Below, piece after piece: positions 1-64,000 of a stretch of DNA of 64,000 bases. This stretch comes from Corallococcus soli (GTDB taxonomy: Bacteria > Myxococcota > Myxococcia > Myxococcales > Myxococcaceae), in the NCBI RefSeq assembly GCF_014930455.1, contig NZ_JAAIYO010000001.1, positions 124,001-188,000 on the forward strand, written 5' to 3'. How positions within the stretch are numbered: position 1 is the stretch's first letter; each line of letters begins with the position of its first letter. The notes beneath the pieces are model-generated. The model saw nothing but the letters and a program-made list of their open reading frames with translations. It was not told the origin of the DNA and ran no database searches. A program made the translations under genes and the position numbers.

Positions 1-742
1 GCGCCATCACGCCGGGAAGTGCGCGTGCGGTGGCTTCGACCTGCCCAGGCTCCATCGATGCGAGCGCCGCCATGGAGGGCTCGATCAACTTCTGCACGCG
101 GTCCATGTCCACGAACAGCTGCTCCGGGCTGTAGACGGGACACTGCCCGCGCACGACGTCCGCGAGGTGGAGGAAGTCGAGCCAGGCCGCGAGCAACATG
201 GCGCCCGACATGGCGGCCTGGAGACGTGGGCCCGTCATCCGGAGCAGGGCTCCCTCCAGCTCCGCGTCCTCGACCGACCCGGAGGTATTCGCGAGCAGGG
301 TGGCGCTGCCCAGCGCACCCTGGAGCCAGGGCAACTGGTTGGAGCCGTAGGCGATGTAGCGGGTGAAGACATCGTGTGACTGGTACGCCGCGAGCTTGGG
401 AATCGAGCGGGAGAAAGTGCCCGTGGACGCCTTCACTTCGGCGATGGCATCAAGGACCGCCTGCCGTGTCGGTTCCGCGTCCGGAGCGTCCCTGGGGGAC
501 TGGCGGCGTGACGGATGCTCCGTGAGTGAGACGGAGGATGCGCGGGAAGAGGAAGGCCATGTGGCCCCTGTCTGGTGCAAGGTGGTCCCTCGCTCAGGCA
601 CGGAGGTGCAGCCCGCGACCCACAGCGCAAGGCCCAAAAGGAAGACATTGGAGCGGAGACGTTGTTCCAGGGGTTCCCGGCAGTGATGCGCAGCGCTTCT
701 GCTCTGCCATCGCCATCCCGCCCCACTTTCCTGCATCCGCAT
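1..742 (-). CDS. Partial lipoprotein of unknown function (3' end outside window)
   Basis: An open minus-strand frame runs without a stop from an ATG at 742 to the left edge, so the protein is cut at its C-terminus. The N-terminus has a long basic, hydrophilic stretch, then a hydrophobic core ending in a WVAGC lipobox (Cys at about residue 45), which predicts a lipoprotein. Downstream of the lipobox comes a Ser/Thr/Pro-rich linker and then a mostly helical, Ala/Leu-rich region with well-behaved coding composition. A second in-frame ATG lies at 736; both leave an unusually long n-region, so the true start may be a non-ATG codon nearer the core. It is divergent from the gene at 835. No family recognised. 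Confidence 0.7.
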   Translation of the reverse strand, partial: MRMQESGAGWRWQSRSAAHHCREPLEQRLRSNVFLLGLALWVAGCTSVPERGTTLHQTGATWPSSSRASSVSLTEHPSRRQSPRDAPDAEPTRQAVLDAIAEVKASTGTFSRSIPKLAAYQSHDVFTRYIAYGSNQLPWLQGALGSATLLANTSGSVEDAELEGALLRMTGPRLQAAMSGAMLLAAWLDFLHLADVVRGQCPVYSPEQLFVDMDRVQKLIEPSMAALASMEPGQVEATARALPGVMA

Positions 743-834
743 GTGCGCTCCCGAGAATGCCCACGACAGCGGCATCAAAGGGCGCACGTCTGACGTTCAG
801 CGCCCATCGCACGCGTCCAACGAGTTCGTGCAAG

Positions 835-1653
835 ATGGCGCGCATGTTCATGAGCACCGTGGTGATGGTGGCGCTGGTCGCGGCGCCCGCTGCTGCTCCG
901 ACTTCAAAGTCGGCCCCAGCAGAATCGCGGACATGGAAGGTGACCGGCACGGACGTGACGTTCGTGCAGTCCCCGAAGGACCTGCGCGCCCTGCGTGGCG
1001 ACAAGGAAGTCTTCGGCCTCCAGTCGCGCAAGGCGGCCATCCTCGCCGACTTCGGGGCGGGGCCGGGCATGTCGGATGGGGACTACGTCTCCGAGTCCGT
1101 GAACGTGCTGTCCGTGGTCGGGCCGTGGGTGAGCTACGAGCGGTCAGGTTCGGGCTACACCGGCGGCGCGCATCCGTATGCGTCCACGAGCTACGTCACC
1201 CAGGACGTGACGAAGGACGCCTTCTCGCTGCTCGACGTGTTCGCTGAGAAGGATGTCCTCCAGGCCCTCAAGGCGGATGGCTTCGTGCGCAAGCACATCC
1301 ACGACAAGGAGGCCTTCACCCAGGCCACGACGGTGGAGGCGATGCTGCAAAGCCTGGAGGCTGGCGAAGACTGCGTGGGCTTTGACCTGGGGCTCGACTC
1401 GGTGAAGGGCTCGGTCGCGTTCCATCACCTCGAAGGTGACAAGGTCGCCGTGCGCATCGCGTTCGGCTACGCCCATGAGGCGTGTCGCGGCAACAAGTTC
1501 GTCGTGGGCGTCCTGCTGCCCATTCCCAAGGCCCTGCGGCCCGCGTTCGACCGCGCGGCCAGACGCGAAGAGGGCTTCCTCATGAAGGACGCGAAGGCGG
1601 TGAAGGCGCCATCCGTGAGCTTCACCTGGGAGCCACCCAAGGACGCGAAGTAG
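835..1653 (+). CDS. Exported DUF3298/RsiV-like domain protein
   Basis: 272 aa from ATG 835. The open frame extends upstream to 526, but that part antiparallels the lipoprotein gene, while 835 is followed directly by a signal peptide (hydrophobic core ending in Ala-rich residues around 20). The body carries the hallmark of DUF3298/RsiV-like proteins: a Tyr-Thr-Gly-Gly-Ala-His-Pro motif near residue 110, followed by a Leu-Leu-Asp-Val-Phe segment. In known families this domain occurs in extracytoplasmic proteins such as the anti-sigma factor RsiV and the deacetylase PdaC, but here there is no transmembrane anchor or adjacent sigma factor, so a regulatory role is not implied. Convergent with the pirin gene; the gap is only about 30 bp. 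Confidence 0.75.
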   Translation: MARMFMSTVVMVALVAAPAAAPTSKSAPAESRTWKVTGTDVTFVQSPKDLRALRGDKEVFGLQSRKAAILADFGAGPGMSDGDYVSESVNVLSVVGPWVSYERSGSGYTGGAHPYASTSYVTQDVTKDAFSLLDVFAEKDVLQALKADGFVRKHIHDKEAFTQATTVEAMLQSLEAGEDCVGFDLGLDSVKGSVAFHHLEGDKVAVRIAFGYAHEACRGNKFVVGVLLPIPKALRPAFDRAARREEGFLMKDAKAVKAPSVSFTWEPPKDAK

Positions 1654-1684
1654 CCCTGGGTGACTCGGTGAAGGCCGCGCGTCC

Positions 1685-2833
<1,149 letters not shown>

Positions 2834-3120
2834 GGTCCACCTCGCGCCCGTGGCCGGTCCATCCTACTAACAACGTCGTCTCCGGGCCGCTCGGGTCGCG
2901 CCGGCTCGTCAGGCGCAGGGGGTCCCCTTGCGATGGGACTTCAGCCCCTGGCATGGTGCATCCGCCGGACCTGCCGGCGGACCTGGACGTGCTCCAGCGC
3001 TCCGAAACGCGCCCCCTCCGCGACGGGATGCGCCGTGGCTGCTGGGAGCGGTTCCTCCTGGGGTTCGTGAGCATCGCCGGCACCGAAACCGAAGAGGTCC
3101 TGGAAGGCCCCTGGCCCGGT

Positions 3121-3150
3121 TTGACCGCCCTTCCGCCGCGCCCCTACGCT
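3121..3150 (+). promoter_or_regulatory. Predicted sigma-70-type promoter for the 3197 gene
   Basis: TTGACC (3121-3126) and TACGCT (3145-3150) are separated by 18 bases and lie 47 bases before the GTG start at 3197. The same two hexamers with 17-base spacing precede the paralogous gene at 4228. The rest of 2834-3196 holds no gene I can support. Confidence 0.5.
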
Positions 3151-3196
3151 CCGCGCGCGGTCCGCCCGACAGGCGTCGCAGGGAGAGTCCTCCGCC

Positions 3197-4153
3197 GTGG
3201 CGGTCAACATCACCCGATTCCACAACGTGTTCCTCTACCAGTCCCACGCGACGGTGCCGGAGCTGCTGCAGGACATGGAGGTGCTGGGACACCTGGATGC
3301 CCGCGCGGAGGAGCAGCTGGGCGCGATGAAGAAGGGCATTTGGCTCACCGGGGTTCCCGGCGGGGTGCTGATCGGGCTGTGCTGGGGCCTCTGGGCCAGC
3401 AGCGCGGATGGGACGACCCCCCTCTCCGGCGAGGAGGCGCAGTTCGCGAATTGGGCGCTCGCCGTCGGCTTGCTGCTGCTGGGCGCGAGCCTCTCCCTGT
3501 TCATCTGGCGCTCCCGCCTGCGGCCGCGCGACCTGGACAACCGTCGCTATGACCTGGCGCGGGTGCTGCTCAAGCGCCTGCACGTGGACCTGGCGCCGGA
3601 CGCATCCGTGCGGCTGAAGCTGGACCTGCGGCAGCCCGACGTGCAGGACAAGCGCGTCAAGCAGGAGCTGGTGGGGTGGTGGGACACGCAGTTCTTCGTC
3701 GACCCGTGGTTCACGCTGGAGGGCCGGCTGGCGGATGGCACCTTCCTGAAGATCCACATGGTGGAGCGGCTCCAGAAGCGCGAGCGCTCCAAGACGAGCG
3801 CCAGCGGCAAGACGCGGACGAAGACCAAGACGAAGGGGTTCGCCCGGCTGGAGGTGTCCCTGCGCGTGAAGGCGGACCGTCATCCGGGGCTCGGGGCGTT
3901 GAAGGCGCAGGCCACCGCCGCCACGAGGCTGCCCCGGCGCGTCGAGCTGGAGCGGGTGCGCGTCGCGGCGGACCGGCTGTCGCTGCGCGCCCGCCTGGCC
4001 CAGGACTGGGTGGCGCGGGAGGGGCGGGCTTTGGAGAAGGATGACGCGTCCCGCACCGCGACGATGATGTTGCTGAGCCTCTACCAGGTGCTCCACTACG
4101 CCCGGCGGCGCGGCAAGTGGCAGGCGGCGCGGCGCCAGCGACGGTCGGTTTGA
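3197..4153 (+). CDS. Membrane protein of unknown function, tandem paralogue 1
   Basis: 318 aa from a GTG start. Two transmembrane helices are visible (about residues 50-70 and 90-110), leaving a large C-terminal domain of roughly 200 residues on one side of the membrane. That domain is charged and contains a Lys/Arg/Thr-rich patch near residue 200, and ends in a conserved Ser-Arg-Thr-Ala-Thr-Met-Met-Leu-Leu-Ser-Leu-Tyr motif. The next gene is a clear paralogue sharing the same N-terminal pattern, the helices, the Lys-rich patch and this C-terminal motif. I do not recognise the family. It begins a co-directional run with the paralogue, a lipoprotein, a zinc protein and a glycosyltransferase. 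Confidence 0.85.
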   Translation: MAVNITRFHNVFLYQSHATVPELLQDMEVLGHLDARAEEQLGAMKKGIWLTGVPGGVLIGLCWGLWASSADGTTPLSGEEAQFANWALAVGLLLLGASLSLFIWRSRLRPRDLDNRRYDLARVLLKRLHVDLAPDASVRLKLDLRQPDVQDKRVKQELVGWWDTQFFVDPWFTLEGRLADGTFLKIHMVERLQKRERSKTSASGKTRTKTKTKGFARLEVSLRVKADRHPGLGALKAQATAATRLPRRVELERVRVAADRLSLRARLAQDWVAREGRALEKDDASRTATMMLLSLYQVLHYARRRGKWQAARRQRRSV

Positions 4154-4178
4154 CCTGCCCCGGGGCGCCTCCTACGCT
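4150..4178 (+). promoter_or_regulatory. Predicted sigma-70-type promoter for the 4228 gene
   Basis: TTGACC (4150-4155), a 17-base spacer and TACGCT (4173-4178). The -35 box overlaps the TGA stop of the upstream paralogue (4151-4153). It matches the promoter before 3197 hexamer for hexamer, consistent with gene duplication that carried its promoter along. Confidence 0.5.
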
Positions 4179-4227
4179 CGGTCACGGCCGACCGCTGGAC
4201 GGTCCCGGCTGAACAAGGCTCCTCCCC

Positions 4228-5169
4228 GTGGCGCTCGACCTCTCCGCATTCCAGAAGACCCTCGTCTATCAGGCCCACGCCCCCGTGCCGGAGGTGCTGG
4301 AGGACCTGAAGGTCCTGGGGTCGTTGGACCAGAAGGTCGAGTCCGTACGCCGCGCGCTGTGGATCGCCGCCTGGGTCCTGCTGGGAGTGGGCTTCCTGTC
4401 CTGCTTCGTGCTGGGCCCGTTCGGGCTGCTCGGGGCCGCCGTGGCCGTGGTGCTGTTCATCGTGCGCGCGCGCCGCGGCCGGATGGACCTGGAGAACCGG
4501 CGCTATGGCCTGGTCACCACACTGTTGACGCGCCTCCAGGTGGACCTGGAGAAGGACGCGCGCGTGGACCTGACGCTGGACCTGGCGCCGAACGACGAGG
4601 TGCGCAAGCGCGTGGACCAGGGCTCCAAGGGCCAGTGGCAGTACGAGGACTTCACCGACACGTGGCTGGAATTGCAGGGCCGCTTCGCGGACGGCACGCA
4701 CCTGCACCTGTCCATGGTGGAGCACCTGCGGAAGCGCAGCCGCACGCAGCGCAATGCCCGTGGCAAGACGAAGACGAAGCGCAAGCAGAAGGGCAAGGCC
4801 CTGATGCAGGTGTCGCTGCGCGTGAAGCCGGAGCGTCACCCCGGGCTCGCGTCACTGGCCGAGAGCGCGAAGAGCGCCGCGCGCCTGCCGCCCGGCATCC
4901 ACCTGTCGCGGATCCGCGTGGACGCCGACCGGGTGGGGATGCGCGCCCTGCTGGACCATGACTGGGTCGCGCGCGCGCCGAAGCCCGAGTTCCCTCGGGC
5001 GTCCCTCGCGATGGCTCCCAGCAAGGGCCGCAAGCCCAAGGTCCCGGTGGCGCCGCCCGGGAAGCACGACGCGTCGCGCACCGCGACGATGATGCTGCTG
5101 AGCCTCTACCAGGTGCTCAACTTCTCCAGCTCCCAGCGACGACGCTCGGATGCGAGGGCCACCTCATGA
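4228..5169 (+). CDS. Membrane protein of unknown function, tandem paralogue 2
   Basis: 313 aa from GTG 4228, paralogous to the gene just upstream: matching N-terminal Phe-x-Asn/Lys-x-x-x-Tyr-Gln-x-His-Ala pattern, two membrane helices (about 48-82), a Met-Asp-Leu-Glu-Asn-Arg-Arg-Tyr motif after the second helix, a Lys/Arg-rich patch near residue 180 and the same Ser-Arg-Thr-Ala-Thr-Met-Met-Leu-Leu-Ser-Leu-Tyr C-terminal block. It carries an extra Pro/Lys-rich insertion before that block. Its last codons overlap the start of the downstream lipoprotein (ATGA), suggesting translational coupling and a shared envelope role. Function unknown. Confidence 0.85.
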   Translation: MALDLSAFQKTLVYQAHAPVPEVLEDLKVLGSLDQKVESVRRALWIAAWVLLGVGFLSCFVLGPFGLLGAAVAVVLFIVRARRGRMDLENRRYGLVTTLLTRLQVDLEKDARVDLTLDLAPNDEVRKRVDQGSKGQWQYEDFTDTWLELQGRFADGTHLHLSMVEHLRKRSRTQRNARGKTKTKRKQKGKALMQVSLRVKPERHPGLASLAESAKSAARLPPGIHLSRIRVDADRVGMRALLDHDWVARAPKPEFPRASLAMAPSKGRKPKVPVAPPGKHDASRTATMMLLSLYQVLNFSSSQRRRSDARATS

Positions 5170-5837
5170 AGCTGCGTGTCCTGTTCCTCGTGGGCCTGGG
5201 AGTGCTCGCGTCCTCGGCGTGTTCGCAAGGGGGCGCTCCCGGCGCGAACGAAGGGGCCCGGCCCACCCAGGCGCGGTCCGCCGCGGAGGCCGAGCCGAAG
5301 GAGGCCGGCGCCAAGCTCAAGTTCAAGGACGGCGATGACCGCGAGCGCTTCTCGCTCAAGCCGAAGGACGACGGCGCCAAGCTGGTGGACGGCGAGGACC
5401 GGGAGCTTGCCCGCTACAAGTGGAAGGGCGGCGACCTCAAGGTGTCCGGTCCGGACGACACGGTGCTGGCGTACGTCACCGGCGGCCCGGACGTGTTCCA
5501 GGTGAAGGATGGCGCGAAGGGGGCCGTGCGCTACACCCTCGCGCGCGAGGGCGCCGGCTGGAAGCTCACCGACGCGCAGGGCGCCGTCCTGAACACCGTG
5601 GCCTCCGAAGGCGGTGGCGCGTCCGTGAGGGGCGCGTCCGGCGCGGAGGAGCTGCGCGTGAAGGTGCGCGACGGCAAGCTGTCCCTGCGCGACCCGGCGG
5701 GCAACACGGTGCTCGCCACCAAGACGCCGGTGTCCCCCGAAGCCGCCGCGTGCCTGGGCTTCGGCTCCCTGGACCTGCCCGTGCGCATGGCCCTGCTCTT
5801 CCGCCTCCAGAACCCCGCGGGCGCCTCCGCGCCCTGA
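5166..5837 (+). CDS. Lipoprotein of unknown function
   Basis: 223 aa. Signal peptide with lipobox Ser-Ser-Ala-Cys (Cys about residue 19), then an Ala/Glu/Lys-rich linker. The body is made of short beta-strand-like repeats of the form Lys-Leu-(Lys/Val)-(Phe/Asp)-x-Asp-x-(Asp/Glu)-Arg, for instance the paired GDDRE and GEDRE segments near residues 57 and 77, which suggests a repetitive beta structure. Start overlaps the stop of the upstream paralogue by four bases (ATGA), so it is probably coexpressed with the two membrane paralogues and may be their envelope partner. No family recognised. Confidence 0.85.
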   Translation: MKLRVLFLVGLGVLASSACSQGGAPGANEGARPTQARSAAEAEPKEAGAKLKFKDGDDRERFSLKPKDDGAKLVDGEDRELARYKWKGGDLKVSGPDDTVLAYVTGGPDVFQVKDGAKGAVRYTLAREGAGWKLTDAQGAVLNTVASEGGGASVRGASGAEELRVKVRDGKLSLRDPAGNTVLATKTPVSPEAAACLGFGSLDLPVRMALLFRLQNPAGASAP

Positions 5838-5847
5838 GCCATCCGCC

Positions 5848-6234
5848 ATGTCCCCTTCCTTCCCCTCCGCCGAACACTGCCTGGAGACGTCCGGCTTCCT
5901 CTTCTCCCACGCGTGCGAGCGCGCGGCGGCCACGCAATGCACGCGCTGCCAGAAGCCGCTGTGCCTGCTGCACATGCGCATGCTCGACGGCGCGGAGTCG
6001 GTCTGCGTGTCGTGCGCCCGGATGGCGGACAACGGCGAGAGCAACGACGGCTCCGAGACCGACTGGGACGAGAACGACCCCAGCTACTACTACGACGGCT
6101 ACGGCTACTACGGCCGTGGCGCGTGGACGACGGCGGGCGCCTCCCACGACAGGAACGACTTCACCGAGGCCGACGGCGAGAGCCTGCGCCGCGAGGACGA
6201 CGCCTCCTTCGAGGAGGACCTGGGCGGGAGCTGA
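5848..6234 (+). CDS. Small B-box-like zinc-binding protein with Tyr/acidic tail
   Basis: 128 aa. Residues about 20-58 form a B-box-type zinc site: His-Ala-Cys, then Cys-Thr-Arg-Cys, Cys-Leu-Leu-His and Cys-Val-Ser-Cys pairs. The C-terminal half is very different: acidic and rich in Tyr and Gly (a SYYYDGYGYYGRG run near residue 75), with no hydrophobic core, so probably disordered. It starts 10 bases after the lipoprotein stop and ends 6 bases before the glycosyltransferase. Such B-box-like domains are common in myxobacterial proteins, often attached to membrane segments, but here there is none. Function unknown; protein or nucleic-acid binding is a guess. Confidence 0.8.
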   Translation: MSPSFPSAEHCLETSGFLFSHACERAAATQCTRCQKPLCLLHMRMLDGAESVCVSCARMADNGESNDGSETDWDENDPSYYYDGYGYYGRGAWTTAGASHDRNDFTEADGESLRREDDASFEEDLGGS

Positions 6235-6240
6235 GCGGCC

Positions 6241-7260
6241 GTGCGACGTCAGCACTGGCGCGTGTACGCGCTCGGCGGAGGCCTGGGGCACCTGACGCGC
6301 GCCGGGGCCCTGGCGCGCGCCGCCGTGGCGCGGGGCCACGCCGTGGACCTGCTCACCAACAGCCCGTTCGCCCCGGGCCTGCCCCTGGAGTCGCTGCTGG
6401 GCCCCGGCGCCACCGTGCACCGCCTGGACGCGCGCCTGGACAAGGCGGCCACGGTGGCGGCGGTGACGGCGTGGCTGGGCGCCTCGACGCCGGACGTGCT
6501 GGTGGTGGACACCTTCCCCCGGGGCCTCGCGGGGGAGCTGCCCGGGCTGCTGCCCACGGTGCGCGCGCCGCGCGTGCTGGTGCACCGCGACCTGAACCCC
6601 GTCTACGTGGAGCGCTTCGACGTGGCCCGCGCGGTGGACGCGTTCGACCTGCTCGTCGTGCCCGGGGAGGACGCGCCCTTCGCGCACCACCCGCGCGCGG
6701 TGCGGACGCCACCGTGGCTGCTGCTGGACGCGGACGCGCTGCTGCCGCGAGAGCAGGCCCGGCTGCGGCTGGGGCTGGAGGCGAACGGGGCCCGGCCGGT
6801 GGTGGCGGTGCTGGGCTGCGGCCGGCCGGAGGAGGTGGTGGACGCGCGCGACACCGCCGGGCGGCTGCGCGCGGCGCTGGGGGCACGGGCCGACGTGCGA
6901 TGGCTGGTCCCCACCGCTGGAGATGGGGCGGGCGCGGCCGGGGGCCTGGCCGTCTGGCCGGCGCTCGCGGTGCTGCCGGGGGTGGACGTGCTGGTGGGGT
7001 CTGGCGGCTACAACACGGTGCGGGAGGCGCGGGCCACGGGGACGCCGCTCGTCGCGTGGGCGCGGCCCCGGCTGTATGACCGGCAGGCCCTGCGGCTGAC
7101 GGACGGGGAGCGCGTCACGGACGCGGCGGAGCTGGAAGCGCGGGTGGCTTCCCTGCTGGAGGCCGTCCTCCGGGCGGGGGCACCCGGGCGTCCTCCTACC
7201 TACGTCAACGGCGTCCACCGGGCGGTGGACGCCATCGAGCGCGTCGCGCTCAGTGCTTGA
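6241..7260 (+). CDS. GT-B fold glycosyltransferase (MurG/MGT-like)
   Basis: 339 aa from GTG 6241. The N-terminus has a Gly-Gly-Gly-Leu-Gly-His-Leu-Thr-Arg motif, as in MurG and related GT-B enzymes that bind the acceptor through a glycine-rich loop. The C-terminal half has a Gly-Cys-Gly nucleotide-side loop near residue 195 and a Gly-Ser-Gly-Gly-Tyr-Asn-Thr-Val-Arg-Glu-Ala motif near residue 255, the donor-binding signature of UDP-sugar transferases. No membrane anchor is visible, so it is likely cytosolic or peripheral. The sugar and acceptor cannot be inferred; the run of upstream envelope genes suggests a cell-surface or lipid glycan. Its 3' end overlaps the convergent small gene by 11 bases. 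Confidence 0.85.
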   Translation: MRRQHWRVYALGGGLGHLTRAGALARAAVARGHAVDLLTNSPFAPGLPLESLLGPGATVHRLDARLDKAATVAAVTAWLGASTPDVLVVDTFPRGLAGELPGLLPTVRAPRVLVHRDLNPVYVERFDVARAVDAFDLLVVPGEDAPFAHHPRAVRTPPWLLLDADALLPREQARLRLGLEANGARPVVAVLGCGRPEEVVDARDTAGRLRAALGARADVRWLVPTAGDGAGAAGGLAVWPALAVLPGVDVLVGSGGYNTVREARATGTPLVAWARPRLYDRQALRLTDGERVTDAAELEARVASLLEAVLRAGAPGRPPTYVNGVHRAVDAIERVALSA

Positions 7261-7636
7261 AGCCCTGGTGGCTGGCGGCCGGCTCGATGCCGTGGGCCAT
7301 GATGAAGTGGTAGAGCACCTGCGGGTCGTCCTTCGGTCCGCCCATCAGCTCCACCAGGAAGTGGCCCTGCTGCGGGTCCGCGTCCGGATCCGGCGAGACG
7401 GAGACTTCGGAGACCTCACGGCCCACCATCACCATCTCGCCCACCAGGGACTTGCCCTTGATGAGCTGGAGGACGTGCTGGCGCTCCTCTTCCATCAGCA
7501 TCCAGTGGAAGTCGTCGTGGTCGAACAGGGTCATGTCCGGGGAGCCGCACCGGAGGATGCAGTTGGTGTGCTCCTGGATCCATCGCCAGAAGGCATCAAA
7601 CGTCAGGGTGCGGGCCGGTGGGGAGATCAGATCCAT
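7250..7636 (-). CDS. Small conserved-looking protein of unknown function
   Basis: 128 aa. I chose ATG 7636 because a GAGGT Shine-Dalgarno sequence lies just upstream on the minus strand and the longer frame (to 7714) adds only Pro/Ala-rich residues. The protein is soluble, acidic and rich in aromatic residues and His/Asp in its N-terminal half (a Phe-Asp-His-Asp-Asp-Phe-His-Trp stretch near residue 38), with predicted mixed alpha/beta structure and no signal peptide. It is divergent from the histidine kinase. No family recognised. Confidence 0.75.
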   Translation of the reverse strand: MDLISPPARTLTFDAFWRWIQEHTNCILRCGSPDMTLFDHDDFHWMLMEEERQHVLQLIKGKSLVGEMVMVGREVSEVSVSPDPDADPQQGHFLVELMGGPKDDPQVLYHFIMAHGIEPAASHQGFKH

Positions 7637-7758
7637 CGGGAGACCTCTTCGGAAGGGGGCGGGCGCCCGGACGCCAGCAGGCGCGTCGGGGGGCGTGTGC
7701 GTGCTGCCTAGCATGGCCGGGCCTCGTGGGGCCGGCTCCTTTTCAAGGGGCTGTTGGG

Positions 7759-7791
7759 GGCTGGCCTGCCAGCCAGGGGAGGTGAATCCCC
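7759..7791. promoter_or_regulatory. Pair of adjacent short stem-loops upstream of the histidine kinase
   Basis: GGCTGGC/GCCAGCC (7759-7765 and 7768-7774) forms a 7-bp stem with a two-base centre, directly followed by GGGGA/TCCCC (7776-7780 and 7787-7791) with a 6-base loop. They sit between two divergent genes, about 70 bases before the kinase start. They could be operator dyads or an mRNA structure; there is no T-tract. Confidence 0.3.
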
Positions 7792-7863
7792 GATATCGGA
7801 CGCTTGTTGCTCTCCTCAGGAAGAGGACGGCGCCGAGGTGGGTTGGCGCCGCCCGGAGGGAGG

Positions 7864-9417
7864 ATGCTCAAGCATGAAGAGGGACGCCGGCCGGAGGCCC
7901 GCACGGGGCGCGCGATGAGTCTGCGCGCCTTCTTCTCCACCGTGGTGGGTGGCCTGGTGCTGCTCAGCCTGCTGTCCGCCAGCCTGCTCGTGGGGGTGAC
8001 CCAGGCGCTGGAGCGCGTGGCCTCCACCCTGAGTGAATCCGTGGACGGGGTGCGACAGGCGGAGGAGCTGGAGGTGGACCTGCTCATCCACTCCCGGCTC
8101 GTCTCGTCGCCGGATACGCCCCTGGTGGCGGACCCCTCGCGGGGGCGCTCGCCGCTGGAGATTGAATCGGACGTGCACCGTCAGTTGAAGGATCTGCACA
8201 CCACCGCCTCCACCGACGAGGAGCGTCAGGTGGTGGCGGAGGTGGAGCGCCACGTGGGCGCCTACCTGGAGGCGCAGCAGCGGCTGTCGGAGACGGGGCG
8301 GAACTCGTCGTCGTTTGACGGGCGGATGGTGGCCACGCTGGACGCGGCGCTGCGTTCGCTGGAGCGCCTCATCCAGATCAACGTGGACCAGGCCCAGCAT
8401 GAGCGCGTGCTCGCGAACCGCTGGAGCGACACGGCCAACCTGCTGGGGCTGGTGCTGGGCCTGCTGCTGCTGACGTCGCTGGGGCTGGGCAGCTTCTGGC
8501 TGCGGCGCTCCGCGCTGCGTCCGGTGGCGGGCCTCCAGCGTGCGATGCGCGCCTTTGGCGCGGGCCGCGACAAGGCCTCGCGCGCGCCGGAGGAGGGCCC
8601 GTCGGAGATCCGCGACATGGCCCAGACCTTCAACGAGATGGCGGACAGCCTGACCCACCAGCAGGAGCAGCAGCTGGCATTCCTGGCGGGCGTGGCGCAC
8701 GACCTGCGCAACCCGCTGTCTGCCCTCAAGCTGTCCACGGCGCTGGCGGCGCCCGGCCGCGCGGAGGTCACCCCGGAGCGGATGCAGCGCACGCTCTCGC
8801 TGGTGCGCCGGCAGGTGGCCCGGTTGGACCGGATGGTGGGGGACCTGCTGGACGCCACGCGCATCGAGGCGGGCAAGCTGGAGCTGCAGCCGGAGGTGCG
8901 CGACACGCGCGAGCTGGCGCGCTCCGTGGTGGAGCTGTACCAGTCCAGCGAGCCCGGCCACACGCTGGAGCTGGGGCTGCCCGACGCCCCAGTGCTGGTG
9001 CGGGCGGACCCCGCGCGGCTGGAGCAGGTGCTGACCAACCTGGTGAGCAACGCGCTCAAGTATTCACCGGCGGGCAGCCGCGTGGAGGTGTCCGTGCGAG
9101 GGGACGCGCACCACGCGGTGGTGGCCGTGGCGGACCAGGGCATCGGCATGTCCCCGGAGGAGCTCAAGGGGCTCTTCGTGCCGTTCCAGCGCGCGGGCAA
9201 CGCCAAGCAGCGCGCCCCGGGCGTGGGGCTGGGGCTGTCGGTGTCGCGGCGGATCATCGAAGCGCACGGCGGCCGCATCGAGGTGGAGAGCCGGCCCGGC
9301 CAGGGCTCCGTGTTCCGCGTCCTGCTGGCCCGGGTGGACGTCAGCGCCCCGGGCCTGCCCGCCGCCCCCGACGAAGAGGAGCCCGCCGAGGGCGAAGGCA
9401 CCGGCGCCCTGCACTGA
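7864..9417 (+). CDS. Membrane sensor histidine kinase (HAMP-HisKA-HATPase)
   Basis: 517 aa from ATG 7864, which has a GGAGGGAGG Shine-Dalgarno sequence directly before it; ATG 7915 is an alternative. Order: TM1 (about residues 22-44), a periplasmic region of about 150 residues with helical, charged pattern and a double Arg-Ser region, TM2 (about 197-218), HAMP, a HisKA box with phospho-acceptor His279 in Val-Ala-His-Asp-Leu-Arg-Asn-Pro, and an HATPase_c domain with N box (Asn-Leu-Val-Ser-Asn-Ala-Leu-Lys), G1 (Asp-Gln-Gly-Ile-Gly-Met) and G2 (Gly-Leu-Gly-Leu-Ser-Val). All catalytic blocks look intact. No cognate regulator is directly adjacent; the single-domain receiver at 10184 is the nearest candidate. 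Signal unknown. Confidence 0.93.
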   Translation: MLKHEEGRRPEARTGRAMSLRAFFSTVVGGLVLLSLLSASLLVGVTQALERVASTLSESVDGVRQAEELEVDLLIHSRLVSSPDTPLVADPSRGRSPLEIESDVHRQLKDLHTTASTDEERQVVAEVERHVGAYLEAQQRLSETGRNSSSFDGRMVATLDAALRSLERLIQINVDQAQHERVLANRWSDTANLLGLVLGLLLLTSLGLGSFWLRRSALRPVAGLQRAMRAFGAGRDKASRAPEEGPSEIRDMAQTFNEMADSLTHQQEQQLAFLAGVAHDLRNPLSALKLSTALAAPGRAEVTPERMQRTLSLVRRQVARLDRMVGDLLDATRIEAGKLELQPEVRDTRELARSVVELYQSSEPGHTLELGLPDAPVLVRADPARLEQVLTNLVSNALKYSPAGSRVEVSVRGDAHHAVVAVADQGIGMSPEELKGLFVPFQRAGNAKQRAPGVGLGLSVSRRIIEAHGGRIEVESRPGQGSVFRVLLARVDVSAPGLPAAPDEEEPAEGEGTGALH

Positions 9418-9443
9418 CGGCCGGCTGGAGCCGGGGGCCCGCG

Positions 9444-9470
9444 GCGCGGGGCAACCGTTGCCTGCCGCGC
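9444..9470 (+). terminator. Stem-loop after the histidine kinase
   Basis: Arms GCGCGGGGCAA and TTGCC-tg-CCGCGC pair over 11 base pairs with a 2-base bulge and a CCG loop, 27 bases after the kinase stop. No T-run follows, so termination is only suggested. Confidence 0.35.
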
Positions 9471-9555
9471 GTCGGCGTGGGGCCCGGGACGGCAAAGGGA
9501 TGCGCCCGGACCGGGCAGGGCGTACCTTGCGGCACCAACGTCAGGAGCCGTCTGG

Positions 9556-10161
9556 ATGATGAAGATTTCGCGCCGGGCCGTGCCGCTCGCCGCCCTGCTG
9601 GTGCTGGGGGGATGCGCGGGGCGTACGCAGTCCGCGCCGCCCGAGGCCGCCGCCGAGCCCGTGCAGGCGCCGCCCGCTGTCGTCCAGTCCACGGAAGGGG
9701 GCTTCAGCGTGGCGTTCCCCGGCCCCGTCACCGAGGAGCGGCGCGTGCAGCCGACCGACGTGGGCGAGGTGACGCTGCACACCTTCATCTCCGCGCGCGC
9801 GGACGACGACACGGCCTACTACGTCTCCTACACGGACTTCCCGCCCTCGGCGGTGGCCCAGGTGGACCCGCGCGACGTGGTGAGCCGCGCCAGCCAGGGG
9901 GCGCTGGAGGCCCTGGGCGCCACGGGCATCTCCGCGAAGCCGGTCCAGATGGAGGGCGGCTTCCCGGGCCAGGAGGTGGGCGGCCTGTCCGGCCCGCGCC
10001 GGCTGCGCGGACGCTTCTTCATGGTGGGGCCCCGCCTGTACCAGCAGCTGCTGCTGCACCCGGAGGGGCGCCCGCCGCGGGACGCCAATCGCTTCTTCGA
10101 CTCCTTCCGGCTGGACCCGTCCGTGGCGGGGCGGTTGGGCAAGCAGACGCGCGGCACCTGA
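9556..10161 (+). CDS. Lipoprotein of unknown function
   Basis: 201 aa from ATG 9556 (a second ATG follows immediately). Signal peptide with lipobox Leu-Gly-Gly-Cys (Cys about residue 20) and a Pro/Ala-rich linker to about residue 43. The mature domain of about 140 residues has alternating polar/hydrophobic strands, a Tyr-Tyr-Val-Ser-Tyr segment near residue 95, and ends in a Phe-Phe-Asp-Ser-Phe-Arg-Leu pattern seen in many small periplasmic proteins that measure or bind something with an alpha/beta sandwich. No family assigned. Separated from the kinase by a stem-loop, so probably its own transcription unit. Confidence 0.8.
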   Translation: MMKISRRAVPLAALLVLGGCAGRTQSAPPEAAAEPVQAPPAVVQSTEGGFSVAFPGPVTEERRVQPTDVGEVTLHTFISARADDDTAYYVSYTDFPPSAVAQVDPRDVVSRASQGALEALGATGISAKPVQMEGGFPGQEVGGLSGPRRLRGRFFMVGPRLYQQLLLHPEGRPPRDANRFFDSFRLDPSVAGRLGKQTRGT

Positions 10162-10183
10162 GGCGAAAGGGCGCGCGGACCTT

Positions 10184-10549
10184 TCAGTGCAGGGGGTGCA
10201 CGAAGCGGCGCACGCAGGCGACCAGCACGTCGCGGTCGAAGGGCTTCTGGAGCACCTCGCGGATGACGGGGTGCTTCTCCTCGCCGGAGCTGATGGTCAC
10301 GACGGGCACGTCCGCGAACGTGGGCCGCAGGTGCAGCGAGTCCAGCAGCAGCCAGCTGTCCCGCTGCGGCGTCCACATGTCCAGGAGGACCAGCGCCGGG
10401 GGCGGGTGGGTTTCCAGCCACGAGAGCGCCGCGTCCCCGTTCGCGGTGGCGACGATGGTGAGGCCTTCGGCGGTGAGGATCTCCACGAGCGCGTCGCGCA
10501 GGTCGCTGTCGTCCTCGACGATGAGGAGGGTGGGGGAGGCGCGGCTCAT
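10184..10549 (-). CDS. Single-domain response regulator (receiver only)
   Basis: 121 aa from ATG 10549 (an ATG at 10564 is possible). The whole protein is a CheY-like receiver: acidic pair in Val-Glu-Asp-Asp, phospho-acceptor Asp in Leu-Leu-Asp-Met, Ser/Thr switch in Thr-Ile-Ser-Ser, and the Lys of Leu-Gln-Lys-Pro-Phe. After the phospho-Asp the usual Met-Pro-x-Met-Asp-Gly loop is replaced by Trp-Thr-Pro-Gln-Arg-Asp-Ser-Trp, so the loop that contacts kinases and targets is atypical. There is no output domain; such proteins act by protein-protein contact or in phosphorelays. It could pair with the kinase at 7864, but nothing in the sequence proves it. Confidence 0.9.
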   Translation of the reverse strand: MSRASPTLLIVEDDSDLRDALVEILTAEGLTIVATANGDAALSWLETHPPPALVLLDMWTPQRDSWLLLDSLHLRPTFADVPVVTISSGEEKHPVIREVLQKPFDRDVLVACVRRFVHPLH

Positions 10550-10649
10550 GGTGCCCGGACGCATAGGCCGGACACGCGCCGTGGGACAGGGCACATCTGC
10601 CGGGTGCGACCGGCAGCGTGACGTCCCTTTTCCACCACGCGGGTGCGGC

Positions 10650-10997
10650 TCAGGACTTGTCGAACATGGCCTGCAGGACGCGCCAGGCCAGCTTCACCTC
10701 GGGGCCGGAGCGGCACGCGAGGTAGTCGCAGATCTCCGCCACGCCGTCGGAGCGTTCGAGATCAAAGGAATGGAAGAGGGTCTTGAGCGACACGTCCAGG
10801 CCCACGGACAGCTTGCCCAGCGTGTCGAGCGACGGTGAGAAGCCACCGCGTTCGATGCGGCGGATGGCCTCCACGGACAGGTCACTGCGCTCGGCGAGCG
10901 CTTCCTGGGTCAGGCCGCGATGGGTGCGCATGCTTCGCACGTGGTCGCCAAATCTTCGGTGGAGCTTCGTCCACGTTGTCAGCCGGTTCTTCGCCAT
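10650..10997 (-). CDS. XRE-family helix-turn-helix regulator
   Basis: 115 aa from ATG 10997; the open frame runs further upstream to 11201 but that extension is Arg/Pro-rich and unlikely to be translated. Residues about 13-70 form a Cro/C1-type HTH: Arg-Gly-Leu-Thr-Gln-Glu-Ala-Leu-Ala-Glu-Arg, a second helix beginning Val-Glu-Ala-Ile-Arg-Arg-Ile-Glu-Arg-Gly, then Pro-Ser-Leu-Asp-Thr-Leu-Gly-Lys-Leu. The C-terminal 45 residues contain a Cys-Asp-Tyr-Leu-Ala-Cys segment and may mediate dimerisation. It is divergent from the SGNH hydrolase gene and could regulate it or itself. Targets unknown. Confidence 0.88.
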   Translation of the reverse strand: MAKNRLTTWTKLHRRFGDHVRSMRTHRGLTQEALAERSDLSVEAIRRIERGGFSPSLDTLGKLSVGLDVSLKTLFHSFDLERSDGVAEICDYLACRSGPEVKLAWRVLQAMFDKS

Positions 10998-11238
10998 ATT
11001 CGCTGCGGACAATCTGGGGTCTCGTCGCGGTGTGTGAAGGGCGCGTGTTGGCGGTCTGACCGAGCATTCGCGCCGAGGGCGGATACCCCCTCTTCCCAAA
11101 GGGGCGCGATGGTCTGGAGCGTGCGGTGTCGGACGGATGTCCTGGACGGGGGTACGGGGCGGGGCGGCCCGCGGGGCAACCGAGCACGAGGTAGGGAACA
11201 TGCGCAGCCCCGGGCTTTCGTCTACGCTCGGGGGTCAC

Positions 11239-13062
11239 ATGACGGTTCCCGAAGTCTCGCGGGGGCGCGGGCGGGCGTGGCTGTTCGCCCTCCTGGCGGG
11301 TGCCCTGCTCCCCGGGTGCGAGTCCCGCACACCCTCTCACCGAATTCCCCTCACGACGCCGCTGGAGAAGCCCGCCGCGTCGAAGCCCGTGCGTCCGGAG
11401 CCGGCGCTGTCCGCGCCGACCCAGGAGCCTTCGGTGCCGGAGGCGGCCTCCGCCCGGGCCCCGGTGGAGGCTTCGCGGCGGGTGGATGCGGCCGCTGATG
11501 CATCGGTGCCGGTGCAGGCTTCGCGGCGGGTGGACGCGTCCGACAAGCCGGGTGCCCCGGTGGAGGCTTCGCGGGGGGGCGCGTCCGCCGAGTCCCAGGT
11601 GCTGGGGGTGGAGGCTTCGCGCCGGACGGGCACGTCCGCCGGTGCCCTCGCTCCGGCGCGGCAGGAGGCGGCCGACACGCATGCGCGGATGCAGGCCGTG
11701 GCGGTGGTGGGGGAGGCGAACCGCCTCGCGCCGCCCCTGCGTGGCGCGTTGCGCGCCATGCCTCCCGCCACCGAGCAGAGCCGCCGCCTGCATGCGCTGG
11801 GGACGCGGTTGATGACGCCGGGCGGCGCGGTGGAGGCCCCGTGTCTCGAACCCGCGGACACCGGCTGCGCGCGCTCCGCGCTGACGCCGTTCTTCGCCGC
11901 GCTGGATGGGCTGGTCACGGGCGCCGGGGAGGCGACGAAGGCCCCCACGGTCATCGCCGCGTTCGGCAACTCGCTCATCGCGGGGGACCGCATCGTGGAC
12001 GTGATGCGTGACGAGCTGGTCGCCGGCTTCGGCGGGGCGGGGCGGGGCGTGCTGCTGGTGGACCGCATGGCGCCGTATGGCGGGAGGACGCGCACGGCCG
12101 CCGTGAGCAACGGCTGGCAGCCGCGCACGCTGGGCGAGCTGCGCGCGCCGCCGCACCCGTTCGGCATCACCGGCGTGTACCACGTGGCCACCGAGGCCCG
12201 GGCCCGGGGCCGCTTCAAGCTGGAGGGCGAGCCGCGCGGGACGCTGTGGTGGAGGGACGTGAAGGACGCGGGCCGCCTCGTCGTGTCCGTGGACGGCGCG
12301 GTGCTGGTGCGCACCGAACCCCAGGGGGATGGGGCCAGCCGCACCACGTCCTTCGACCTGCCCGCGGGCGCGAAGTGGCTGGACGTCACGGCCGAGCGCC
12401 CGGGCGCCATCGTCCAGGGCGTGGTGCTCCAGCAGGACGGGCCGGGCATCGTGCTGGACATGCTCGGGGTGCCGTCCGCGGATGCCACGCTGTACTCGCG
12501 GCTGGAGGAGGACGCGCTGAAGGCGCAGCTCGCGCAGCGCGACCCGAAGCTGTTGCTCTTCTTCCTGGGAGGCAACGAGTCCAAGCGCCTGGAGTGGAAG
12601 CGCACCGACCTGGACACCGTGCGCCGGGACCTGACGGCCCTCCTGCGCCGCACCCGCGCCGTCTCCCCCGGGAGCGCGTGCCTGGTGGTGGGGCCCATGG
12701 ACGCGGTGCAGGACGGGCACGTCAAGGGCAAGCCCCTGACGCAGCGGCCGTTCCTGGAGGCCACCATCCGCGTCGAGCGCGAGGTGGCGCTCGCGGAGGG
12801 GTGCGGCTTCTTCAGCCTGTTCGCCGCGATGGGCGGCGCGGGTTCGCTCGCGCGCTTCAACCAGGCGGGGTTCATGCACGACGACCTGGTGCACCCGCGC
12901 GGGCAGGGGTTGGACCTGCTGGGGCAGCTGGTCTCGGATGCGCTGCTCCAGGCCTGGGTGGAGCAGGGCACGCCGCTGGCTCCGCCGCTCACGTCCTCGC
13001 GCGAGGAGGCCCCGACGTGGCCCGCCGAGGCAAGCAAGCCGACCGCGGAGGACGTGCGATGA
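11239..13062 (+). CDS. Lipoprotein SGNH/GDSL-type hydrolase with repetitive linker
   Basis: 607 aa from ATG 11239 (ATG 11200 with a GAGG sequence upstream is an alternative). Lipobox Leu-Leu-Pro-Gly-Cys near residue 27. Residues about 70-150 are a low-complexity linker with four imperfect copies of Val-Glu/Gln-Ala-Ser-Arg. The C-terminal part has SGNH blocks: Gly-Asn-Ser-Leu with candidate nucleophile Ser245 (the usual GDS is GNS here), Gly-Gly-Asn-Glu in a Leu-Phe-Phe-Leu-Gly-Gly-Asn-Glu strand, and Asp549-x-x-His552. This resembles envelope esterases/acetyltransferase partners that act on polysaccharide or peptidoglycan O-acyl groups. ATGA overlap with the beta-lactamase-like gene implies coupling. 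Confidence 0.85.
   Translation: MTVPEVSRGRGRAWLFALLAGALLPGCESRTPSHRIPLTTPLEKPAASKPVRPEPALSAPTQEPSVPEAASARAPVEASRRVDAAADASVPVQASRRVDASDKPGAPVEASRGGASAESQVLGVEASRRTGTSAGALAPARQEAADTHARMQAVAVVGEANRLAPPLRGALRAMPPATEQSRRLHALGTRLMTPGGAVEAPCLEPADTGCARSALTPFFAALDGLVTGAGEATKAPTVIAAFGNSLIAGDRIVDVMRDELVAGFGGAGRGVLLVDRMAPYGGRTRTAAVSNGWQPRTLGELRAPPHPFGITGVYHVATEARARGRFKLEGEPRGTLWWRDVKDAGRLVVSVDGAVLVRTEPQGDGASRTTSFDLPAGAKWLDVTAERPGAIVQGVVLQQDGPGIVLDMLGVPSADATLYSRLEEDALKAQLAQRDPKLLLFFLGGNESKRLEWKRTDLDTVRRDLTALLRRTRAVSPGSACLVVGPMDAVQDGHVKGKPLTQRPFLEATIRVEREVALAEGCGFFSLFAAMGGAGSLARFNQAGFMHDDLVHPRGQGLDLLGQLVSDALLQAWVEQGTPLAPPLTSSREEAPTWPAEASKPTAEDVR
11457..11625 (+). repeat. Degenerate tandem repeat in the SGNH hydrolase linker
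   Basis: Four imperfect units with the core GGTG(G/C)AGGCTTCGCG, encoding Val-Glu/Gln-Ala-Ser-Arg-(Arg/Gly), recur at irregular 60-70 base spacing. They lie between the lipobox and the catalytic domain, so copy number would only change linker length. Confidence 0.6.
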
Positions 13063-15320
13063 GGCGTGCCTTCGTCGCGCTGTGGCTGTTCGTGGGCGCG
13101 GCGCCCGCGCCTGTCGAAGCGAAGGCGGCCGTGCCCGCGCCGGAGTCCCGCGCGAAGTCCGCGGCCCCCGCGCCGGAGCCCCGCGCGAAGGTCGCCTCGG
13201 AGTTCCCGCCGGAGGTGGCGCGGGCGCTGGACGCGCTGGTGCGCGCGGACCTGAAGCAAGGCCCCACGGCGGGACTGTCGGTGGGGGTGATGCGCGGCGG
13301 CCAGCGGTGGACGCGCGGCTATGGCCTCCGCGACCTGGGCAAGAAGCTGCCGGCTACGGTGCGCACCACGTACCGCATGGCGTCCATCACCAAGTCCTTC
13401 ACGGCGGTCGCGGTGATGCAGCTTGCGCAGGCCGGCAAGCTGGACCTGGACGCGGACATCCGCACGCTGGTGCCCGAGTACCCGGTGAAGCAGTGGCCGG
13501 TGACGGTGCGGCAGTTGCTGGGGCACCTGGGCGGGGTCCCCACCTACGACAGCCCGAGCGCGGGCAACAACACGAAGCCGGTGTCCACGCGCGAAGCCAT
13601 CGGCTTGTTCGCCGAGCGCCCGCTCGTGTCGGAGCCGGGCACGCGCTACCTGTACACGACGTGGGGCTTCAACCTGCTGGGCGCGGCGGTGGAGACGGCG
13701 TCCGGCCAGTCCTACCGCGAGTACCTGCGCGACCACGTCTTCGGGCCCGCGAACATGACCCACGCGGACCTGGACGAGTTGGGCACCCGTGACGCGCAGC
13801 ACGCGGTGGGCTACCGCGTGGCGGGCGGCGCGCTCAAGCCGTCGCGCTTCCTGGACGTGACCAGCCGCTTCGCGGGCGGCGGCACGCGCGCGACGGTGGA
13901 GGACCTGCTGGGCTTCGCGCGCGCGGTGCTGGACGACGCGCTGGTGACGAAGGCGACGATGGGCCGCATGCAGGCGACGATGGTGACGCGCGACGGGCGC
14001 ATCACCGACTACGGCATGGGCTTCGCGACGTACCCGCTCCGGGGCCACTACATCGTGGCGCACGCGGGCGGCCAGCCGGAGACGACGACGCTGCTGGTGC
14101 TGCTGCCGGCGGAGGACACGGCCATCGCGCTGGCCACCAACGTGGAGGACGAGGCGAAGCGGCTGCGCCGGCTGTCCCTGCGGTTGATGGAGACGGTGCT
14201 GGACGAGGGCGCGCCGGCGCGGGGCGGCCACTTCACGGACCCCGTGGACGCGGTGGCCTACGAGGGCATGGGCCGGCTGGCGAGCTACGGGCTCGCCTAC
14301 CACGACTGGGCCACGCGAGGGCCCGGCGCGCTGCCGCCGGAGGCGGACCTGCCGGGCGCGTTCGCGAAGGTCGAGGCGCTGCTCGAACGGGCCGCCATCG
14401 CGCGAGACACGCGGGGCGCGATGGAGCGGATCCGCGGCGCGCACGAGCCCCGGGGCGAATCCGTCTTCATCCGCGTGGGCGCGCACATGGCGGCCACGGT
14501 GGAGAAGGTGCTGGGCGTGGAGCGGCTGCGCGCGTACCGGACGCAGGGCGCGGCGGCCTTCTTCGCGGACTACCTGGCCGCGTGCGAGTCGCTGAAGTGC
14601 CCGGAGTCGGAGCGCTTCAGCAAGGGCGTGCGGGACGACGTGGCGCGCTTCGTCGCGGGGTGGAAGCGCGCGGAGGTGCCGGCGCTGCGGCGCTCGCGGC
14701 TGGAGGACGTGAAGGACCCCGAAGGGCTGTGGCCCGCGCTGAAGGAAGCGGCGGAGCGCGCGCCCTCGGTGCGGCCGGACTACACGGATGAGCTGCTGAC
14801 GCTGGCGGACCGCGCGAAGCGCAAGCCGGCGGAGCGGATGCGCTGGCTGGAGCGCGCGACGGAGCTGCACCCGGAGTCGATGGACGCGCACCTGGCGCAG
14901 GCGGTGGGGTTGCTCGAAGCGGGCCGTGAGTCGGAGGCCGGGCCGCATGTGCGCGAAGCGTTCGAGACGCCAGAAGGGTCGCTGGTGCTGTCGCCCACGG
15001 GCTTCCTGCGGAGGCTGCTGGACACGCGCTCACCGAAGGTGGCCCGGGGGCTGCTGCGCACGGCGGTGACGCTGCATCCGGACGCGCCCGAGCTGTGGGA
15101 TGCGCTGGCGAAGCGCGAGCGGGCCCTGGGCGACGCGGGCGCGGCGAAGGTGGCGCAGGGGCAGGCGAAGCGCGCCCGCCAGGTCCGGGCGGCGCAGGAG
15201 GCCCGGGCTCCGCTTCCGCCGGGCATCGTGGCGCCCGCCGGGAGCGCGCCGGACAAGGCGCCCAGTGGGACCACGTCGCCTTCGGTGCCGGTGGATCCAG
15301 AGGCCCCACCGGAGCCGTAG
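13059..15320 (+). CDS. Exported serine beta-lactamase-like protein with TPR-like C-terminus
   Basis: 753 aa from ATG 13059, overlapping the upstream stop (ATGA). A signal peptide and an Ala/Pro/Glu repeat linker (to about 50) precede a class C beta-lactamase/penicillin-binding fold: Ser109-Ile-Thr-Lys112, Tyr199-Thr-Thr in the position of the YxN motif, and His335-Ala-Gly in place of KTG. The Tyr-x-Thr and HxG variants are like LACTB and esterase/peptidase members rather than true beta-lactamases. From about residue 400 on there is an all-helical region with TPR-like helix pairs (a Leu-Glu-Arg-Ala-Thr-Glu-Leu-His-Pro segment near 605) and an Ala/Pro tail. Predicted periplasmic hydrolase acting with the SGNH partner on cell-wall or ester substrates; substrate unknown. 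Confidence 0.88.
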   Translation: MRRAFVALWLFVGAAPAPVEAKAAVPAPESRAKSAAPAPEPRAKVASEFPPEVARALDALVRADLKQGPTAGLSVGVMRGGQRWTRGYGLRDLGKKLPATVRTTYRMASITKSFTAVAVMQLAQAGKLDLDADIRTLVPEYPVKQWPVTVRQLLGHLGGVPTYDSPSAGNNTKPVSTREAIGLFAERPLVSEPGTRYLYTTWGFNLLGAAVETASGQSYREYLRDHVFGPANMTHADLDELGTRDAQHAVGYRVAGGALKPSRFLDVTSRFAGGGTRATVEDLLGFARAVLDDALVTKATMGRMQATMVTRDGRITDYGMGFATYPLRGHYIVAHAGGQPETTTLLVLLPAEDTAIALATNVEDEAKRLRRLSLRLMETVLDEGAPARGGHFTDPVDAVAYEGMGRLASYGLAYHDWATRGPGALPPEADLPGAFAKVEALLERAAIARDTRGAMERIRGAHEPRGESVFIRVGAHMAATVEKVLGVERLRAYRTQGAAAFFADYLAACESLKCPESERFSKGVRDDVARFVAGWKRAEVPALRRSRLEDVKDPEGLWPALKEAAERAPSVRPDYTDELLTLADRAKRKPAERMRWLERATELHPESMDAHLAQAVGLLEAGRESEAGPHVREAFETPEGSLVLSPTGFLRRLLDTRSPKVARGLLRTAVTLHPDAPELWDALAKRERALGDAGAAKVAQGQAKRARQVRAAQEARAPLPPGIVAPAGSAPDKAPSGTTSPSVPVDPEAPPEP

Positions 15321-15495
15321 GGCGCGACCTCCGCGAGGGGGCGGCGGTGTGTGTGGGGCCGCCAGGAGCCCTGGCCTCGGGCGCGAGGGCCTCGACAGGT
15401 GCTTCAGGTCCGGAGCGCGGGGCCGCCCGCGCGGTGCGTGTGTCCTGGAATGCCGCATGCTCGGAGGAGGCCGGGCCGTGCGAGGATGCGCGGCG

Positions 15496-16398
15496 ATGAC
15501 GCCTTCCTGTCCTTCTTGTCAGGCCCCCTTCGTTCCCGGTGCACAGACGTGTGGCGCGTGTGGTGCCGCGCTGCTGGTGGCGCCGACCCCCGGAAGCTCC
15601 GAGCCTGTCTGCGCGGTGCACCCTCAGTGGCGGAGCGTGGGCACCTGCGCCCGGTGCGGTGCGTTCGCCTGCGCCAGTTGCCTGCGCCAGGGCACCGAGG
15701 GCGTGGTGTGCGCGAGCTGCCATGACCGCGCGCCCATGGGCACGGTGCCGTGGGACCGGCGTGGGGAGCTGGGGACGCTCAAGGCGTTCTGGCAGACGTG
15801 CCTGGGCATGCTGATGCGGCCCACGGAGACGCTCAAGGGCATCAACCCCGACGCGCCGGTGAGCAGCTCGATGGGCTTCGTGCTGATGACGGGGGTGGCG
15901 GGCTTCGTGACGACGGGCCTGCTCTACGCCGTCATCTTCGGCGGCATCCTGGCGTTCGTGCCCGCACCGGAGGCGAACACCGAGGCGAACCCCATGGGGT
16001 CCTCGGGCGCGAAGGTGTTCCTGGTGCTGGGGATGTTGGCGTGGGCGGCGGCGATGCCGTTCGTCAACGCGGGCATGACGTTCGTGATGGCGGGCATGGA
16101 CCACCTCCTGCTGCGCATGGGCGGCGTGGAGCGTGGCTTCTCGGTGACGATGCGCGCGCACGCGCTCTCCCTGGCGCCCTACATCGTCGGCATCATCCCC
16201 TTCGTGGCGCTCTACTCCGCGCCCTTCTGGGCCATGGGCCTGCGCGTGGTGACGTACCGGACGCTGCACCGCACCACCTGGGGCACCGCCGCGGCGGGCG
16301 CGCTCCTGGCGCCGGTGCTCTCCTGCTGCATCTGTGGCGGCGGCTACGCGGCCATCATGTTCGCGGTGTTCAAGGGCGTGTCGGGCAGCGGGGACTGA
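15496..16398 (+). CDS. Zinc-ribbon/B-box membrane protein, Yip1-like
   Basis: 300 aa from ATG 15496. The N-terminus has two zinc motifs: a Cys-Pro-Ser-Cys...Cys-Gly-Ala-Cys ribbon (residues about 5-27), then a B-box-like Cys-x-x-His...Cys-Ala-Arg-Cys...Cys-x-x-Cys...Cys-Ala-Ser-Cys set (about 43-76). The rest holds about five membrane helices between residues 115 and 295, with the Pro-Thr-Glu-Thr-Leu lead-in typical of Yip1-family proteins before the first helix. Its role is unknown; bacterial Yip1-like proteins have no defined function. Convergent with the lipoprotein at 16405 with a 6-base gap and no terminator between. Confidence 0.85.
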   Translation: MTPSCPSCQAPFVPGAQTCGACGAALLVAPTPGSSEPVCAVHPQWRSVGTCARCGAFACASCLRQGTEGVVCASCHDRAPMGTVPWDRRGELGTLKAFWQTCLGMLMRPTETLKGINPDAPVSSSMGFVLMTGVAGFVTTGLLYAVIFGGILAFVPAPEANTEANPMGSSGAKVFLVLGMLAWAAAMPFVNAGMTFVMAGMDHLLLRMGGVERGFSVTMRAHALSLAPYIVGIIPFVALYSAPFWAMGLRVVTYRTLHRTTWGTAAAGALLAPVLSCCICGGGYAAIMFAVFKGVSGSGD

Positions 16399-16404
16399 GC
16401 GGCC

Positions 16405-17484
16405 CTACGGCTGTCCGGACGCGGCGGTGGCGCCGTGGGGCACCCGCGGGCTGGCGGCGGGCCAGAAGCGGGCGCCGCGAAACCCGTCGAAGGACGCGGC
16501 CAGCCGCTTGGAGTCCAGGTCGTAGACGCGCGCCTGCGTCGTGCCCGCGAGCAGCAGCAGGTCTCCGCGCGCCATCGCCTGCACGGGGCTCCGGGCGGAC
16601 AGGCCCAGGCCCTGGGGCTCCGCGAGGCGGCCGTCATCCACCTCCCAGCGCACCGGCATCATGAGCGCGGTCTGCTCCCCCGCCGTCCGCCAGGCGAAGA
16701 GCGGTCCGCTCCGGGTCTCCACGCGCGCCCAGCCGCCGAACACGTCGTGGCCCCGGTGCGCCACCACGGCGTCGAGCCGGGCGGCCTCCTGGCTGTCTTC
16801 CTCCAGGGATTGGAGCGCCAGCGCGTCTGGATCCACCGACACGGTGGAGGACACCAGCATCTCCGTCGTGGTGAGGGCGAACACGGCGTCCGCGTCGTCG
16901 CCCGTGGTGGCCACGGTCTCGATGCGCTTCCACACGCCGGCTTCCAGGCGGAACGCGTGCGCCAGCCCCGCCCCTTCCTCCGTCTCCGGGATGGGGATGC
17001 GCCGGCCCTCGAAGAGGAAGACCTCCCTCGCGCCGTCCGCGCGGCGCACCAGGTCCCCGGTGTGCGCGACCAGGGCCACCAGCCGGCCCACCGAGTCGAA
17101 GCCCACCGCCCCTGTCAGGCCTTCCTCGGGCAGCAGCTGCGCCGCCGACTGACCGGAGGAGAGGTCCACCACCCACACGCGCCCGGGCCCCCGCGCGCTG
17201 CCGGCCGGGTCGCGCACGGCCGCGTGCCGTCCGTCCGCGCTCCACGCGAACTGGAGCCCGTCACACGCCGCGTCCACCGTGAGCAGGGCCCTGCGTCTGC
17301 CGTCGGACTCCAGGCGCAGCCAGGTACAGCCCGACGGCGCCGCGTCCTCCAGCACGGAGAGCGAGAACGGCGCCACCTTCACCGGCGCCAGCGGGACCTC
17401 CGGCTCGGGCGCGGAGGGCTCCGGGGGCTTCTGACACGCGCTCATGAGGAGCACGGCGCTGACGAGGCACGAGGCGCGGACCAT
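16405..17484 (-). CDS. Lipoprotein of unknown function, beta-propeller-like
   Basis: 359 aa from ATG 17484, preceded by a GGGAGGG Shine-Dalgarno sequence; the open frame to 17589 adds residues without a signal peptide. Lipobox Met-Ser-Ala-Cys (Cys about residue 17), then a Pro/Glu linker. The body alternates short strands with Ala-Trp-Ser-Ala-Asp-Gly-Arg-His-Ala and Gly-Phe-Asp-Ser-Val-Gly-Arg-Leu motifs, which is how WD40/TolB-type propeller blades read; several blades are visible, so a propeller is inferred. The promoter region (17490-17600) is A/T-richer than its surroundings, with a TATTAC element. No enzyme residues recognised. Confidence 0.8.
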   Translation of the reverse strand: MVRASCLVSAVLLMSACQKPPEPSAPEPEVPLAPVKVAPFSLSVLEDAAPSGCTWLRLESDGRRRALLTVDAACDGLQFAWSADGRHAAVRDPAGSARGPGRVWVVDLSSGQSAAQLLPEEGLTGAVGFDSVGRLVALVAHTGDLVRRADGAREVFLFEGRRIPIPETEEGAGLAHAFRLEAGVWKRIETVATTGDDADAVFALTTTEMLVSSTVSVDPDALALQSLEEDSQEAARLDAVVAHRGHDVFGGWARVETRSGPLFAWRTAGEQTALMMPVRWEVDDGRLAEPQGLGLSARSPVQAMARGDLLLLAGTTQARVYDLDSKRLAASFDGFRGARFWPAASPRVPHGATAASGQP

Positions 17485-17666
17485 GTGCAACCCTCCCGGA
17501 AAAAGATGACCACCATGTAATATGGCAGAAATCCGGGTAAGAGCGGAAGACACTTGGAGCGCACATCGTTGGGGCCCGCCCTTATTCATTCCTCCTTATG
17601 CGTAGCCCAGCGCGTCATCGATCCAGGGGCTGTCTGGGATTGAGGTCCGTGGAACGCAGCTGGGCT

Positions 17667-17846
17667 TCAGGTCCCGGGAACGGCCTGCGTCGTAGTTGCA
17701 TTCGCTTCTGCGGACGCGGCGAAGTCCTTCTCGAATCGAGGGCTGGAGATAAGCTTTTTCAAGAAGTCCTGGACGGCAGGCATGAAGGCCTGCGCGGTCA
17801 GGTTACACGCGTTGTCTCCAACGACGCTGCTGGAGAAGTTGCTCAC
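17667..17846 (-). CDS. Possible small peptide gene (59 aa), Nif11-leader-like pattern
   Basis: A minus-strand frame from GTG 17846 to TGA 17667-17669 encodes 59 residues with strong third-position G/C bias, unlike the other frames here. The middle reads Ala-Val-Gln-Asp-Phe-Leu-Lys-Lys-Leu-Ile-Ser-Ser-Pro-Arg-Phe-Glu-Lys, which resembles the helical core of Nif11-type leader peptides; a single Cys is near residue 14 and the tail is Thr/Ala-rich. The GTG overlaps (GTGA) the stop of a 25-codon frame beginning ATG 17920. No clear Shine-Dalgarno sequence is visible, so it may instead be the 3' remnant of a decayed gene. Tentative. Confidence 0.35.
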   Translation of the reverse strand: MSNFSSSVVGDNACNLTAQAFMPAVQDFLKKLISSPRFEKDFAASAEANATTTQAVPGT

Positions 17847-17951
17847 GCGCGATACTTGGAAGGGCTACATGTGAACCGGCGGAGGACGAATATCGCGATA
17901 GCGTCCTGTGCTCTGTTCATACGAACAACAGGAGGGGGCCTGGATGGAGTT

Positions 17952-17984
17952 AAGGCAGGCCTTCCTTCCCGAAGGCGTTGCCTT
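17952..17984 (-). terminator. Stem-loop after the 323-aa gene
   Basis: On the minus strand AAGGCA-ac-GCCTTC-gggaag-GAAGGC-c-TGCCTT forms a 12-bp interrupted stem beginning 26 bases after the stop at 18010. No T-run follows on the minus strand, so it could be a factor-independent terminator or an mRNA 3' structure. Confidence 0.4.
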
Positions 17985-18009
17985 TGCGTGAATCCGCCAT
18001 CAGTCGTGC

Positions 18010-18981
18010 TCAGGAGCCTGCCTTTTTTGGGGATTCTTGAGACGCGTTATTGGTTTCGGCCTTCGACGAGAGAAGCTTGTTGGAAGAGAGTCCCGCCTGG
18101 ATGCGAGAATGTTCTTCTGCCGTAGGGAAGGCATCCTGGACCGACTTGGGTGCTCCCAACGCAGGCATGAGCTTGACTCCCTGCTCGATGAGCTTCGAGT
18201 TCTCGATGATGGCTTGCCTCAGGATGTTAATGGTTTCTGCCTTGCCTTTTGAGAAGTGTTTTTCCTTCAGTTCCCCGGCTAGGGTGGTGGCAAGTCCGGC
18301 ACGCAGTTCCTCGCCGAATTTTTGGGCCGAGGCGGTCTCCTTGAGCTGGATCCGGAGCGCTTCGATATAGAGCGCATTCGTTGTGAACTGCTGGTACTGA
18401 GTTACGACTATGTGGGCGAACCGGCTAACAAGCCCGACGAGATTGAGGGCGGCAAGGGAGCCCGTTACTGCTTCCATCCAGAACGAGCCCGTGTCGAACG
18501 CATGCACTGTGGGCTGCGTCAGGATGGCATGTCCCTGTTCATCCTCCAGTTGCGCAAGGACATTGAAGAATCGCTCAAGCGCCACAGCCGTTTCGGCGAG
18601 CGCTCCAAAGGACTCCGGTTGCTGGATCTGAATGACCAGTGAGGTTGCGTCCTGAAGAGGGAGGGCTTCTTCGAGCAGTTCAGAGAAGGCCTCGACCGCG
18701 ACAGTCAGTCTGTATAGCGAGGCTGCAAGAGGATCCCCAAGCTCAAATGGGCTCGCAACCACATCTCCGGCGTGTCGAGCAATCAAGGGATGACTGCTCA
18801 CGGGGATTACATACTTTCGGAGGGCGGGCACGCTGGCCAGCAATGGGAGCGCCCGCCGGACCTTGTCCATTTCCAAGAAGCGAAGGCCTGGAGAACTATC
18901 CGGAAGTTTGTATGGACGCTCGACGTTGTTCCTGGGAAGGGCTGCAGTGGTGATGAGGTACTGGGCTTCTCGAAGCCGCAC
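18010..18981 (-). CDS. Unknown 323-aa protein in a lower-GC island
   Basis: 323 aa from GTG 18981, preceded by a purine-rich GGGGAA sequence. Mostly helical. Around residue 170 there is a hydrophobic segment (Ala-Val-Thr-Gly-Ser-Leu-Ala-Ala-Leu-Asn-Leu-Val-Gly-Leu) introduced by Phe-Asp-Thr-Gly-Ser-Phe-Trp, possibly one membrane helix; the C-terminal 130 residues are charged with coiled-coil-like heptads. Codon use is less G/C-biased than in neighbouring genes, as in the cyclase gene upstream on the same strand (100-base gap), so the two may share a history and perhaps a transcript. I do not recognise the family. Confidence 0.75.
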   Translation of the reverse strand: MRLREAQYLITTAALPRNNVERPYKLPDSSPGLRFLEMDKVRRALPLLASVPALRKYVIPVSSHPLIARHAGDVVASPFELGDPLAASLYRLTVAVEAFSELLEEALPLQDATSLVIQIQQPESFGALAETAVALERFFNVLAQLEDEQGHAILTQPTVHAFDTGSFWMEAVTGSLAALNLVGLVSRFAHIVVTQYQQFTTNALYIEALRIQLKETASAQKFGEELRAGLATTLAGELKEKHFSKGKAETINILRQAIIENSKLIEQGVKLMPALGAPKSVQDAFPTAEEHSRIQAGLSSNKLLSSKAETNNASQESPKKAGS

Positions 18982-19081
18982 GTCGTTCCCCGTATTCCTT
19001 GAGCGCGGGATGCGCAGGGGGCATTAAACTGCATCCCGTCTTCAGGCGCGAGCTTCGGAGGGCGCGGTCCCTGTCAGGATC

Positions 19082-21721
19082 TCACGGAAGACGGGAGGGC
19101 GTCAGGAGGTTTCTCGTCCACCGGTCGAGACTCCAGTATCGAACAGGCTTCTCCCGGTTCTTTACATGCGTCTCGCTGTATTCCTTGTTGTGGGACCAGG
19201 GAATGATGCCTCCCTGCATGCACGCGGAATAGGTCTCATGCTCGATCAAAACTTCCCCTGGTTTGGCATGGCTTTGGAGACGTGCCGCGACATTGACGAC
19301 GTCGCCAATGCAAGTGTAGTTCATGTGCTGCGGGGAACCCACCAATCCAATCAGCAGTCTTCCGGTGGCGATGCCTGCGGAGGCCTTCAATCCGCGATGT
19401 GGAGCAGAGAATCGTCGCTCCGACAGGTGCTCCACTTCCTCAACGATAGCCAGTGCGGCTCCCACGGCCGCGACGGCTTGGTTCTTCAGTGACTGTGCGG
19501 TGGTTTCGCCCTTGAAGACCGCCATCACGCAGTCGCCAATGAACTTGTCCACGGATCCGTGGTGGTCGTGGATGATGCGAGTGGCGAAGCCGTAGAATTC
19601 GTTGAGCAACGCGCGAACCTCCGCCAGCTCCTCTCTTTCGACCAGGGCTGTGTACCCACTCAGGTCCACGAACACAACCGTGCGCTCCTCAAGGCTGAAG
19701 CGGTTGAGTTCCTGCGTCCCGTTGTTGATGAGGGGCTCCAAGGGGGCGGAGCCGACGAAGCGGCTTAGAATGAGCTTGATGAACTCCCGGGGATCGAGCT
19801 GCTCGATCTCCTTTCGGAAGGACTCGATGAGAGAACCGAGATTCTGGATCGTGGCGCAACGGATCCCCTCGTCAAAGAGGCGCTTTGCCTCCTGATAGTG
19901 GGAACTGGCAGCATCCGTGTTGTTTGCGGCGGTTTCGTCCCGGTAGAGTTCTGCACAGAGCCTGCCGAAGTACAGGTGGGTTTCCGCCTGGACGTAGCTG
20001 GGGGGCGCAAGCGAGAACTCACGGAGGCTGGAAGAGAAAAGCGTGTGAGCCTGTTTCTTATTCCCTCGAGACCAAGCCAAGTGGGCACGCAAGGAATCCA
20101 GTGATGCGTTGGACGGTTTCGCCACCTCAGCGAAGCAAGCCTCAGCCCGGGAAATCTCTTCGTCGGCCGCAGTGGCATCCCCCGACAGGATGTGATGTCT
20201 GCAGAGTTCCTGGAGGGTCAGGGCCTGTTGGAGCAGATTCCCGGAACGCTCGAAGGTCTCTACTGCGAGCGCGTAGTACTTTTCGGCTTGCCGGGGCTGT
20301 CGAAGGTCGCGGTGGGCCCGTGCGAAGTTCCGGTGCGTATATCCCTTGGATACGGCTACGCTCGAGAGGCCTTGCTGGTGAAGCTCCTCCTCCTTGAACC
20401 ATTCCAATGCTTCCTGGGGGTTCCCTCGTGCGAGGTAGACCTTTCCCAGACTTGCGCTGACCTCCGCCTTGTCGTACTCGTTCTCGACTTCATGCGCGAG
20501 AAGCGTCTGCCAGAGCTTGAGGTGAACGAGTGCCTCCTCATGCCGGCCCCAGCTGATGTAGTTGACGGCGCTGCTCTTGTGCGCCTTGCTTTCGAGATAC
20601 TTCCAGCCCGACTTCTGTGCGGTCTTGAGCGCTTCGCGCAGGAGGTTGGCCGCCCGGTCAAAGTCGCGTCGAACCGAGTGGATGATGCCCTGGTGGCGAA
20701 GGGCTTCGGAGTGGATCAACCTCTGCGTTTCATTGGCCGGGTGGAGTTCTCCTAGGCGCTTGAATTGCTCGAGTGCCAGTCCGTGCTGTTCAGAGAGGAA
20801 GCTCGCAACCCCCGACTCGAATAGCACTCGCGTGGGGAGATTTGTTGAAGGCCTGCTGCTGTGTTGGAGCTTTGCCGTGGCGTCTTGAAAGGCTTTCACG
20901 GCGGCGTTGAGATCGCGACGTTGGGCATAGACCATCCCGTTGAGGCATTGAACGAGCGCCTGGAAGTATTCATCCAGTGATCCCGAAGCCTCCCAAGCCC
21001 TGTCGACCAGCAACTCGGCTTGGCGAAGGTCGTGCTGATGGATGTAGAGTGTTCCGAGCTGGAATGCGGCCTTGACCACCAAATCCTTGTTTGTATTGGT
21101 CCGGTCAATCAGCTCGCGAAACAGCTCTCGAGCGCGCTCCCAGCGACCCTGGATGAAGAGGATTCGGGCTTCGTAATACTTCGCGGAAAGCAGCAGGCGC
21201 TCTAGCGGAGTGCTACCGGTCCCTCCGATAGGTCGGTGCTTCTTGAGGGCGGACAGACCGGAGAGGGCCTTCTCATGTTGCCCCTGACGCATCAATGTGA
21301 CGACATTATCGATGTGACGGGCCGTATGGAGTTCGGTTTCAAAGTGGACGTAGCGGAGGATTGTCTGCCCGAGTTTGAGTTCCTCTCCAGGGCGGAGGAT
21401 CCCCAAGGTTTGGAGCCCGACTCTATGCCCCTGGATCGACGTGTGGCCTTCGCTGTCGCTCAAGTTCTCGACCTGAACTCGAGGGCCCTCCACGCTGTGC
21501 AGGACTTTCAAGACGGCATGGCGGCGGGACACGCCATGGTCTGAGAGACGGATGGAGGTTTCCGTGCTGCGGCCGATTGTGGCCTGTGGGGCAAGGAGGA
21601 TGAACTGTAGGCCTTGATCCTCGGCGTCAGGCGCCGTTTGGACGATGAGGCAGGGCTGCTTCGCGAGGTTCGGGGGAAGGGTGAACTGGCGAGTCTTTTC
21701 AGGATCGAAGTCGGCAGTCAT
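19082..21721 (-). CDS. FHA-TPR-class III adenylate cyclase
   Basis: 879 aa from ATG 21721 (GGAAGG Shine-Dalgarno sequence). Residues about 35-115 are an FHA domain with Gly50-Arg51-Ser52 and Ser65-Arg-Arg-His68, so it should bind phosphothreonine. Residues about 130-640 are helical TPR-like repeats. Residues about 679-850 are a class III nucleotide cyclase: metal Asp686 and Asp730, Lys726 and Thr803 as the purine-specifying pair (Lys-Thr, as in class IIIb adenylate cyclases), transition-state Asn810 and Arg814. All catalytic residues are present. No membrane segment. The FHA suggests control by a Ser/Thr kinase, but none lies in the window. Lower GC than flanking genes. Confidence 0.92.
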   Translation of the reverse strand: MTADFDPEKTRQFTLPPNLAKQPCLIVQTAPDAEDQGLQFILLAPQATIGRSTETSIRLSDHGVSRRHAVLKVLHSVEGPRVQVENLSDSEGHTSIQGHRVGLQTLGILRPGEELKLGQTILRYVHFETELHTARHIDNVVTLMRQGQHEKALSGLSALKKHRPIGGTGSTPLERLLLSAKYYEARILFIQGRWERARELFRELIDRTNTNKDLVVKAAFQLGTLYIHQHDLRQAELLVDRAWEASGSLDEYFQALVQCLNGMVYAQRRDLNAAVKAFQDATAKLQHSSRPSTNLPTRVLFESGVASFLSEQHGLALEQFKRLGELHPANETQRLIHSEALRHQGIIHSVRRDFDRAANLLREALKTAQKSGWKYLESKAHKSSAVNYISWGRHEEALVHLKLWQTLLAHEVENEYDKAEVSASLGKVYLARGNPQEALEWFKEEELHQQGLSSVAVSKGYTHRNFARAHRDLRQPRQAEKYYALAVETFERSGNLLQQALTLQELCRHHILSGDATAADEEISRAEACFAEVAKPSNASLDSLRAHLAWSRGNKKQAHTLFSSSLREFSLAPPSYVQAETHLYFGRLCAELYRDETAANNTDAASSHYQEAKRLFDEGIRCATIQNLGSLIESFRKEIEQLDPREFIKLILSRFVGSAPLEPLINNGTQELNRFSLEERTVVFVDLSGYTALVEREELAEVRALLNEFYGFATRIIHDHHGSVDKFIGDCVMAVFKGETTAQSLKNQAVAAVGAALAIVEEVEHLSERRFSAPHRGLKASAGIATGRLLIGLVGSPQHMNYTCIGDVVNVAARLQSHAKPGEVLIEHETYSACMQGGIIPWSHNKEYSETHVKNREKPVRYWSLDRWTRNLLTPSRLP

Positions 21722-21920
21722 GGGGCGACCTTCCGGCCCGTGAAGGCGTGGACCCACGATTGACGAAGCAATGCTCCAAGTGGCCCTCCCCCCGGATTTG
21801 GGTGCGGCATGACTCTATCACTCCAGGTCCTACTGACGAGGTGGGGCCCTGGCGCGGCGCACATCGTCCGTCCTTTGGATGAGGGGACGAGCTGGCGGTA
21901 GATTGGTTGCTGGACGGTAC

Positions 21921-22577
21921 CTACAGCGCCATGTACGCGCGCGCCGCCGGCACGGAGTAGAACTTCCCTTCCGGCAGCACGTACGCGGTGAGCTTCCCGC
22001 CGTACACGCAGCCGGAGTCCAGCCCCAGCGCGAAGGGGTGCTTCTGCAGGCCGCGCATCGCGTCGTGGCCGAAGACGACCAGCTCCGGGCCCTTCCACAG
22101 GCTGCCCCAGGGCTCGCCCGCCTCCAGCCGCTTCGACGGCGTCCCGTCCGCCGCGATGCTGCGCATGTTCAGCAGGAACTCCTCCTTCTGCTCCCCGATG
22201 GGCACCCCGGGCACCAGGCCCGCGTGCACCGCGACCACGTTCAGCTCCGGGAAGTGCGCGTAGGCGGGCAGCGTCGCCAGGTACGCCCAGTCCTCCTCCG
22301 TCAGCGTGTCCAGCACCTGCCGGTGCTCCGGCTTGAGCTTCTTGCCCTTCGCCGCGCGGCCCGCGTGCCAGCGCAGCACGTGCGCGTCGTGGTTGCCCTT
22401 CACCGCCCGGAAGCCGTGCTCCCGCGCCCGCCGCACCACCCCCGCCGAGTCCGGCCCCTTCGCCACCAGGTCCCCCACCAGCACCACCCGGTCCGCCGGA
22501 CTCCAGTCACACGCCTTCAGGAGCGCATCCAGCTCGCTGGAACAGCCGTGCACATCCCCGATGAAGAGCGTTCGCAT
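21921..22577 (-). CDS. Metallophosphoesterase (ApaH/PrpA-like)
   Basis: 218 aa. It has all calcineurin-like motifs in order: Gly-Asp-Val-His-Gly (residues 7-11), Gly-Asp-Leu-Val-Ala-Lys-Gly-Pro-Asp-Ser (about 35), Gly-Asn-His-Asp (about 61), a His in Ala-Val-His-Ala-Gly (about 118) and Gly-His-Asp near residue 170. The length and the Lys-Gly-Pro-Asp-Ser motif fit the bacterial diadenosine tetraphosphatase/PrpA-type protein phosphatase group; which substrate it uses cannot be told. Soluble and cytosolic. The 200-base gap to the cyclase start holds no other gene. Confidence 0.9.
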   Translation of the reverse strand: MRTLFIGDVHGCSSELDALLKACDWSPADRVVLVGDLVAKGPDSAGVVRRAREHGFRAVKGNHDAHVLRWHAGRAAKGKKLKPEHRQVLDTLTEEDWAYLATLPAYAHFPELNVVAVHAGLVPGVPIGEQKEEFLLNMRSIAADGTPSKRLEAGEPWGSLWKGPELVVFGHDAMRGLQKHPFALGLDSGCVYGGKLTAYVLPEGKFYSVPAARAYMAL

Positions 22578-22662
22578 CCCACCCCCTCTTAACGCACTGG
22601 CCGCGTCCGCCCTGCCCGGTTTCTCGGGCCCCTGACGTCCAGGGCGGGGCTCGCGCGCCGCG

Positions 22663-23523
22663 TCACTCGGAGTGGGTGCGCAAGAGCCGGCTCAGGCTCA
22701 CGTCCAATTGACTGGAGATGAGCCGCAGCACGCTGTCCAGCTGCGAGCGCGTCAGCCGCAGCCGCTCCGTCAGTCGCTGCCGCGTCCCGTCCAGCAGCTC
22801 CTCCTGCGCCCCCACCACCCAGCGCGCCGCCGTGGAGCGGTGCACCCCGTAGAGGGCCCCCAACTGGTCGATGCCCAGCCCGTCCAGGTATTTCAGCCGC
22901 AGGAAGTTGCGCTGCCGCGCCGACAGGGCCGCCAGCGCCGCCTGGAACGACGCGCTGAACTCCGCCCGGTACGTCTGCTTCAGGTACGCCAGCTCCGGGT
23001 CATCCCCGGGCGCCACCAGCATGGACAGGTCGCCGTCCTCCGACTGCCCCTGCCCGGAGCGCTGGCGCTGCCAATCCAGCGCCAGCCACAGCGCCGCCGC
23101 GCGCACCCAGCCCGCCAGCGGCCCCGTGCCCGGGTAGGCGGCCAGCCGCGCCGGCGCGTCCGCGCTCCCCACCAGCATCCGCTGCCGCAAGAGCTGGCGC
23201 ACCTCGTCCAGGCCCGCCGCGGGCAGCTTCAGCCGCGCCACCGCCGCGTCCACCTCCGGCATCAGGCGCGACTCGAAGGTCGCCAGCGCCGTGGGCAGCC
23301 CGTCCGCCGCCGCCCGCGCCAGGTACACGTCCGCCATGTGCAGCTTGCCCCAGGCCTCCTCGTTGCCCTCCGCCGGGACGAGCCGGGCCAGATGTGCCGC
23401 GAAGCGCGGGCCCTCCAGCGTCACCCCGGGCCAGGACTGACGGGCCGCCTCCAGCGCCGCCGCCAGCCGCTCCTGGAGGACGGGCAGGGCACCAGGGGGC
23501 TCCGCTCTTCCTCGGGCGGTCAT
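22663..23523 (-). CDS. Myxococcales-type RNA polymerase sigma-70 factor
   Basis: 286 aa from ATG 23523 (the open frame to 23577 adds only 18 residues). The N-terminal 140 residues are helical and divergent; region 2 lies about residues 120-190 (Tyr-Pro-Gly-Thr-Gly-Pro-Leu-Ala-Gly-Trp-Val-Arg), and region 4 about residues 210-260 has the HTH core Leu-Ser-Ala-Arg-Gln-Arg-Asn-Phe-Leu-Arg-Leu and Ile-Asp-Gln-Leu-Gly-Ala-Leu-Tyr-Gly-Val-His-Arg-Ser-Thr. The layout fits a myxobacteria-restricted sigma family often found near protein kinase genes; no kinase or anti-sigma gene is adjacent here. Expected to direct a specialised regulon; no signal visible. Confidence 0.85.
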   Translation of the reverse strand: MTARGRAEPPGALPVLQERLAAALEAARQSWPGVTLEGPRFAAHLARLVPAEGNEEAWGKLHMADVYLARAAADGLPTALATFESRLMPEVDAAVARLKLPAAGLDEVRQLLRQRMLVGSADAPARLAAYPGTGPLAGWVRAAALWLALDWQRQRSGQGQSEDGDLSMLVAPGDDPELAYLKQTYRAEFSASFQAALAALSARQRNFLRLKYLDGLGIDQLGALYGVHRSTAARWVVGAQEELLDGTRQRLTERLRLTRSQLDSVLRLISSQLDVSLSRLLRTHSE

Positions 23524-23835
23524 GAACGCCTGGGCTAGGGGCAAATCCGGAGGGGCCACGCCACGGAACACTATCACCGGCCCCTGTCACGCCGCCGAAC
23601 CACTCCCCACGCCGCAACTGCTTTCCCGGAGTCCAGGTGTCCCCCGGGACACGCTCCGGCCCCGTGCGTGTCCACCCCCGCACGCCCTCCGCGCCAGGAA
23701 GGGCAGCCGCCCCGGGCAGGCCCCCCTGTCCGCCCGGGTGGCATCCTGCCCCCGTGGCTCCCCGGCCACGGACGCCCATGGCCCGGCCTTTGCTGGTAGA
23801 CGGCGGAGCGCGCAGCGGTTGGAAGGCGTGGAGGT

Positions 23836-25047
23836 GTGCACGTGGAGCGAGTCGGTGGTGGGCCCGGGGACGCGGTGCACTCCTCGTGGTTGGAGCTGAG
23901 CGCATCCCACCTCCAGCACAACGTAGCGGCCTTCCGCGCGCTGGAGTCGTCGGGCCCCACGCCCCGGGCGCTGGGCGCGGTGCTCAAGGGCAACGCGTAC
24001 GGCCACGGGCTCGGGCAGGTGCTGCCGCTGGTGCACGCGGGCGTGGACGTCCTCTATTTCATCGCGCCCCAGGATGCGCTCACGGTGCGCGCGCACGAAG
24101 CCGCGCACGGCCTGCCCGCGCGCCAGGTGGTGGTGCTGGGCGCGGTGGCCCCCGAGGAGGCCGTCGTCCTGGCGGGCCTCGGCATCGACGTGGTGGTGGC
24201 CGACCGCTCCTGGGCGGACGCGGTGCCGGGCCTGCGCGCGGCGAAGCTCCCCCGCCCCCTGCGCGTGCACGTGCACCTGGACACGGGGCTGGGCCGCGAG
24301 GGCTTCACGGCGGATCAGCTCCCGAAGGAGACACGGTTCCTCGCGGACGCGCCCGACGTGTTCGAGCCCGTGGGCGTGCTCAGCCACTTCGCCAACACGG
24401 AGGACGTGACGGAGCAGGGGTACGCGCTCGCGCAGCTGGACGCGTTCGAGACGGGGCTCGCGCACCTGACCGCGCAGCTGAAGCCCGCGCGGCCGCTGCA
24501 GCGCCACATCGCCGCGAGCGCCGCCGCGCTGGTGCTGCCCCGGGCGCGCTACGAGGCCGCGCGGGTGGGCATCTCCCTGTATGGCCTGTGGCCGTCACCG
24601 GAGACGCGGCTGTCGGCGCGGCTGGTGCTGGGGGAGCTGCCGGTGCTCAAGCCGGTGCTGTCGTGGCGGTGCAGGAGCCAGGTGGTGAAGTGGCTGCCCG
24701 CGGGCAGCTACGTGGGCTACGGCTGCACGTACCGCTGCCCGGAGCCCACGCGCCTCGCGGTGCTGCCGGTGGGCTACTACGACGGCTACCCGCGCCTGGC
24801 GTCCGGCAAGGCGCACGTCCTGGTGAACGGGCGCCGGTGCGCGGTGCTGGGCCGCGTGATGATGAACCACCTGATGGTGGACGTGACGCGCGCCGTGTCC
24901 GACGAGCGCCCGGTGACGGCGACGCTGCTGGGCCGCGACGGCGAGGAGTCCGTGTCCGCCGAGTCCCTGGCCGGCTGGGCGCAGACCATCCACTACGAGC
25001 TGCTCACGCGCCTGGGCGCGCACCTGCGCCGCGTGGTGGTGGAGTAG
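23836..25047 (+). CDS. alr: Alanine racemase
   Basis: 403 aa from GTG 23836 (GTG 23842 possible). PLP-dependent interconversion of L- and D-alanine for peptidoglycan. The PLP lysine is Lys51 in Val-Leu-Lys-Gly-Asn-Ala-Tyr-Gly-His-Gly; the TIM barrel continues with His-Leu-Asp-Thr-Gly-Leu-Gly-Arg near 155 and Arg-Val-Gly-Ile-Ser-Leu-Tyr-Gly near 240; the catalytic Tyr of the C-terminal domain is in Val-Gly-Tyr-Gly near 295, followed by Val-Gly-Tyr-Tyr-Asp-Gly-Tyr-Pro-Arg and Gly-Arg-Val-Met-Met-Asn-His (the usual Met-Asp-Gln is altered). The 311-base gap upstream (23524-23835), shared with the divergent sigma factor, contains no supported gene or clear promoter. Confidence 0.95.
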   Translation: MHVERVGGGPGDAVHSSWLELSASHLQHNVAAFRALESSGPTPRALGAVLKGNAYGHGLGQVLPLVHAGVDVLYFIAPQDALTVRAHEAAHGLPARQVVVLGAVAPEEAVVLAGLGIDVVVADRSWADAVPGLRAAKLPRPLRVHVHLDTGLGREGFTADQLPKETRFLADAPDVFEPVGVLSHFANTEDVTEQGYALAQLDAFETGLAHLTAQLKPARPLQRHIAASAAALVLPRARYEAARVGISLYGLWPSPETRLSARLVLGELPVLKPVLSWRCRSQVVKWLPAGSYVGYGCTYRCPEPTRLAVLPVGYYDGYPRLASGKAHVLVNGRRCAVLGRVMMNHLMVDVTRAVSDERPVTATLLGRDGEESVSAESLAGWAQTIHYELLTRLGAHLRRVVVE

Positions 25048-25056
25048 GCGCGCGCC

Positions 25057-26133
25057 TCAGTCCCTGCGTGCCGGCTCGGCGACCGTGCCCTGCGTCAGCC
25101 CCGGCGAGGCCGCGCTCACCAGCGCGGCGGGCGGCTGCACCTTCCAGCGGCGGTGCAGCCACAGCCACTGCTCCGGATGCCGGCGGATGGCGCGCTCCAG
25201 CCCCGCCGTCACCCGGGCCGTGTGCTCGGTGATGGGGTCCGCGAACTCGCCCGGCGCGGGGGCCGGGATGGGGCCCTCCACCTCCAGGCGGAAGCGCGCG
25301 CCCGGTCCCGGCGGACGCACGCCCACCACCACGAACACCGGCATGCCCGTGCGCTCCGCGGCCACCGCCATCGCGGGCGTCGTGGACGCGAGCCTTCCGA
25401 AGAACGGCACGAACACCGCCGCCTTCGCCGGCAGCGCCTGGTCCAGCAGCATGAACGCGGACTCGCCCCGGTGCACCGCGGCGGTGATCTCCTGGATGGC
25501 GCCCTTCGGGTAGATGAGCCCCGCGCCCGCGCCCAGCCGGTTCTCCGCGATGCGCGTGTTGAGCGCGCCCTTGAGCGGGCGCACCAGCGCGTTGAGCGGC
25601 ACGCCCAGGCGGATGAGCATCTGTCCGACGAGCTCCCAGTTGCCGAAGTGCGCCGTCGCCAGCAGCGCTCCCTTGCCCGTGGCCACGTGCGCCTTGAGCG
25701 CCGCCCACGCCTCCTCGCCTTCAATGCCCTGCTGGTCCCAGTCCGGCGCCATCCGGTCGCCGGACGGCAGCGACTCCACCACCACGCGCGCCATGGTGAT
25801 GTACGCACCCCTCGCGATGGCGCGGCGCTCCTCTTCGCTCTTCTCCGGCATCGCGTGCGCCAGGTTGTCCAGCGCCACCTTGCGGCGGATGCCCAGCGTG
25901 TAGGCCAGGTTCCCCACGAAGCGCGCCAGCGCGTCCCGCGCTCCCGGCGACAACGCGGTGAGCAACGCCCAGACGCCGCGCGTCAGCAGCGCCACGATGG
26001 GGCCGGGCGGCTCGCCGATGATGCGGCGCAGGTGCTCCGGTGGCTTCCTTCCCTCGGGAGGGGTGTTCGTTTGCGCTGGGGGCGGATGGGCGGAGAGCGG
26101 GGAGGACACGGTGGCGCACTCCACCGCGAACAC
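25057..26133 (-). CDS. LpxL/HtrB-family lipid acyltransferase
   Basis: 358 aa as drawn from GTG 26133; in-frame GTGs at 26124 and 26112 are possible. Residues about 40-75 hold a membrane-associated helix. The acyltransferase site is His-Phe-Gly-Asn-Trp-Glu (His-x4-Glu) near residue 165, with Gln-Ala-Leu-Pro-Ala downstream in place of the usual Asp-Gln-x-x block, and a Val-Val-Val-Gly-Val-Arg-Pro strand. This family adds secondary acyl chains to lipid A or related glycolipids at the inner membrane. C-terminal Ala/Pro tail is extra. It is convergent with alanine racemase and divergent from the M1 peptidase (74-base gap). Confidence 0.85.
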   Translation of the reverse strand: MFAVECATVSSPLSAHPPPAQTNTPPEGRKPPEHLRRIIGEPPGPIVALLTRGVWALLTALSPGARDALARFVGNLAYTLGIRRKVALDNLAHAMPEKSEEERRAIARGAYITMARVVVESLPSGDRMAPDWDQQGIEGEEAWAALKAHVATGKGALLATAHFGNWELVGQMLIRLGVPLNALVRPLKGALNTRIAENRLGAGAGLIYPKGAIQEITAAVHRGESAFMLLDQALPAKAAVFVPFFGRLASTTPAMAVAAERTGMPVFVVVGVRPPGPGARFRLEVEGPIPAPAPGEFADPITEHTARVTAGLERAIRRHPEQWLWLHRRWKVQPPAALVSAASPGLTQGTVAEPARRD

Positions 26134-26207
26134 GACCTGACAGCAAGGCCACGCGCCGCTTGCTCGGCGCTACCTTGCCCGGTCGGTCTACGACACACTC
26201 CCCGGCC

Positions 26208-28964
26208 ATGCCCAACCTGCTCCGTCCGGTGGCCCTGGCCACCGTTACCTTCCTCGCGGCATGCGGTGCCCGACAGGGCAACGCTCCCGCGCCCGGCTCC
26301 GTCGAGACACCGCCCGTCACCCAGGCACCCGCCGCGCCCACGCCTCCGGGCCTGCGGCTGCCCACGGAGGTGCGCCCCACCCAGTACGCCATCGTGTTGA
26401 AGATGGATCCGAAGGTGGAGACCTTCGAAGGCACCGTCGACATCACGCTGGACGTGACGAAGCCCACCCGCGTCGTGTGGCTGCACGGCAAGGGCCTCAT
26501 CGTGAAGGAGGCCTCCATCGAACAGGGCGGCGTGAAGCTGCCGGTGAAGCCGTCGTCCAGCGGCGAGGACTTCCTGGGCCTGTCGCTGGAGAAGCCCCTG
26601 GCCGTGGGCGGCGCGAAGCTGCACCTCGTCTACACGGGCACCGCGTCCGAGCGTGAGACCTCCGGCGCCTTCCGCGTCAACGAGGGCGGCGACTGGTACG
26701 TCTACACGCAGTTCGAGCCGCTGGGCGCCCGCCGCGCATTCCCGTCCTTCGACGAGCCGTCCTTCAAGGTGCCCTTCCAGCTCACCTTCCACGTGCCGCA
26801 GGGCAACGTGGCCGTCACCAACACGCCGCAGCTCGCGGAGGAGGCCGGCGCGGACGGCTGGCGCATCTTCCGCTTCGCGCCCACGCAGCCCCTGCCCAGC
26901 TACCTCATCGCGTTCGGCGTGGGCCCCTTCGACTTCCTGCCCGCCCGGGACGCGGGCCTCAAGCACGTCAAGACGCGCATCATCACGCCGAAGGGCCGCG
27001 CCAGCGAGGGCGCGTGGGCCGCGAAGGTGACGCCCGACATCCTGGAGCAGCTGGAGAAGTACTTCGGCATCCCGTACGCGTACGAGAAGCTGGACGTGCT
27101 CGCGGTGCCGCTGATGGGCGGCGCCATGGAGAACCCGGGCCTCGTCACGTTCAACTCGCGCCTCATCCTGTCGCGGCCGGAGGATGACTCGGTGGGCCGC
27201 CAGCGCGCGTTCGCGAACGTGCAGGTGCATGAGCTGGCGCACCAGTGGTTCGGCAACCTCGTCACCATGGCGTGGTGGGACGACCTGTGGCTCAACGAAT
27301 CGTTCGCCTCGTGGATGACGCCGCGCATGGTGGAGTCGTGGCAGCCCACCTGGGACGGGCCGGTGGAGCGCGTGCAGCAGCGCAACAGCGCCCTGGACGC
27401 GGACAGCCTCGTGGCCGCGCGCTTCATCCGCCAGCCCATCCGTGACTCGGGCGACATCCAGAACGCCTTCGACGGCATCACCTACGGCAAGGGCAGCGCG
27501 GTGCTGGCCATGACGGAGGCGTGGCTGGGCCGGGAGGTCTTCCAGAAGGGCATCCAGCGCTACATCCGCGCGCACGCGGGCGGCAACGCCACGGCGAAGG
27601 ACTTCGTGGCCGCGCTGTCCGCGGAGTCCGGCAAGGACGTGGCCTCCGTGCTGAACAGCTTCCTGGACCAGACGGGCGCGCCCTTCATCACCGCGACCCT
27701 GCTGTGTGACGGAGGCAAGCCGCGCGTGGCGCTCTCTCAGCAGCGCTACCTGCGCCTGGGCTCGAAGACGCCGGACATGGCCCAGACGTGGAAGGTGCCC
27801 GTGTGCGTGAAGTACCCGGGCGCCACCCAGGACGCCACCGCGTGCACGCTGATGACGCAGGCCCAGGCGGAGCTGCCGCTGCCGGAGGCCAAGGCGTGCC
27901 CGGCGTGGGTGTTCCCCAACGCGGACGGCGCGGGCTACTACCGCGTGCGGCTGGCGGACGACACGCGCGCGAAGCTGATGAAGGCGGGCCTGACGAAGCT
28001 GTCGCGCGCCGAACGCGTGGTGCTGCTGGGCGACGCGTTGGCGCTGGCGCAGGCGGGCGTGCTGCCCGCGGCGGAGGCCCTGCCCCTGCTCACGCGCGTG
28101 GCGGAGGATCCGGACCGCCAGGTGCTGGAGGCCGGCCTGGACCTGCTCGACCTGGTGTCGTCGCGGCTGCTCACGCCCGCGCAGGCGCCGGAGCGCGCCC
28201 GCTACATCCGCGACACCTTCGGGCCGCGCGCGCGCAAGCTGGGCTTCAAGCCTCGCGCGGGTGAGAGCGAGGACACGCGCCTGCTGCGTCCGCGCCTGCT
28301 GGAGCTGGCCGGCAACGAGGGAGACGACCCCAAGCTCATCGCCGAGGCGCGCACGCTGGCGGACCAGTGGCTGAAGGACCGGCGCGCGGTGGCCCCGGAG
28401 GTGGTGGGGCCCGTGCTCTCCATCGCCGCGAACCACGGCGACGCGGCCTTCAACACGAAGCTGGTGGAGGCGCTGCGCGCGGAGAAGGACCGCTACACGC
28501 GCCAGCAGCTCTTGGGCGGCCTGTCCCAGGTGAGCGACCCGAAGCTGGTGAAGGAGAACCTGGGCATGCTGCTGGAGCCGAAGACGGACCTGCGCGAGAG
28601 CCTGTGGCTGCTGTTCGGCGCGTCGCGCGACCCGCGCACGCGTGACACGGCCGTGGACTTCGTGAAGACGAACTTCGACACGCTGGTGGGCACCGGGGGC
28701 AAGCCGGGCCTGCTGCCGGAGGGCATGGGCTCGCGGCTGCCCTACGTCGGCGCCGGGTACTGCGACGCGGGCAAGCGCCAGGAGCTGGCGACCTTCTTCG
28801 AGCCGCGTGGCAAGGAGCTCCCCGGCTCCGAGCGCGTGCTCCAGCAGGTGCTGGAGATCGTCGACCAGTGCGGCGCGCTGAAGGAGAAGCAGGGCGACAG
28901 CATCGGGTCCTTCCTGTCCGGCAAGGCCCCGAAGACGCCCCAGGCGCCGCCCGCGCCGCTGTAG
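26208..28964 (+). CDS. M1-family metallo-aminopeptidase, lipoprotein
   Basis: 918 aa from ATG 26208; the open frame upstream to 26040 runs antisense to the acyltransferase and is not used. Lipobox Leu-Ala-Ala-Cys (Cys about residue 19), so anchored in the envelope. Zinc site His341-Glu-Leu-Ala-His345 with Glu364 eighteen residues later, and Gly-Gly-Ala-Met-Glu-Asn near residue 305 for exopeptidase N-terminus binding: all intact. N-terminal beta-saddle and a helical ERAP1-like C-terminal domain of about 330 residues follow. It should trim N-terminal residues from peptides outside the cytoplasm, fitting a proteolytic lifestyle. Ends 27 bases before a perfect 30-bp palindromic terminator. Confidence 0.95.
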   Translation: MPNLLRPVALATVTFLAACGARQGNAPAPGSVETPPVTQAPAAPTPPGLRLPTEVRPTQYAIVLKMDPKVETFEGTVDITLDVTKPTRVVWLHGKGLIVKEASIEQGGVKLPVKPSSSGEDFLGLSLEKPLAVGGAKLHLVYTGTASERETSGAFRVNEGGDWYVYTQFEPLGARRAFPSFDEPSFKVPFQLTFHVPQGNVAVTNTPQLAEEAGADGWRIFRFAPTQPLPSYLIAFGVGPFDFLPARDAGLKHVKTRIITPKGRASEGAWAAKVTPDILEQLEKYFGIPYAYEKLDVLAVPLMGGAMENPGLVTFNSRLILSRPEDDSVGRQRAFANVQVHELAHQWFGNLVTMAWWDDLWLNESFASWMTPRMVESWQPTWDGPVERVQQRNSALDADSLVAARFIRQPIRDSGDIQNAFDGITYGKGSAVLAMTEAWLGREVFQKGIQRYIRAHAGGNATAKDFVAALSAESGKDVASVLNSFLDQTGAPFITATLLCDGGKPRVALSQQRYLRLGSKTPDMAQTWKVPVCVKYPGATQDATACTLMTQAQAELPLPEAKACPAWVFPNADGAGYYRVRLADDTRAKLMKAGLTKLSRAERVVLLGDALALAQAGVLPAAEALPLLTRVAEDPDRQVLEAGLDLLDLVSSRLLTPAQAPERARYIRDTFGPRARKLGFKPRAGESEDTRLLRPRLLELAGNEGDDPKLIAEARTLADQWLKDRRAVAPEVVGPVLSIAANHGDAAFNTKLVEALRAEKDRYTRQQLLGGLSQVSDPKLVKENLGMLLEPKTDLRESLWLLFGASRDPRTRDTAVDFVKTNFDTLVGTGGKPGLLPEGMGSRLPYVGAGYCDAGKRQELATFFEPRGKELPGSERVLQQVLEIVDQCGALKEKQGDSIGSFLSGKAPKTPQAPPAPL

Positions 28965-28991
28965 TCCGTCAGGCCGTGCGTTGAAACGACA

Positions 28992-29021
28992 CCGGGCCCG
29001 CGTGACGTCACGCGGGCCCGG
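28992..29021. terminator. Bidirectional terminator between convergent genes
   Basis: A perfect 30-bp inverted repeat (15-bp arms beginning CCGGGCCCGCG) is followed on the plus strand by CTGTTTTC and flanked on the other side by GAAAC, so a T-run lies downstream in both directions. It sits between the M1 peptidase (ends 28964) and the enoyl-CoA hydratase (ends 29055). Confidence 0.85.
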
Positions 29022-29054
29022 CTGTTTTCAGCAGACTTCGCGGAGGGGCGGCGG

Positions 29055-29807
29055 CTATTTCCGGCCGCGCGTCATGAAGGACATCAGGGCCTCGCGGGCC
29101 TCGTCGGAGTGCAGGCGCTGGATGAACTCCGCGCCTTCGCGCTTCATCGTGGTCTCCACCTGCTCGCGCAGCGGGCCGCGGATGAGCTGCTTGGTCACCT
29201 TCAGTGCCTCCATGGGGCGGGTGGCCAGGGCGCGAGCGCGCTCGGTGGCGACCTCCTTGAGCTGCGCCTCCGGGACGGCCTTGTTGATGATGCCGGCGCG
29301 CAGCGCGGTGCCCGCGTCGAACGGGTCCCCGAACAGCAGCAGCTCCGACGCCAGCGCGAAGCCCGCCGCGCGGGGGAGCAGCAGGCTGCTGCCGCCTTCC
29401 GCGCACAGGCCCAGGTTGACGAAGGGCATGCAGAAGCGCGCCTTCTCCCCGGCCACCACGTAGTCACAGTGCAGCAGCATGGTGGTGCCGATGCCCACCG
29501 CCGCGCCCTCCACGGCGGCCAGCACGGGCTTGGCCATGTTGGCCAGGGCGCGCAGGTAGCGGAACACGGCGCTGTCCTCGCCCGCGGGCGGGTGCTCCAC
29601 GAAGTCGCCAATGTCGTTGCCGGCGGTGAACGCGCCGCCCGCGCCGGACAGCAGCACCACCCGGACGTCGTCCCGGCGATCCGCGTCCAGCAGGGCGGCC
29701 GTGGCGGCCTCGTACATGGCGTGGGTGAAGGCGTTCTTCTTCTCCGGCCGGTTGAAGGTGACGGAGAGGACCCCCGCTTCGAGCTGCGTCAGGACAGTGT
29801 CGGACAT
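29055..29807 (-). CDS. Enoyl-CoA hydratase/isomerase family protein
   Basis: 250 aa from ATG 29807. Crotonase fold: Asn-Arg-Pro-Glu-Lys-Lys-Asn-Ala-Phe near residue 19, the first oxyanion segment Ala-Phe-Thr-Ala-Gly-Asn-Asp-Ile near 63, and Ala-Val-Glu-Gly-Ala-Ala-Val-Gly-Ile-Gly near 103 forming the oxyanion hole. The catalytic Glu positions of true hydratases are not clearly present (the later loop reads Leu-Cys-Ala-Glu-Gly-Gly), so it could be a hydratase or a delta3,delta2-enoyl-CoA isomerase. Lies 11 bases after the PRPP-synthetase stop on the same strand, so likely cotranscribed. Confidence 0.9.
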   Translation of the reverse strand: MSDTVLTQLEAGVLSVTFNRPEKKNAFTHAMYEAATAALLDADRRDDVRVVLLSGAGGAFTAGNDIGDFVEHPPAGEDSAVFRYLRALANMAKPVLAAVEGAAVGIGTTMLLHCDYVVAGEKARFCMPFVNLGLCAEGGSSLLLPRAAGFALASELLLFGDPFDAGTALRAGIINKAVPEAQLKEVATERARALATRPMEALKVTKQLIRGPLREQVETTMKREGAEFIQRLHSDEAREALMSFMTRGRK

Positions 29808-29818
29808 GGCCGGGCAGA

Positions 29819-30730
29819 CTAACGCGCGTCGGGCGAGAGTGCGCGCAAGAGCAGCGGGGCCAGGGTCACCACCTGGTGGGGAAAGGGCACGCCCTGGCGG
29901 GGCTCCACGCTGTCCGTGCTCACCAGCCGCTTGACGGGCACGCCGTGCAGGCGCTCCAGGGCGGGGCCCACCAGCAGGGCGTGCGTGGTGGCCAGGATGA
30001 AGTCGTCCACGCACCCCTCGCCCTTGAGCTCCTTCGCCGCCGCGGCCAGGGTGCCGCCGGTGGAGATCATGTCGTCCACCAGGATGGGGCGCATGCCGCG
30101 CACCTGGCCCAGCAGGCCCAGCGTCTCCACGTCATTGCCGCTCAGCCGCGCCTTGTGCACCACCGCCCAGGGCCGGCCCAGGAGCTTGGCCAGCGCCTCC
30201 GCGCGCTTCACCGCGCCCAGGTCCGGCGCCACCACCACGGACGTGTCGGAGACGTAGGGGCGCAGCGCTTCGGCCAGGAGCGGGAGCGCGGACAGGTGCT
30301 CCAGCGGGGCGCCGAAGCAGCCCTCCAGCGCCGGGTTGTGCAGGTCCACGGTGAACACGCGCTCGAAGCGGCCATGGGACAGCAGGTCCGCCACCAGCCT
30401 CCCGCCCAGGGGCTCGCCAGCCCGGGCGCGCCGGTCCTGGCGCGCGTAGCCCACGTAGGGAATCACGGCCTGGAGCGACGCGGCGCCCGCCCGCCAGCAC
30501 GCGTCCGCGAGCAGCAGCAGCTCCAACAGGTGCTCGCCCACGGGCGGCGTGGAGGTCTGGAGGAGGACGACGCGGCGGCCCCGGATGGCGTCGGGGGGCA
30601 CTTCGATGTGCAGCTCCCCGTCCGGGAAGCGCTCCATCTTCGTGGCCACGGGCGAGACGCCGAACGCCTGGGCGAGCGCACGGCCGAGGTGGGGACTGGC
30701 ACTGCCGACGACGAGGGCGGGTGGCGTCAT
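29819..30730 (-). CDS. PRPP synthetase-family protein (divergent paralogue)
   Basis: 303 aa from ATG 30730. Ribose-phosphate pyrophosphokinase makes PRPP from ribose-5-phosphate and ATP. Visible: Lys-Met-Glu-Arg-Phe-Pro-Asp-Gly-Glu near residue 32, Tyr-Ala-Arg-Gln-Asp-Arg-Arg near 95, Asp-Leu-His with the active-site His near 128, the catalytic flexible loop at about 190 (His-Lys-Ala-Arg) and the PRPP loop Val-Asp-Asp-Met-Ile-Ser-Thr-Gly-Gly-Thr near 215. Loops between motifs are shortened or altered (Asp-Leu-His-Asn-Pro where most have Ala-x-Gln), so this may be a second, specialised enzyme rather than the housekeeping Prs. Divergent from a phosphoribosyltransferase gene, a plausible functional partner. 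Confidence 0.85.
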   Translation of the reverse strand: MTPPALVVGSASPHLGRALAQAFGVSPVATKMERFPDGELHIEVPPDAIRGRRVVLLQTSTPPVGEHLLELLLLADACWRAGAASLQAVIPYVGYARQDRRARAGEPLGGRLVADLLSHGRFERVFTVDLHNPALEGCFGAPLEHLSALPLLAEALRPYVSDTSVVVAPDLGAVKRAEALAKLLGRPWAVVHKARLSGNDVETLGLLGQVRGMRPILVDDMISTGGTLAAAAKELKGEGCVDDFILATTHALLVGPALERLHGVPVKRLVSTDSVEPRQGVPFPHQVVTLAPLLLRALSPDAR

Positions 30731-30859
30731 GGGGCCCACCCTAGCGCGGCTTTCCCTCGCGGTGCCCTGGCCTCCCGGGCATCCCACCGGGAGAGCCACT
30801 GCCTGTGTCTTCGGCGCCACGTTGGCGGGGAACGCGCACCTTCCGTGAGGAGGCGGTCA

Positions 30860-31555
30860 ATGCGTTTCAAGGATCGGTCAGACGCCGGGCAGAAGCTCGC
30901 GGGGGTGTTGGCGCCCTACCGCTCCGCGGACGTGCGCGTGCTGGGACTGACGCGGGGTGGACCGAGCGTCGCCCTGGAGGTCGCCCGGGCGTTGGAGGCC
31001 CCCCTGGACCTGTGGGTGGCGCGCAAGGTGCGGGTCCCGGGACGCAACACCCACAAGTTGACGCTGGGGGCGGTGACCGAAGGCGGAGGGGTGTTCCTGG
31101 ATGCCCAGGCCGCGCCCCAGTCACCCCTGTCCGGCGCGCCGCTCCAGGACTTCCTGCGCGGGGAGCTGGAGGACGTGGAGAAGCAGGCCCGGCAGCTGCG
31201 GGGCGGGCCGACGCCGGACGTGCGGGGGCGCGTCGTGCTGCTGGTGGACGACGGCATGGTGACGGGCGCCACGATGGCCGCGGCGCTCCTGGCGCTCCAG
31301 CAGCGGGGGGCCCGCCAGCGCATCGTGGCGGTGGGCGTGGCGACGCCGGTCGCGCTGGAGCTCATCCGGGGCCGGGCGGACGCGGTGCACGCGCTGATGC
31401 TCAAGGTCGGGCTGCGCGAGGTGGCGGAGGTCTACGACTCGTTCCCCTCGCTCAGCGGGGACGAGCTGCGCCGGTGGCTCACGCGCGCGCGGGACTCCTC
31501 CCCGGCGCGCGCCTCCGGGGTGGCGCCGGACGTGGGCGGCGGATGGTGGTTTTGA
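30860..31555 (+). CDS. Type I phosphoribosyltransferase
   Basis: 231 aa from ATG 30860 with a GAGGAGG Shine-Dalgarno sequence; the open frame further upstream is antisense to the PRPP synthetase. The PRPP-binding signature Val-Leu-Leu-Val-Asp-Asp-Gly-Met-Val-Thr-Gly-Ala-Thr lies near residue 132. N-terminus Leu-Gly-Leu-Thr-Arg-Gly-Gly, and a C-terminal extension ending in Gly-Gly-Gly-Trp-Trp-Phe. Members of this group (DUF-type PRTases related to ComF/erythromycin-esterase-linked PRTases) have no agreed substrate. First of a run with archease and the hydrolase-OsmC fusion, with close spacing. Confidence 0.88.
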   Translation: MRFKDRSDAGQKLAGVLAPYRSADVRVLGLTRGGPSVALEVARALEAPLDLWVARKVRVPGRNTHKLTLGAVTEGGGVFLDAQAAPQSPLSGAPLQDFLRGELEDVEKQARQLRGGPTPDVRGRVVLLVDDGMVTGATMAAALLALQQRGARQRIVAVGVATPVALELIRGRADAVHALMLKVGLREVAEVYDSFPSLSGDELRRWLTRARDSSPARASGVAPDVGGGWWF

Positions 31556-31611
31556 AGCGGTCGGGGTTCGACCGGGAGGGCGAAGCGAACGAGGAAGGAA
31601 CAGGAGGCCGT

Positions 31612-32067
31612 ATGGACGTCGAAGCGGTGCAGTCGCAGCAAGGCAGACCCCACAGCCACTGGGAACACTTCACGCGCGACGAGCAGCTGGGCGTGCGGGG
31701 CGTGGGCCGCTCCATGGAGCAGGCCTTCGAGATGGCGGCGCTGGCGCTCGCGGCGCTGGTGACCGAGCCCCAGCGCGTGGAGGCGCACGAGGAGCTGGAG
31801 GTGTCCTGTCATTCCGCGGACCATGACGAACTGCTCGCGGAATGGCTGCGCGAGGTGGTGGGCGCGATGGCGGGCCGGCGCCTGCGCTTCCAGTGCTTCG
31901 CGGTGCGCCTGGATGGCCTGAACCTCTTCGGCCATGGCTTCGGCGAGCGGGCGGGGGCGGAGCGCCACGGCGCCAACGTGGCGGTGACGGGCGCGTCGCT
32001 CACCCAGGTGTCCGTGCGTCAGGGCCCCCATGGGGTGTGGACGGCCGAGGCGCTGGTGGACTTCTAG
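31612..32067 (+). CDS. Archease
   Basis: 151 aa from ATG 31612, with an AGGAGG sequence 7 bases before it. The protein shows the archease pattern: an N-terminal His-Trp-Glu-His-Phe strand, acidic Glu-Gln-Ala-Phe-Glu-Met-Ala-Ala helix, the Asp-His-Asp-Glu-Leu-Leu-Ala-Glu-Trp-Leu loop near residue 70, and the closing Ala-Glu-Ala-Leu-Val-Asp-Phe. Archease assists the RNA ligase RtcB by promoting guanylylation; no rtcB is in this window, so it works with a distant partner or alone. It abuts the next gene (stop then ATG with zero spacing). Confidence 0.85.
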   Translation: MDVEAVQSQQGRPHSHWEHFTRDEQLGVRGVGRSMEQAFEMAALALAALVTEPQRVEAHEELEVSCHSADHDELLAEWLREVVGAMAGRRLRFQCFAVRLDGLNLFGHGFGERAGAERHGANVAVTGASLTQVSVRQGPHGVWTAEALVDF

Positions 32068-33267
32068 ATGTCCGTGGCGCTGCCGGCGGGGGGCGGGCGG
32101 CTGGAGCTGCCCGCCGGAGTGCCCGTGGCGAGCGCGGTGCTGGTGTCGTGCTTCGCCTGCCTGGGCCACTCGCCCGGGCCGGAGCGGCTGGCGCGCGCGC
32201 TGGCGTCGCGGGGCTTCGCGGTGCTGCGGCTGGACTTCACGCAAGGCCCGGCCCCGGGAGGGCCCGCAGGGGAAGCACGCCCGGACACCGTGCCGAGCGT
32301 GGACGCGGTGGTGGCCGCCTCGGCCTGGCTCGCCACGCGCGCGCCCGCGCCCCGGCTGCTGGTGGGCCACAGCCTGGGGGGCACGGCGGTGGTGGCGGCG
32401 CTGCCCCGGCTGCCGGACGTGGCGGCGGTGGCGCTGGTGAACGCACCGTCCGGGGACCGCGAGGTGCGCGGGCTGCTGCCCCCCGGCGAGCGCGACGCGG
32501 AGGAAGGCGTGTTGGAGCTGGGGCCCGGCCGGCTGCGCCTGCGGCGTGACTTCCTCGCCGCCATCGACGGGGCGGCGGTGGAGGGGGCGCTGGGGGGCTT
32601 TCCGGGCGCGCTGCTGGTGATGCAGGCCCCGGGGGACCGGTACGTGACGCTGGAGAGCGCGCGCACGCTGGTCGCGCACGCGCGCAGGCCGGCGAGCCTG
32701 GTGGTGCTGGACGGGGCGGACCACTTCCTGTCGCGCCCGGAGGACGCGGCCTGCGCGGCGGACCTCCTGGGCGCGTGGGCCGCGCGGCACGTGGCGCCGG
32801 TGCATGGGCGCGAGGCGCCGCTGGCGGAGGGACAGGTGGAGGTGCGCGAGGCGGCCGAGGGCGGGCTGGCCCAGGACATCCGCGTGGGCTCGCACCGGCT
32901 GCGCGCGGACGAGCCGCTGACGCTGGGCGGGCGGGACTCGGGGCCCACGCCCTACGGGCTGCTGGCGGCGGCGCTGGGGGCGTGCACGGCCATGACGGTG
33001 CGCATGTACGCGGAGCGGCACGGCTGGCCGCTCACGCGGGTGCGCGTGCGGCTGGCCCACGACACGGTGCACGCGAAGGACTGCGCGGAGTGCGAGTCGC
33101 GGGTGGGGCGGGTGGACCGGCTGGAGCGCTTCGTCCGGCTGGAGGGCCCCCTGACGGACGAACAGCGCGCCCGCCTGCTGCACGTCGCGGACCTGTGCCC
33201 GGTGCACCGCACGCTCGAATCCAAGGTGGACGTGCGGACGCGGTGGGACGATTCATCCACGGAGTGA
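32068..33267 (+). CDS. Alpha/beta hydrolase-OsmC fusion protein
   Basis: 399 aa. Residues about 1-240 form an alpha/beta hydrolase: nucleophile Ser in Gly-His-Ser-Leu-Gly-Gly near 97, candidate acid Asp in Gly-Asp-Arg-Tyr near 192, and His in Gly-Ala-Asp-His-Phe near 219. Residues about 255-399 are an OsmC/Ohr domain with the two redox cysteines, Gly-Ala-Cys-Thr-Ala-Met-Thr near 305 and Leu-Cys-Pro-Val-His near 375. This is a known bifunctional arrangement thought to join an esterase with a thiol peroxidase; its substrate is unknown. It directly abuts archease and is probably cotranscribed with it. Confidence 0.92.
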   Translation: MSVALPAGGGRLELPAGVPVASAVLVSCFACLGHSPGPERLARALASRGFAVLRLDFTQGPAPGGPAGEARPDTVPSVDAVVAASAWLATRAPAPRLLVGHSLGGTAVVAALPRLPDVAAVALVNAPSGDREVRGLLPPGERDAEEGVLELGPGRLRLRRDFLAAIDGAAVEGALGGFPGALLVMQAPGDRYVTLESARTLVAHARRPASLVVLDGADHFLSRPEDAACAADLLGAWAARHVAPVHGREAPLAEGQVEVREAAEGGLAQDIRVGSHRLRADEPLTLGGRDSGPTPYGLLAAALGACTAMTVRMYAERHGWPLTRVRVRLAHDTVHAKDCAECESRVGRVDRLERFVRLEGPLTDEQRARLLHVADLCPVHRTLESKVDVRTRWDDSSTE

Positions 33268-33331
33268 GTGCTCCGGGGCCCGGGGCTGGTATAGGGAGCC
33301 TTCTTTCCCTTCGCGATCAGGATCTTCGTAC

Positions 33332-33880
33332 ATGCCCCGTGACACCCGCCTTGTGTGGCTCGACCTGGAGATGACCGGGCTCGACCCGGAGTCCTGCGGC
33401 ATCATCGAGGTGGGCGTCATCATCACCGGCCCGGACCTGCGCCCCATCGCGGAGTTCGAGCGGGTCATCTGGCAGCCGGAGGAGATGCTCCAGCGCATGG
33501 AGCCCGTCGTGCGCGACATGCACACGAAGAATGGCCTCATCGAGAAGGTGCGCTCATCCAACGTGTCGCTGCGCGTGGCCGAGCGCGAGGTGACGTCCTT
33601 CGTCGCGGACCACTGCGAGCTGGGCGAGGGCATCCTCGCGGGCAACTCCATCCACACCGACCGGCGCTTCCTCATCAGCCACATGCCCATGCTGGACCGC
33701 TACCTGCACTACCGCATGGTGGACGTGACGAGCCTGAAGGTGCTGGTGCGCGCCTGGTATCCGGCGCTGGTGGAGCCGCGCAAGCCGCCCAGCGGGCACA
33801 CCGCGCTGGCGGACCTGCGCTCCAGCCTCACGGAGCTGCAGTACTACCGGGACATCCTCTTCCGCGCGACGCCAGGCTAG
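33332..33880 (+). CDS. orn: Oligoribonuclease
   Basis: 182 aa, standard Orn length. DEDDh exonuclease that degrades di- to short oligoribonucleotides to mononucleotides, including pGpG from cyclic-di-GMP turnover. Motif I is Trp-Leu-Asp-Leu-Glu-Met-Thr-Gly-Leu-Asp (residues 9-18), motif II Asn-Ser-Ile-His-Thr-Asp near 108-113 and motif III Gly-His-Thr-Ala-Leu-Ala-Asp near 155-161, all intact. Convergent with the receiver protein (13-base gap). Confidence 0.97.
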   Translation: MPRDTRLVWLDLEMTGLDPESCGIIEVGVIITGPDLRPIAEFERVIWQPEEMLQRMEPVVRDMHTKNGLIEKVRSSNVSLRVAEREVTSFVADHCELGEGILAGNSIHTDRRFLISHMPMLDRYLHYRMVDVTSLKVLVRAWYPALVEPRKPPSGHTALADLRSSLTELQYYRDILFRATPG

Positions 33881-33893
33881 CCGCCAGCCGCCG

Positions 33894-34262
33894 TCACACG
33901 CGGGCGGCCTCGGCGGGGAGCTGCCGGGCGATGGTGCCCAGCAGGTCGTCCAGTTCGAAGGGCTTGGCCAGGAAGTGCGAGCTGGCGCGGCGCTCTTCCT
34001 CGGTGAGCCGGCCGGCGCTCATCACCACCACGGGGATGTGGCGCAGGTCGGGATGGGCGCGGATGCGGCGCAGCAGCTCGCCGCCGTCCATCACCGGCAT
34101 CATCAGGTCCAGGAGCACGAGGTCGGGCTTCGCGGCCAGCAGCCGCTGGAGGCCCTCGTCACCGTTGTAGGCGGTGTCGATGTCGTACCCTTCCAGGGAC
34201 AGGATGTCCTGGAGGGCCTCCACGATGGCCAGCTCGTCATCGACGATGAGCAGCCGCTTCAT
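33894..34262 (-). CDS. Single-domain response regulator
   Basis: 122 aa from ATG 34262. CheY-like receiver with Val-Asp-Asp-Glu (residues 7-10), phospho-Asp in Leu-Leu-Asp-Leu-Met-Met-Pro-Val-Met-Asp-Gly near residue 51, Met-Ser-Ala switch and Ala-Lys-Pro-Phe. Unlike the receiver at 10184, the loop after the phospho-Asp is canonical. No output domain and no kinase beside it; the upstream 200-base gap (34263-34461) shows no gene. Partner unknown. Confidence 0.93.
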   Translation of the reverse strand: MKRLLIVDDELAIVEALQDILSLEGYDIDTAYNGDEGLQRLLAAKPDLVLLDLMMPVMDGGELLRRIRAHPDLRHIPVVVMSAGRLTEEERRASSHFLAKPFELDDLLGTIARQLPAEAARV

Positions 34263-34461
34263 GCGCTCCCGGCCTTCACCGCCCGGATGTCCCACCTGGG
34301 CTCCTCCTGGAAGCAGGCGCAGGGGTGCGGCAGGCGGTGTCGGGGAGGAAGCGGCATCACGTAGGGGCTCCGGAAGCATCTGTTGGAGAAGGTAGGTCGC
34401 CTCGCGACTTCGGCCAGGGGCCGATGTGGGTTTTGTTGGGCAGGTGGCGGCCAGTGTGGTC

Positions 34462-36009
34462 TCAGGGGGATGACAGCCGCTCCCGGAGGACGTGCTTCTG
34501 GACCTTGCCCAGGGCGTTGCGGGGTAGGGCGTCGGTGAAGACGACGCGGCGCGGCTTCTTGAAGGCGGCCAGACGTTCGCGGCACCAGTCGACCAGGGCC
34601 TGGGCGTCCTGGGGCGCACCGGGAGTGGAGACGATGACGGCGACGACCTGTTCGCCGAAGTCGGCATCCGGCAGGCCCAGCACGGCGGCCTCGGCGACGG
34701 AGGGGTGTCCGGCGAGGACCTCTTCGACCTCGCGGGGGTAGACGTTGAAGCCGCCGCTGATGATGAGCTCGCGGGCGCGGCCGGTGATGCGCAGGAAGCC
34801 GTCAGGGTCGTACTCGCCCAGGTCGCCGGTGCGGAACCAGCCGTCGGCGTCGAAGGCCTCGGTGGTGGCGTCCGGGCGGCGCCAGTAGCCGGTGAAGACG
34901 TGGGGTCCGCGCACCTCGATTTCACCTGTCTCGCCGCGGGGCAGGACCGCACGCGAGCGCACGTCCACGACGCGGGCCTCCTGGCCGGGGAAGGGCATGC
35001 CCACGGTGCCGGGGCGGCGCTCGCCGTCGTAGGGCTGGGTGGTGTTCATGAGCGTCTCCGTCATGCCGTAGCGCTCCAGGATGCGGGCGCCGAGCTGGCC
35101 TTCAATGTCCAGGCACAGCTGGGGGCTCAGCGGCGCGGAGCCGGACACCCACAGGCGCAAGGCGCGCGGCTTCACGCCGGTGCGGCGCGACTCCTCCAGC
35201 AGGCGCCCGTACATGGTGGGCACGCCGAAGAAGAGGGTGAGGGACGCATCCCCGTGGAGGGATGCGAGGGCTTCGGAGGCGACGAAGCGGCGGCGCAGGT
35301 CCACGCTGGCGCCGGTGAAGAGGGTGCCATGCAGGCCCACCATGAGGCCGTGGGTGTGGAAGAGCGGCAGGGTGAGCAGCAGCCGGTCCGCGTCCGTCCA
35401 GCGCCACGCTTCGGTGACGGCACGCACGTTGGCGAGCAGCTGCCGGTGCTGGAGCATGGCGCCCTTGGAGCGGCCGGTGGTGCCGGACGTGTAGCCCAGC
35501 ACCGCGAGGTCCTCCGCGCCGGGCAGGGGCAGCGGGGCGTGGGAGGCGGAGCCCTGCGCGAGGAGGGTGTCGAAGGGCACGGTGGGCAGGGATGCGGGGA
35601 GGTCCGGAGGGGGCGGCTCCACGGTGATGAGCCATTGCAGCGCGGGGAGCTGATCGCGCAGGGGCGCGAGTTCGGAGGCGCCCGAGGTGCCGGTGACGCA
35701 GACCTTCACCTCCGCGTCGGAGAGGATGTGGGCCAGCTCGACCTGGCGGTACGCGGTGTTGACGAGCACGGCGACGCAGCCGGCGGCCTGGACGCCCAGC
35801 CAGGTGACGACGAACGCGTCGCTGTTCTCCAGGAAGAGGGCCACGCGCTCACCGGGAGCGAGGCCCCGGGCCTTGAGGCCGCGAGCGAACGCGGTGACGC
35901 GCTCCGCGAGCTGTCCGCGCGTGAAGGTGGTGCCCTCGAAGGAGAGCAGCGGGCGCGAGGGCGCGTGACGGGCATGGTCGAGGAACGCTTCGAGCAGGGA
36001 GGCCGGCAT
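34462..36009 (-). CDS. Acyl-CoA synthetase, MatB/ACSF3-like
   Basis: 515 aa from ATG 36009. AMP-forming adenylating enzyme: Gly-Tyr-Thr-Ser-Gly-Thr-Thr-Gly-Arg-Ser-Lys-Gly (about 172-183), Tyr-Gly-Met-Thr-Glu-Thr near 335, Thr-Gly-Asp near 415 and the catalytic Lys502 in Leu-Gly-Lys-Val-Gln-Lys. The Pro-Tyr-Asp-Gly-Glu-Arg-Arg-Pro-Gly-Thr-Val-Gly block following the Tyr-Gly-Met-Thr-Glu motif is typical of malonyl/methylmalonyl-CoA synthetases (MatB, ACSF3), so malonate or a related diacid is the best guess. Such an enzyme could supply extender units for fatty-acid or polyketide synthesis. No associated decarboxylase or transporter in the window. Confidence 0.88.
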   Translation of the reverse strand: MPASLLEAFLDHARHAPSRPLLSFEGTTFTRGQLAERVTAFARGLKARGLAPGERVALFLENSDAFVVTWLGVQAAGCVAVLVNTAYRQVELAHILSDAEVKVCVTGTSGASELAPLRDQLPALQWLITVEPPPPDLPASLPTVPFDTLLAQGSASHAPLPLPGAEDLAVLGYTSGTTGRSKGAMLQHRQLLANVRAVTEAWRWTDADRLLLTLPLFHTHGLMVGLHGTLFTGASVDLRRRFVASEALASLHGDASLTLFFGVPTMYGRLLEESRRTGVKPRALRLWVSGSAPLSPQLCLDIEGQLGARILERYGMTETLMNTTQPYDGERRPGTVGMPFPGQEARVVDVRSRAVLPRGETGEIEVRGPHVFTGYWRRPDATTEAFDADGWFRTGDLGEYDPDGFLRITGRARELIISGGFNVYPREVEEVLAGHPSVAEAAVLGLPDADFGEQVVAVIVSTPGAPQDAQALVDWCRERLAAFKKPRRVVFTDALPRNALGKVQKHVLRERLSSP

Positions 36010-36108
36010 GGTGCCCGCGAGCCTAGCTGGGACGGAGGGCTGTGGGGGGAAGGGGAGTGATACATTCAAGCCTCCTCCGTGCGGCGCCCACGCAAGGGTC
36101 ATCCCGAC

Positions 36109-36978
36109 ATGTCCAGCCTCTGGTTCAACGTCCCCTTCCTGTATTGCCGCTTCCGGATGGTCATCGCGCATTCGACGCGCCGCCAGGGAAAGCCAGATTC
36201 AGCGGGGATGCGAAGTGAGTCGAGACACGCCGCGCAGGTGGTCATCTCGGGCTCATTCCGCCTTCAAGGCAGCCACAGTGTCCTGGGTGCGTACTTCCAC
36301 GACACGAAAGCGGTGTACCGGGTCCAGGGGTGGATCAAGGACGCGGTGATCAACACCGGTCCGCAATTCCGACAGGAACTGCTGACCACGAAGGTCGTCT
36401 CTGGACTCACCACGCCGGGGACCGTCTCCCTGTCCATCAAGCCTGAGTTCGATCATCGGGCGACCTTGTCCGCGTTCGTTCTCGAAGAACACCGCATCAG
36501 GATGCAGGTCCATACCGTGCAGCGGCTCGCATCTCCGAACCTGAACGGCTCCACGGAAGAAGACACCGTGGACGTCTTCGATGCCCAGTTCAATGTCTGT
36601 GATGGGAAGGTCCCGGAAACGCCCGGTGAGCTGCGCATCAATGAAAAAACAGATGGCGCCAGCGCGTACGTCCCCGACTGTCAACGGGACTGCGAGAAGC
36701 CAATGGTTTCCTGTGTCCTCCGCCTCACGCCCGGCATCCCGGCCTTTCGCATCGTGGATGACTCCGTGGAGCAGAACCCCATTCAAAACTGTCGCATCCG
36801 CGTCCGGGGCCCGGACGGCCGGGAGCAGGAGCTCGAGACCGACGCGCACGGTGAAGTCTTCATCCCCCGCACCGGCGACGAGGTCTACACCCTGCTCGGC
36901 GTCGTCCAGGACGAGGCCCCTCTTGCTGGCGCGCTCCTGGGTGAATGGACCGTCGAATCCATGCCGGACCTGCCCTGA
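36109..36978 (+). CDS. Unknown protein with C-terminal regulatory-like beta domain
   Basis: 289 aa from ATG 36109, though a GTG at 36079 is possible and no Shine-Dalgarno sequence decides between them. The middle is rich in beta-strand-like segments with several Cys (Cys-Gln-Arg-Asp-Cys near 190 and others). The C-terminus contains Cys-Arg-Ile-Arg-Val-Arg-Gly-Pro-Asp-Gly and Thr-Asp-Ala-His-Gly-Glu-Val, the reading of a carboxypeptidase-regulatory/VgrG-type beta fold with a Gly-Glu turn. Codon use is a little less G/C-rich than its neighbours. Followed 30 bases later by the 522-aa gene, so probably a pair. Family not recognised. Confidence 0.7.
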   Translation: MSSLWFNVPFLYCRFRMVIAHSTRRQGKPDSAGMRSESRHAAQVVISGSFRLQGSHSVLGAYFHDTKAVYRVQGWIKDAVINTGPQFRQELLTTKVVSGLTTPGTVSLSIKPEFDHRATLSAFVLEEHRIRMQVHTVQRLASPNLNGSTEEDTVDVFDAQFNVCDGKVPETPGELRINEKTDGASAYVPDCQRDCEKPMVSCVLRLTPGIPAFRIVDDSVEQNPIQNCRIRVRGPDGREQELETDAHGEVFIPRTGDEVYTLLGVVQDEAPLAGALLGEWTVESMPDLP

Positions 36979-37008
36979 ACCTCCTTCCCGACCGACACCT
37001 CCAGACCC

Positions 37009-38577
37009 ATGCCGAATCTTGAAACGCTGTTGAAGGACACGCTGCTGCTCACCGCCGCTCCCGACGCACCGTGGAAGTCCTACGGCGCGAGCCCGGGCAC
37101 GATGGAAGCCGCCGCGGCGGACCCGGGCACCCCGGGACGCTGGAAGTGGTCCCACGACGTCCGCAAGCCGGGGCGCGTGAGCGGGGTGACCTACCACCTG
37201 CTCCGGACGCCCTGGTACGTCGAACAGACCCCCACCGTCCTGGAGGAGCTCCTCTGGCATCCCATCGAGGTGGGCTATCGCGGCCTGCCCCTGACGCTGG
37301 AGCTCACCAAGAAGTTCCTGGTGCGCAAATACGAGACCTCCAGTGGAACCGTCGCCGAGGGCCAATCCGCCTACTGGCTTCCCGCGGAGCTCGACCGGAG
37401 CATGCTGCTCGTCTTCGGCTTCCAGCTGAACCTGCGCGCGAAGTCCAAGACCTACTCGCTGGAGCCCATCCCCCTGGATGTGCTGGAGCAGGACGACTTC
37501 ATGCCCAGGCCCGGCGCGAAGCCGCCCAAGGCTCCCGTCATGAAGGTGACGCGCACGGAGACCGGCACCCTCCAGCTCGTGCCCCTGCGGGTGCTGGTGT
37601 GCGCGGAGTTCGTCTGCTGCCAGGAGAGCACCGACTACGTGCCGGGCGCCAAGGCGCGCACGTCGCGATTCCGGCCGCACCTGATGATCATGAGCAACCG
37701 TCCGTTGGAGAAGCTGGCCGCGAAGATCAGCATCCGCCGTCCCTCCATGTCCACCATGGCGCATGAGGGCCTGCCCCCCGCGGACGACGAGGATGGGATG
37801 TCGCACATGATGGCGACGGGGATGTGGTCGGACTCGAACTCGCCGGAGGTCGCCTGGGAGAAGATCTTCACTGTTTCGATTCCGCCGGTCTGGTCCTCCA
37901 TCTTCTCCCGCTTCAAGACGAACCTCCCGGCGGGCGCGGGCTACCTGATGGCCTCGCCGGACGCCCCGGGAGGACCGGGCTTTCTCTCGCACCGCTGGAA
38001 CGACGCGGCGGGACGGTACGAGCAGCATCAGGAGGAGCTGATGCCGGGCCAGGGATACTTCGACAACATCCACGTGGCGCCACCCATGCGCGCACCCAAG
38101 ACCCTCCGCGACCTCTATCCGGACGCGAAGCTGCACCTGGACGAGATCGTCATGGCGCCCTTCTGCATCCATGACTGTCTTCACCAACACTGGCGCTGGT
38201 TGCCGGCGAAGGAGAAGTCCCTGCACGGTTGGGATGCGAAGGGTCCCTATACCGTCCCGGGGGCTCCGCACATCCCGCTGCATCAGCACCTGCGCGTGGA
38301 GGTGGAGTCTCCCCACGCGTATGCCTATTGCGTCCGCTCGGAACAGGTCCTGGAGCCGGGCCGCTGGGAGTACGTCCTGCACGAAGGACTGGCCTACGGG
38401 ATCAGCGCGAGCAACGACGCGATGGGCAAGCTGCTGCTGGGAGGTCGGGCGCTGCTCTCCCCGTGGCCCTCGGAGGCGCAGACGTCGTGGGCGATGTTCT
38501 ACTGGGTGCTGCGCTACAGCCGCACCCGGGACCGGGCCGTTGAGCGGCTCCTGGAGGATGGGGCGCCCGTGCCCTGA
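37009..38577 (+). CDS. Unknown 522-aa protein, His/Cys-rich core
   Basis: 522 aa, soluble-looking, no signal peptide. N-terminal half alternates charged strands; a Cys-Ala-Glu-Phe-Val-Cys-Cys cluster lies near residue 200. Between residues 380 and 430 there is a His/Cys-dense stretch (Phe-Cys-Ile-His-Asp-Cys-Leu-His-Gln-His-Trp-Arg-Trp, then His-Ile-Pro-Leu-His-Gln-His), which could bind metal. The C-terminal tail is Trp/Tyr-rich. Follows the 289-aa gene by 30 bases in the same direction. I do not recognise either protein; the pair looks like an accessory module. Confidence 0.75.
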   Translation: MPNLETLLKDTLLLTAAPDAPWKSYGASPGTMEAAAADPGTPGRWKWSHDVRKPGRVSGVTYHLLRTPWYVEQTPTVLEELLWHPIEVGYRGLPLTLELTKKFLVRKYETSSGTVAEGQSAYWLPAELDRSMLLVFGFQLNLRAKSKTYSLEPIPLDVLEQDDFMPRPGAKPPKAPVMKVTRTETGTLQLVPLRVLVCAEFVCCQESTDYVPGAKARTSRFRPHLMIMSNRPLEKLAAKISIRRPSMSTMAHEGLPPADDEDGMSHMMATGMWSDSNSPEVAWEKIFTVSIPPVWSSIFSRFKTNLPAGAGYLMASPDAPGGPGFLSHRWNDAAGRYEQHQEELMPGQGYFDNIHVAPPMRAPKTLRDLYPDAKLHLDEIVMAPFCIHDCLHQHWRWLPAKEKSLHGWDAKGPYTVPGAPHIPLHQHLRVEVESPHAYAYCVRSEQVLEPGRWEYVLHEGLAYGISASNDAMGKLLLGGRALLSPWPSEAQTSWAMFYWVLRYSRTRDRAVERLLEDGAPVP

Positions 38578-38752
38578 CGGGCGCGTCCCTCCCCCTCGTC
38601 CAGCCCGGACTCGACCTTCGCCACGCTGCTGGGGAGCAAGGCTGGGCGAGGGGGTGCGCGGACCGGGGGACGCCTCCGGAAATGTCAGACCGGCTTGGTA
38701 TGAATCACCTTGCGGCGCCATTCAGGGCGCCGCGAAAAGGGTCGCCTACACA

Positions 38753-40264
38753 ATGAATATGTCATTGATTCCTCTCGGGATTCTGGTCGGCATGGCAGGG
38801 GTCGGCTGCGGAGGGCTCGACGAGGCCGAGGCGGTGGACTCTTCCATGTCGCCGGACGCGACCTCCCAGGTCACCCAGGGCCTGATCACCCAGGTCACCG
38901 GCACCAGTCCGGTCACCTTCGTCGCCACGTCGGGCAATGAGACGAAGCCCTACGACCAGTCCGCCACGTCGGTGGTGGCATACATGCGGGACTCCGCGAC
39001 CGGGGCGTTCACGGCCTATCCGGGCACGGGCTCCGCGGACGGCACCCTCTCCGTGCCGAACGTCCCCTCCGGCCGCATCTACCTGAAGCTGGGCTCGCGC
39101 TACCTGGTGAGCACCGGCCGCGCGTTCGACCTGGGCTCCACGGAGTGGGGCCGCGATGGCACCTTCGCCTCGCTGCCCACCCCCGTGACGGTGTCCGCCA
39201 CCGGCCTGTCTCCCTGGCAGCAGGGGGACTACCTGGAAATGTATTCGTTGAACCCGGGCGCGTTCGGCTACATCCACGGCGGCGCCACGGGGTTCCCCCT
39301 GACGGGCGCCACGTCGCTCTCCGGGCTGAGCTTCAATTACGCCAACATGCTCAACCCGGTGCTGCTCGACAGCGGCCGCGGGGACGTGTTCTCGCTGGCG
39401 CAGATGCGGTTGCGGACGAGCGCGAATGGCGTGCCCTACCGCGCGATGCACAAGGTGCTCGACACGAGCATGACGCAGGTGGAGGGCCAGCCCGTCACCG
39501 TCAGCGGGACCTTCACCCAGCCCGTCGCGACAGGCACCTTCGCGGTGGACTGGAGGCGCTCGGCCTTCGAGGCCCTGCGCACCCAGGTGAACCCGGACGC
39601 GGTCAGCACGCACAGTGAGATCTGGATGTCCGCCCGGCCGGCCGCGCTGGGCTCGGCGCTCGCGTCCATCAGCGGGCAGCCACTGCTCGTGAAGCTCAAT
39701 CCTGACACGCTGCGGACCGACCTCGTGACGGGGAGCATGACCTACAACAACCCGCTCCCGGCGACGTGGCAGAAGGTGGCGCTCGCCGCCGCGGGCTTCA
39801 CGAAGAGCTACGCGCTGGGAACCGCGATGCCCTACGCCATGAGCGTGGACATCCGCGTGGATCAGGAGGCGAGCGCGTTCACCGCCGCGCCCGTGCAGCC
39901 CCTCGTCGGGCCGGTGCAGGCGCCCCTGGTGAACACGCGCGGCGCGTTCCAGAACCTCACGGGCGTGGGGGCCGACGCCTCGCTGCGCTGGTCGAAGCCG
40001 CTGGTCGGCACGGCCACGAACTACGTGGTGAACATCTACCGGCTGGGCACGAGCAACGGGTACACCACCGTGACGCGCGTGACGGCGCTGCACACGGACC
40101 TCCAGAGCGTGTACCTGCCCCCGGGCGTGCTGCAGGCGGGCCAGACGTACTTCGCGGAAATCCAGAGCTGGTACCAGCCCGGCTCGGACCTGGCGGCGAG
40201 CCCGTTCAAGCGCTCGCTGCCCCGAGGCCGCGCCAGCGTGCTCACCGGCATGTTCAGCCCGTAG
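38753..40264 (+). CDS. Lipoprotein with FnIII-like C-terminal domain
   Basis: 503 aa from ATG 38753 (ATG 38759 follows); the frame is open upstream but that part overlaps the preceding gene out of frame. Lipobox Gly-Val-Gly-Cys (Cys about residue 19) and a Ser/Asp/Thr-rich linker. The body has Val-Thr/Ser-rich beta strands; residues about 410-495 read like a fibronectin-type III domain (Leu-Arg-Trp-Ser-Lys-Pro, Tyr-Val-Val-Asn-Ile-Tyr-Arg-Leu, Tyr-Phe-Ala-Glu-Ile). Surface or periplasmic, function unknown. The 175-base gap before it shows no gene. Confidence 0.8.
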   Translation: MNMSLIPLGILVGMAGVGCGGLDEAEAVDSSMSPDATSQVTQGLITQVTGTSPVTFVATSGNETKPYDQSATSVVAYMRDSATGAFTAYPGTGSADGTLSVPNVPSGRIYLKLGSRYLVSTGRAFDLGSTEWGRDGTFASLPTPVTVSATGLSPWQQGDYLEMYSLNPGAFGYIHGGATGFPLTGATSLSGLSFNYANMLNPVLLDSGRGDVFSLAQMRLRTSANGVPYRAMHKVLDTSMTQVEGQPVTVSGTFTQPVATGTFAVDWRRSAFEALRTQVNPDAVSTHSEIWMSARPAALGSALASISGQPLLVKLNPDTLRTDLVTGSMTYNNPLPATWQKVALAAAGFTKSYALGTAMPYAMSVDIRVDQEASAFTAAPVQPLVGPVQAPLVNTRGAFQNLTGVGADASLRWSKPLVGTATNYVVNIYRLGTSNGYTTVTRVTALHTDLQSVYLPPGVLQAGQTYFAEIQSWYQPGSDLAASPFKRSLPRGRASVLTGMFSP

Positions 40265-40278
40265 TCGCTGGGTTGGCC

Positions 40279-40355
40279 GCGGCCATCGGGTGCGGTTGAA
40301 GAGGAGCCCGTCAGGACCCTTCTTCCGCTCACGCAGGCTCACCCCCGATGGCCGC
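40279..40355. terminator. Long inverted repeat after the lipoprotein gene
   Basis: Arms of 12 identical pairs, GCGGCCATCGGG (40279-40290) and CCCGATGGCCGC (40344-40355), enclose a 53-base spacer containing a weaker internal pairing of GAAGAGG-like and CCCTTCTTCC-like sequences. It lies between convergent genes (ends 40264 and 40442) so may end transcripts from both sides. Confidence 0.4.
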
Positions 40356-40441
40356 TCCTTCTAGGGATTGCAGGTGGCCCGGCCGGCCTTCGCCCGACCG
40401 GGCCTCCTGCGCTTGCTGGTGCTCTTCCAGCGGAGGTCGCG

Positions 40442-41569
40442 TCAGAACACCGCCACGCCGGCGGTGAAGCTGAACAGGAAGCCGCCGTGCTGGGTGAGGT
40501 CCACGGCGGTCGCGGTGAGGAAGTCCTTCTGGCCGCCGTCGCGCATCCGCCAGTTGTCTTCACGCATCCGGAAGCCCCAGCCCACGCGCGTGCCCAGGTA
40601 GAGGGGCCCCAGCGAGCGGCGCACGCCCACGCCCACCGTCGCCACCGGGGTGAGCAGCATGTCCGCGTACCGTCGCTCGCCGCCGTTCACCTCCGACCAG
40701 GACTCCCCGCCGAAGTTGAAGCTCGTGCCCGCCTCCACGAAGGGGCTCGTGGGCACCTCACCCAGTGGATACAGCCGGACCAGGGGGCCCACGCGCACGC
40801 CCCACGCGCCCGCGCCGCCGCTCACGTTGAGCCCCAGCCACGGCTTCAGCCGGTACTCCACCTCGCCGCCGAAGACGCCCGACGGGCTGTTGAAGCCCAG
40901 CGACACGCCCAGGTCCAGCGTCGTCATGCCGGAGCGGAAGGAGCGCTTCACCGCCGCCTCGGACGCGTCGCGGCCCATCGAGTCCTGGCCCATGCTCCCC
41001 CCGGTCGGCGCGTCCACCGCCAGCGTCGAACCGGACGCGCTCCGTGACTCCAGCGCGGCGGGCACCTCCTCCTGCGTCGCGGGCGCGAAGTCGCTGGCGG
41101 GGCGCTCTTCCGAGGGCGCGGATGTCGGCACCTCCTGACTCGCGGCGCCCAGCTTCTCGGCCTCCGCGAGCACGGACTGCGCCATCACCACCGCGCCCTT
41201 GTCACTCAGGCTGGGATTGACGAAGTCATACGCCAGCGTCTTGGTGCGCACCGGCTGCGCGGTCGTCTGCAATTGATATGTCAGCCGGTACTTCTCTCCC
41301 GCGCGCGTCACCTTCGCGGTGACGTTCACGTCGGATGCGCCCTCGTGCTGCGGATCCATCAGGATGGACTCGGACCCCGCCGCCTTCACCGCCTCCGCGA
41401 TGCCATACCGCGTCTTCGCCGCCACGGTGCCCGCGCTCAATCCGGGGGCGTCCACCTCGCTGCCCACGTCGGTGAGCTGGAAGTAGACGGGGTCGGCCAG
41501 GGATGACAGGGGCAGAAGGGTGGCGGCCAGCAGCATGCTGGTACGCACCCGGAGAGCGGTGGGGCGCAT
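40442..41569 (-). CDS. Outer-membrane beta-barrel candidate with periplasmic N-domain
   Basis: 375 aa from ATG 41569. Signal peptide to about residue 26 (Ser-Ser-Leu-Ala-Asp). Residues about 30-140 form an alpha/beta domain with Gly-Ile-Ala-Glu-Ala-Val and repeated Thr-Ala-Gln-Pro-Val-Arg-Thr pieces; about 145-215 is an acidic, Pro/Ser linker; residues about 225-375 read as amphipathic strands with a terminal Phe, the usual layout of a small outer-membrane barrel. Known families with this arrangement sense or bind envelope components, but no assignment is safe. It faces the sigma-54-driven operon across a 218-base gap. Confidence 0.8.
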   Translation of the reverse strand: MRPTALRVRTSMLLAATLLPLSSLADPVYFQLTDVGSEVDAPGLSAGTVAAKTRYGIAEAVKAAGSESILMDPQHEGASDVNVTAKVTRAGEKYRLTYQLQTTAQPVRTKTLAYDFVNPSLSDKGAVVMAQSVLAEAEKLGAASQEVPTSAPSEERPASDFAPATQEEVPAALESRSASGSTLAVDAPTGGSMGQDSMGRDASEAAVKRSFRSGMTTLDLGVSLGFNSPSGVFGGEVEYRLKPWLGLNVSGGAGAWGVRVGPLVRLYPLGEVPTSPFVEAGTSFNFGGESWSEVNGGERRYADMLLTPVATVGVGVRRSLGPLYLGTRVGWGFRMREDNWRMRDGGQKDFLTATAVDLTQHGGFLFSFTAGVAVF

Positions 41570-41729
41570 GGGAGGGTTCTCGAAGTGTGTGGGAGATGAA
41601 TCGGGGAACCAGACGGCCAGGCACTGTTTCTATTCACCCCCAGCGGACTCTTCGCGCGTGTCCGTTCTTGGGACGTGCCTTTCGCGCAAGCGGTCAGCGC
41701 GGGCCCGGCGCCCCGCGCGAGCCTCCTGA

Positions 41730-41754
41730 TTCCGGGGGCTTGTCCCCGCCGGAA
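41730..41754. promoter_or_regulatory. Dyad upstream of the sigma-54 promoter, possible activator site
   Basis: TTCCGG (41730-41735) and CCGGAA (41749-41754) form a symmetric dyad with inner GGG/CCC pairing, centred about 43 bases before the predicted transcription start. This is closer than typical NtrC sites but is the only clear dyad here and could bind the operon's own NtrC-family regulator. Confidence 0.4.
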
Positions 41755-41758
41755 GCAC

Positions 41759-41774
41759 TGGCACGCGTCTGGCT
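41759..41774 (+). promoter_or_regulatory. Predicted sigma-54 (-24/-12) promoter
   Basis: The sequence TGGCACG-CGTC-TGGCT matches the sigma-54 consensus TGGCACG-N4-TTGCW at all but one base; the invariant GG (41760-41761) and GC (41772-41773) are exactly 12 bases apart. Transcription would start near 41785, placing the GTG start (41788) almost at the 5' end. The operon's fourth gene is an NtrC-family activator with an intact GAFTDA-type loop, as sigma-54 requires. Confidence 0.75.
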
Positions 41775-41787
41775 ATGACCCGGCTTC

Positions 41788-43028
41788 GTGGACATCCCGA
41801 AGGCACGCCCCCAGCGCCGCAAACCCTTTCTCCTGGTGGGACTGGGCCTCGCCGTGCTCGTGGCGGTGACGGTGGGCCTGGCCCGGCTGCGGCCCGCCGC
41901 GCCCACGGTGGAGCGGGCCTCGGTGTGGCTGGACACGGTGAAGCGCGGCCCGCTGGTGCGTCAGGTGAAGGGCGCCGGCACGCTGGTGCCGGAGTCCATC
42001 CGCTGGCTCACCGCCGACACCGCCGGCCGCGTGGAGCGCATCCTCGTGCGGCCCGGCGCCACCGTCACGAAGGGCACGCTCCTGATGGAGCTGTCCAACC
42101 CGGACGTGCAGCTCCAGGCGCTGGAGGCCGAACGCCAGCTGGCGAGCGCGGAGGGCGACTTCCTGGAGCTGCGCGAGGTGCTCCAGACGCAGCGGCTGTC
42201 CCAGCAGGCCACCGTGGCCACGCTCACCGCCGAGTCCGCCGACGCGGACCGCCGGGCCCAGGCGAACACCGCCCTGTTCGCGAAGGCCTTCGTCGGCGAC
42301 CTGGAGGCGCGGCAGGCCCGGGAGAAGGCGGAGGAGGCCCGCCAGCGTCTGGCGTTGGAGCGCCAGCGATTGGACGTCATGGCCCAGAGCCTGCGCCAGC
42401 GGCTGGCCTCCCAGCAGGAGCAGGTGGAGCGCCTGAAGGCCGTGGCCCGCTTCCGCCGCCAGCAGGTGGAGTCCATGAAGGTGCTCGCGGGCGAGGACGG
42501 CGTGCTCCAGGAGCTGCCCCTGGAGCTGGGCCAGTGGGTGACGCCCGGCGTGCTGCTGGCCAAGGTGGTGAAGCCGGAGCGGCTGAAGGCGGAGCTGCGG
42601 ATCGCGGAGACGCAGGCGCGCGACATCCTGCCGGGCCTCAAGGCGCGGGTGGACACGCGCAACGGCGTCGTCGAAGGCACCGTGGCCCGCGTCGCGCCCG
42701 CGGCCAGTCAGGGCACGGTGCGCGTGGAGATAGCCCTGCCGGACGCGCTGCCGAAGGGCGCCCGGCCGGACCTCACCGTGGAGGGCACGGTGGAGCTGGA
42801 GCGGCTGGACGACGTGCTGTCCGTGGGCCGCCCCGCCGGAGCACAGGCGGAGAGCACGCTGGCGCTCTTCCGGCTGCTGCCCGGAGGGGATGAGGCGGTG
42901 CGCATCCCGGTGAAGCTGGGCCGGGGCTCGGTGAACGCCGTGGAGGTGGTGCAGGGGCTGGCCGAAGGCGACCAGGTGGTGCTGTCGGACATGACCGCAT
43001 GGGATGCGGTGGAGCGCGTGAGGCTGCG

Positions 43029-43032
<4 letters not shown>
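41788..43032 (+). CDS. HlyD/MacA-type periplasmic adaptor subunit
   Basis: 414 aa from GTG 41788, which lies only about 3 bases after the predicted sigma-54 transcription start; no closer in-frame ATG fits the membrane anchor, so it may be nearly leaderless. One N-terminal membrane helix (about residues 12-32), a lipoyl-like half near 75-110 (Ala-Gly-Arg-Val-Glu-Arg-Ile), a long coiled coil of about 115 residues (about 110-225) and the second lipoyl half and barrel domains. This is the adaptor that links an inner-membrane ABC unit to an outer-membrane channel, or acts alone. First gene of the pump operon; its stop overlaps the ATPase start (ATGA). Confidence 0.93.
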
Positions 43033-43769
<737 letters not shown>

Positions 43770-43774
43770 GGGGG

Positions 43775-46201
43775 ATGCCCATGGAACGCCTGCTCAATGA
43801 CCTGCGCTACGCCCTGCGCTCCCTGCGCAACGCCCCCGGCTTCACGGTGGTGGCGGTGCTGACGCTGGCGCTGGGCATCGGCGCGAACAGCGCGGTGTTC
43901 AGCGTGGTGAAGGGCGTGCTGCTGACGCCGCCGCCCTTCCCCCACCCCGAACAGCTGGTGCACCTGGCGCCCGACTTCGACGCCTTCGGCCTGAAGGCGG
44001 TGTCCAACTCGGTGCCGGAGTACCGGGACTTCACCACGAACGCGCGGGCCTTCGCGTCGCTGTCGGCCTTCCGGCGCGGCGACGTGACGCTCACCGGCCA
44101 GGAGTCCCCCCGCCGCTTCCACGTCGTCGTGGGGACCGCCTCGCTCCTGCCCACGCTGGGCGTCGCGCCGGTGCTCGGGCGCGGCTTCACGGAGGAGGAG
44201 GAGACGCCGGGGCGGGACAAGGTCGTCATCCTCACGGACGCCGTCTGGCGCGCGCACTTCGCCAAGGACCCCGGGGTGCTGGGGCGCTCGCTGCGGCTCG
44301 ACGGCGAGGCGCACGCCGTGGTGGGCGTGCTGCCGCCCGGCGTGGCCTACCCGGAGGACACGGAGCTGTACCTGCCGTTCGCGCCCACGCCGGAGCAGGC
44401 GGCGGAGTCCAAGCGGGGCAACCGCTCCCTGTCCATCCTGGCGAGGCTCAAGCCCGGCGTGACGCTGGACGCGGCGCGAGCGGACCTGCGGCGCGTGGGC
44501 GCGGAGCGCACGCCGGACCTGGTGGACCAATACCGGCAGGCGGGCTGGTCCATGGGGGTGAAGTCGCTGGAGGAGCAGGTGGTGGGCGGGGTGCGGGAGA
44601 CGCTGTGGCTCCTCTGGGCTTCGGTGGGCTTCGTGTTGCTGGTGGCGTGCTCCAGCGTGGCCAACCTGCTGCTCGCGCGGGCGGTGGCCAGGAGCCGCGA
44701 GGTGTCCATCCGCGCGGCGCTGGGGGCGGGGCGCGGACGGCTGGTGGCGCAGTTCCTCACGGAGAGCGTGGTGCTGTCGGTGGTGGCGGGCGCGCTGGGC
44801 CTGCTGCTGGCGATGTGGGGCACGGACGCGCTGGTGGCGGTGGTGGGGGAGGGCCTGCCCCGGGCCCACGAGGTGCGGCTGGACCTGCCCTCCGTGCTCT
44901 TCACCCTGGCCGTGTCGGTGCTCACGGGCGTCATCTTCGGGCTGGTGCCCGCGCTCCAGGCCAGCCGCACGGACCTGAACGCGGCGATGCGCGAGGGCTC
45001 GCGGAGCACCGGCGGCCACCGCACGGGCCGGCTGCGTTCGGCGCTGGTGGTGGCCCAGGTGTCGCTCGCGCTGGTGTTGCTGGTGGGCGCGGGCCTCTTC
45101 GTGAGGAGCTTCCTCGCGCTCCGGCGCGTGGACGCGGGCTTCGCCTCCGAAGGCGTGCTCACCGGCCAGCTGGCGCTGCCCGGGGTGGCGTACCCGGACA
45201 AGGCCCGGCAGGCGGCCTTCCAGCAGGCGCTGGTGTCGCGGCTCCAGGCGCTGCCCGGCGTGGAGGCCGCGGGGCTCACCAACGTCCTGCCGTTGGGGGG
45301 CGCCATGGACCACAGCTTCGACATCGAGGGGCGCCCGCGGCTGCCGGGTGAGCTGTGGAAGGCGGTGGAGATGCGCGCCGTCACCCCGGGCTACCTGCGC
45401 GCGCTGCGGGTCCAGCTCAAGCAGGGACGGCTGCTGGAGGACCGGGACGGCGCGGACGCGCCCTGGGCGGTGGTCATCAACCAGTCCTGCGCGAACATCT
45501 TCTGGCCGAAGGGGGACGCGCTGGGGCACCGGATGAGGCTGCACGGCCCGGACAACCAGTGGGCCACCGTGGTGGGCGTGGTGGCCGACCTGCGCGAGTT
45601 GGGGTTGGACGTGCCGGCGCGCCCCGCCGCGTACTACGCCCTGCCGCAGCTGCCCACCGTGCACCTGGGCATGGCGGTGCGCGTGAAGTCCGGCGACCCG
45701 GAGGCGCTGCGCGTCGCGGTGGAGTCGGAGCTGCGCGCGGTGGACGCGGACCTGCCGCTGTTCGACGTCTCGCCCCTGTCGCGGCGGATGGACGACGCCA
45801 TTGGCGCCCGGCGGCTGTCGGCGCTGCTGCTGGGGCTGTTCGCGGGGGGCGCGCTGCTGCTCGCGGCGCTGGGCCTGTCGGGCGTCATCGCCTTCTCCGT
45901 GGCGCAGCGCACGCGGGAGCTGGGCATCCGCATGGCGCTGGGCGCGGCGCGGGGGGACGTGCTCCGGTTGGTGCTGGGGCAGGGCCTGCGGCTGTCGCTG
46001 GCGGGCGTGGGCGTGGGGCTCGTCCTGTCCGTGGCGCTGACGCGGCTGCTGGGCTCGCTGCTGTATGGCGTGTCGGTGGACGACCCGTGGACCTTCGGGG
46101 GCGTGGCGCTGCTGCTCACCGGGGTGGCGCTGGGCGCGTCCTGGCTGCCGGCCCGGCGGGCCACGCGCGTGGACCCCATCATCGCGCTGCGCGCTGACTG
46201 A
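43775..46201 (+). CDS. ADOP-type duplicated ABC permease
   Basis: 808 aa from ATG 43775 (ATG 43781 next). An N-terminal amphipathic helix ([14 protein letters not shown]) precedes two complete MacB-like halves: TM, MacB periplasmic core domain, then three TM helices (FtsX domain), repeated; six to eight helices in all are visible. The duplicated permease is the hallmark of ADOP transporters, common in Acidobacteria and myxobacteria, presumed to work like MacB with an adaptor. Substrate unknown; antimicrobial or lipoprotein-like export is possible. Fits as the pump core of this operon. Confidence 0.95.
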
Positions 46202-46232
46202 CCCCTCCTGGTTTCTGGCACAGTCCCCACCC

Positions 46233-47654
46233 GTGGCGTCCCCCGTGTCCGACCCCTCTTCTGCCAGCACCCCGCGCCCCACCCGCATCCTCGTGGCGGA
46301 CGACCAGCCGGACGTGCTGGAGGCGCTGCGGCTGCTGCTCAAGCGCGACGGCCACACGGTGGTGAGCGCCCAGTCCCCCGCGGGCGTGCTCGCCACGCTG
46401 GACGCGGAGGACGTGGAGCTGGTGCTGATGGACCTCAACTACGCGCGCGACACCACGTCCGGGCGCGAGGGCCTGGACCTGCTCGGCCAGCTTCGCGCGC
46501 GGGACGCCCTGCTGCCCGTGGTGGTGATGACCGCGTGGGGCAGCGTGGAGGGCGCGGTGGAGGCCATGCGCGCGGGGGCGCGCGACTACGTGCAGAAGCC
46601 CTGGGACAACACGCGCCTGCTGGCCACGCTGCGCACGCAGCTGGAGCTGGCCCGCGCGCTGCGCCGCACCCGGCGGCTGGAGGGGGAGAACCAGCACCTG
46701 CGCCGTGAGCAGGGCGGGCGCTCCCCGCTGGTGGGCGAGTCGCGCGCCATGCTGCCGGTGCGCCGGCTCATCGAACGCGTGGCGCCGTCCGCCGCCCCGG
46801 TGCTTGTCACCGGCGAGCACGGCACCGGCAAGGAGGTGGTGGCGCGCCTGCTCCACGCGGCCAGCCCCCGCGCGGACCGCCCCTTCGTCGCGGTGAACTC
46901 CGGCGGCCTGTCGGAGGGCGTCTTCGAGAGCGAGCTGTTCGGCCACGTGAAGGGCGCCTTCACCGACGCGAAGACCGACCGCATCGGCTGCTTCGAGCTG
47001 GCGGACGGCGGCACGCTCTTCCTGGATGAGATTGGCAACATGCCGCTCGCCCAGCAGGCGAAGCTGCTGCGCGTCCTCCAGACGGGGGAGCTGCACCCGG
47101 TGGGCTCGTCGCGCACGCGCAAGGTGGACGTGCGCGTGGTGAGCGCCACCAACGTGGACCTGGGGCGCGCGGTGACGGAGGGCCGCTTCCGCGAGGACCT
47201 GCTCTACCGGCTCAACACCGTGGAGGTGCAGCTGCCGCCCCTGCGCGAGCGGCGCGAGGACATCCCGCTGCTCGCCGCGCACTTCCTCACGGCCCTGGGC
47301 CAGCGCTACGGCCGCCCCGGCGTGCACCTGTCGCCGGACGCGCTGGAGGCCCTGCTCGCCTACCCGTGGCCCGGCAACGTGCGCGAGCTGGAGCACGCGG
47401 TGGAGCGGTCGCTCCTGATGGCGGCGGGGGACCGGGTGGAGGCGGAGGACCTGCTGCTCAAGCGCGCGGGGCCGGGCGGCGGAGGCGCCACGCGCCTGGA
47501 GGAGATGACGCTGGAGGAGGTGGAGCGCTACCTCATCGAACGCGCGCTGGGCCGGCAGGATGGCAACGTGAGCGAGGCGGCCAGAGCCCTGGGCCTGTCG
47601 CGCAGCGCGCTCTACCGGCGCCTCCAGTACTACGGCATCAAGGGCGCACGTTGA
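46233..47654 (+). CDS. NtrC-family sigma-54-dependent response regulator
   Basis: 473 aa from GTG 46233. Receiver with Ala-Asp23-Asp24 and phospho-Asp67; an extra short insertion (Asn-Tyr-Ala-Arg-Asp-Thr-Thr-Ser-Gly) follows the phospho-Asp. AAA+ domain with Walker A Gly-Glu-His-Gly-Thr-Gly-Lys-Glu, the sigma-54-contacting Gly-Ala-Phe-Thr-Asp-Ala loop, and Walker B Leu-Phe-Leu-Asp-Glu. C-terminal Fis-type HTH ([13 protein letters not shown]). Everything needed for sigma-54 activation is present. Starts 31 bases after the permease and overlaps the kinase start; it most likely regulates the sigma-54 promoter at 41759. Confidence 0.95.
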
Positions 47655-49015
47655 GGCTCCGGCCAGAGCCCGGGTCGAAGCCCTGGCCGCACGACCTGCG
47701 CGTCGTGGGGCTCGCGGTGCTCGCGGGCCTGCCCGCCGTCGTCGTGTCGCTGGCGCTGCTGTGGACGGGGGACTTCAGCGCCAAGGTGCGGTGGACCCTG
47801 GCCGTCCTGGTGCTGGGTGTCCCCGCCTGCCTGTGTCTGGCATTGCGCGAGCGCGTGGTGCGGCCCCTGCACACGGTGGCGGGCCTGCTGGCCGCGCTGC
47901 GGGAGGGGGACTACTCCGTGCGTGGCCGGGGCGGGCGCGCGGGCGACGCGCTGGGGGAGGTGCTGCTGGAGGTCAACGCGCTGGGGGACACGCTGCGCGA
48001 ACAGCGGCTGGGGGCGATGGAGGCGGGTGCCCTGCTCGGGCAGGTGATGGAGGCCATCAACGTGGCGGTGCTCGCCTTCGACGATGAAGGCACGCTGAAG
48101 CTGGTGAACCGCGCGGGCGTCCAGCTGGTGGGCCTGCCGCGCGCGGGGCTGGTGGGCCAGCGGGCGGAGGCGCTGGGGTGGCAGGAGTTGCTGGAGGGCC
48201 CCGCGCCGCGCCGCCTGACGCGGGCCTTCGCCAGGGAGGGTGGCCCCTACGAGCTGTGGCGGGGCACGTTCCGCGAGGGCGGCCGGCCGCACCAACTGGT
48301 GGTGCTCACCGACCTGCGTCTGGCATTGCGCGAGGAGGAGCGCGAGGCCTGGCGCCGGCTGGTGCGCGTGCTCAGCCACGAAATCAACAACTCCCTCACG
48401 CCCATCCAGTCCATCGCGGACGCGCTCCGGGACACGGTGGCCCAGGTGCCCCGCCCCGCGGACTGGGAGGAGGACACGCGGCACGGGCTGGGCATCATCG
48501 CCCGCCGGGCCGAAGCCCTGGCGCGCTTCATGTCCGCCCACGCGCGGCTGGCGCGCCTGCCCCCGCCCGCGCAGGGCCGCGTGGAGGTGGAGGCCTGGGT
48601 GCGGCGCGTGGTGGCGCTGGAGCCGCGCCGTCCCGTGGCGGTGCGCCCCGGCCCCGCGCTCACGGTGCCCGGGGATGGGGACCAGCTGGAGCAGGTGCTC
48701 ATCAACCTGGTGCGCAACGCGGTGGACGCCGTCCTTTCGGACGCCGGAGGGCCGGGCGGTGTCTGGGTTTCGTGGGCGGTGCACGCGCCGGGCGCGGTGG
48801 AGGTCTGGGTGGAGGACGAAGGCCCGGGCCTGTCCGACACCGCGAACCTCTTCGTGCCCTTCTTCACCACCAAGCCCCAGGGCAGTGGCATCGGGCTGGC
48901 GCTCAGCCGGCAGATCGCGGAGGCCCACGGCGGAAGTCTGCGATTGGAGAACCGCACCGACGGGCGCGGCTGCCGCGCGCGGCTCAAGCTCCCGCTGGAC
49001 GCTCCGCGCGCGTGA
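47651..49015 (+). CDS. Histidine kinase partner of the NtrC-type regulator
   Basis: 454 aa; the start is a TTG (47651) overlapping the regulator stop (TTGA), as no ATG or GTG lies before the first membrane helix. Two membrane helices (about 17-60), HAMP, a PAS-like sensor (about 130-200), then HisKA with His243 in [11 protein letters not shown] and an intact HATPase domain (Asn-Ala-Val-Asp-Ala, Asp-Glu-Gly-Pro-Gly, Gly-Ser-Gly-Ile-Gly-Leu-Ala). The short periplasmic loop suggests it senses membrane or intracellular cues. Cognate kinase of the upstream activator; together they likely sense the pump substrate or envelope stress. Its 3' end overlaps the convergent membrane protein by 32 bases. 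Confidence 0.95.
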
Positions 49016-49547
49016 CGGGCAGGGGCCTGACGGGCTCGGAGGACGCCTCTGGGCCCCTGGGCGGGAGGGCCTCCGGGTCGTCCCTGGCGATCCACTGGTA
49101 GAGCAGCGCGTTGGCGGCCCAGAAGAACAGCGCGCTGAAGCTCACGTAGACCAGCCGGGAGCCGGGCCACACCTGGAACGGGTGGTGGAACACCTCCGCC
49201 GCCAGGAAGCCCCCCAGCCACTGTCCCAGCCAGCACAGCGCGGTGGACCACAGCACCCGCTGCCAGCGGGGCATCCGCGCGGGCCGGAACCAGCGGGTGT
49301 TCAGGGCCCACAGCGCCACCACCGCGCCGCTCCACAGCCCCAGGCTGATGACGGAGAACCAGCCGTGCGAGGACTCCGGATACACCCAGCCCCAGTCCCC
49401 GTTCATCCACCGGAAGGCCACGTTCTGGGACAGCTCCAGCAACCAGAAGCACGGCACCAGCAAGAGCAACTGCGCCAGCAACACCCGTCGCACCACGTCC
49501 GCCAGGCCCCTGAGGAGCTGCCCGTACGTCCAGGTCAGCGCAATCAT
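48984..49547 (-). CDS. Integral membrane protein of unknown function
   Basis: 187 aa from ATG 49547. Four to five membrane helices are visible across residues 20-165, including one with Trp/Phe-rich content (Leu-Val-Pro-Cys-Phe-Trp-Leu-Leu). The C-terminal 25 residues are Pro/Glu/Arg-rich and overlap the convergent kinase gene by 32 bases. Small, no catalytic motif recognised. Upstream (49548-49695) contains A/T-rich sequence likely holding its promoter. Confidence 0.8.
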   Translation of the reverse strand: MIALTWTYGQLLRGLADVVRRVLLAQLLLLVPCFWLLELSQNVAFRWMNGDWGWVYPESSHGWFSVISLGLWSGAVVALWALNTRWFRPARMPRWQRVLWSTALCWLGQWLGGFLAAEVFHHPFQVWPGSRLVYVSFSALFFWAANALLYQWIARDDPEALPPRGPEASSEPVRPLPVTRAERPAGA

Positions 49548-49646
49548 TGGTCCCTCCTCGGGCGCGGGTGGGCTCTGTGCCCCATGTCTTGAACGGGGCT
49601 GCCATTATTTCTTGATTTATCCGGTTGAAAGGGCCTGCTGGGTTTT

Positions 49647-49685
49647 GTCTGGCACAAGCAATCCCCTGGGGTTGCATGGCCAGAC
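49647..49685. terminator. Large stem-loop between two minus-strand genes
   Basis: GTCTGGC (49647-49653) pairs with GCCAGAC (49679-49685), with further GCAA/TTGC and CCCC/GGGG pairing inside, giving a long interrupted hairpin just after the discoidin-like lipoprotein gene (ends 49696 on the minus strand). On the minus strand it is followed by an A-run, not a T-run, so standard termination is uncertain. Confidence 0.4.
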
Positions 49686-49695
49686 ACGGCAACCG

Positions 49696-50979
49696 CTATT
49701 CAAAGACGGACAATTCCCCGAGCGAGAGGAGCGCCCCAGGGGTGGTGCCACCGCTATATTCCAACAGTTCCACGGAGAGCCTGACGTAGCGGGTGGGCTC
49801 CGCGTCGGCGAGGGGCAGCTCGGTGAAGACAGGCGTCTGGTTCCCCAGGTGGATGGGGGAATCCCCGTAGGGCGAGTCCGTTTCGGTGAGGTCGCGGTAA
49901 TAGCTGTACAGGAAGTAGTTCTGGGTCTGGGTGAAGGAATCCAGCTCCCGCAGCACCGTGCGGCTGAGCACCCTCCAGTGCTCACCATCCAGGCTGCCCT
50001 CCAGGACGAGCCACTCCTTGCCCTCGTAGCTGTCCGCGTGGCGCAGGCCGCGCACCACCGCGTGGCGGGGACGGGTGGGCTGGGGCAGCGTGAAGACGAG
50101 CCCGTACACGGGCGGGTCGGTCCTGGGGTTGGCCACGGGCACGGACTCGAGCCGTCCGTCCGTCCAGGGACAGACCTCCGGGAAGAGCGGCGCGCACGTC
50201 GCGCCCCGGCTGGCGGGGCGCAGGGAGCCCGGGGGGAGGGGCTCGTGGGCGGTGCGCCACTCCACCCGGAAGTCCACGCCGCTGGGCTCTCCGCCCAAGG
50301 GAGAGAACCCCCAGTTGCCCACGCTGACGGCGCGCAGCTGCACCTGGGGCGCGGCGAAGTCCTCCAGCATGTAGGGGGACGGCGTCCAGGGGGACGTCGT
50401 GCCCGTCCACCGCCACAGGAGCTGCCCCTCGGAGGTCAGCCACAGCAGGGTGGCGGGCGGCGAGGGGAACACGAGCCTGGGGACGGTGTCCTCCGGGCCG
50501 ATGACCTGCGGGAGGCTCGCCGTCTCCGGCACCTCCAGCGGCGGGGGCGGGGGCGGGAAGGCCACGGCGGGGCCCTGGGGTCCTGCCTCCACGCGCGGGT
50601 GGGCGTCCCAGGGCTGGAGCGTGGGCAGCTCCACGTCGTCCTGGATGTAGAACAGGGCGAACATGCCCCGCCCGCTCGCGTCCTGCGGCAGCGTCACGCG
50701 CAGCCGGGATTGCTGCTCGTCATCGCGCCAGTGCACCGCGTCGCCGGAGAGCAGCTCGAAGGTGAACTCCCCGCTGGCATCGGTGGTGGCGGTGCTCAGG
50801 GGGGCGAAGACGCCATCGGTCCGGCGCTCCAGGGTCAGCGGCTCGCCGGCCAGCGGAGTGCCGTCCAGTTGGCGCACGCGGCCGTACGCGAAGATGGGGT
50901 CTTCGGGGTAGCGCTCGCAGCCGGCGTGGGTGAGGGCCAGCAGTCCCAGGCCCAGGATGGTGAGGGGTGCGTGGCGCAT
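49696..50979 (-). CDS. Lipoprotein with carbohydrate-binding-like (discoidin) C-terminus
   Basis: 427 aa from ATG 50979, one base after the TonB-receptor stop, so certainly cotranscribed with it. Lipobox Ala-Gly-Cys (Cys about residue 20). A Gly-Glu-Phe-Thr-Phe-Glu-Leu segment near 75 reads as a carboxypeptidase-regulatory beta domain, and the last 120 residues (Trp-Leu-Val-Leu-Glu-Gly-Ser-Leu-Asp-Gly-Glu-His-Trp and a terminal Ser-Leu-Gly-Glu-Leu-Ser-Val-Phe) look like an F5/8-type (discoidin) ligand-binding fold. A lipoprotein next to a TonB receptor is the classic pair for capturing a ligand at the surface and handing it to the barrel. Confidence 0.88.
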   Translation of the reverse strand: MRHAPLTILGLGLLALTHAGCERYPEDPIFAYGRVRQLDGTPLAGEPLTLERRTDGVFAPLSTATTDASGEFTFELLSGDAVHWRDDEQQSRLRVTLPQDASGRGMFALFYIQDDVELPTLQPWDAHPRVEAGPQGPAVAFPPPPPPLEVPETASLPQVIGPEDTVPRLVFPSPPATLLWLTSEGQLLWRWTGTTSPWTPSPYMLEDFAAPQVQLRAVSVGNWGFSPLGGEPSGVDFRVEWRTAHEPLPPGSLRPASRGATCAPLFPEVCPWTDGRLESVPVANPRTDPPVYGLVFTLPQPTRPRHAVVRGLRHADSYEGKEWLVLEGSLDGEHWRVLSRTVLRELDSFTQTQNYFLYSYYRDLTETDSPYGDSPIHLGNQTPVFTELPLADAEPTRYVRLSVELLEYSGGTTPGALLSLGELSVFE

Positions 50980-50980
50980 G

Positions 50981-53749
50981 TCAGTAGGTCGCCTTGAGGC
51001 CGAACAGCGGGAGGATGACGGGAATCTGGACGGGCTTGCGCACGGGATAGAGGCCTGTCTCGTTCGGGACGCCTTCGGAGAAGTGCTCGTAGGCGATGAC
51101 CTCCTGCTGCGCGGAGAGGTTGAGCACGTCGAGCGACGCATCCAGCGTGAAGTCCTCGTAGGCCCACGACTTCGCGATGCGCGCGTCCACGCGGAAGAAC
51201 GGCGCCAGCCGGCCGGCGCGGTCCAGGTCCTGTCGCACCCAACGCCCCTCGCCGTCGGCGTCCGTCACCCAGCGCTGCGTCTGGGAGGTGATCTGCCCCG
51301 ACTCCGGCCGGCCGGTGTTGAAGTGCACCACCGTGCCCACCGTCCAGTTGTTGCCGAACTTGTAGCTGAGCGCGGCGTTGAAGACGTGCGCCTGCTCGAA
51401 GGCGAAGGGCAGGCTGCCCTCCACCGTCTCCAGCACGCGGTTGTCCTCGCCGTAGCGGCTGAAGCGCGTCTTCCGCTTGCTCTGCAGGAAGCTGTAGGAC
51501 ACCCAGCCGAACCAGTTGTTGCCCAGCGGGTGGCGCGCCATCAGGTCCAGGCCGTAGGCGTAGCCGGTGGTGGCGGGGTCCTGGCCCAGGCTGCCCCGGC
51601 GCCGGCGGTTCTCCGCCACGTCCACCAGGTCGAACTCCACCGCGCGCGACAGCGGGTTGAAGTACGCGTCCGCGCTCAGCTCCAGCCCGTCCATGGCCTT
51701 CCACTCCGCGCCCACGTCGAACTGCGCGCCGGACTGGAGGCCGTAGCGCAGGCTGGCGGTGTCCACGGCGGGCAGGTGCAGGAGCACCGTGGGCGGCTGG
51801 TGGAAGAGGCCCGCGCCGCCCTTGAGCGTGAGGGTGTCCGTCAGCGTGTGGCGCACCGACAGGCGCGGCTCCACCGCGGTGAACGTCATGCCCGGCACCA
51901 GGTGGTACGCGTCCACGCGCAGGCCCGGTGACACCACCCACCGCTCCGCCGGCCTCCAGGTGACGCCCGCATACGCGCCGGAGAAGGTGGCGATGGCGGA
52001 GGGCCGCTTGAGCGGATCCGCGTCGTCGGACGGGCGCCAGCCCGGGGGGCGCGCGGTGCCGGTGAGGGTGGTGGCGGAGCGGCGGTTCTCCACGTCCGCG
52101 CCCACCGCCAGCTCCAGCGAGTCGGTGAACGCCCGTCGCCAGCCGGCGCGCGCGGAGAGGCTCGTCTGCGAAAGGCCGTACTCGCCCACGGACTGGCGCA
52201 CGAGCGCGCCGCCGACGCGGTTCGTCTGCTCGCCGGTGAGGCCCAGGCCGTCCCAGCCCAGCGTGAGGCCGACCTCGCCCTCGCCGCCCGCCAGCGGGTG
52301 CGTGCCGCGCAGGTCGATGCGGTGGAAGCGCGACGTGACGCCGCCGCCCTCGGAGCGCTCCACCTCCTCGGGGGAGAGGCCCACGTCGTCGGAGCTGCCC
52401 AGCGCGAACAGGCGCAGGCGGCCCTGGCCCACCTTCTGCTCGATGCGCGCCTGGTAGTCCCAGAAGCCCGCGCGCACCTGCGACGCCTCCGGGCGGTTGA
52501 GCGCGTTGGCGGTGAGGGAGATGAGCAGCGCGGAGTAGCTGAAGCGGCCGGCCACGCTGACGCTGGTGCCGGTGGATTCGAAGGGCTGCTCGATGAAGCC
52601 GCCCGCGTTGAGCAGGTCCGCGTACGCGGTGAAGTGCAGCCGGTCCTCGCGCGGACGGCTGAGGCGCCCCTCCACCGCGCCGCCCAGCACGCGGCCGTAC
52701 TGCACCGGCGGCGTGCCCGGGTAGAAGTCCACGGTGTCGATGAAGTCCGGGTGCACCACCGCGGGCCCGAGCAGCAGGTGGTACAGCATCGGGATGCGCA
52801 CGCCGTCCAGGAAGAAGCCGGTGGCGGCCGGCTGGCTGCCGCGCACCACCGGGTAGCTGATGCCTGACGCGAGGCTGCCCACGCCCGGCATCAGCATCAC
52901 CACGCGGAACGGGTCGCCCAGCGTGCCGGGCACTTCGCGCAGCTCCTGCTCGTGCAGGCTGATGCGGGTGACCTCCGTGCGCGGGCGCTCGTCGCGCACC
53001 ACGGTTTCATACGGGTTCACCTCACGCGGCTGGAGCCGGTAGACGACCTGGAGCGTCTGGCCTGGCTCCAGCTTCTCCTCGAACGTCGTCGTCGCGTGGC
53101 CCGGCGCGCGGACCTCCACGCGGTGCGCGCCCGGCGTCACGTCCAGCGCGAAGAGGCCGCGCGGGTCGGTGGTGCCGGCGGGCGCCTGGGCGCCGTCCAG
53201 GAAGAGGGCCGCGTCGGCCAGCGGCTTGCGGGTGCCTCGCGCGCGCACTTCACCGGTGAGGCGCGTGGTGGAGGCGGGGACCCGCACGGGCGGCGTGAAG
53301 CGGTAGAGGAAGGGCAGGCGCACCGCCACGGGGAGGCCGCCCAGCGTGGCCGGGGTGAAGCGCAGGCCCGGGGCAGCGGCGAGCGCCGCGTCGGTGAGGC
53401 GCGGCTCGGCGCCAGCGCGCACCACCTTCGCCTCCGCGACGCGGCCCTCCACGTCCACCAGCAGCTCCAGCTCCACCTCTCCGGCGGTGCCCTCCAGGCC
53501 CTCGGGCCACGCGGCGGGCGCGTCCGCGGTGAGCGTGGGGGGCACCAGCGCGGTGTCGCCCGCGTCGGGGGAGAGCCCCAGGCGGACGGCGTCCTCGGCG
53601 GACAGGCCCTGACCGCCGTCGGTCGCCTGGAGGTCCACCTCCACCGTGCGCGGCTCGCTGGTGGCGGAGGGCACGCCCTGGGCGGCTCCCTCCATTCCCC
53701 AGAGCAGGAGGAGGGCTGGAAGCAGTCGTAGGAGACGGGGGGGGGACAT
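50981..53749 (-). CDS. TonB-dependent receptor with N-terminal TonB-C domain
   Basis: 922 aa from ATG 53749 with GAGG upstream; a longer frame to 53767 begins with a non-ATG codon. After the signal peptide (to about 25), residues about 85-155 read like a TonB C-terminal domain (Gly-Glu-Val-Glu-Leu-Glu-Leu-Leu-Val-Asp and Gly-Leu-Arg-Phe-Thr-Pro-Ala-Thr), followed by a CarboxypepD-regulatory domain (about 165-240), a plug domain with Phe-Phe-Leu-Asp-Gly-Val-Arg-Ile-Pro (about 300-330) and a beta-barrel to the C-terminal Tyr. The TonB-C domain normally belongs to the energy transducer, not the receptor. The upstream 355 bases (53750-54123) contain TTGACC and a GGGGA/TCCCC dyad but no gene. Confidence 0.93.
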   Translation of the reverse strand: MSPPRLLRLLPALLLLWGMEGAAQGVPSATSEPRTVEVDLQATDGGQGLSAEDAVRLGLSPDAGDTALVPPTLTADAPAAWPEGLEGTAGEVELELLVDVEGRVAEAKVVRAGAEPRLTDAALAAAPGLRFTPATLGGLPVAVRLPFLYRFTPPVRVPASTTRLTGEVRARGTRKPLADAALFLDGAQAPAGTTDPRGLFALDVTPGAHRVEVRAPGHATTTFEEKLEPGQTLQVVYRLQPREVNPYETVVRDERPRTEVTRISLHEQELREVPGTLGDPFRVVMLMPGVGSLASGISYPVVRGSQPAATGFFLDGVRIPMLYHLLLGPAVVHPDFIDTVDFYPGTPPVQYGRVLGGAVEGRLSRPREDRLHFTAYADLLNAGGFIEQPFESTGTSVSVAGRFSYSALLISLTANALNRPEASQVRAGFWDYQARIEQKVGQGRLRLFALGSSDDVGLSPEEVERSEGGGVTSRFHRIDLRGTHPLAGGEGEVGLTLGWDGLGLTGEQTNRVGGALVRQSVGEYGLSQTSLSARAGWRRAFTDSLELAVGADVENRRSATTLTGTARPPGWRPSDDADPLKRPSAIATFSGAYAGVTWRPAERWVVSPGLRVDAYHLVPGMTFTAVEPRLSVRHTLTDTLTLKGGAGLFHQPPTVLLHLPAVDTASLRYGLQSGAQFDVGAEWKAMDGLELSADAYFNPLSRAVEFDLVDVAENRRRRGSLGQDPATTGYAYGLDLMARHPLGNNWFGWVSYSFLQSKRKTRFSRYGEDNRVLETVEGSLPFAFEQAHVFNAALSYKFGNNWTVGTVVHFNTGRPESGQITSQTQRWVTDADGEGRWVRQDLDRAGRLAPFFRVDARIAKSWAYEDFTLDASLDVLNLSAQQEVIAYEHFSEGVPNETGLYPVRKPVQIPVILPLFGLKATY

Positions 53750-54123
53750 GGAGGACTGCCTCAACACCGGAGCTCCTCGAAGCTGTCACCGCGGACATTC
53801 ATGGGGTTGCACCCGGAGTGGGGAAACATCCCCCGGCCGTGGGTCAAGGGTGGGCCGTCAACGTCATACGGTTCGGGCGGGCCATTCCGGCAACGAAAAT
53901 GCGCGCGAGCGCAACGGGCCCCGGGGGCTGGAAGTGTCCGGGGCCGGGCGCGCCTGCCATTGCCCCTGCTTCGCGCCAGTCCCCCCGCGAGGACGGGCGG
54001 GATGTGCACGCGCGCACTGCGGGATGCGTCCACGGTGCGTGCCCCTGGAGGGAAGCAGAGGGAGGTCGTTACAGTTTTTCATGTCGAGCGGAAGCCACGG
54101 CCAGGGCTTCCCGGGGAGGGCGC

Positions 54124-55233
54124 ATGCGCACGCCGAAGGATGAACTGCTGCTCCAGGCGATGGATCATGCGTTGTCGGCGCGGGCGATGGAGGCGGTGGA
54201 GACGCTGGCGGCGCTGTACCGGCTCCTGGACGTGGAGCGGGTGCCGGAGGATGAGAACTACGGCGTGTTCGCCACGGCGCTGACGCGGAGGTTGGAGGGG
54301 GCGTCGGGGGCGCTGCACCCGTACCGGGCGTCGGAGGTGGATGGCGGCGCCAGGCAGATTGATTTGTTCCGCCAGTTGATGAAGCACCTGCCGCTGGCGT
54401 CGGCGGCGGACGCGGTGGCGAACACGCTGCTCGCGGGGTTCCTGCGCGGCCACGACGAGGCGACGTTGCTGGACGTGGGCATCGGGCAGGGACGGCAGGA
54501 GTGCAACCTGCTGCGCGCGCTGGCGAAGGCGGGCGCGCTGCCCCGGCACCTGGCGGTGGTGGGCGTGGACCCCAGCGGTGCCAGCCTGCGCGAGGCGCAA
54601 GGCGCGGTGACGGCGGTGGCGGAGGAGGTGGGGCTGTCATTGGAGTTCGCGGGGTTGGAGTCGCCGGTGGAGGACCTGGACGCGGCGGTGTGGTCCGCGT
54701 TGCGAGGGGTGCGCCGGCCGCTGGTGGTGAACGCGGCGTTCGCGCTGCACCACGTGGTGGACGGCCCGGCCGGGGCCCGCGAGCCGCGCGACACGGTGCT
54801 GGGGAGGCTGGCGTCGCTGGGGCCGGTGGGGGTGGTGTTGTGCGAGCCCAACGTGGACCACCACCGGGCCCCGGCGCGCGAGCGGCTGGCCAATGCGTGG
54901 CAGCACTTCTCCCGCGTGTTCCAGTTGCTGGATACGCTGGAGGTGCCGAAGGAGGAGCGTCGCGCCATCAAGCGGTTCTTCGGCCGGGAGGTGGACGACA
55001 TCGTGGGCATGGTGAACGAGTCGGAGCGGTGCGAGCGCCACGAGACGGCGCTCGTCTGGTGGGAGCGGCTGCGCAAGGCGGGCTTCATGCCCAGGCGTGG
55101 GATGGACGCGGTGTGTCCGCCGGGCGTGCACCCGGCGGTGGCGCTGCGCGCGGAGGAGGGCACGGTGGGCATCGCGTTCCGCGATGAGGTGCTGGTGGCG
55201 GTGCTGGCGGCGGTGCCCCGGGAGGGCGCGTGA
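54124..55233 (+). CDS. Bacterial GRAS-family protein
   Basis: 369 aa from ATG 54124, GGGGAGGG Shine-Dalgarno sequence. GRAS domains are Rossmann-fold relatives of methyltransferases best known as plant gibberellin-pathway proteins. Here the motifs appear in order: an N-terminal helical part, Leu-Leu-Asp-Val-Gly-Ile-Gly-Gln-Gly near 117, Val-Val-Gly-Val-Asp-Pro-Ser near 145, Leu-Val-Val-Asn-Ala-Ala-Phe-Ala-Leu-His-His near 205, Val-Val-Leu-Cys-Glu-Pro-Asn-Val-Asp near 240 and a C-terminal Phe-Phe-Gly-Arg-Glu-Val segment. Whether it methylates anything or only binds a ligand is unknown. GTGA overlap with the PncC gene implies coupling. Confidence 0.75.
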   Translation: MRTPKDELLLQAMDHALSARAMEAVETLAALYRLLDVERVPEDENYGVFATALTRRLEGASGALHPYRASEVDGGARQIDLFRQLMKHLPLASAADAVANTLLAGFLRGHDEATLLDVGIGQGRQECNLLRALAKAGALPRHLAVVGVDPSGASLREAQGAVTAVAEEVGLSLEFAGLESPVEDLDAAVWSALRGVRRPLVVNAAFALHHVVDGPAGAREPRDTVLGRLASLGPVGVVLCEPNVDHHRAPARERLANAWQHFSRVFQLLDTLEVPKEERRAIKRFFGREVDDIVGMVNESERCERHETALVWWERLRKAGFMPRRGMDAVCPPGVHPAVALRAEEGTVGIAFRDEVLVAVLAAVPREGA

Positions 55234-55721
55234 GCGACCTGGAGGGACTGGCGCCCAGGGTCATCGCGCGCTGCCGGGAGCTGAAGCTGCGGCTGGTGCT
55301 GGCGGAGGCGTGCACGGGAGGGCTCATCACGGCGGCGCTGACGGACGTGCCGGGGGCGTCCGCGGTGGTGGAGCGCGCCTTCGTGCCGTACTCGAACGAG
55401 TCGAAGGGGGAGCAGCTGGGGGTGCCGCTGGCGCTGCTGCGGGAGCACGGCTCGGTGAGCGCGCAGGCGGTGGGCGCGATGGTGGAGGGCGCGCTGCAGC
55501 GCTCGTGGGCGGACTGGGGCGTGGCGGAGACGGGCATCGCCGGGCCGGGGGGCGGGACGGAGGCGAAGCCGGTGGGGCTGGTGTTCGTGGCGGTGCAGCG
55601 GCGGGGGAGCCCCGCGGTGGTGGAGCGCCATCTGTTCCCGGGGGACCGTCGGGCGGTGCGTCAGGCCGCGTCGGCGAGGGGGCTGGCCCTCCTTTTGGAG
55701 CAGCTCGCCGTGGAGTCCTGA
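55230..55721 (+). CDS. pncC: Nicotinamide-nucleotide amidase (CinA C-terminal domain)
   Basis: 163 aa from GTG 55230, overlapping the GRAS stop. CinA/PncC-type deamidase of NMN to NaMN in pyridine-nucleotide salvage: Glu-Ala-Cys-Thr-Gly-Gly near residue 26, Tyr-Ser-Asn-Glu-Ser-Lys near 53, His-Gly-Ser-Val-Ser near 72, Thr-Gly-Ile-Ala-Gly-Pro-Gly-Gly-Gly near 97-105 and Lys-Pro-Val-Gly-Leu-Val near 110. It is the stand-alone form without the COG1058 domain. Pairing with a GRAS gene is not usual and gives no clear functional hint. Confidence 0.93.
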   Translation: MSDLEGLAPRVIARCRELKLRLVLAEACTGGLITAALTDVPGASAVVERAFVPYSNESKGEQLGVPLALLREHGSVSAQAVGAMVEGALQRSWADWGVAETGIAGPGGGTEAKPVGLVFVAVQRRGSPAVVERHLFPGDRRAVRQAASARGLALLLEQLAVES

Positions 55722-55797
55722 ATCCTTGGCTCGTCCCGCGGGACGTTGGTGGAAGCGGGCTGGATGGGTGATGAAGTCCACACGAAGGGAGCGCCAG

Positions 55798-56196
55798 ATG
55801 TATCGAATCGACGTGAATCGCGCTGAGTCCATCGTGAGCTTCGCGCTGGAGGGCTACATCCGGCTGGAGGAGATGCAGCGGTTCGTGGTGGAGCTGAAGG
55901 CGGCGACGGACACGGTGGCGGGGCAGGCCATCAAGATTGAGGCGGACCTGCGCACGTTCCGGCCGGCGTCGCCGGAGGCCGCGGACCTCATCCGCCGGGT
56001 GCAGGAGTACGGCCTGCGCTCCGGGGTGACGCGGGTGGCGGAGCTGGTGCAGAACCAGATCGTCGCGCTGCAGCTCAACCGGGTGGCCTCTGGGAGCGGC
56101 ACGGACAAGATCCTCCGCCGCTTCTGGCAGGAGTCCGCGGCGAGGGCGTGGCTGCTGCACGGAGACGCGGAGCTGGGCGTGGCGCTCCAGGGCTGA
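55798..56196 (+). CDS. SpoIIAA-like (STAS-type) small protein
   Basis: 132 aa from ATG 55798 with a GAAGGGAG Shine-Dalgarno sequence; the upstream open frame to 55726 is not used. Short, with Glu-Gly-Tyr-Ile-Arg-Leu-Glu-Glu-Met near residue 18, an amphipathic helix pair, and Lys-Ile-Glu-Ala-Asp-Leu-Arg-Thr-Phe near 47, which fits the SpoIIAA-like/STAS fold common in myxobacteria. The usual phosphorylatable Ser/Thr of an anti-sigma antagonist is not evident. Assignment is tentative. Confidence 0.6.
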   Translation: MYRIDVNRAESIVSFALEGYIRLEEMQRFVVELKAATDTVAGQAIKIEADLRTFRPASPEAADLIRRVQEYGLRSGVTRVAELVQNQIVALQLNRVASGSGTDKILRRFWQESAARAWLLHGDAELGVALQG

Positions 56197-56259
56197 GCGT
56201 CGCCATACTCCGGGGCTCCGCGCTTGAGGACAGGGGCGCGGACCCTGGGGGCGTGGGTG

Positions 56260-57594
56260 ATGTCGCGCTGGGCAGCCGTGTTGTTGTGGGTGGTGTGCGC
56301 GACGGGGTGCGCGACGTCGCGGACGTGGCGGTTGGACACGGGCGAGGGGCAGGCCCGGGAGTACACGCCACGCAAGGCGACGGCGCTGGTGGCGCTGGAC
56401 GGCGAGTCCTTCAAGGAGGCTGTCCGGACGCTGGCCCCCGGTGCGCCGGTGACGGCGCGTCCCCGGTGGGAAACGCTCCGGTTGCTGAAACCCGAGGCCC
56501 GCCGTGCGCGAGCGTCCCTGGGGCTCGTCACGCTGGAGGACCCCAGGCGGGGCCGCGTGCGGGTGGCGGAGGCGCTGGAGAAAGGCACCGCGCTGGAGGA
56601 GGCCTACGGGCGCTGGTGCGTGCGCAAGAGGCTGGGTGGGGACTGCCTGCACCTCTTGGAGGAGGGGTCAGGGCTGGACGAGGAGGGCAAGCGGACGCTG
56701 GCCTTCCGCATCGCGTTGGACTCGGTGTGGGAGGAGACGGCGAGCGCGCTGGAGGGGATGACGGACCCGGAGTCGATGGTGACGCTGCTGGCGACGACGG
56801 GAGCGGTGTACCTGGGGCTGTGGCTGGTGCCGGAGCCGCTGTTGTCCAAGGGCATCGCGGCGGTGCTGACAGCGGGGCTGATCGCGTACCTGGGTTGGGA
56901 CACGGTGTGGAGCCTCATCCAGGGGTGGAGGGTGTTCTCGGAGCGGGTGAGGGAGGCGGAGGACTTCGAGGGCATCCGGCAGGCGGGGGAGCAGTACGGG
57001 GAGGTGATGGGGAAGCAGGCGGCGAGGGCCTTCGTGATGCTGACGATGGCGGCGCTGGGCGGCACGGCGCAGACGCTGGCGGCGAGGATGCCGACGCTGC
57101 CGGGAGCGGCGCAGGCGGCGCTGGTGGGAGCGGAGCAGGGAGGCTTCAGTCTCGCGGCGGTGGGGCAGGTGAGCGCGGTGGCCGTGTCGTCGAGCGGCAC
57201 GGTGACGCTGGAGCTGGCGCCGGGCGCGGTGGCGATGGCGGCGCGGGGGCCGACGTCAGGGGCGCTGGAGGTCCACGAGCACCACATCGCCACGAACAAG
57301 TGGTGGGAGGCCACGCACAACGGTGGGCCGTGGTCGCCCCAGTTCCAGGAACTGTTCGACCGGGCCGGGATGTCCTTGGATGATCCGGCGAACCGGGTCT
57401 TCATTCGAGGCCACAAGGGGCCTCATCCCAAGGCGTATCATCAGGAGGTCCTGCGGCGATTGAGGCAAGCAATGGGCCGCTGCCGAAGCACGGCTCAGTG
57501 TAGAGAGGTGCTGACCTCAAGGCTCAAGCAACTGGCTTCGGAGCTCAAGACCGACGGTACGCAGCTCCACAAGTGGATTACCCGGACCGAGTGA
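56260..57594 (+). CDS. SitA-like lipoprotein toxin with AHH nuclease domain
   Basis: 444 aa from ATG 56260 (GTG 56257 and TTG 56224 possible). Lipobox Cys-Ala-Thr-Gly-Cys with the lipid Cys about residue 17. Residues about 150-280 hold one or two hydrophobic segments (Val-Thr-Leu-Leu-Ala-Thr-Thr-Gly-Ala-Val and Ala-Leu-Gly-Gly-Thr), as in SitA-type toxins that cross membranes of neighbouring cells after outer-membrane exchange. The C-terminal 105 residues are an AHH/HNH-type nuclease: His341-His342 preceded by Glu-Val-His-Glu, then Gly-Met-Ser-Leu-Asp-Asp-Pro-Ala-Asn-Arg-Val-Phe and Gly-His-Lys-Gly-Pro-His-Pro. Predicted contact-transferred DNase/RNase; the next gene is the likely immunity protein. 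C-terminal codon use is slightly less G/C-rich. Confidence 0.85.
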   Translation: MSRWAAVLLWVVCATGCATSRTWRLDTGEGQAREYTPRKATALVALDGESFKEAVRTLAPGAPVTARPRWETLRLLKPEARRARASLGLVTLEDPRRGRVRVAEALEKGTALEEAYGRWCVRKRLGGDCLHLLEEGSGLDEEGKRTLAFRIALDSVWEETASALEGMTDPESMVTLLATTGAVYLGLWLVPEPLLSKGIAAVLTAGLIAYLGWDTVWSLIQGWRVFSERVREAEDFEGIRQAGEQYGEVMGKQAARAFVMLTMAALGGTAQTLAARMPTLPGAAQAALVGAEQGGFSLAAVGQVSAVAVSSSGTVTLELAPGAVAMAARGPTSGALEVHEHHIATNKWWEATHNGGPWSPQFQELFDRAGMSLDDPANRVFIRGHKGPHPKAYHQEVLRRLRQAMGRCRSTAQCREVLTSRLKQLASELKTDGTQLHKWITRTE

Positions 57595-57609
57595 CGCGAG
57601 GATTCTGGC

Positions 57610-58860
57610 ATGGCGGGGCGGTACTTCGACCTTCACGATGACATGGGTGACCAGGGAGGCTGGTACCTGTCTGCTCCAAGGAATCCCCAGGGACGTGAGG
57701 TGGATGATCCCTGGCAGTTCACGGACGGCTGCCCCGTGCGCGTCGAGGAACGACTCCGGTTCCCCATCTATCATCCGGGAAGACCGCTCGAATTCTCCCT
57801 GGCAGGCGTCGGTGCCACCCCCGTAGTGCATCATCGAGTGGCGAACATCTTCACGGAGTTGGCGCCTGACGACGTGCAGGTCATCCCAGTTGATGTCGAT
57901 GGACAGTCGGAGCCGTATTGCATCCTCGTCGCGACGCGGAGCATCCGCTGCATTGATGAAGAGCAGTCGGCAGAGGTCCAGTACTTCCAACCGGAAGATG
58001 CGCAGCCGGAGAAGCTCGGTACGTACCGGGCTGTCTCCGGTATGCGCATCGACCCGACCAAGGTGGGCGACGCGAAGGTGTTCCGCACCTGGGGATGGTC
58101 CATCGCGCTCATCGTCTCCGAGGACATCAAGGACGCCTTGGAGCGCGCGGGCGTCACGGGGGTGAAGTTCGAGGAAGTCACTGGCCCCAGCGCCGTCACG
58201 CCCGAGGAGCGCGAGCGCAGTCTCAAGCTCCGCGCACTCTACGAGCGGACGGAGACAGCCCGCGAAGCCTTCTGGCGCACGCTTGGGACGCTGGACGAAG
58301 AGGCCATCATCCCCATCGTCGTAGGAGGAGGCTGGCCCGCCCGTCGTCAGGTCTGGCGCGTCATCCGCCGCCCGGAAGGCCGCACCCTCTTCGTGACGGA
58401 CGGCCTGTCCGACTTCTACGTGGCCCGTGAGGAGCCCTCCGTGGGTTTCGGCCTGGAACTCGCGCTGGAGACGGACGAACCCGTCGCGGACGTGGCGACC
58501 TGCTGGCAGCAACTGGTTCTGGAGCACATCGGCAACGAGCTCGTGGAGCACGAAGGCGTGCGCGAGAAGGTGAGGACGGGCTTCCTCTCCATGGAGGTGG
58601 ACGGGCAGCGGATGCCCGAGACGCTCCTGACGAAGAACGGCCGGGTGGGCGTGCTGCTGGGCATGGAGGCCCCCAGCCTCCCCAGCCACTTCACGATGCC
58701 CGACGGAGAAGTCCGGCTCGTCACCGTCAAGGTGCTGATGCCCGCGGAGCTCGCGTACCTGCTGGAGCACGGCAAGCACGGCCGCGAAGAACTTATGCGC
58801 CGCTTCAACGAGCACGGCCCCGGCCACCTGTCCCGCGCCTGGCGTCAGCCCGTGGTGTGA
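57610..58860 (+). CDS. Imm11-SUFU double immunity protein
   Basis: 416 aa, 15 bases after the toxin stop. Residues about 1-195 read as an Imm11 (DUF1629)-type immunity domain: Arg-Tyr-Phe-Asp-Leu-His-Asp-Asp at the start, Trp-Gln-Phe-Thr-Asp-Gly-Cys-Pro-Val, Val-Ile-Pro-Val-Asp-Val-Asp. Residues about 225-400 read as a suppressor-of-fused (SUFU)-type domain: Leu-Phe-Val-Thr-Asp-Gly-Leu-Ser-Asp-Phe-Tyr near 262 and Gly-Phe-Gly-Leu-Glu-Leu-Ala-Leu-Glu-Thr near 280. Both families act as immunity proteins against polymorphic toxins; one should neutralise the AHH toxin just upstream, the other may cover a different toxin. Cytosolic. Convergent with the membrane protein at 58865 (4-base gap). Confidence 0.82.
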   Translation: MAGRYFDLHDDMGDQGGWYLSAPRNPQGREVDDPWQFTDGCPVRVEERLRFPIYHPGRPLEFSLAGVGATPVVHHRVANIFTELAPDDVQVIPVDVDGQSEPYCILVATRSIRCIDEEQSAEVQYFQPEDAQPEKLGTYRAVSGMRIDPTKVGDAKVFRTWGWSIALIVSEDIKDALERAGVTGVKFEEVTGPSAVTPEERERSLKLRALYERTETAREAFWRTLGTLDEEAIIPIVVGGGWPARRQVWRVIRRPEGRTLFVTDGLSDFYVAREEPSVGFGLELALETDEPVADVATCWQQLVLEHIGNELVEHEGVREKVRTGFLSMEVDGQRMPETLLTKNGRVGVLLGMEAPSLPSHFTMPDGEVRLVTVKVLMPAELAYLLEHGKHGREELMRRFNEHGPGHLSRAWRQPVV

Positions 58861-58864
58861 CGCC

Positions 58865-59494
58865 TCACCCGCCGATCCCCACCGCGAGCAGCACGGCGAG
58901 CACCGCGTACAGCGGCACGTTGAGCGCGAGCGTGAGCCGGTTGATGCGCCGGAAGCGCTCCTGCTCCGCGTCCGCGAACCACACCCCGTCCTCGCCGGTG
59001 GTGCGTCCCTCGACGGCCTGGTGGAACAACGCCGCGTAGGCCACCTCCACCACCAGGCTCACCAGCACCAGCCCCACGAGCGCCAGCGCCCACACGTCGC
59101 GCCCATCCAGCGCCCCCGCCCACTTCTCCCCCGTGTACACGAGCCCCGCTCCCACCAGCGCGATGCACCCCAGGTCATGCCCCACGCCGTACGGAGGCCG
59201 CCAGTTGCGCGACACATAGAGCATGTAGAGCTCCGCCGCCCCGCGCAGCCACATGGACACGGCGAAGGCTCCCAGCACGATGCGGGCCTCGCCGGGCACG
59301 GCTGGATCCATGGCCACCAGCGGACACACCAGGAACCAGAGGAAGACCGCGTAGAGGAGCCACGCCAGCTTGGGCCCGGAGATGCGCCCACCCCGTGCCC
59401 CCCGGGCGTTCTGCCGGTGCCGGAAGAACGCCGCCGCGCTCGCGACCGCGAGCAGGAACACCACCAACAACACGCGCGTCGAAGCGGAGAGCAT
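58865..59494 (-). CDS. Integral membrane protein of unknown function
   Basis: 209 aa from ATG 59494; an ATG at 59563 would add a Pro/Ala-rich tail, and neither has a clear Shine-Dalgarno sequence. Five to six membrane helices. A Pro-Tyr-Gly-Val-Gly-His-Asp segment sits in a loop between helices near residue 100. Small multi-pass protein with no motif recognised. Its 5' side is divergent from the large RnfD-FG-GAP gene. Confidence 0.75.
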   Translation of the reverse strand: MLSASTRVLLVVFLLAVASAAAFFRHRQNARGARGGRISGPKLAWLLYAVFLWFLVCPLVAMDPAVPGEARIVLGAFAVSMWLRGAAELYMLYVSRNWRPPYGVGHDLGCIALVGAGLVYTGEKWAGALDGRDVWALALVGLVLVSLVVEVAYAALFHQAVEGRTTGEDGVWFADAEQERFRRINRLTLALNVPLYAVLAVLLAVGIGG

Positions 59495-59646
59495 CAGGAA
59501 GAACGCAGCCGGGGCAGGGGAGGGAGCGAGCGGGGCGTCGTTAAGAGCTACGACTCCACGCATGGGTGGCGGATGCAAGCCCCGAGGGGATTGGACACCC
59601 GGAGGCGGGCACGGCACGCTCCGCGCGTGTCCCGGGACGGTCAATC

Positions 59647-62496
59647 ATGAGTGCGGATGTGGCGGTGACGCCGGCCCTCGCGGCCACGCGTGTGCAGTGG
59701 GGCGGCTGGGTCTTCCCCCGGTGGAACGACCCGCGGTTGCCCTTCGCGGCGCTGCTCACGCTCTACGGCGTGCTGGGCTTCACCTTCTTCGGCTTCAACC
59801 GCAGCCCCGGGCAGATGGCCTTCCTGGTCGTCTCCGGGACGCTGCTGGACGCGGCGCTGGGCTGGGTGCTGAAGCGCCAGAAGGTGGTGCCGCTCTCCGC
59901 GTACATCTCCTGCTGCTCGCTGGCGCTGCTGCTCAACTACTCGCACGCCAGCACGCTCCTGTGGCTGCCGGTGTGGCTGGCCATCGGCTCCAAGTACCTG
60001 CTGACCTTCCAGGGGCGGCACGTCTTCAACCCGTCGATGTTCGCGGTGGCGGTGTCGCTGCTCGTCACGCGCGAACTCATCACGGCCGCGCCCGCCTACC
60101 AGTGGGCCAACGGCGAGGTGGCGCTGTCGGCCTTCATCGTGATGGCGGCGCTGGTGCTGTTCTTCTTCCGCGTGGGGCGGGGCTGGCTGGTGGTGAGCTT
60201 CCTCGGCTTCTACGCGCTCCAGACGGCGCTCCGGGCCTTCATCCTGCGCCACCACCTGCCGCCGGAGGTGCTGTTCCTGGGCACGCTGGGCGCGCCCTCG
60301 TTCTTCATCTTCGTCTTCTACATGCTCACCGACCCGGCCACGTCGCCCGGGACGCGCAAGGCCCAGGTGCTGCTCGCGCTGGCCATCACGCTCGTGGACC
60401 TGGTGCTGCACCTGAAGGAGAGCGTCTACACGTTCTTCTACGCGGCGCTCACCGTGGCCACCGCGCGCTTCGTGTTCATGCACGCCCGGGCCGCCTGGCA
60501 CGCCGGAGGCCGTGAGTCCCTGCGCCGGCTCCTGTCGCCGGACGTGCTCCGGCGCGTGGGCGTGGTGGGAGGACTGGGGGCGGTGCTGGCCCTGGGGCAC
60601 ACGGTGATGGCCGCGCCCGGTGCGCGCTCGGCGCCGCTCACGTTCCAACTGGACTCGCAGGACGTCGCGAAGGCGGGCCTGTCCTCCTCCATGGGGAACA
60701 CACTGGAGGAGCTGGATCCGCGCGTGGCGCACGTGGCCAAGTGGCTGGTCGCGGTGGGCGACGCGGTGGCCACCGGCGACTTCGACGGGGACGGGCGGCT
60801 GGACCTGTTCCTCACGCACCCGCTGGGCACGCCGGAGCACCACGCGGGGCTGTACCGCAACCTGGGCGGCCTGCGCTTCGAGCGCGTCCAGGTGCCCGCG
60901 CTGGAGCGCTTCGCCACCCGCTACAAGGAAGAGGGGCTGGCGGGCGGCGGCACCTTCGTGGACTGGGACGGCGACGGTGACCTGGACCTCGCGGTGGCGG
61001 TGGCCTTCGGGCCGGTGCGCCTGCTGCGCAACACGCTGAAGCAGACGGGCACCGCGGGCTTCGAGGACGCGACGGAGGCCGCGGGCGTGACGGACCACGC
61101 GGTCAGCCTGGGACTCACGTTCCTGGACTACGACCGCGACGGGCACCTGGACCTGCTGGTGCTCAACGCGATGACGACGCACCTGCCGGACTACCCGGCG
61201 CCCACGCCGCTCAACCTCTTCCAGCTCCCCGCGCCCAAGTACGCGGGCGACCGGCGGATGCTGCGCTTCATGCACGACGGCTGGCATGACGCGAACAACG
61301 GCGGGAAGAACGCGCTCTACCGGGGCCGGGGTGATGGCACGTTCGAGAAGCAGGACGTGGACGCGCTGGGCCTGTCCCAGACGCACTGGTCGCTCGCGGT
61401 GAGCACGGTGGACCTGAACCACGACGGGTGGACGGACCTCTACGTGGCCAACGACTTCGGGCCGGACGACGTCTACCTCAACGAGGGCGGGCGCCACTTC
61501 CGCCGCCTCGTGGGCCCCCGCTTCGGGGAGATTGGCCGCGACACCTACAAGGGCATGAACGCGAGCGTGGCGGACTTCGACCGCAACGGCTGGTTGGATG
61601 TGTACGTGTCCAACGTGCACCACTCGCTCCAGGCGGAAGGCAGCCTGCTGTGGATGGTGGCGCCGGGGACGGACGCCTTCGTGCCGTCGTTCAAGGACGA
61701 GGCCACCTTCCGGGGCGCCCTCAACGAGCGGCGCTTCGGCTGGGGCGCGGCGGCGGGGGACCTGGACGCGGATGGGTGGCCGGACCTGGTGCAGGCCAAC
61801 GGCATGGTGGACGCGCGCCTGGACGCGCCGAAGTGGCGCATCCCGGACGGGCAGCGCAACGACTACTGGTACGTGAACCACAAGCTGATGCAGTCGGGTC
61901 CGGAGGTGCACACGTACGCGGACAAGTGGGGCGACATCCGGGGCCGAGTGCTCTACCCGAACGAGGCGCGCCGCGTGTACCTCAACCTGGGCGACGCGCG
62001 GCCGGGGCACTTCGTGGACGTGGCGCGGGAGGTGGGCATCGAAGCGCCGGACAACTCGCGCGGCGTGCTGATGGCGGACCTGGACGACGATGGGGACCTG
62101 GACGTGCTCATCACCAACCAGCACGCGCCGGTGTCGCTGTACCGCAACACGCTGCGCGCGAGCGCCGCGGAGGCGAAGCCGGAGGCGCACTTCGTGGGGC
62201 TGTCGCTCGTGGGGGACGGTCAGCGCACGCACCGGAGCGCGGTGGGCACGCGCGTGGTCCTCTCCTACGAGGAGCAAGGCCGGCGGGTGGAGCAGGTGCG
62301 CGAGGTGGGGCTGATGGGGGGCTTCTCCGCGTCGGCGGATCCGCGACTGCACTTTGGCCTGGGCCGTCACGCGGGGCCGGTGAAGGCGACGGTCCACTGG
62401 TATGGCGCCGAGCCGCAGGAGGTGACGCTGGAGGTGGACCGCTACCAGGAGGTGCGCCAGCCGCCTGCCCCCACGGCGCGACGGGGAGGACGCTGA
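59647..62496 (+). CDS. RnfD/NqrB-like membrane domain fused to FG-GAP and ASPIC/UnbV domains
   Basis: 949 aa from ATG 59647. Residues about 20-310 are a multi-pass membrane domain of the NqrB/RnfD type: Phe-Asn-Pro-Ser-Met near 139, helices throughout, and Met-Leu-Thr-Asp-Pro-Ala-Thr-Ser-Pro near 235, matching the conserved Thr-Asp-Pro-x-Thr-Ser-Pro motif. After a membrane-proximal linker, residues about 375-830 hold at least seven Asp-x-Asp-x-Asp/Asn-Gly-x-x-Asp calcium loops (near 378, 443, 494, 592, 638, 703 and 810) of an FG-GAP/VCBS propeller. The last 130 residues contain Asp-Pro-Arg-Leu-His-Phe-Gly-Leu-Gly, the ASPIC/UnbV signature. It likely tethers a large surface propeller to the inner membrane. 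A GNAT-like and a GH3-family gene follow. Confidence 0.85.
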   Translation: MSADVAVTPALAATRVQWGGWVFPRWNDPRLPFAALLTLYGVLGFTFFGFNRSPGQMAFLVVSGTLLDAALGWVLKRQKVVPLSAYISCCSLALLLNYSHASTLLWLPVWLAIGSKYLLTFQGRHVFNPSMFAVAVSLLVTRELITAAPAYQWANGEVALSAFIVMAALVLFFFRVGRGWLVVSFLGFYALQTALRAFILRHHLPPEVLFLGTLGAPSFFIFVFYMLTDPATSPGTRKAQVLLALAITLVDLVLHLKESVYTFFYAALTVATARFVFMHARAAWHAGGRESLRRLLSPDVLRRVGVVGGLGAVLALGHTVMAAPGARSAPLTFQLDSQDVAKAGLSSSMGNTLEELDPRVAHVAKWLVAVGDAVATGDFDGDGRLDLFLTHPLGTPEHHAGLYRNLGGLRFERVQVPALERFATRYKEEGLAGGGTFVDWDGDGDLDLAVAVAFGPVRLLRNTLKQTGTAGFEDATEAAGVTDHAVSLGLTFLDYDRDGHLDLLVLNAMTTHLPDYPAPTPLNLFQLPAPKYAGDRRMLRFMHDGWHDANNGGKNALYRGRGDGTFEKQDVDALGLSQTHWSLAVSTVDLNHDGWTDLYVANDFGPDDVYLNEGGRHFRRLVGPRFGEIGRDTYKGMNASVADFDRNGWLDVYVSNVHHSLQAEGSLLWMVAPGTDAFVPSFKDEATFRGALNERRFGWGAAAGDLDADGWPDLVQANGMVDARLDAPKWRIPDGQRNDYWYVNHKLMQSGPEVHTYADKWGDIRGRVLYPNEARRVYLNLGDARPGHFVDVAREVGIEAPDNSRGVLMADLDDDGDLDVLITNQHAPVSLYRNTLRASAAEAKPEAHFVGLSLVGDGQRTHRSAVGTRVVLSYEEQGRRVEQVREVGLMGGFSASADPRLHFGLGRHAGPVKATVHWYGAEPQEVTLEVDRYQEVRQPPAPTARRGGR

Positions 62497-62500
62497 CGCG

Positions 62501-63262
62501 ATGCTCTCCGCGATGAAGGGCACCACCGTGCGGCGCGAGGACCTCCCCGCCGACACCCGGGCGCGGATGCTGGCGTTGATGCAGTGCTGCTACGTGGGCG
62601 TGAGCGCGGAGCGCTTCCAGGAGGACCTGGACGCGAAGCAGTACGTGTTCCTGCTGCACGCCCGGCGCACGGGGGAGCTGGTGGGGTTCAGCACGGTGCG
62701 CCTCGCGGAGGAGGACGGGGCGGAGGTGCTGTACTCGGGCGACACGGTCATCCACCCGGACTGGTGGGGGCACAAGACGTTGCAGGTGGTGTTCGGCCGG
62801 CTGCTGCTCGCGCGCAAGCTGCGCAGGCCGTGGCGGCCGTTGTACTGGCTGCTGCTGTCGGGCGGCTACAAGACGTACCTGCTGGCGGTGAACTACTTCC
62901 CGCGCACGCACCCGAGGCGGGACTGGGCGCCGCCCGTGGGCCGCCCGGAGTTCCTGCATGCGCTGGCGACGCGGTGGTTCGGCGCGCAGTACGACGCGGG
63001 GCGCGGCACGCTGCGGTTCGACGGGGCGCACTACCGCGTGCGCGACGGTGTCTCGCCCATCGACCGGGACGCGGCGGCACACCCGCACATCGCCTACTTC
63101 GCGGAGCGCAACCCGGGCCATGGCGACGGCGAGGAGCTGGTGTGCCTGGTGGAGATCCGTGGCTGGGACCTGGCGCGGGCATTGGCGCGCAGCGTGTGGG
63201 GACAGCTTCGACGGTGGGCCCGGAGAGAGCGCGATGCCTCGCGGATCCGCGTGGGAACGTGA
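62501..63262 (+). CDS. GNAT-like acyltransferase
   Basis: 253 aa, starting 4 bases after the fusion gene. Residues about 15-130 have GNAT-type character: Val-Phe-Leu-Leu-His-Ala-Arg-Arg-Thr-Gly-Glu-Leu-Val-Gly-Phe and Tyr-Ser-Gly-Asp-Thr-Val-Ile-His-Pro-Asp-Trp-Trp-Gly-His, the latter occupying the place of the acetyl-CoA loop but lacking the classic Arg-Gly-x-Gly, so catalysis is unproven. The C-terminal half is Trp/Arg-rich with a basic tail. Tight spacing suggests coexpression with the RnfD-FG-GAP fusion. Confidence 0.7.
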   Translation: MLSAMKGTTVRREDLPADTRARMLALMQCCYVGVSAERFQEDLDAKQYVFLLHARRTGELVGFSTVRLAEEDGAEVLYSGDTVIHPDWWGHKTLQVVFGRLLLARKLRRPWRPLYWLLLSGGYKTYLLAVNYFPRTHPRRDWAPPVGRPEFLHALATRWFGAQYDAGRGTLRFDGAHYRVRDGVSPIDRDAAAHPHIAYFAERNPGHGDGEELVCLVEIRGWDLARALARSVWGQLRRWARRERDASRIRVGT

Positions 63263-63424
63263 CGTGCGGGGCGCGGTTCCTGGTGGAGCTGGACTCGGTC
63301 GTGAAGCGCCGGCTTCGCGCTGGAGGGCGCTCGCGCTGTCTCGTTGTCCGAAGTGGGAGTCCGTGGCGCAGGGCCCGCGCTGGAGCGCCGCTGTGATGCC
63401 TCTTGGCTTCACGGGGGCCGTCCG

Positions 63425-64000
63425 GTGCTGACTTCGCGCACGATGCTGTCCGCGACGCTGGCGGCGCTGAGCCCCTCCGCGTTGCGCTTTCGTCACGCGC
63501 TGCGGGCCCCTGAAGCGGCGCAGGAGGAGTGCCTCGCGCGGGTGCTCCGGGCGGTGGAAGGCACGGCCCAGGCAGGACGGGTGGCGCACTTCAGCCGCAT
63601 CCGCACCGCGCGGGAGTTCCAGGACGCGGTGCCAGTGTCCACGCCAGATGCGATGGCCACGGATGTGGAGCGCATCGCCCGGGGCGAGGCCCGCGTGCTC
63701 ACGCGCGAACCCGTGCTGCGCTTCGAGTTGTCGGGCGGCTCCTCCGGAGCGTCCAAGCGGGTGCCCGTGACACGCGGCCTGTTGGGCGAGTTCCAGCGCG
63801 CACTTGGGCCCATGCTGCACGAGGTGCTCCTGCGCCGGCCCGCGGTGCGAGCGGGTCCCAGCTACTGGTCCATCTCCCCGCTGGGCCGCAAGCAGCACCG
63901 GACCGCAGGCGGCATCCCGGTGGGCTCGGCCGAGGACAGCGCGTGGTTCCCGCGCCCGTTGCAGCCGCTGCTCTCGCGCGTCTTCGCCGTGCCGGGCGCG
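63425..64000 (+). CDS. GH3-family protein (partial, 3' end outside window)
   Basis: An open frame from GTG 63425 (ATG 63443 possible) continues past the right edge; 192 codons are visible. It matches the N-terminal part of GH3-type acyl-acid amide synthetases: Phe-Glu-Leu-Ser-Gly-Gly-Ser-Ser-Gly-Ala-Ser-Lys-Arg (ATP loop, near residue 100-112) and Ser-Tyr-Trp-Ser-Ile-Ser-Pro-Leu-Gly-Arg near 141. GH3 enzymes adenylate an acid and join it to an amino acid; plant members conjugate auxin and jasmonate, but bacterial substrates are unknown. The 162 bases before it (63263-63424) contain no supported gene. Confidence 0.85.
   Translation, partial: MLTSRTMLSATLAALSPSALRFRHALRAPEAAQEECLARVLRAVEGTAQAGRVAHFSRIRTAREFQDAVPVSTPDAMATDVERIARGEARVLTREPVLRFELSGGSSGASKRVPVTRGLLGEFQRALGPMLHEVLLRRPAVRAGPSYWSISPLGRKQHRTAGGIPVGSAEDSAWFPRPLQPLLSRVFAVPGA

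Follow-up and report, generated by a model that had tools for sequence, protein, structure and literature searches.

The window analysed here is a stretch of 64,000 nucleotides from Corallococcus soli, a predatory soil bacterium, and it carries a GC-poor island with two genes. One gene encodes a protein in which an FHA domain, a TPR arm and a class III nucleotidyl cyclase domain follow one another, and the other encodes an orphan protein. The stump of a native gene lies at the left junction, and a gene for a calcineurin-like phosphoesterase lies at the right junction (Table 1).

Table 1 Features of the island and its borders, in window positions.
Feature	Position	Strand	Basis or remark
Left flanking gene, 394 aa	16405..17589	-	Conserved; no Pfam match above threshold; region found in 15/15 congeners
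3' stump of native ~202-aa lipoprotein-like gene	17667..17889	-	Alignment and translations
Island junctions	left 17,889; right 21,920		blastn against congeners and alignment
Acquired island	17,890-21,919	.	blastn against congeners and alignment; GC 58.9%
Orphan gene, 323 aa	18010..18981	-	GTG start at 18,981, homologue-supported
Gap between the two island genes, 100 nt	18982..19081	-	No terminator-like site on coding strand
FHA-TPR-class III cyclase gene, 879 aa	19082..21721	-	ATG at 21,721; homologue in G073, 51% identity over length
Class III nucleotidyl cyclase domain (Guanylate_cyc), residues 678-863	19133..19690	-	Pfam PF00211, E 9.5e-22
TPR solenoid, ~residues 172-642	19796..21208	-	Pfam TPR families; AlphaFold2 helix pairs
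FHA domain, residues 48-118	21368..21580	-	Pfam PF00498, E 4.4e-8
Right flanking gene, calcineurin-like phosphoesterase, 218 aa	21921..22577	-	Pfam PF00149, E 1.5e-12; conserved

GC content was 57-61% from about 17.5 to 22.0 kb and about 70-75% in the surroundings. The 4.03-kb insert has a GC content of 58.9%, compared with 70.8 ± 2.25% in a background of 1,853 overlapping 4,030-bp windows taken from 400 kb of the same genome and the remainder of the 64-kb window. None of these windows (0/1,853) was as GC-poor as the insert, and the lowest reached 63.1%. GC3 was 0.642 for the orphan gene and 0.720 for the cyclase gene, against 0.921 ± 0.052 for 227 background genes. The CAI-like score, ranked from the bottom, placed the two genes, in this order, at 0/227 and 2/227. 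The first-pass annotation had described a GC-poor stretch with mixed third codon positions, and the GC windows, GC3 and the CAI-like score all confirm it. It had also named GC and codon use equal to the flanks as a possible refutation of acquisition; the values differ, and the acquisition reading stands. Its left edge at 17.6 kb is corrected to 17,889/17,890, because the bases through 17,889 are native sequence common to the congeners G013 and G007.

The flanks of the island are present in 15/15 other genomes of the genus, and both island genes are missing from all 15. The island took the place of the 5' part of the lipoprotein-like gene, which is intact in the close congeners G013 and G009 and an open frame in G007, and only its 3' stump remains. 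In two congeners the empty site measures 33 and 54 bp. At the same position G007 carries a GC-poor 301-aa gene matching PADLOC PDC-S14, a candidate phage defence family, with E 1.5e-102, and the position is therefore regarded as a turnover site. The other inserts at the site are mostly serine hydrolases and other genes of native GC, not defence genes. A second and unrelated variable site near window position 16,400 holds native high-GC sequence in four congeners. Neither island gene is a mobility gene, no direct repeats were found at the flanks, and the search for integrase, tRNA or transposon linkage gave no tRNA or Rfam match within the 64-kb window; the promoter and terminator scans were at chance level. 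The foreign composition and codon use, the absence from congeners and the identified pre-insertion site give good support to the conclusion that the island genes were horizontally acquired. These data show a recent insertion of foreign DNA, a 4.03-kb cassette that replaced native sequence at a site of gene turnover in a myxobacterial chromosome. The replacement site is resolved, with sister genomes that retain the pre-insertion state.

The class III cyclase, FHA and TPR architecture that had been read from the translation is borne out, since Pfam finds all three parts. An alternative in-frame GTG at 21,757 would lengthen the protein to 891 aa. Of the residues expected for pThr contact in an FHA domain, GR51, S65, R66 and H68 are present, and the Asn of the usual NGT turn is absent both here and in the G073 homologue described below. 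The TPR repeats are present as a predicted helical-hairpin solenoid, though its length in the AlphaFold2 model is about 470 residues rather than the 500 first estimated. The model is informative for this arm only, where block pLDDT is mostly 65-92, with 47-57 near residues 370-400 and 55-59 near residues 620-640; the cyclase part has pLDDT <50. The cyclase domain scored 77.9 bits against the PF00211 profile, whose curated cut-off is 21.9. Its residues D686, D730, K726, T803, N810 and R814 align to CyaB and the photoactivated cyclases, and the catalytic set is complete. We take D686 and D730 to be the metal residues, K726 and T803 the base-specifying residues of ATP type, and N810 and R814 the transition-state residues. 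From the ATP-type Lys/Thr pair, ATP is predicted as the substrate, and the enzyme is predicted to make cAMP.

The GTG start assigned to the orphan gene fits, as a homologue likewise starts with MRLR. The protein has a single conserved hydrophobic stretch at residues 175-194. It had been called a protein of unknown family, and this holds: no match was found in Pfam, NCBIfam, PADLOC or PHROG, and comparison with the PDB gave no credible match. A single-sequence structure prediction was uninformative (mean pLDDT 38). Two credible homologues were found, with no cyclase in view beside either; one lies in G051 within a prophage with a terminase gene and a P63C gene, and the other in a genome of another phylum. 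No further homologues were found in plasmids, phages, IMG/VR viral contigs and one genome-contig scan. Weak matches in G121 and G136 (E ~0.007) fall inside the apparent frames of a pyrroline-5-carboxylate reductase and a histidine kinase and were rejected as chance. The idea of a TRADD-N protein, taken from PMC8195603, was likewise rejected, as a Pfam match is lacking.

Only 1 of 384 genomes, the Myxococcaceae MAG Zod_Metabat.575 (G073; L014/L017), contains a homologue of the FHA-TPR-cyclase, with identical domain order. Identity is 64% in the cyclase part, which is the best conserved, 46% in the TPR arm and 42% in the FHA domain, and the two genes differ by an overall dN of 0.43 and dS of 1.45. 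The G073 gene lies 16 nt from a gene for a 1,163-aa WD40-Roc-metallophosphoesterase, whose C-terminus has as its best NCBIfam match the DS9_1 anti-phage phosphoesterase, at 87 bits and thus under the 420-bit cut-off. The G073 cyclase gene is missing from six congeners that retain the right flank. Both cassettes are lineage-specific insertions of an FHA-TPR-cyclase gene; however, the G073 cassette has another partner gene, remains of a group II intron on each side and a milder GC difference.

The two island genes lie on one strand, 100 nt apart, as first proposed, with no recognised native sequence between them. This layout is compatible with a two-gene operon. A search for the pair elsewhere did not recover it: the adjacency was seen in no other genome found, the cyclase homologue has another partner, and the two orphan homologues lie with no cyclase in view. 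Synteny of the pair throughout the Myxococcaceae, which had been named as a second possible refutation, is not seen in the family. The term "acquired signalling module" is thus kept in part. Acquisition stands on composition, codon use, 15 congeners and the replaced native gene, and signalling on a class III cyclase that is intact and has residues of ATP type; "module" is unsupported by synteny for this pair, because each gene occurs apart in all other places found.

Several explanations were weighed for this arrangement. The genes could be ancestral and lost from every other member of the genus, or the result of faulty assembly. Draft genomes are numerous in the set, and presence and absence alone are compatible with loss; however, this explanation is largely refuted and very improbable, given the foreign GC and codon usage, the native gene cut exactly at the junction with its intact form in sister genomes, and a 1.8-Mb contig in which native sequence flanks the island left and right. 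Two separate single-gene imports at one turnover site, one of the cyclase gene and one of a solitary orphan gene that may stem from a prophage, would agree with the GC3 values of 0.64 and 0.72, the prophage homologue without a cyclase and the different genes taken in at the site in other species. The placement on one strand across a gap with no recognised native sequence, and the foreign composition of both genes, make this origin rather improbable.

The cyclase may also be acquired and yet serve as an ordinary regulatory adenylyl cyclase, feeding cellular cAMP pathways in stress, development or predation, with the orphan gene as unrelated cargo. The genome is rich in class III cyclases, including an FHA-GAF-cyclase adjoining a kinase-like gene; the pair is conserved nowhere else found, its genes are separated by the 100-nt gap, and two other genomes have the orphan with no cyclase in view. 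Against this stand the tight linkage of the G073 homologue to a defence-like effector, again in a lineage-specific insertion, and a sporadic, replaced-site distribution unlike that of a core regulator. An ordinary regulatory role thus keeps a substantial chance, short of even.

The explanation we favour, tentatively and at slightly below even chances, is an acquired cassette that couples a predicted cAMP-making sensor enzyme to exchangeable partners and may serve in phage conflict. A partner-swapping cassette is suggested by the like sensor cyclase joined to the WD40-Roc-phosphoesterase in the other recent insertion. With its FHA domain and long TPR arm, the class III cyclase would be a soluble sensor enzyme. 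The FHA-TPR arm may dock a partner or phosphoprotein, upon which the cyclase domains would pair and release a burst of cAMP. Judged by adjacency, the orphan with its membrane-like stretch would be the likeliest local partner or effector. Such a cassette would be a mobile, partner-swapping conflict or defence element rather than a developmental regulator. Points against the favoured explanation are that the pair was seen once, that most inserts at the site are non-defence genes, that PycC matches are non-specific and that the island has no mobility gene.

In a more far-reaching but unlikely reading, the island is a mobile, partner-swapping cassette of defence or conflict, whose FHA-TPR arm would detect infection or a phosphorylated protein of the host and then trigger a dedicated cAMP-type signal that turns on exchangeable effectors (the orphan here and the WD40-Roc-phosphoesterase in G073). 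The orphan would then represent an undescribed, predicted membrane-associated family of ~300-335 residues. Whatever its role, the orphan family has members in a prophage, in this myxobacterial island and in a genome of another phylum. Many bacteria use cAMP for housekeeping signalling, and a mobile cassette that makes it would therefore need to insulate or hijack that pathway. If true, a cAMP-type defence cassette would be a purine counterpart of Pycsar; cyclic-mononucleotide defence in bacteria is, as far as is known, established for pyrimidines (Pycsar; PMC11224242).

Pycsar resembles the island in the cyclase superfamily, in the PADLOC PycC matches and in a second gene beside the cyclase gene. 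PMC11224242 gives R142, Q144 and F100 of EaPycC and Y50/D94/R97 of BcPycC as pyrimidine-specifying residues. When positions are paired solely by their distance from the metal Asps, with the BcPycC set unaligned, those of R142 and Q144 are K726 and I728 here, unlike Pycsar, and that of F100 is F684, which is kept. No known Pycsar effector lies beside the island cyclase, the orphan protein matching 0 PADLOC families. The resident FHA-GAF-cyclase, used as control, outscored the island cyclase against PycC (89.4 against 78.4 bits), and the PycC matches are therefore non-specific. Pycsar membership was rejected on the ATP-type residues, the partner and the higher-scoring control cyclase.

Among the conflict systems with cNMP cyclases described by Kaur et al. 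(2020; PMC7159879) is the two-gene EACC1 System 4. These systems share with the island and G073 an exchangeable cyclase, FHA, calcineurin phosphoesterase and superstructure repeats, and System 4 shares with the island a partner with one hydrophobic helix. Unlike them, the island has no caspase, vWA, MoxR or STAND part, and its order is reversed, with the cyclase gene first. EACC1 (PF19953) was not matched in the orphan up to E 10 in Pfam, where HMMER filters drop most weak matches, and an EACC1-type partner was rejected for lack of HMM support. The EACC1 profile was silent in 98/98 genomes and likewise in its 14 control genomes, and its absence from relatives is thus of little weight. Literal term matching in titles and abstract starts of open-licence PMC papers found no description of an FHA-TPR-cyclase cassette.

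The best solved relative of the cyclase domain is Pseudomonas CyaB (PDB 3r5g), with E 4e-28. The two enzymes align at every catalytic and ATP-type base residue. The regulatory part of CyaB is a membrane part, whereas the island cyclase carries an FHA domain and the long TPR arm in this role, encoded by a gene on a recent island.

The GC profile of the window falls to 57-61% at ~17.5-22.0 kb, with ~70-75% on both sides. The island has a GC content of 58.9%, versus a mean of 70.8% (sd 2.25) in 4,030-bp background windows drawn from 20 stretches of 20 kb of the same genome and the remainder of the 64-kb window. Among these 1,853 overlapping windows, none was as low as the island (minimum 63.1%). 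GC3 was 0.642 in the gene of the 323-aa orphan protein and 0.720 in the cyclase gene, whereas the 227 background genes average 0.921. The corresponding CAI-like ranks were 0/227 and 2/227, which are approximate as the background genes were picked by a simple frame rule. The lower-GC island with deviating third positions, noted in the first-pass annotation, is thereby confirmed. Low GC is therefore enough by itself to identify the segment as foreign. Two milder GC dips of ~63-66% were seen at window positions 36,001-37,500 and 57,001-58,500.

To analyze the insertion site, window 15,520-23,580 was compared by blast with 16 genomes of the genus, namely the source genome and 15 others. Flank sequence was present in 16/16. 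In 13 of these 15 congeners a single contig carries both flanks; they were on two contigs in G005, and the right flank was not retrieved in G002. The flank-to-flank interval was shortest in G006 (33 bp) and G014 (54 bp) and reached 3,943 bp in G012, and neither island gene was found in any of the 15. Two congeners, G013 and G009, carry a gene of ~202 aa at the site, which we take to be lipoprotein-like from its LLSAC signal; no Pfam family matched the G009 protein. The window shares this gene from its 3' end only up to 17,889, and the sequence from there is foreign to 21,919, where it ends immediately after the phosphoesterase stop codon. The island has thus taken the place of the native gene's 5' part. 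The foreign segment was acquired by replacement, and the acquisition proposed earlier is strongly supported by its composition, the absence of its genes from the 15 congeners, and the replaced 5' part. The low-GC segment itself stood, while the congener comparison corrected its claimed limits to 17,890-21,919.

The interval in congener G007 holds the lipoprotein-like frame and, in addition, a GC-poor gene of 301 aa (L049:2999-3904) with a DUF4357 domain, which matches the phage-defence candidate family PDC-S14 of PADLOC (E 1.5e-102). The other inserts are mostly native-looking genes, such as serine hydrolases, so the site is one of gene turnover rather than a dedicated defence island. A second variable site, at window 16,398-16,410, carries ~2 kb of native high-GC sequence in four congeners, with genes that we read as alcohol dehydrogenase and LysR regulator.

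Coordinates of the island genes and of the remains bracketing the cassette in G073 (Myxococcaceae MAG Zod_Metabat.575, locus L014)
Feature	Position	Strand	Description
Orphan gene	18,010-18,981	minus	323 aa; begins 100 nt downstream of cyclase gene
Cyclase gene	19,082-21,721	minus	879 aa; FHA 48-118, TPRs, class III cyclase domain 678-863
Group II intron remains and tRNA-3'-like piece	L014:2331-2570, 2264-2330, 9260-9396		

The sensor cyclase on the foreign segment is intact-looking. Two-sequence AlphaFold2 modeled residues ~172-642 as a helical-hairpin solenoid, for the most part at good confidence, and did not resolve the cyclase domain. The best solved relative is CyaB (3r5g, E 4e-28). In the alignment, D686, D730, K726, T803, N810, and R814 match their counterparts in CyaB and photoactivated adenylyl cyclases; D686 and D730 correspond to the metal Asps, K726 and T803 to the base-specifying pair, and N810 and R814 to the transition-state residues. 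The Lys/Thr pair is the mark of ATP as substrate. From these residues, the island cyclase is predicted to convert ATP to cAMP. Docking through the FHA and TPR parts would activate it.

Across 384 genomes of 273 genera, the FHA-TPR part was found at E <= 1e-18 only in the source genome and G073. The two cyclase proteins share 51% identity overall (cyclase part 64%, TPR part 46%, FHA part 42%), with an overall dN of 0.43 and dS of 1.45. The neighbouring gene in G073, 16 nt from the cyclase (L014:2557-6048), encodes a 1,163-aa protein that combines a WD40 propeller, a Roc/Ras GTPase domain, and a calcineurin-like phosphoesterase; we know of no prior description of this WD40-Roc-phosphoesterase architecture. 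The top NCBIfam match of the phosphoesterase domain is the DS9_1 anti-phage phosphoesterase at 87 bits, below the 420-bit cut-off; SbcD scores 32 bits. Among the congeners of G073, six retain the right flank and give no match across the greater part of the cyclase gene; G065 and G075, two of the six, carry the partner-type gene elsewhere as distant copies. One side of the cassette carries the group II intron domain RF02003 (87.5 bits). On the other, by our readings, a group II reverse-transcriptase fragment adjoins a piece resembling a tRNA 3' end; ARAGORN called no tRNA. Each of the two FHA-TPR-cyclase genes is thus a lineage-specific insertion. The intron remains and the tRNA-3'-like piece were perhaps the vehicle of the G073 insertion. 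Beside this cassette lie a frame read by us as a putative SMI1/KNR4-type immunity protein (L014 ~1450-2100) and a ~180-bp intergenic repeat that occurs many times in the genus of G073 (L014:9046-9234).

The 323-aa protein has no family in Pfam, NCBIfam, PADLOC, or PHROGs, and no credible PDB match. An alignment of this protein with its G051 homologue, searched at E <= 0.01, matched 5/384 genomes: the source genome, G051, G383 from another phylum (E 3e-14), and two more, both at E ~0.007, that were dropped as chance. No further homologue was found in 82 genomes of the phylum of G383. The G051 homologue (31% identity) belongs to a prophage region whose other genes include integrase-like, ParA-like, P63C, and terminase genes but no cyclase; its gene is GC-poor (55% vs 68% in the surroundings). 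The G383 homologue (18% identity) is located close to the start of a contig and is followed by what we read as secG-like and glycolysis-type genes, with no cyclase in view from the contig start onward. All three proteins start with MR, share a motif around GSFW/Y-E and a C-terminal P-P-V-FP pattern, and have one hydrophobic stretch (Kyte-Doolittle peak 1.59-1.98). The orphan family behaves as mobile cargo, and the orphan represents an undescribed candidate partner family. We infer that it works together with the cyclase; against this, the pair was encountered a single time, and both parts are found elsewhere on their own.

A conflict-type or defence role of the cassette is plausible. Such a role is favoured by the effector-like partner of the G073 cyclase, by the mobile contexts of the homologues, and by the defence candidate that occupies this site in G007. 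According to Kaur et al. 2020 (PMC7159879), cNMP cyclases, FHA domains, and calcineurin phosphoesterases recur as components of the multigene conflict systems of multicellular bacteria. The island fits this description by analogy; the partner domain EACC1, the sole defining feature tested, was not detected. For Pycsar, a defence system of a cyclase (PycC) and an effector, the excerpts of PMC11224242 describe the use of F100, R142, and Q144 by the CTP cyclase EaPycC, and of Y50, D94, and R97 by the UTP cyclase BcPycC. By spacing from the metal Asps, not by structural alignment, the EaPycC positions R142/Q144 are K726/I728 in the island cyclase, whereas F100 is matched by F684. The best match of the island cyclase to PADLOC PycC is 78.4 bits. 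A resident FHA-GAF-cyclase adjoining a kinase-like gene (GAF and kinase by our readings) scores higher, at 89.4 bits, so the PycC matches of the island cyclase are unspecific. The island cyclase belongs to class III cyclase signalling, an already known kind.
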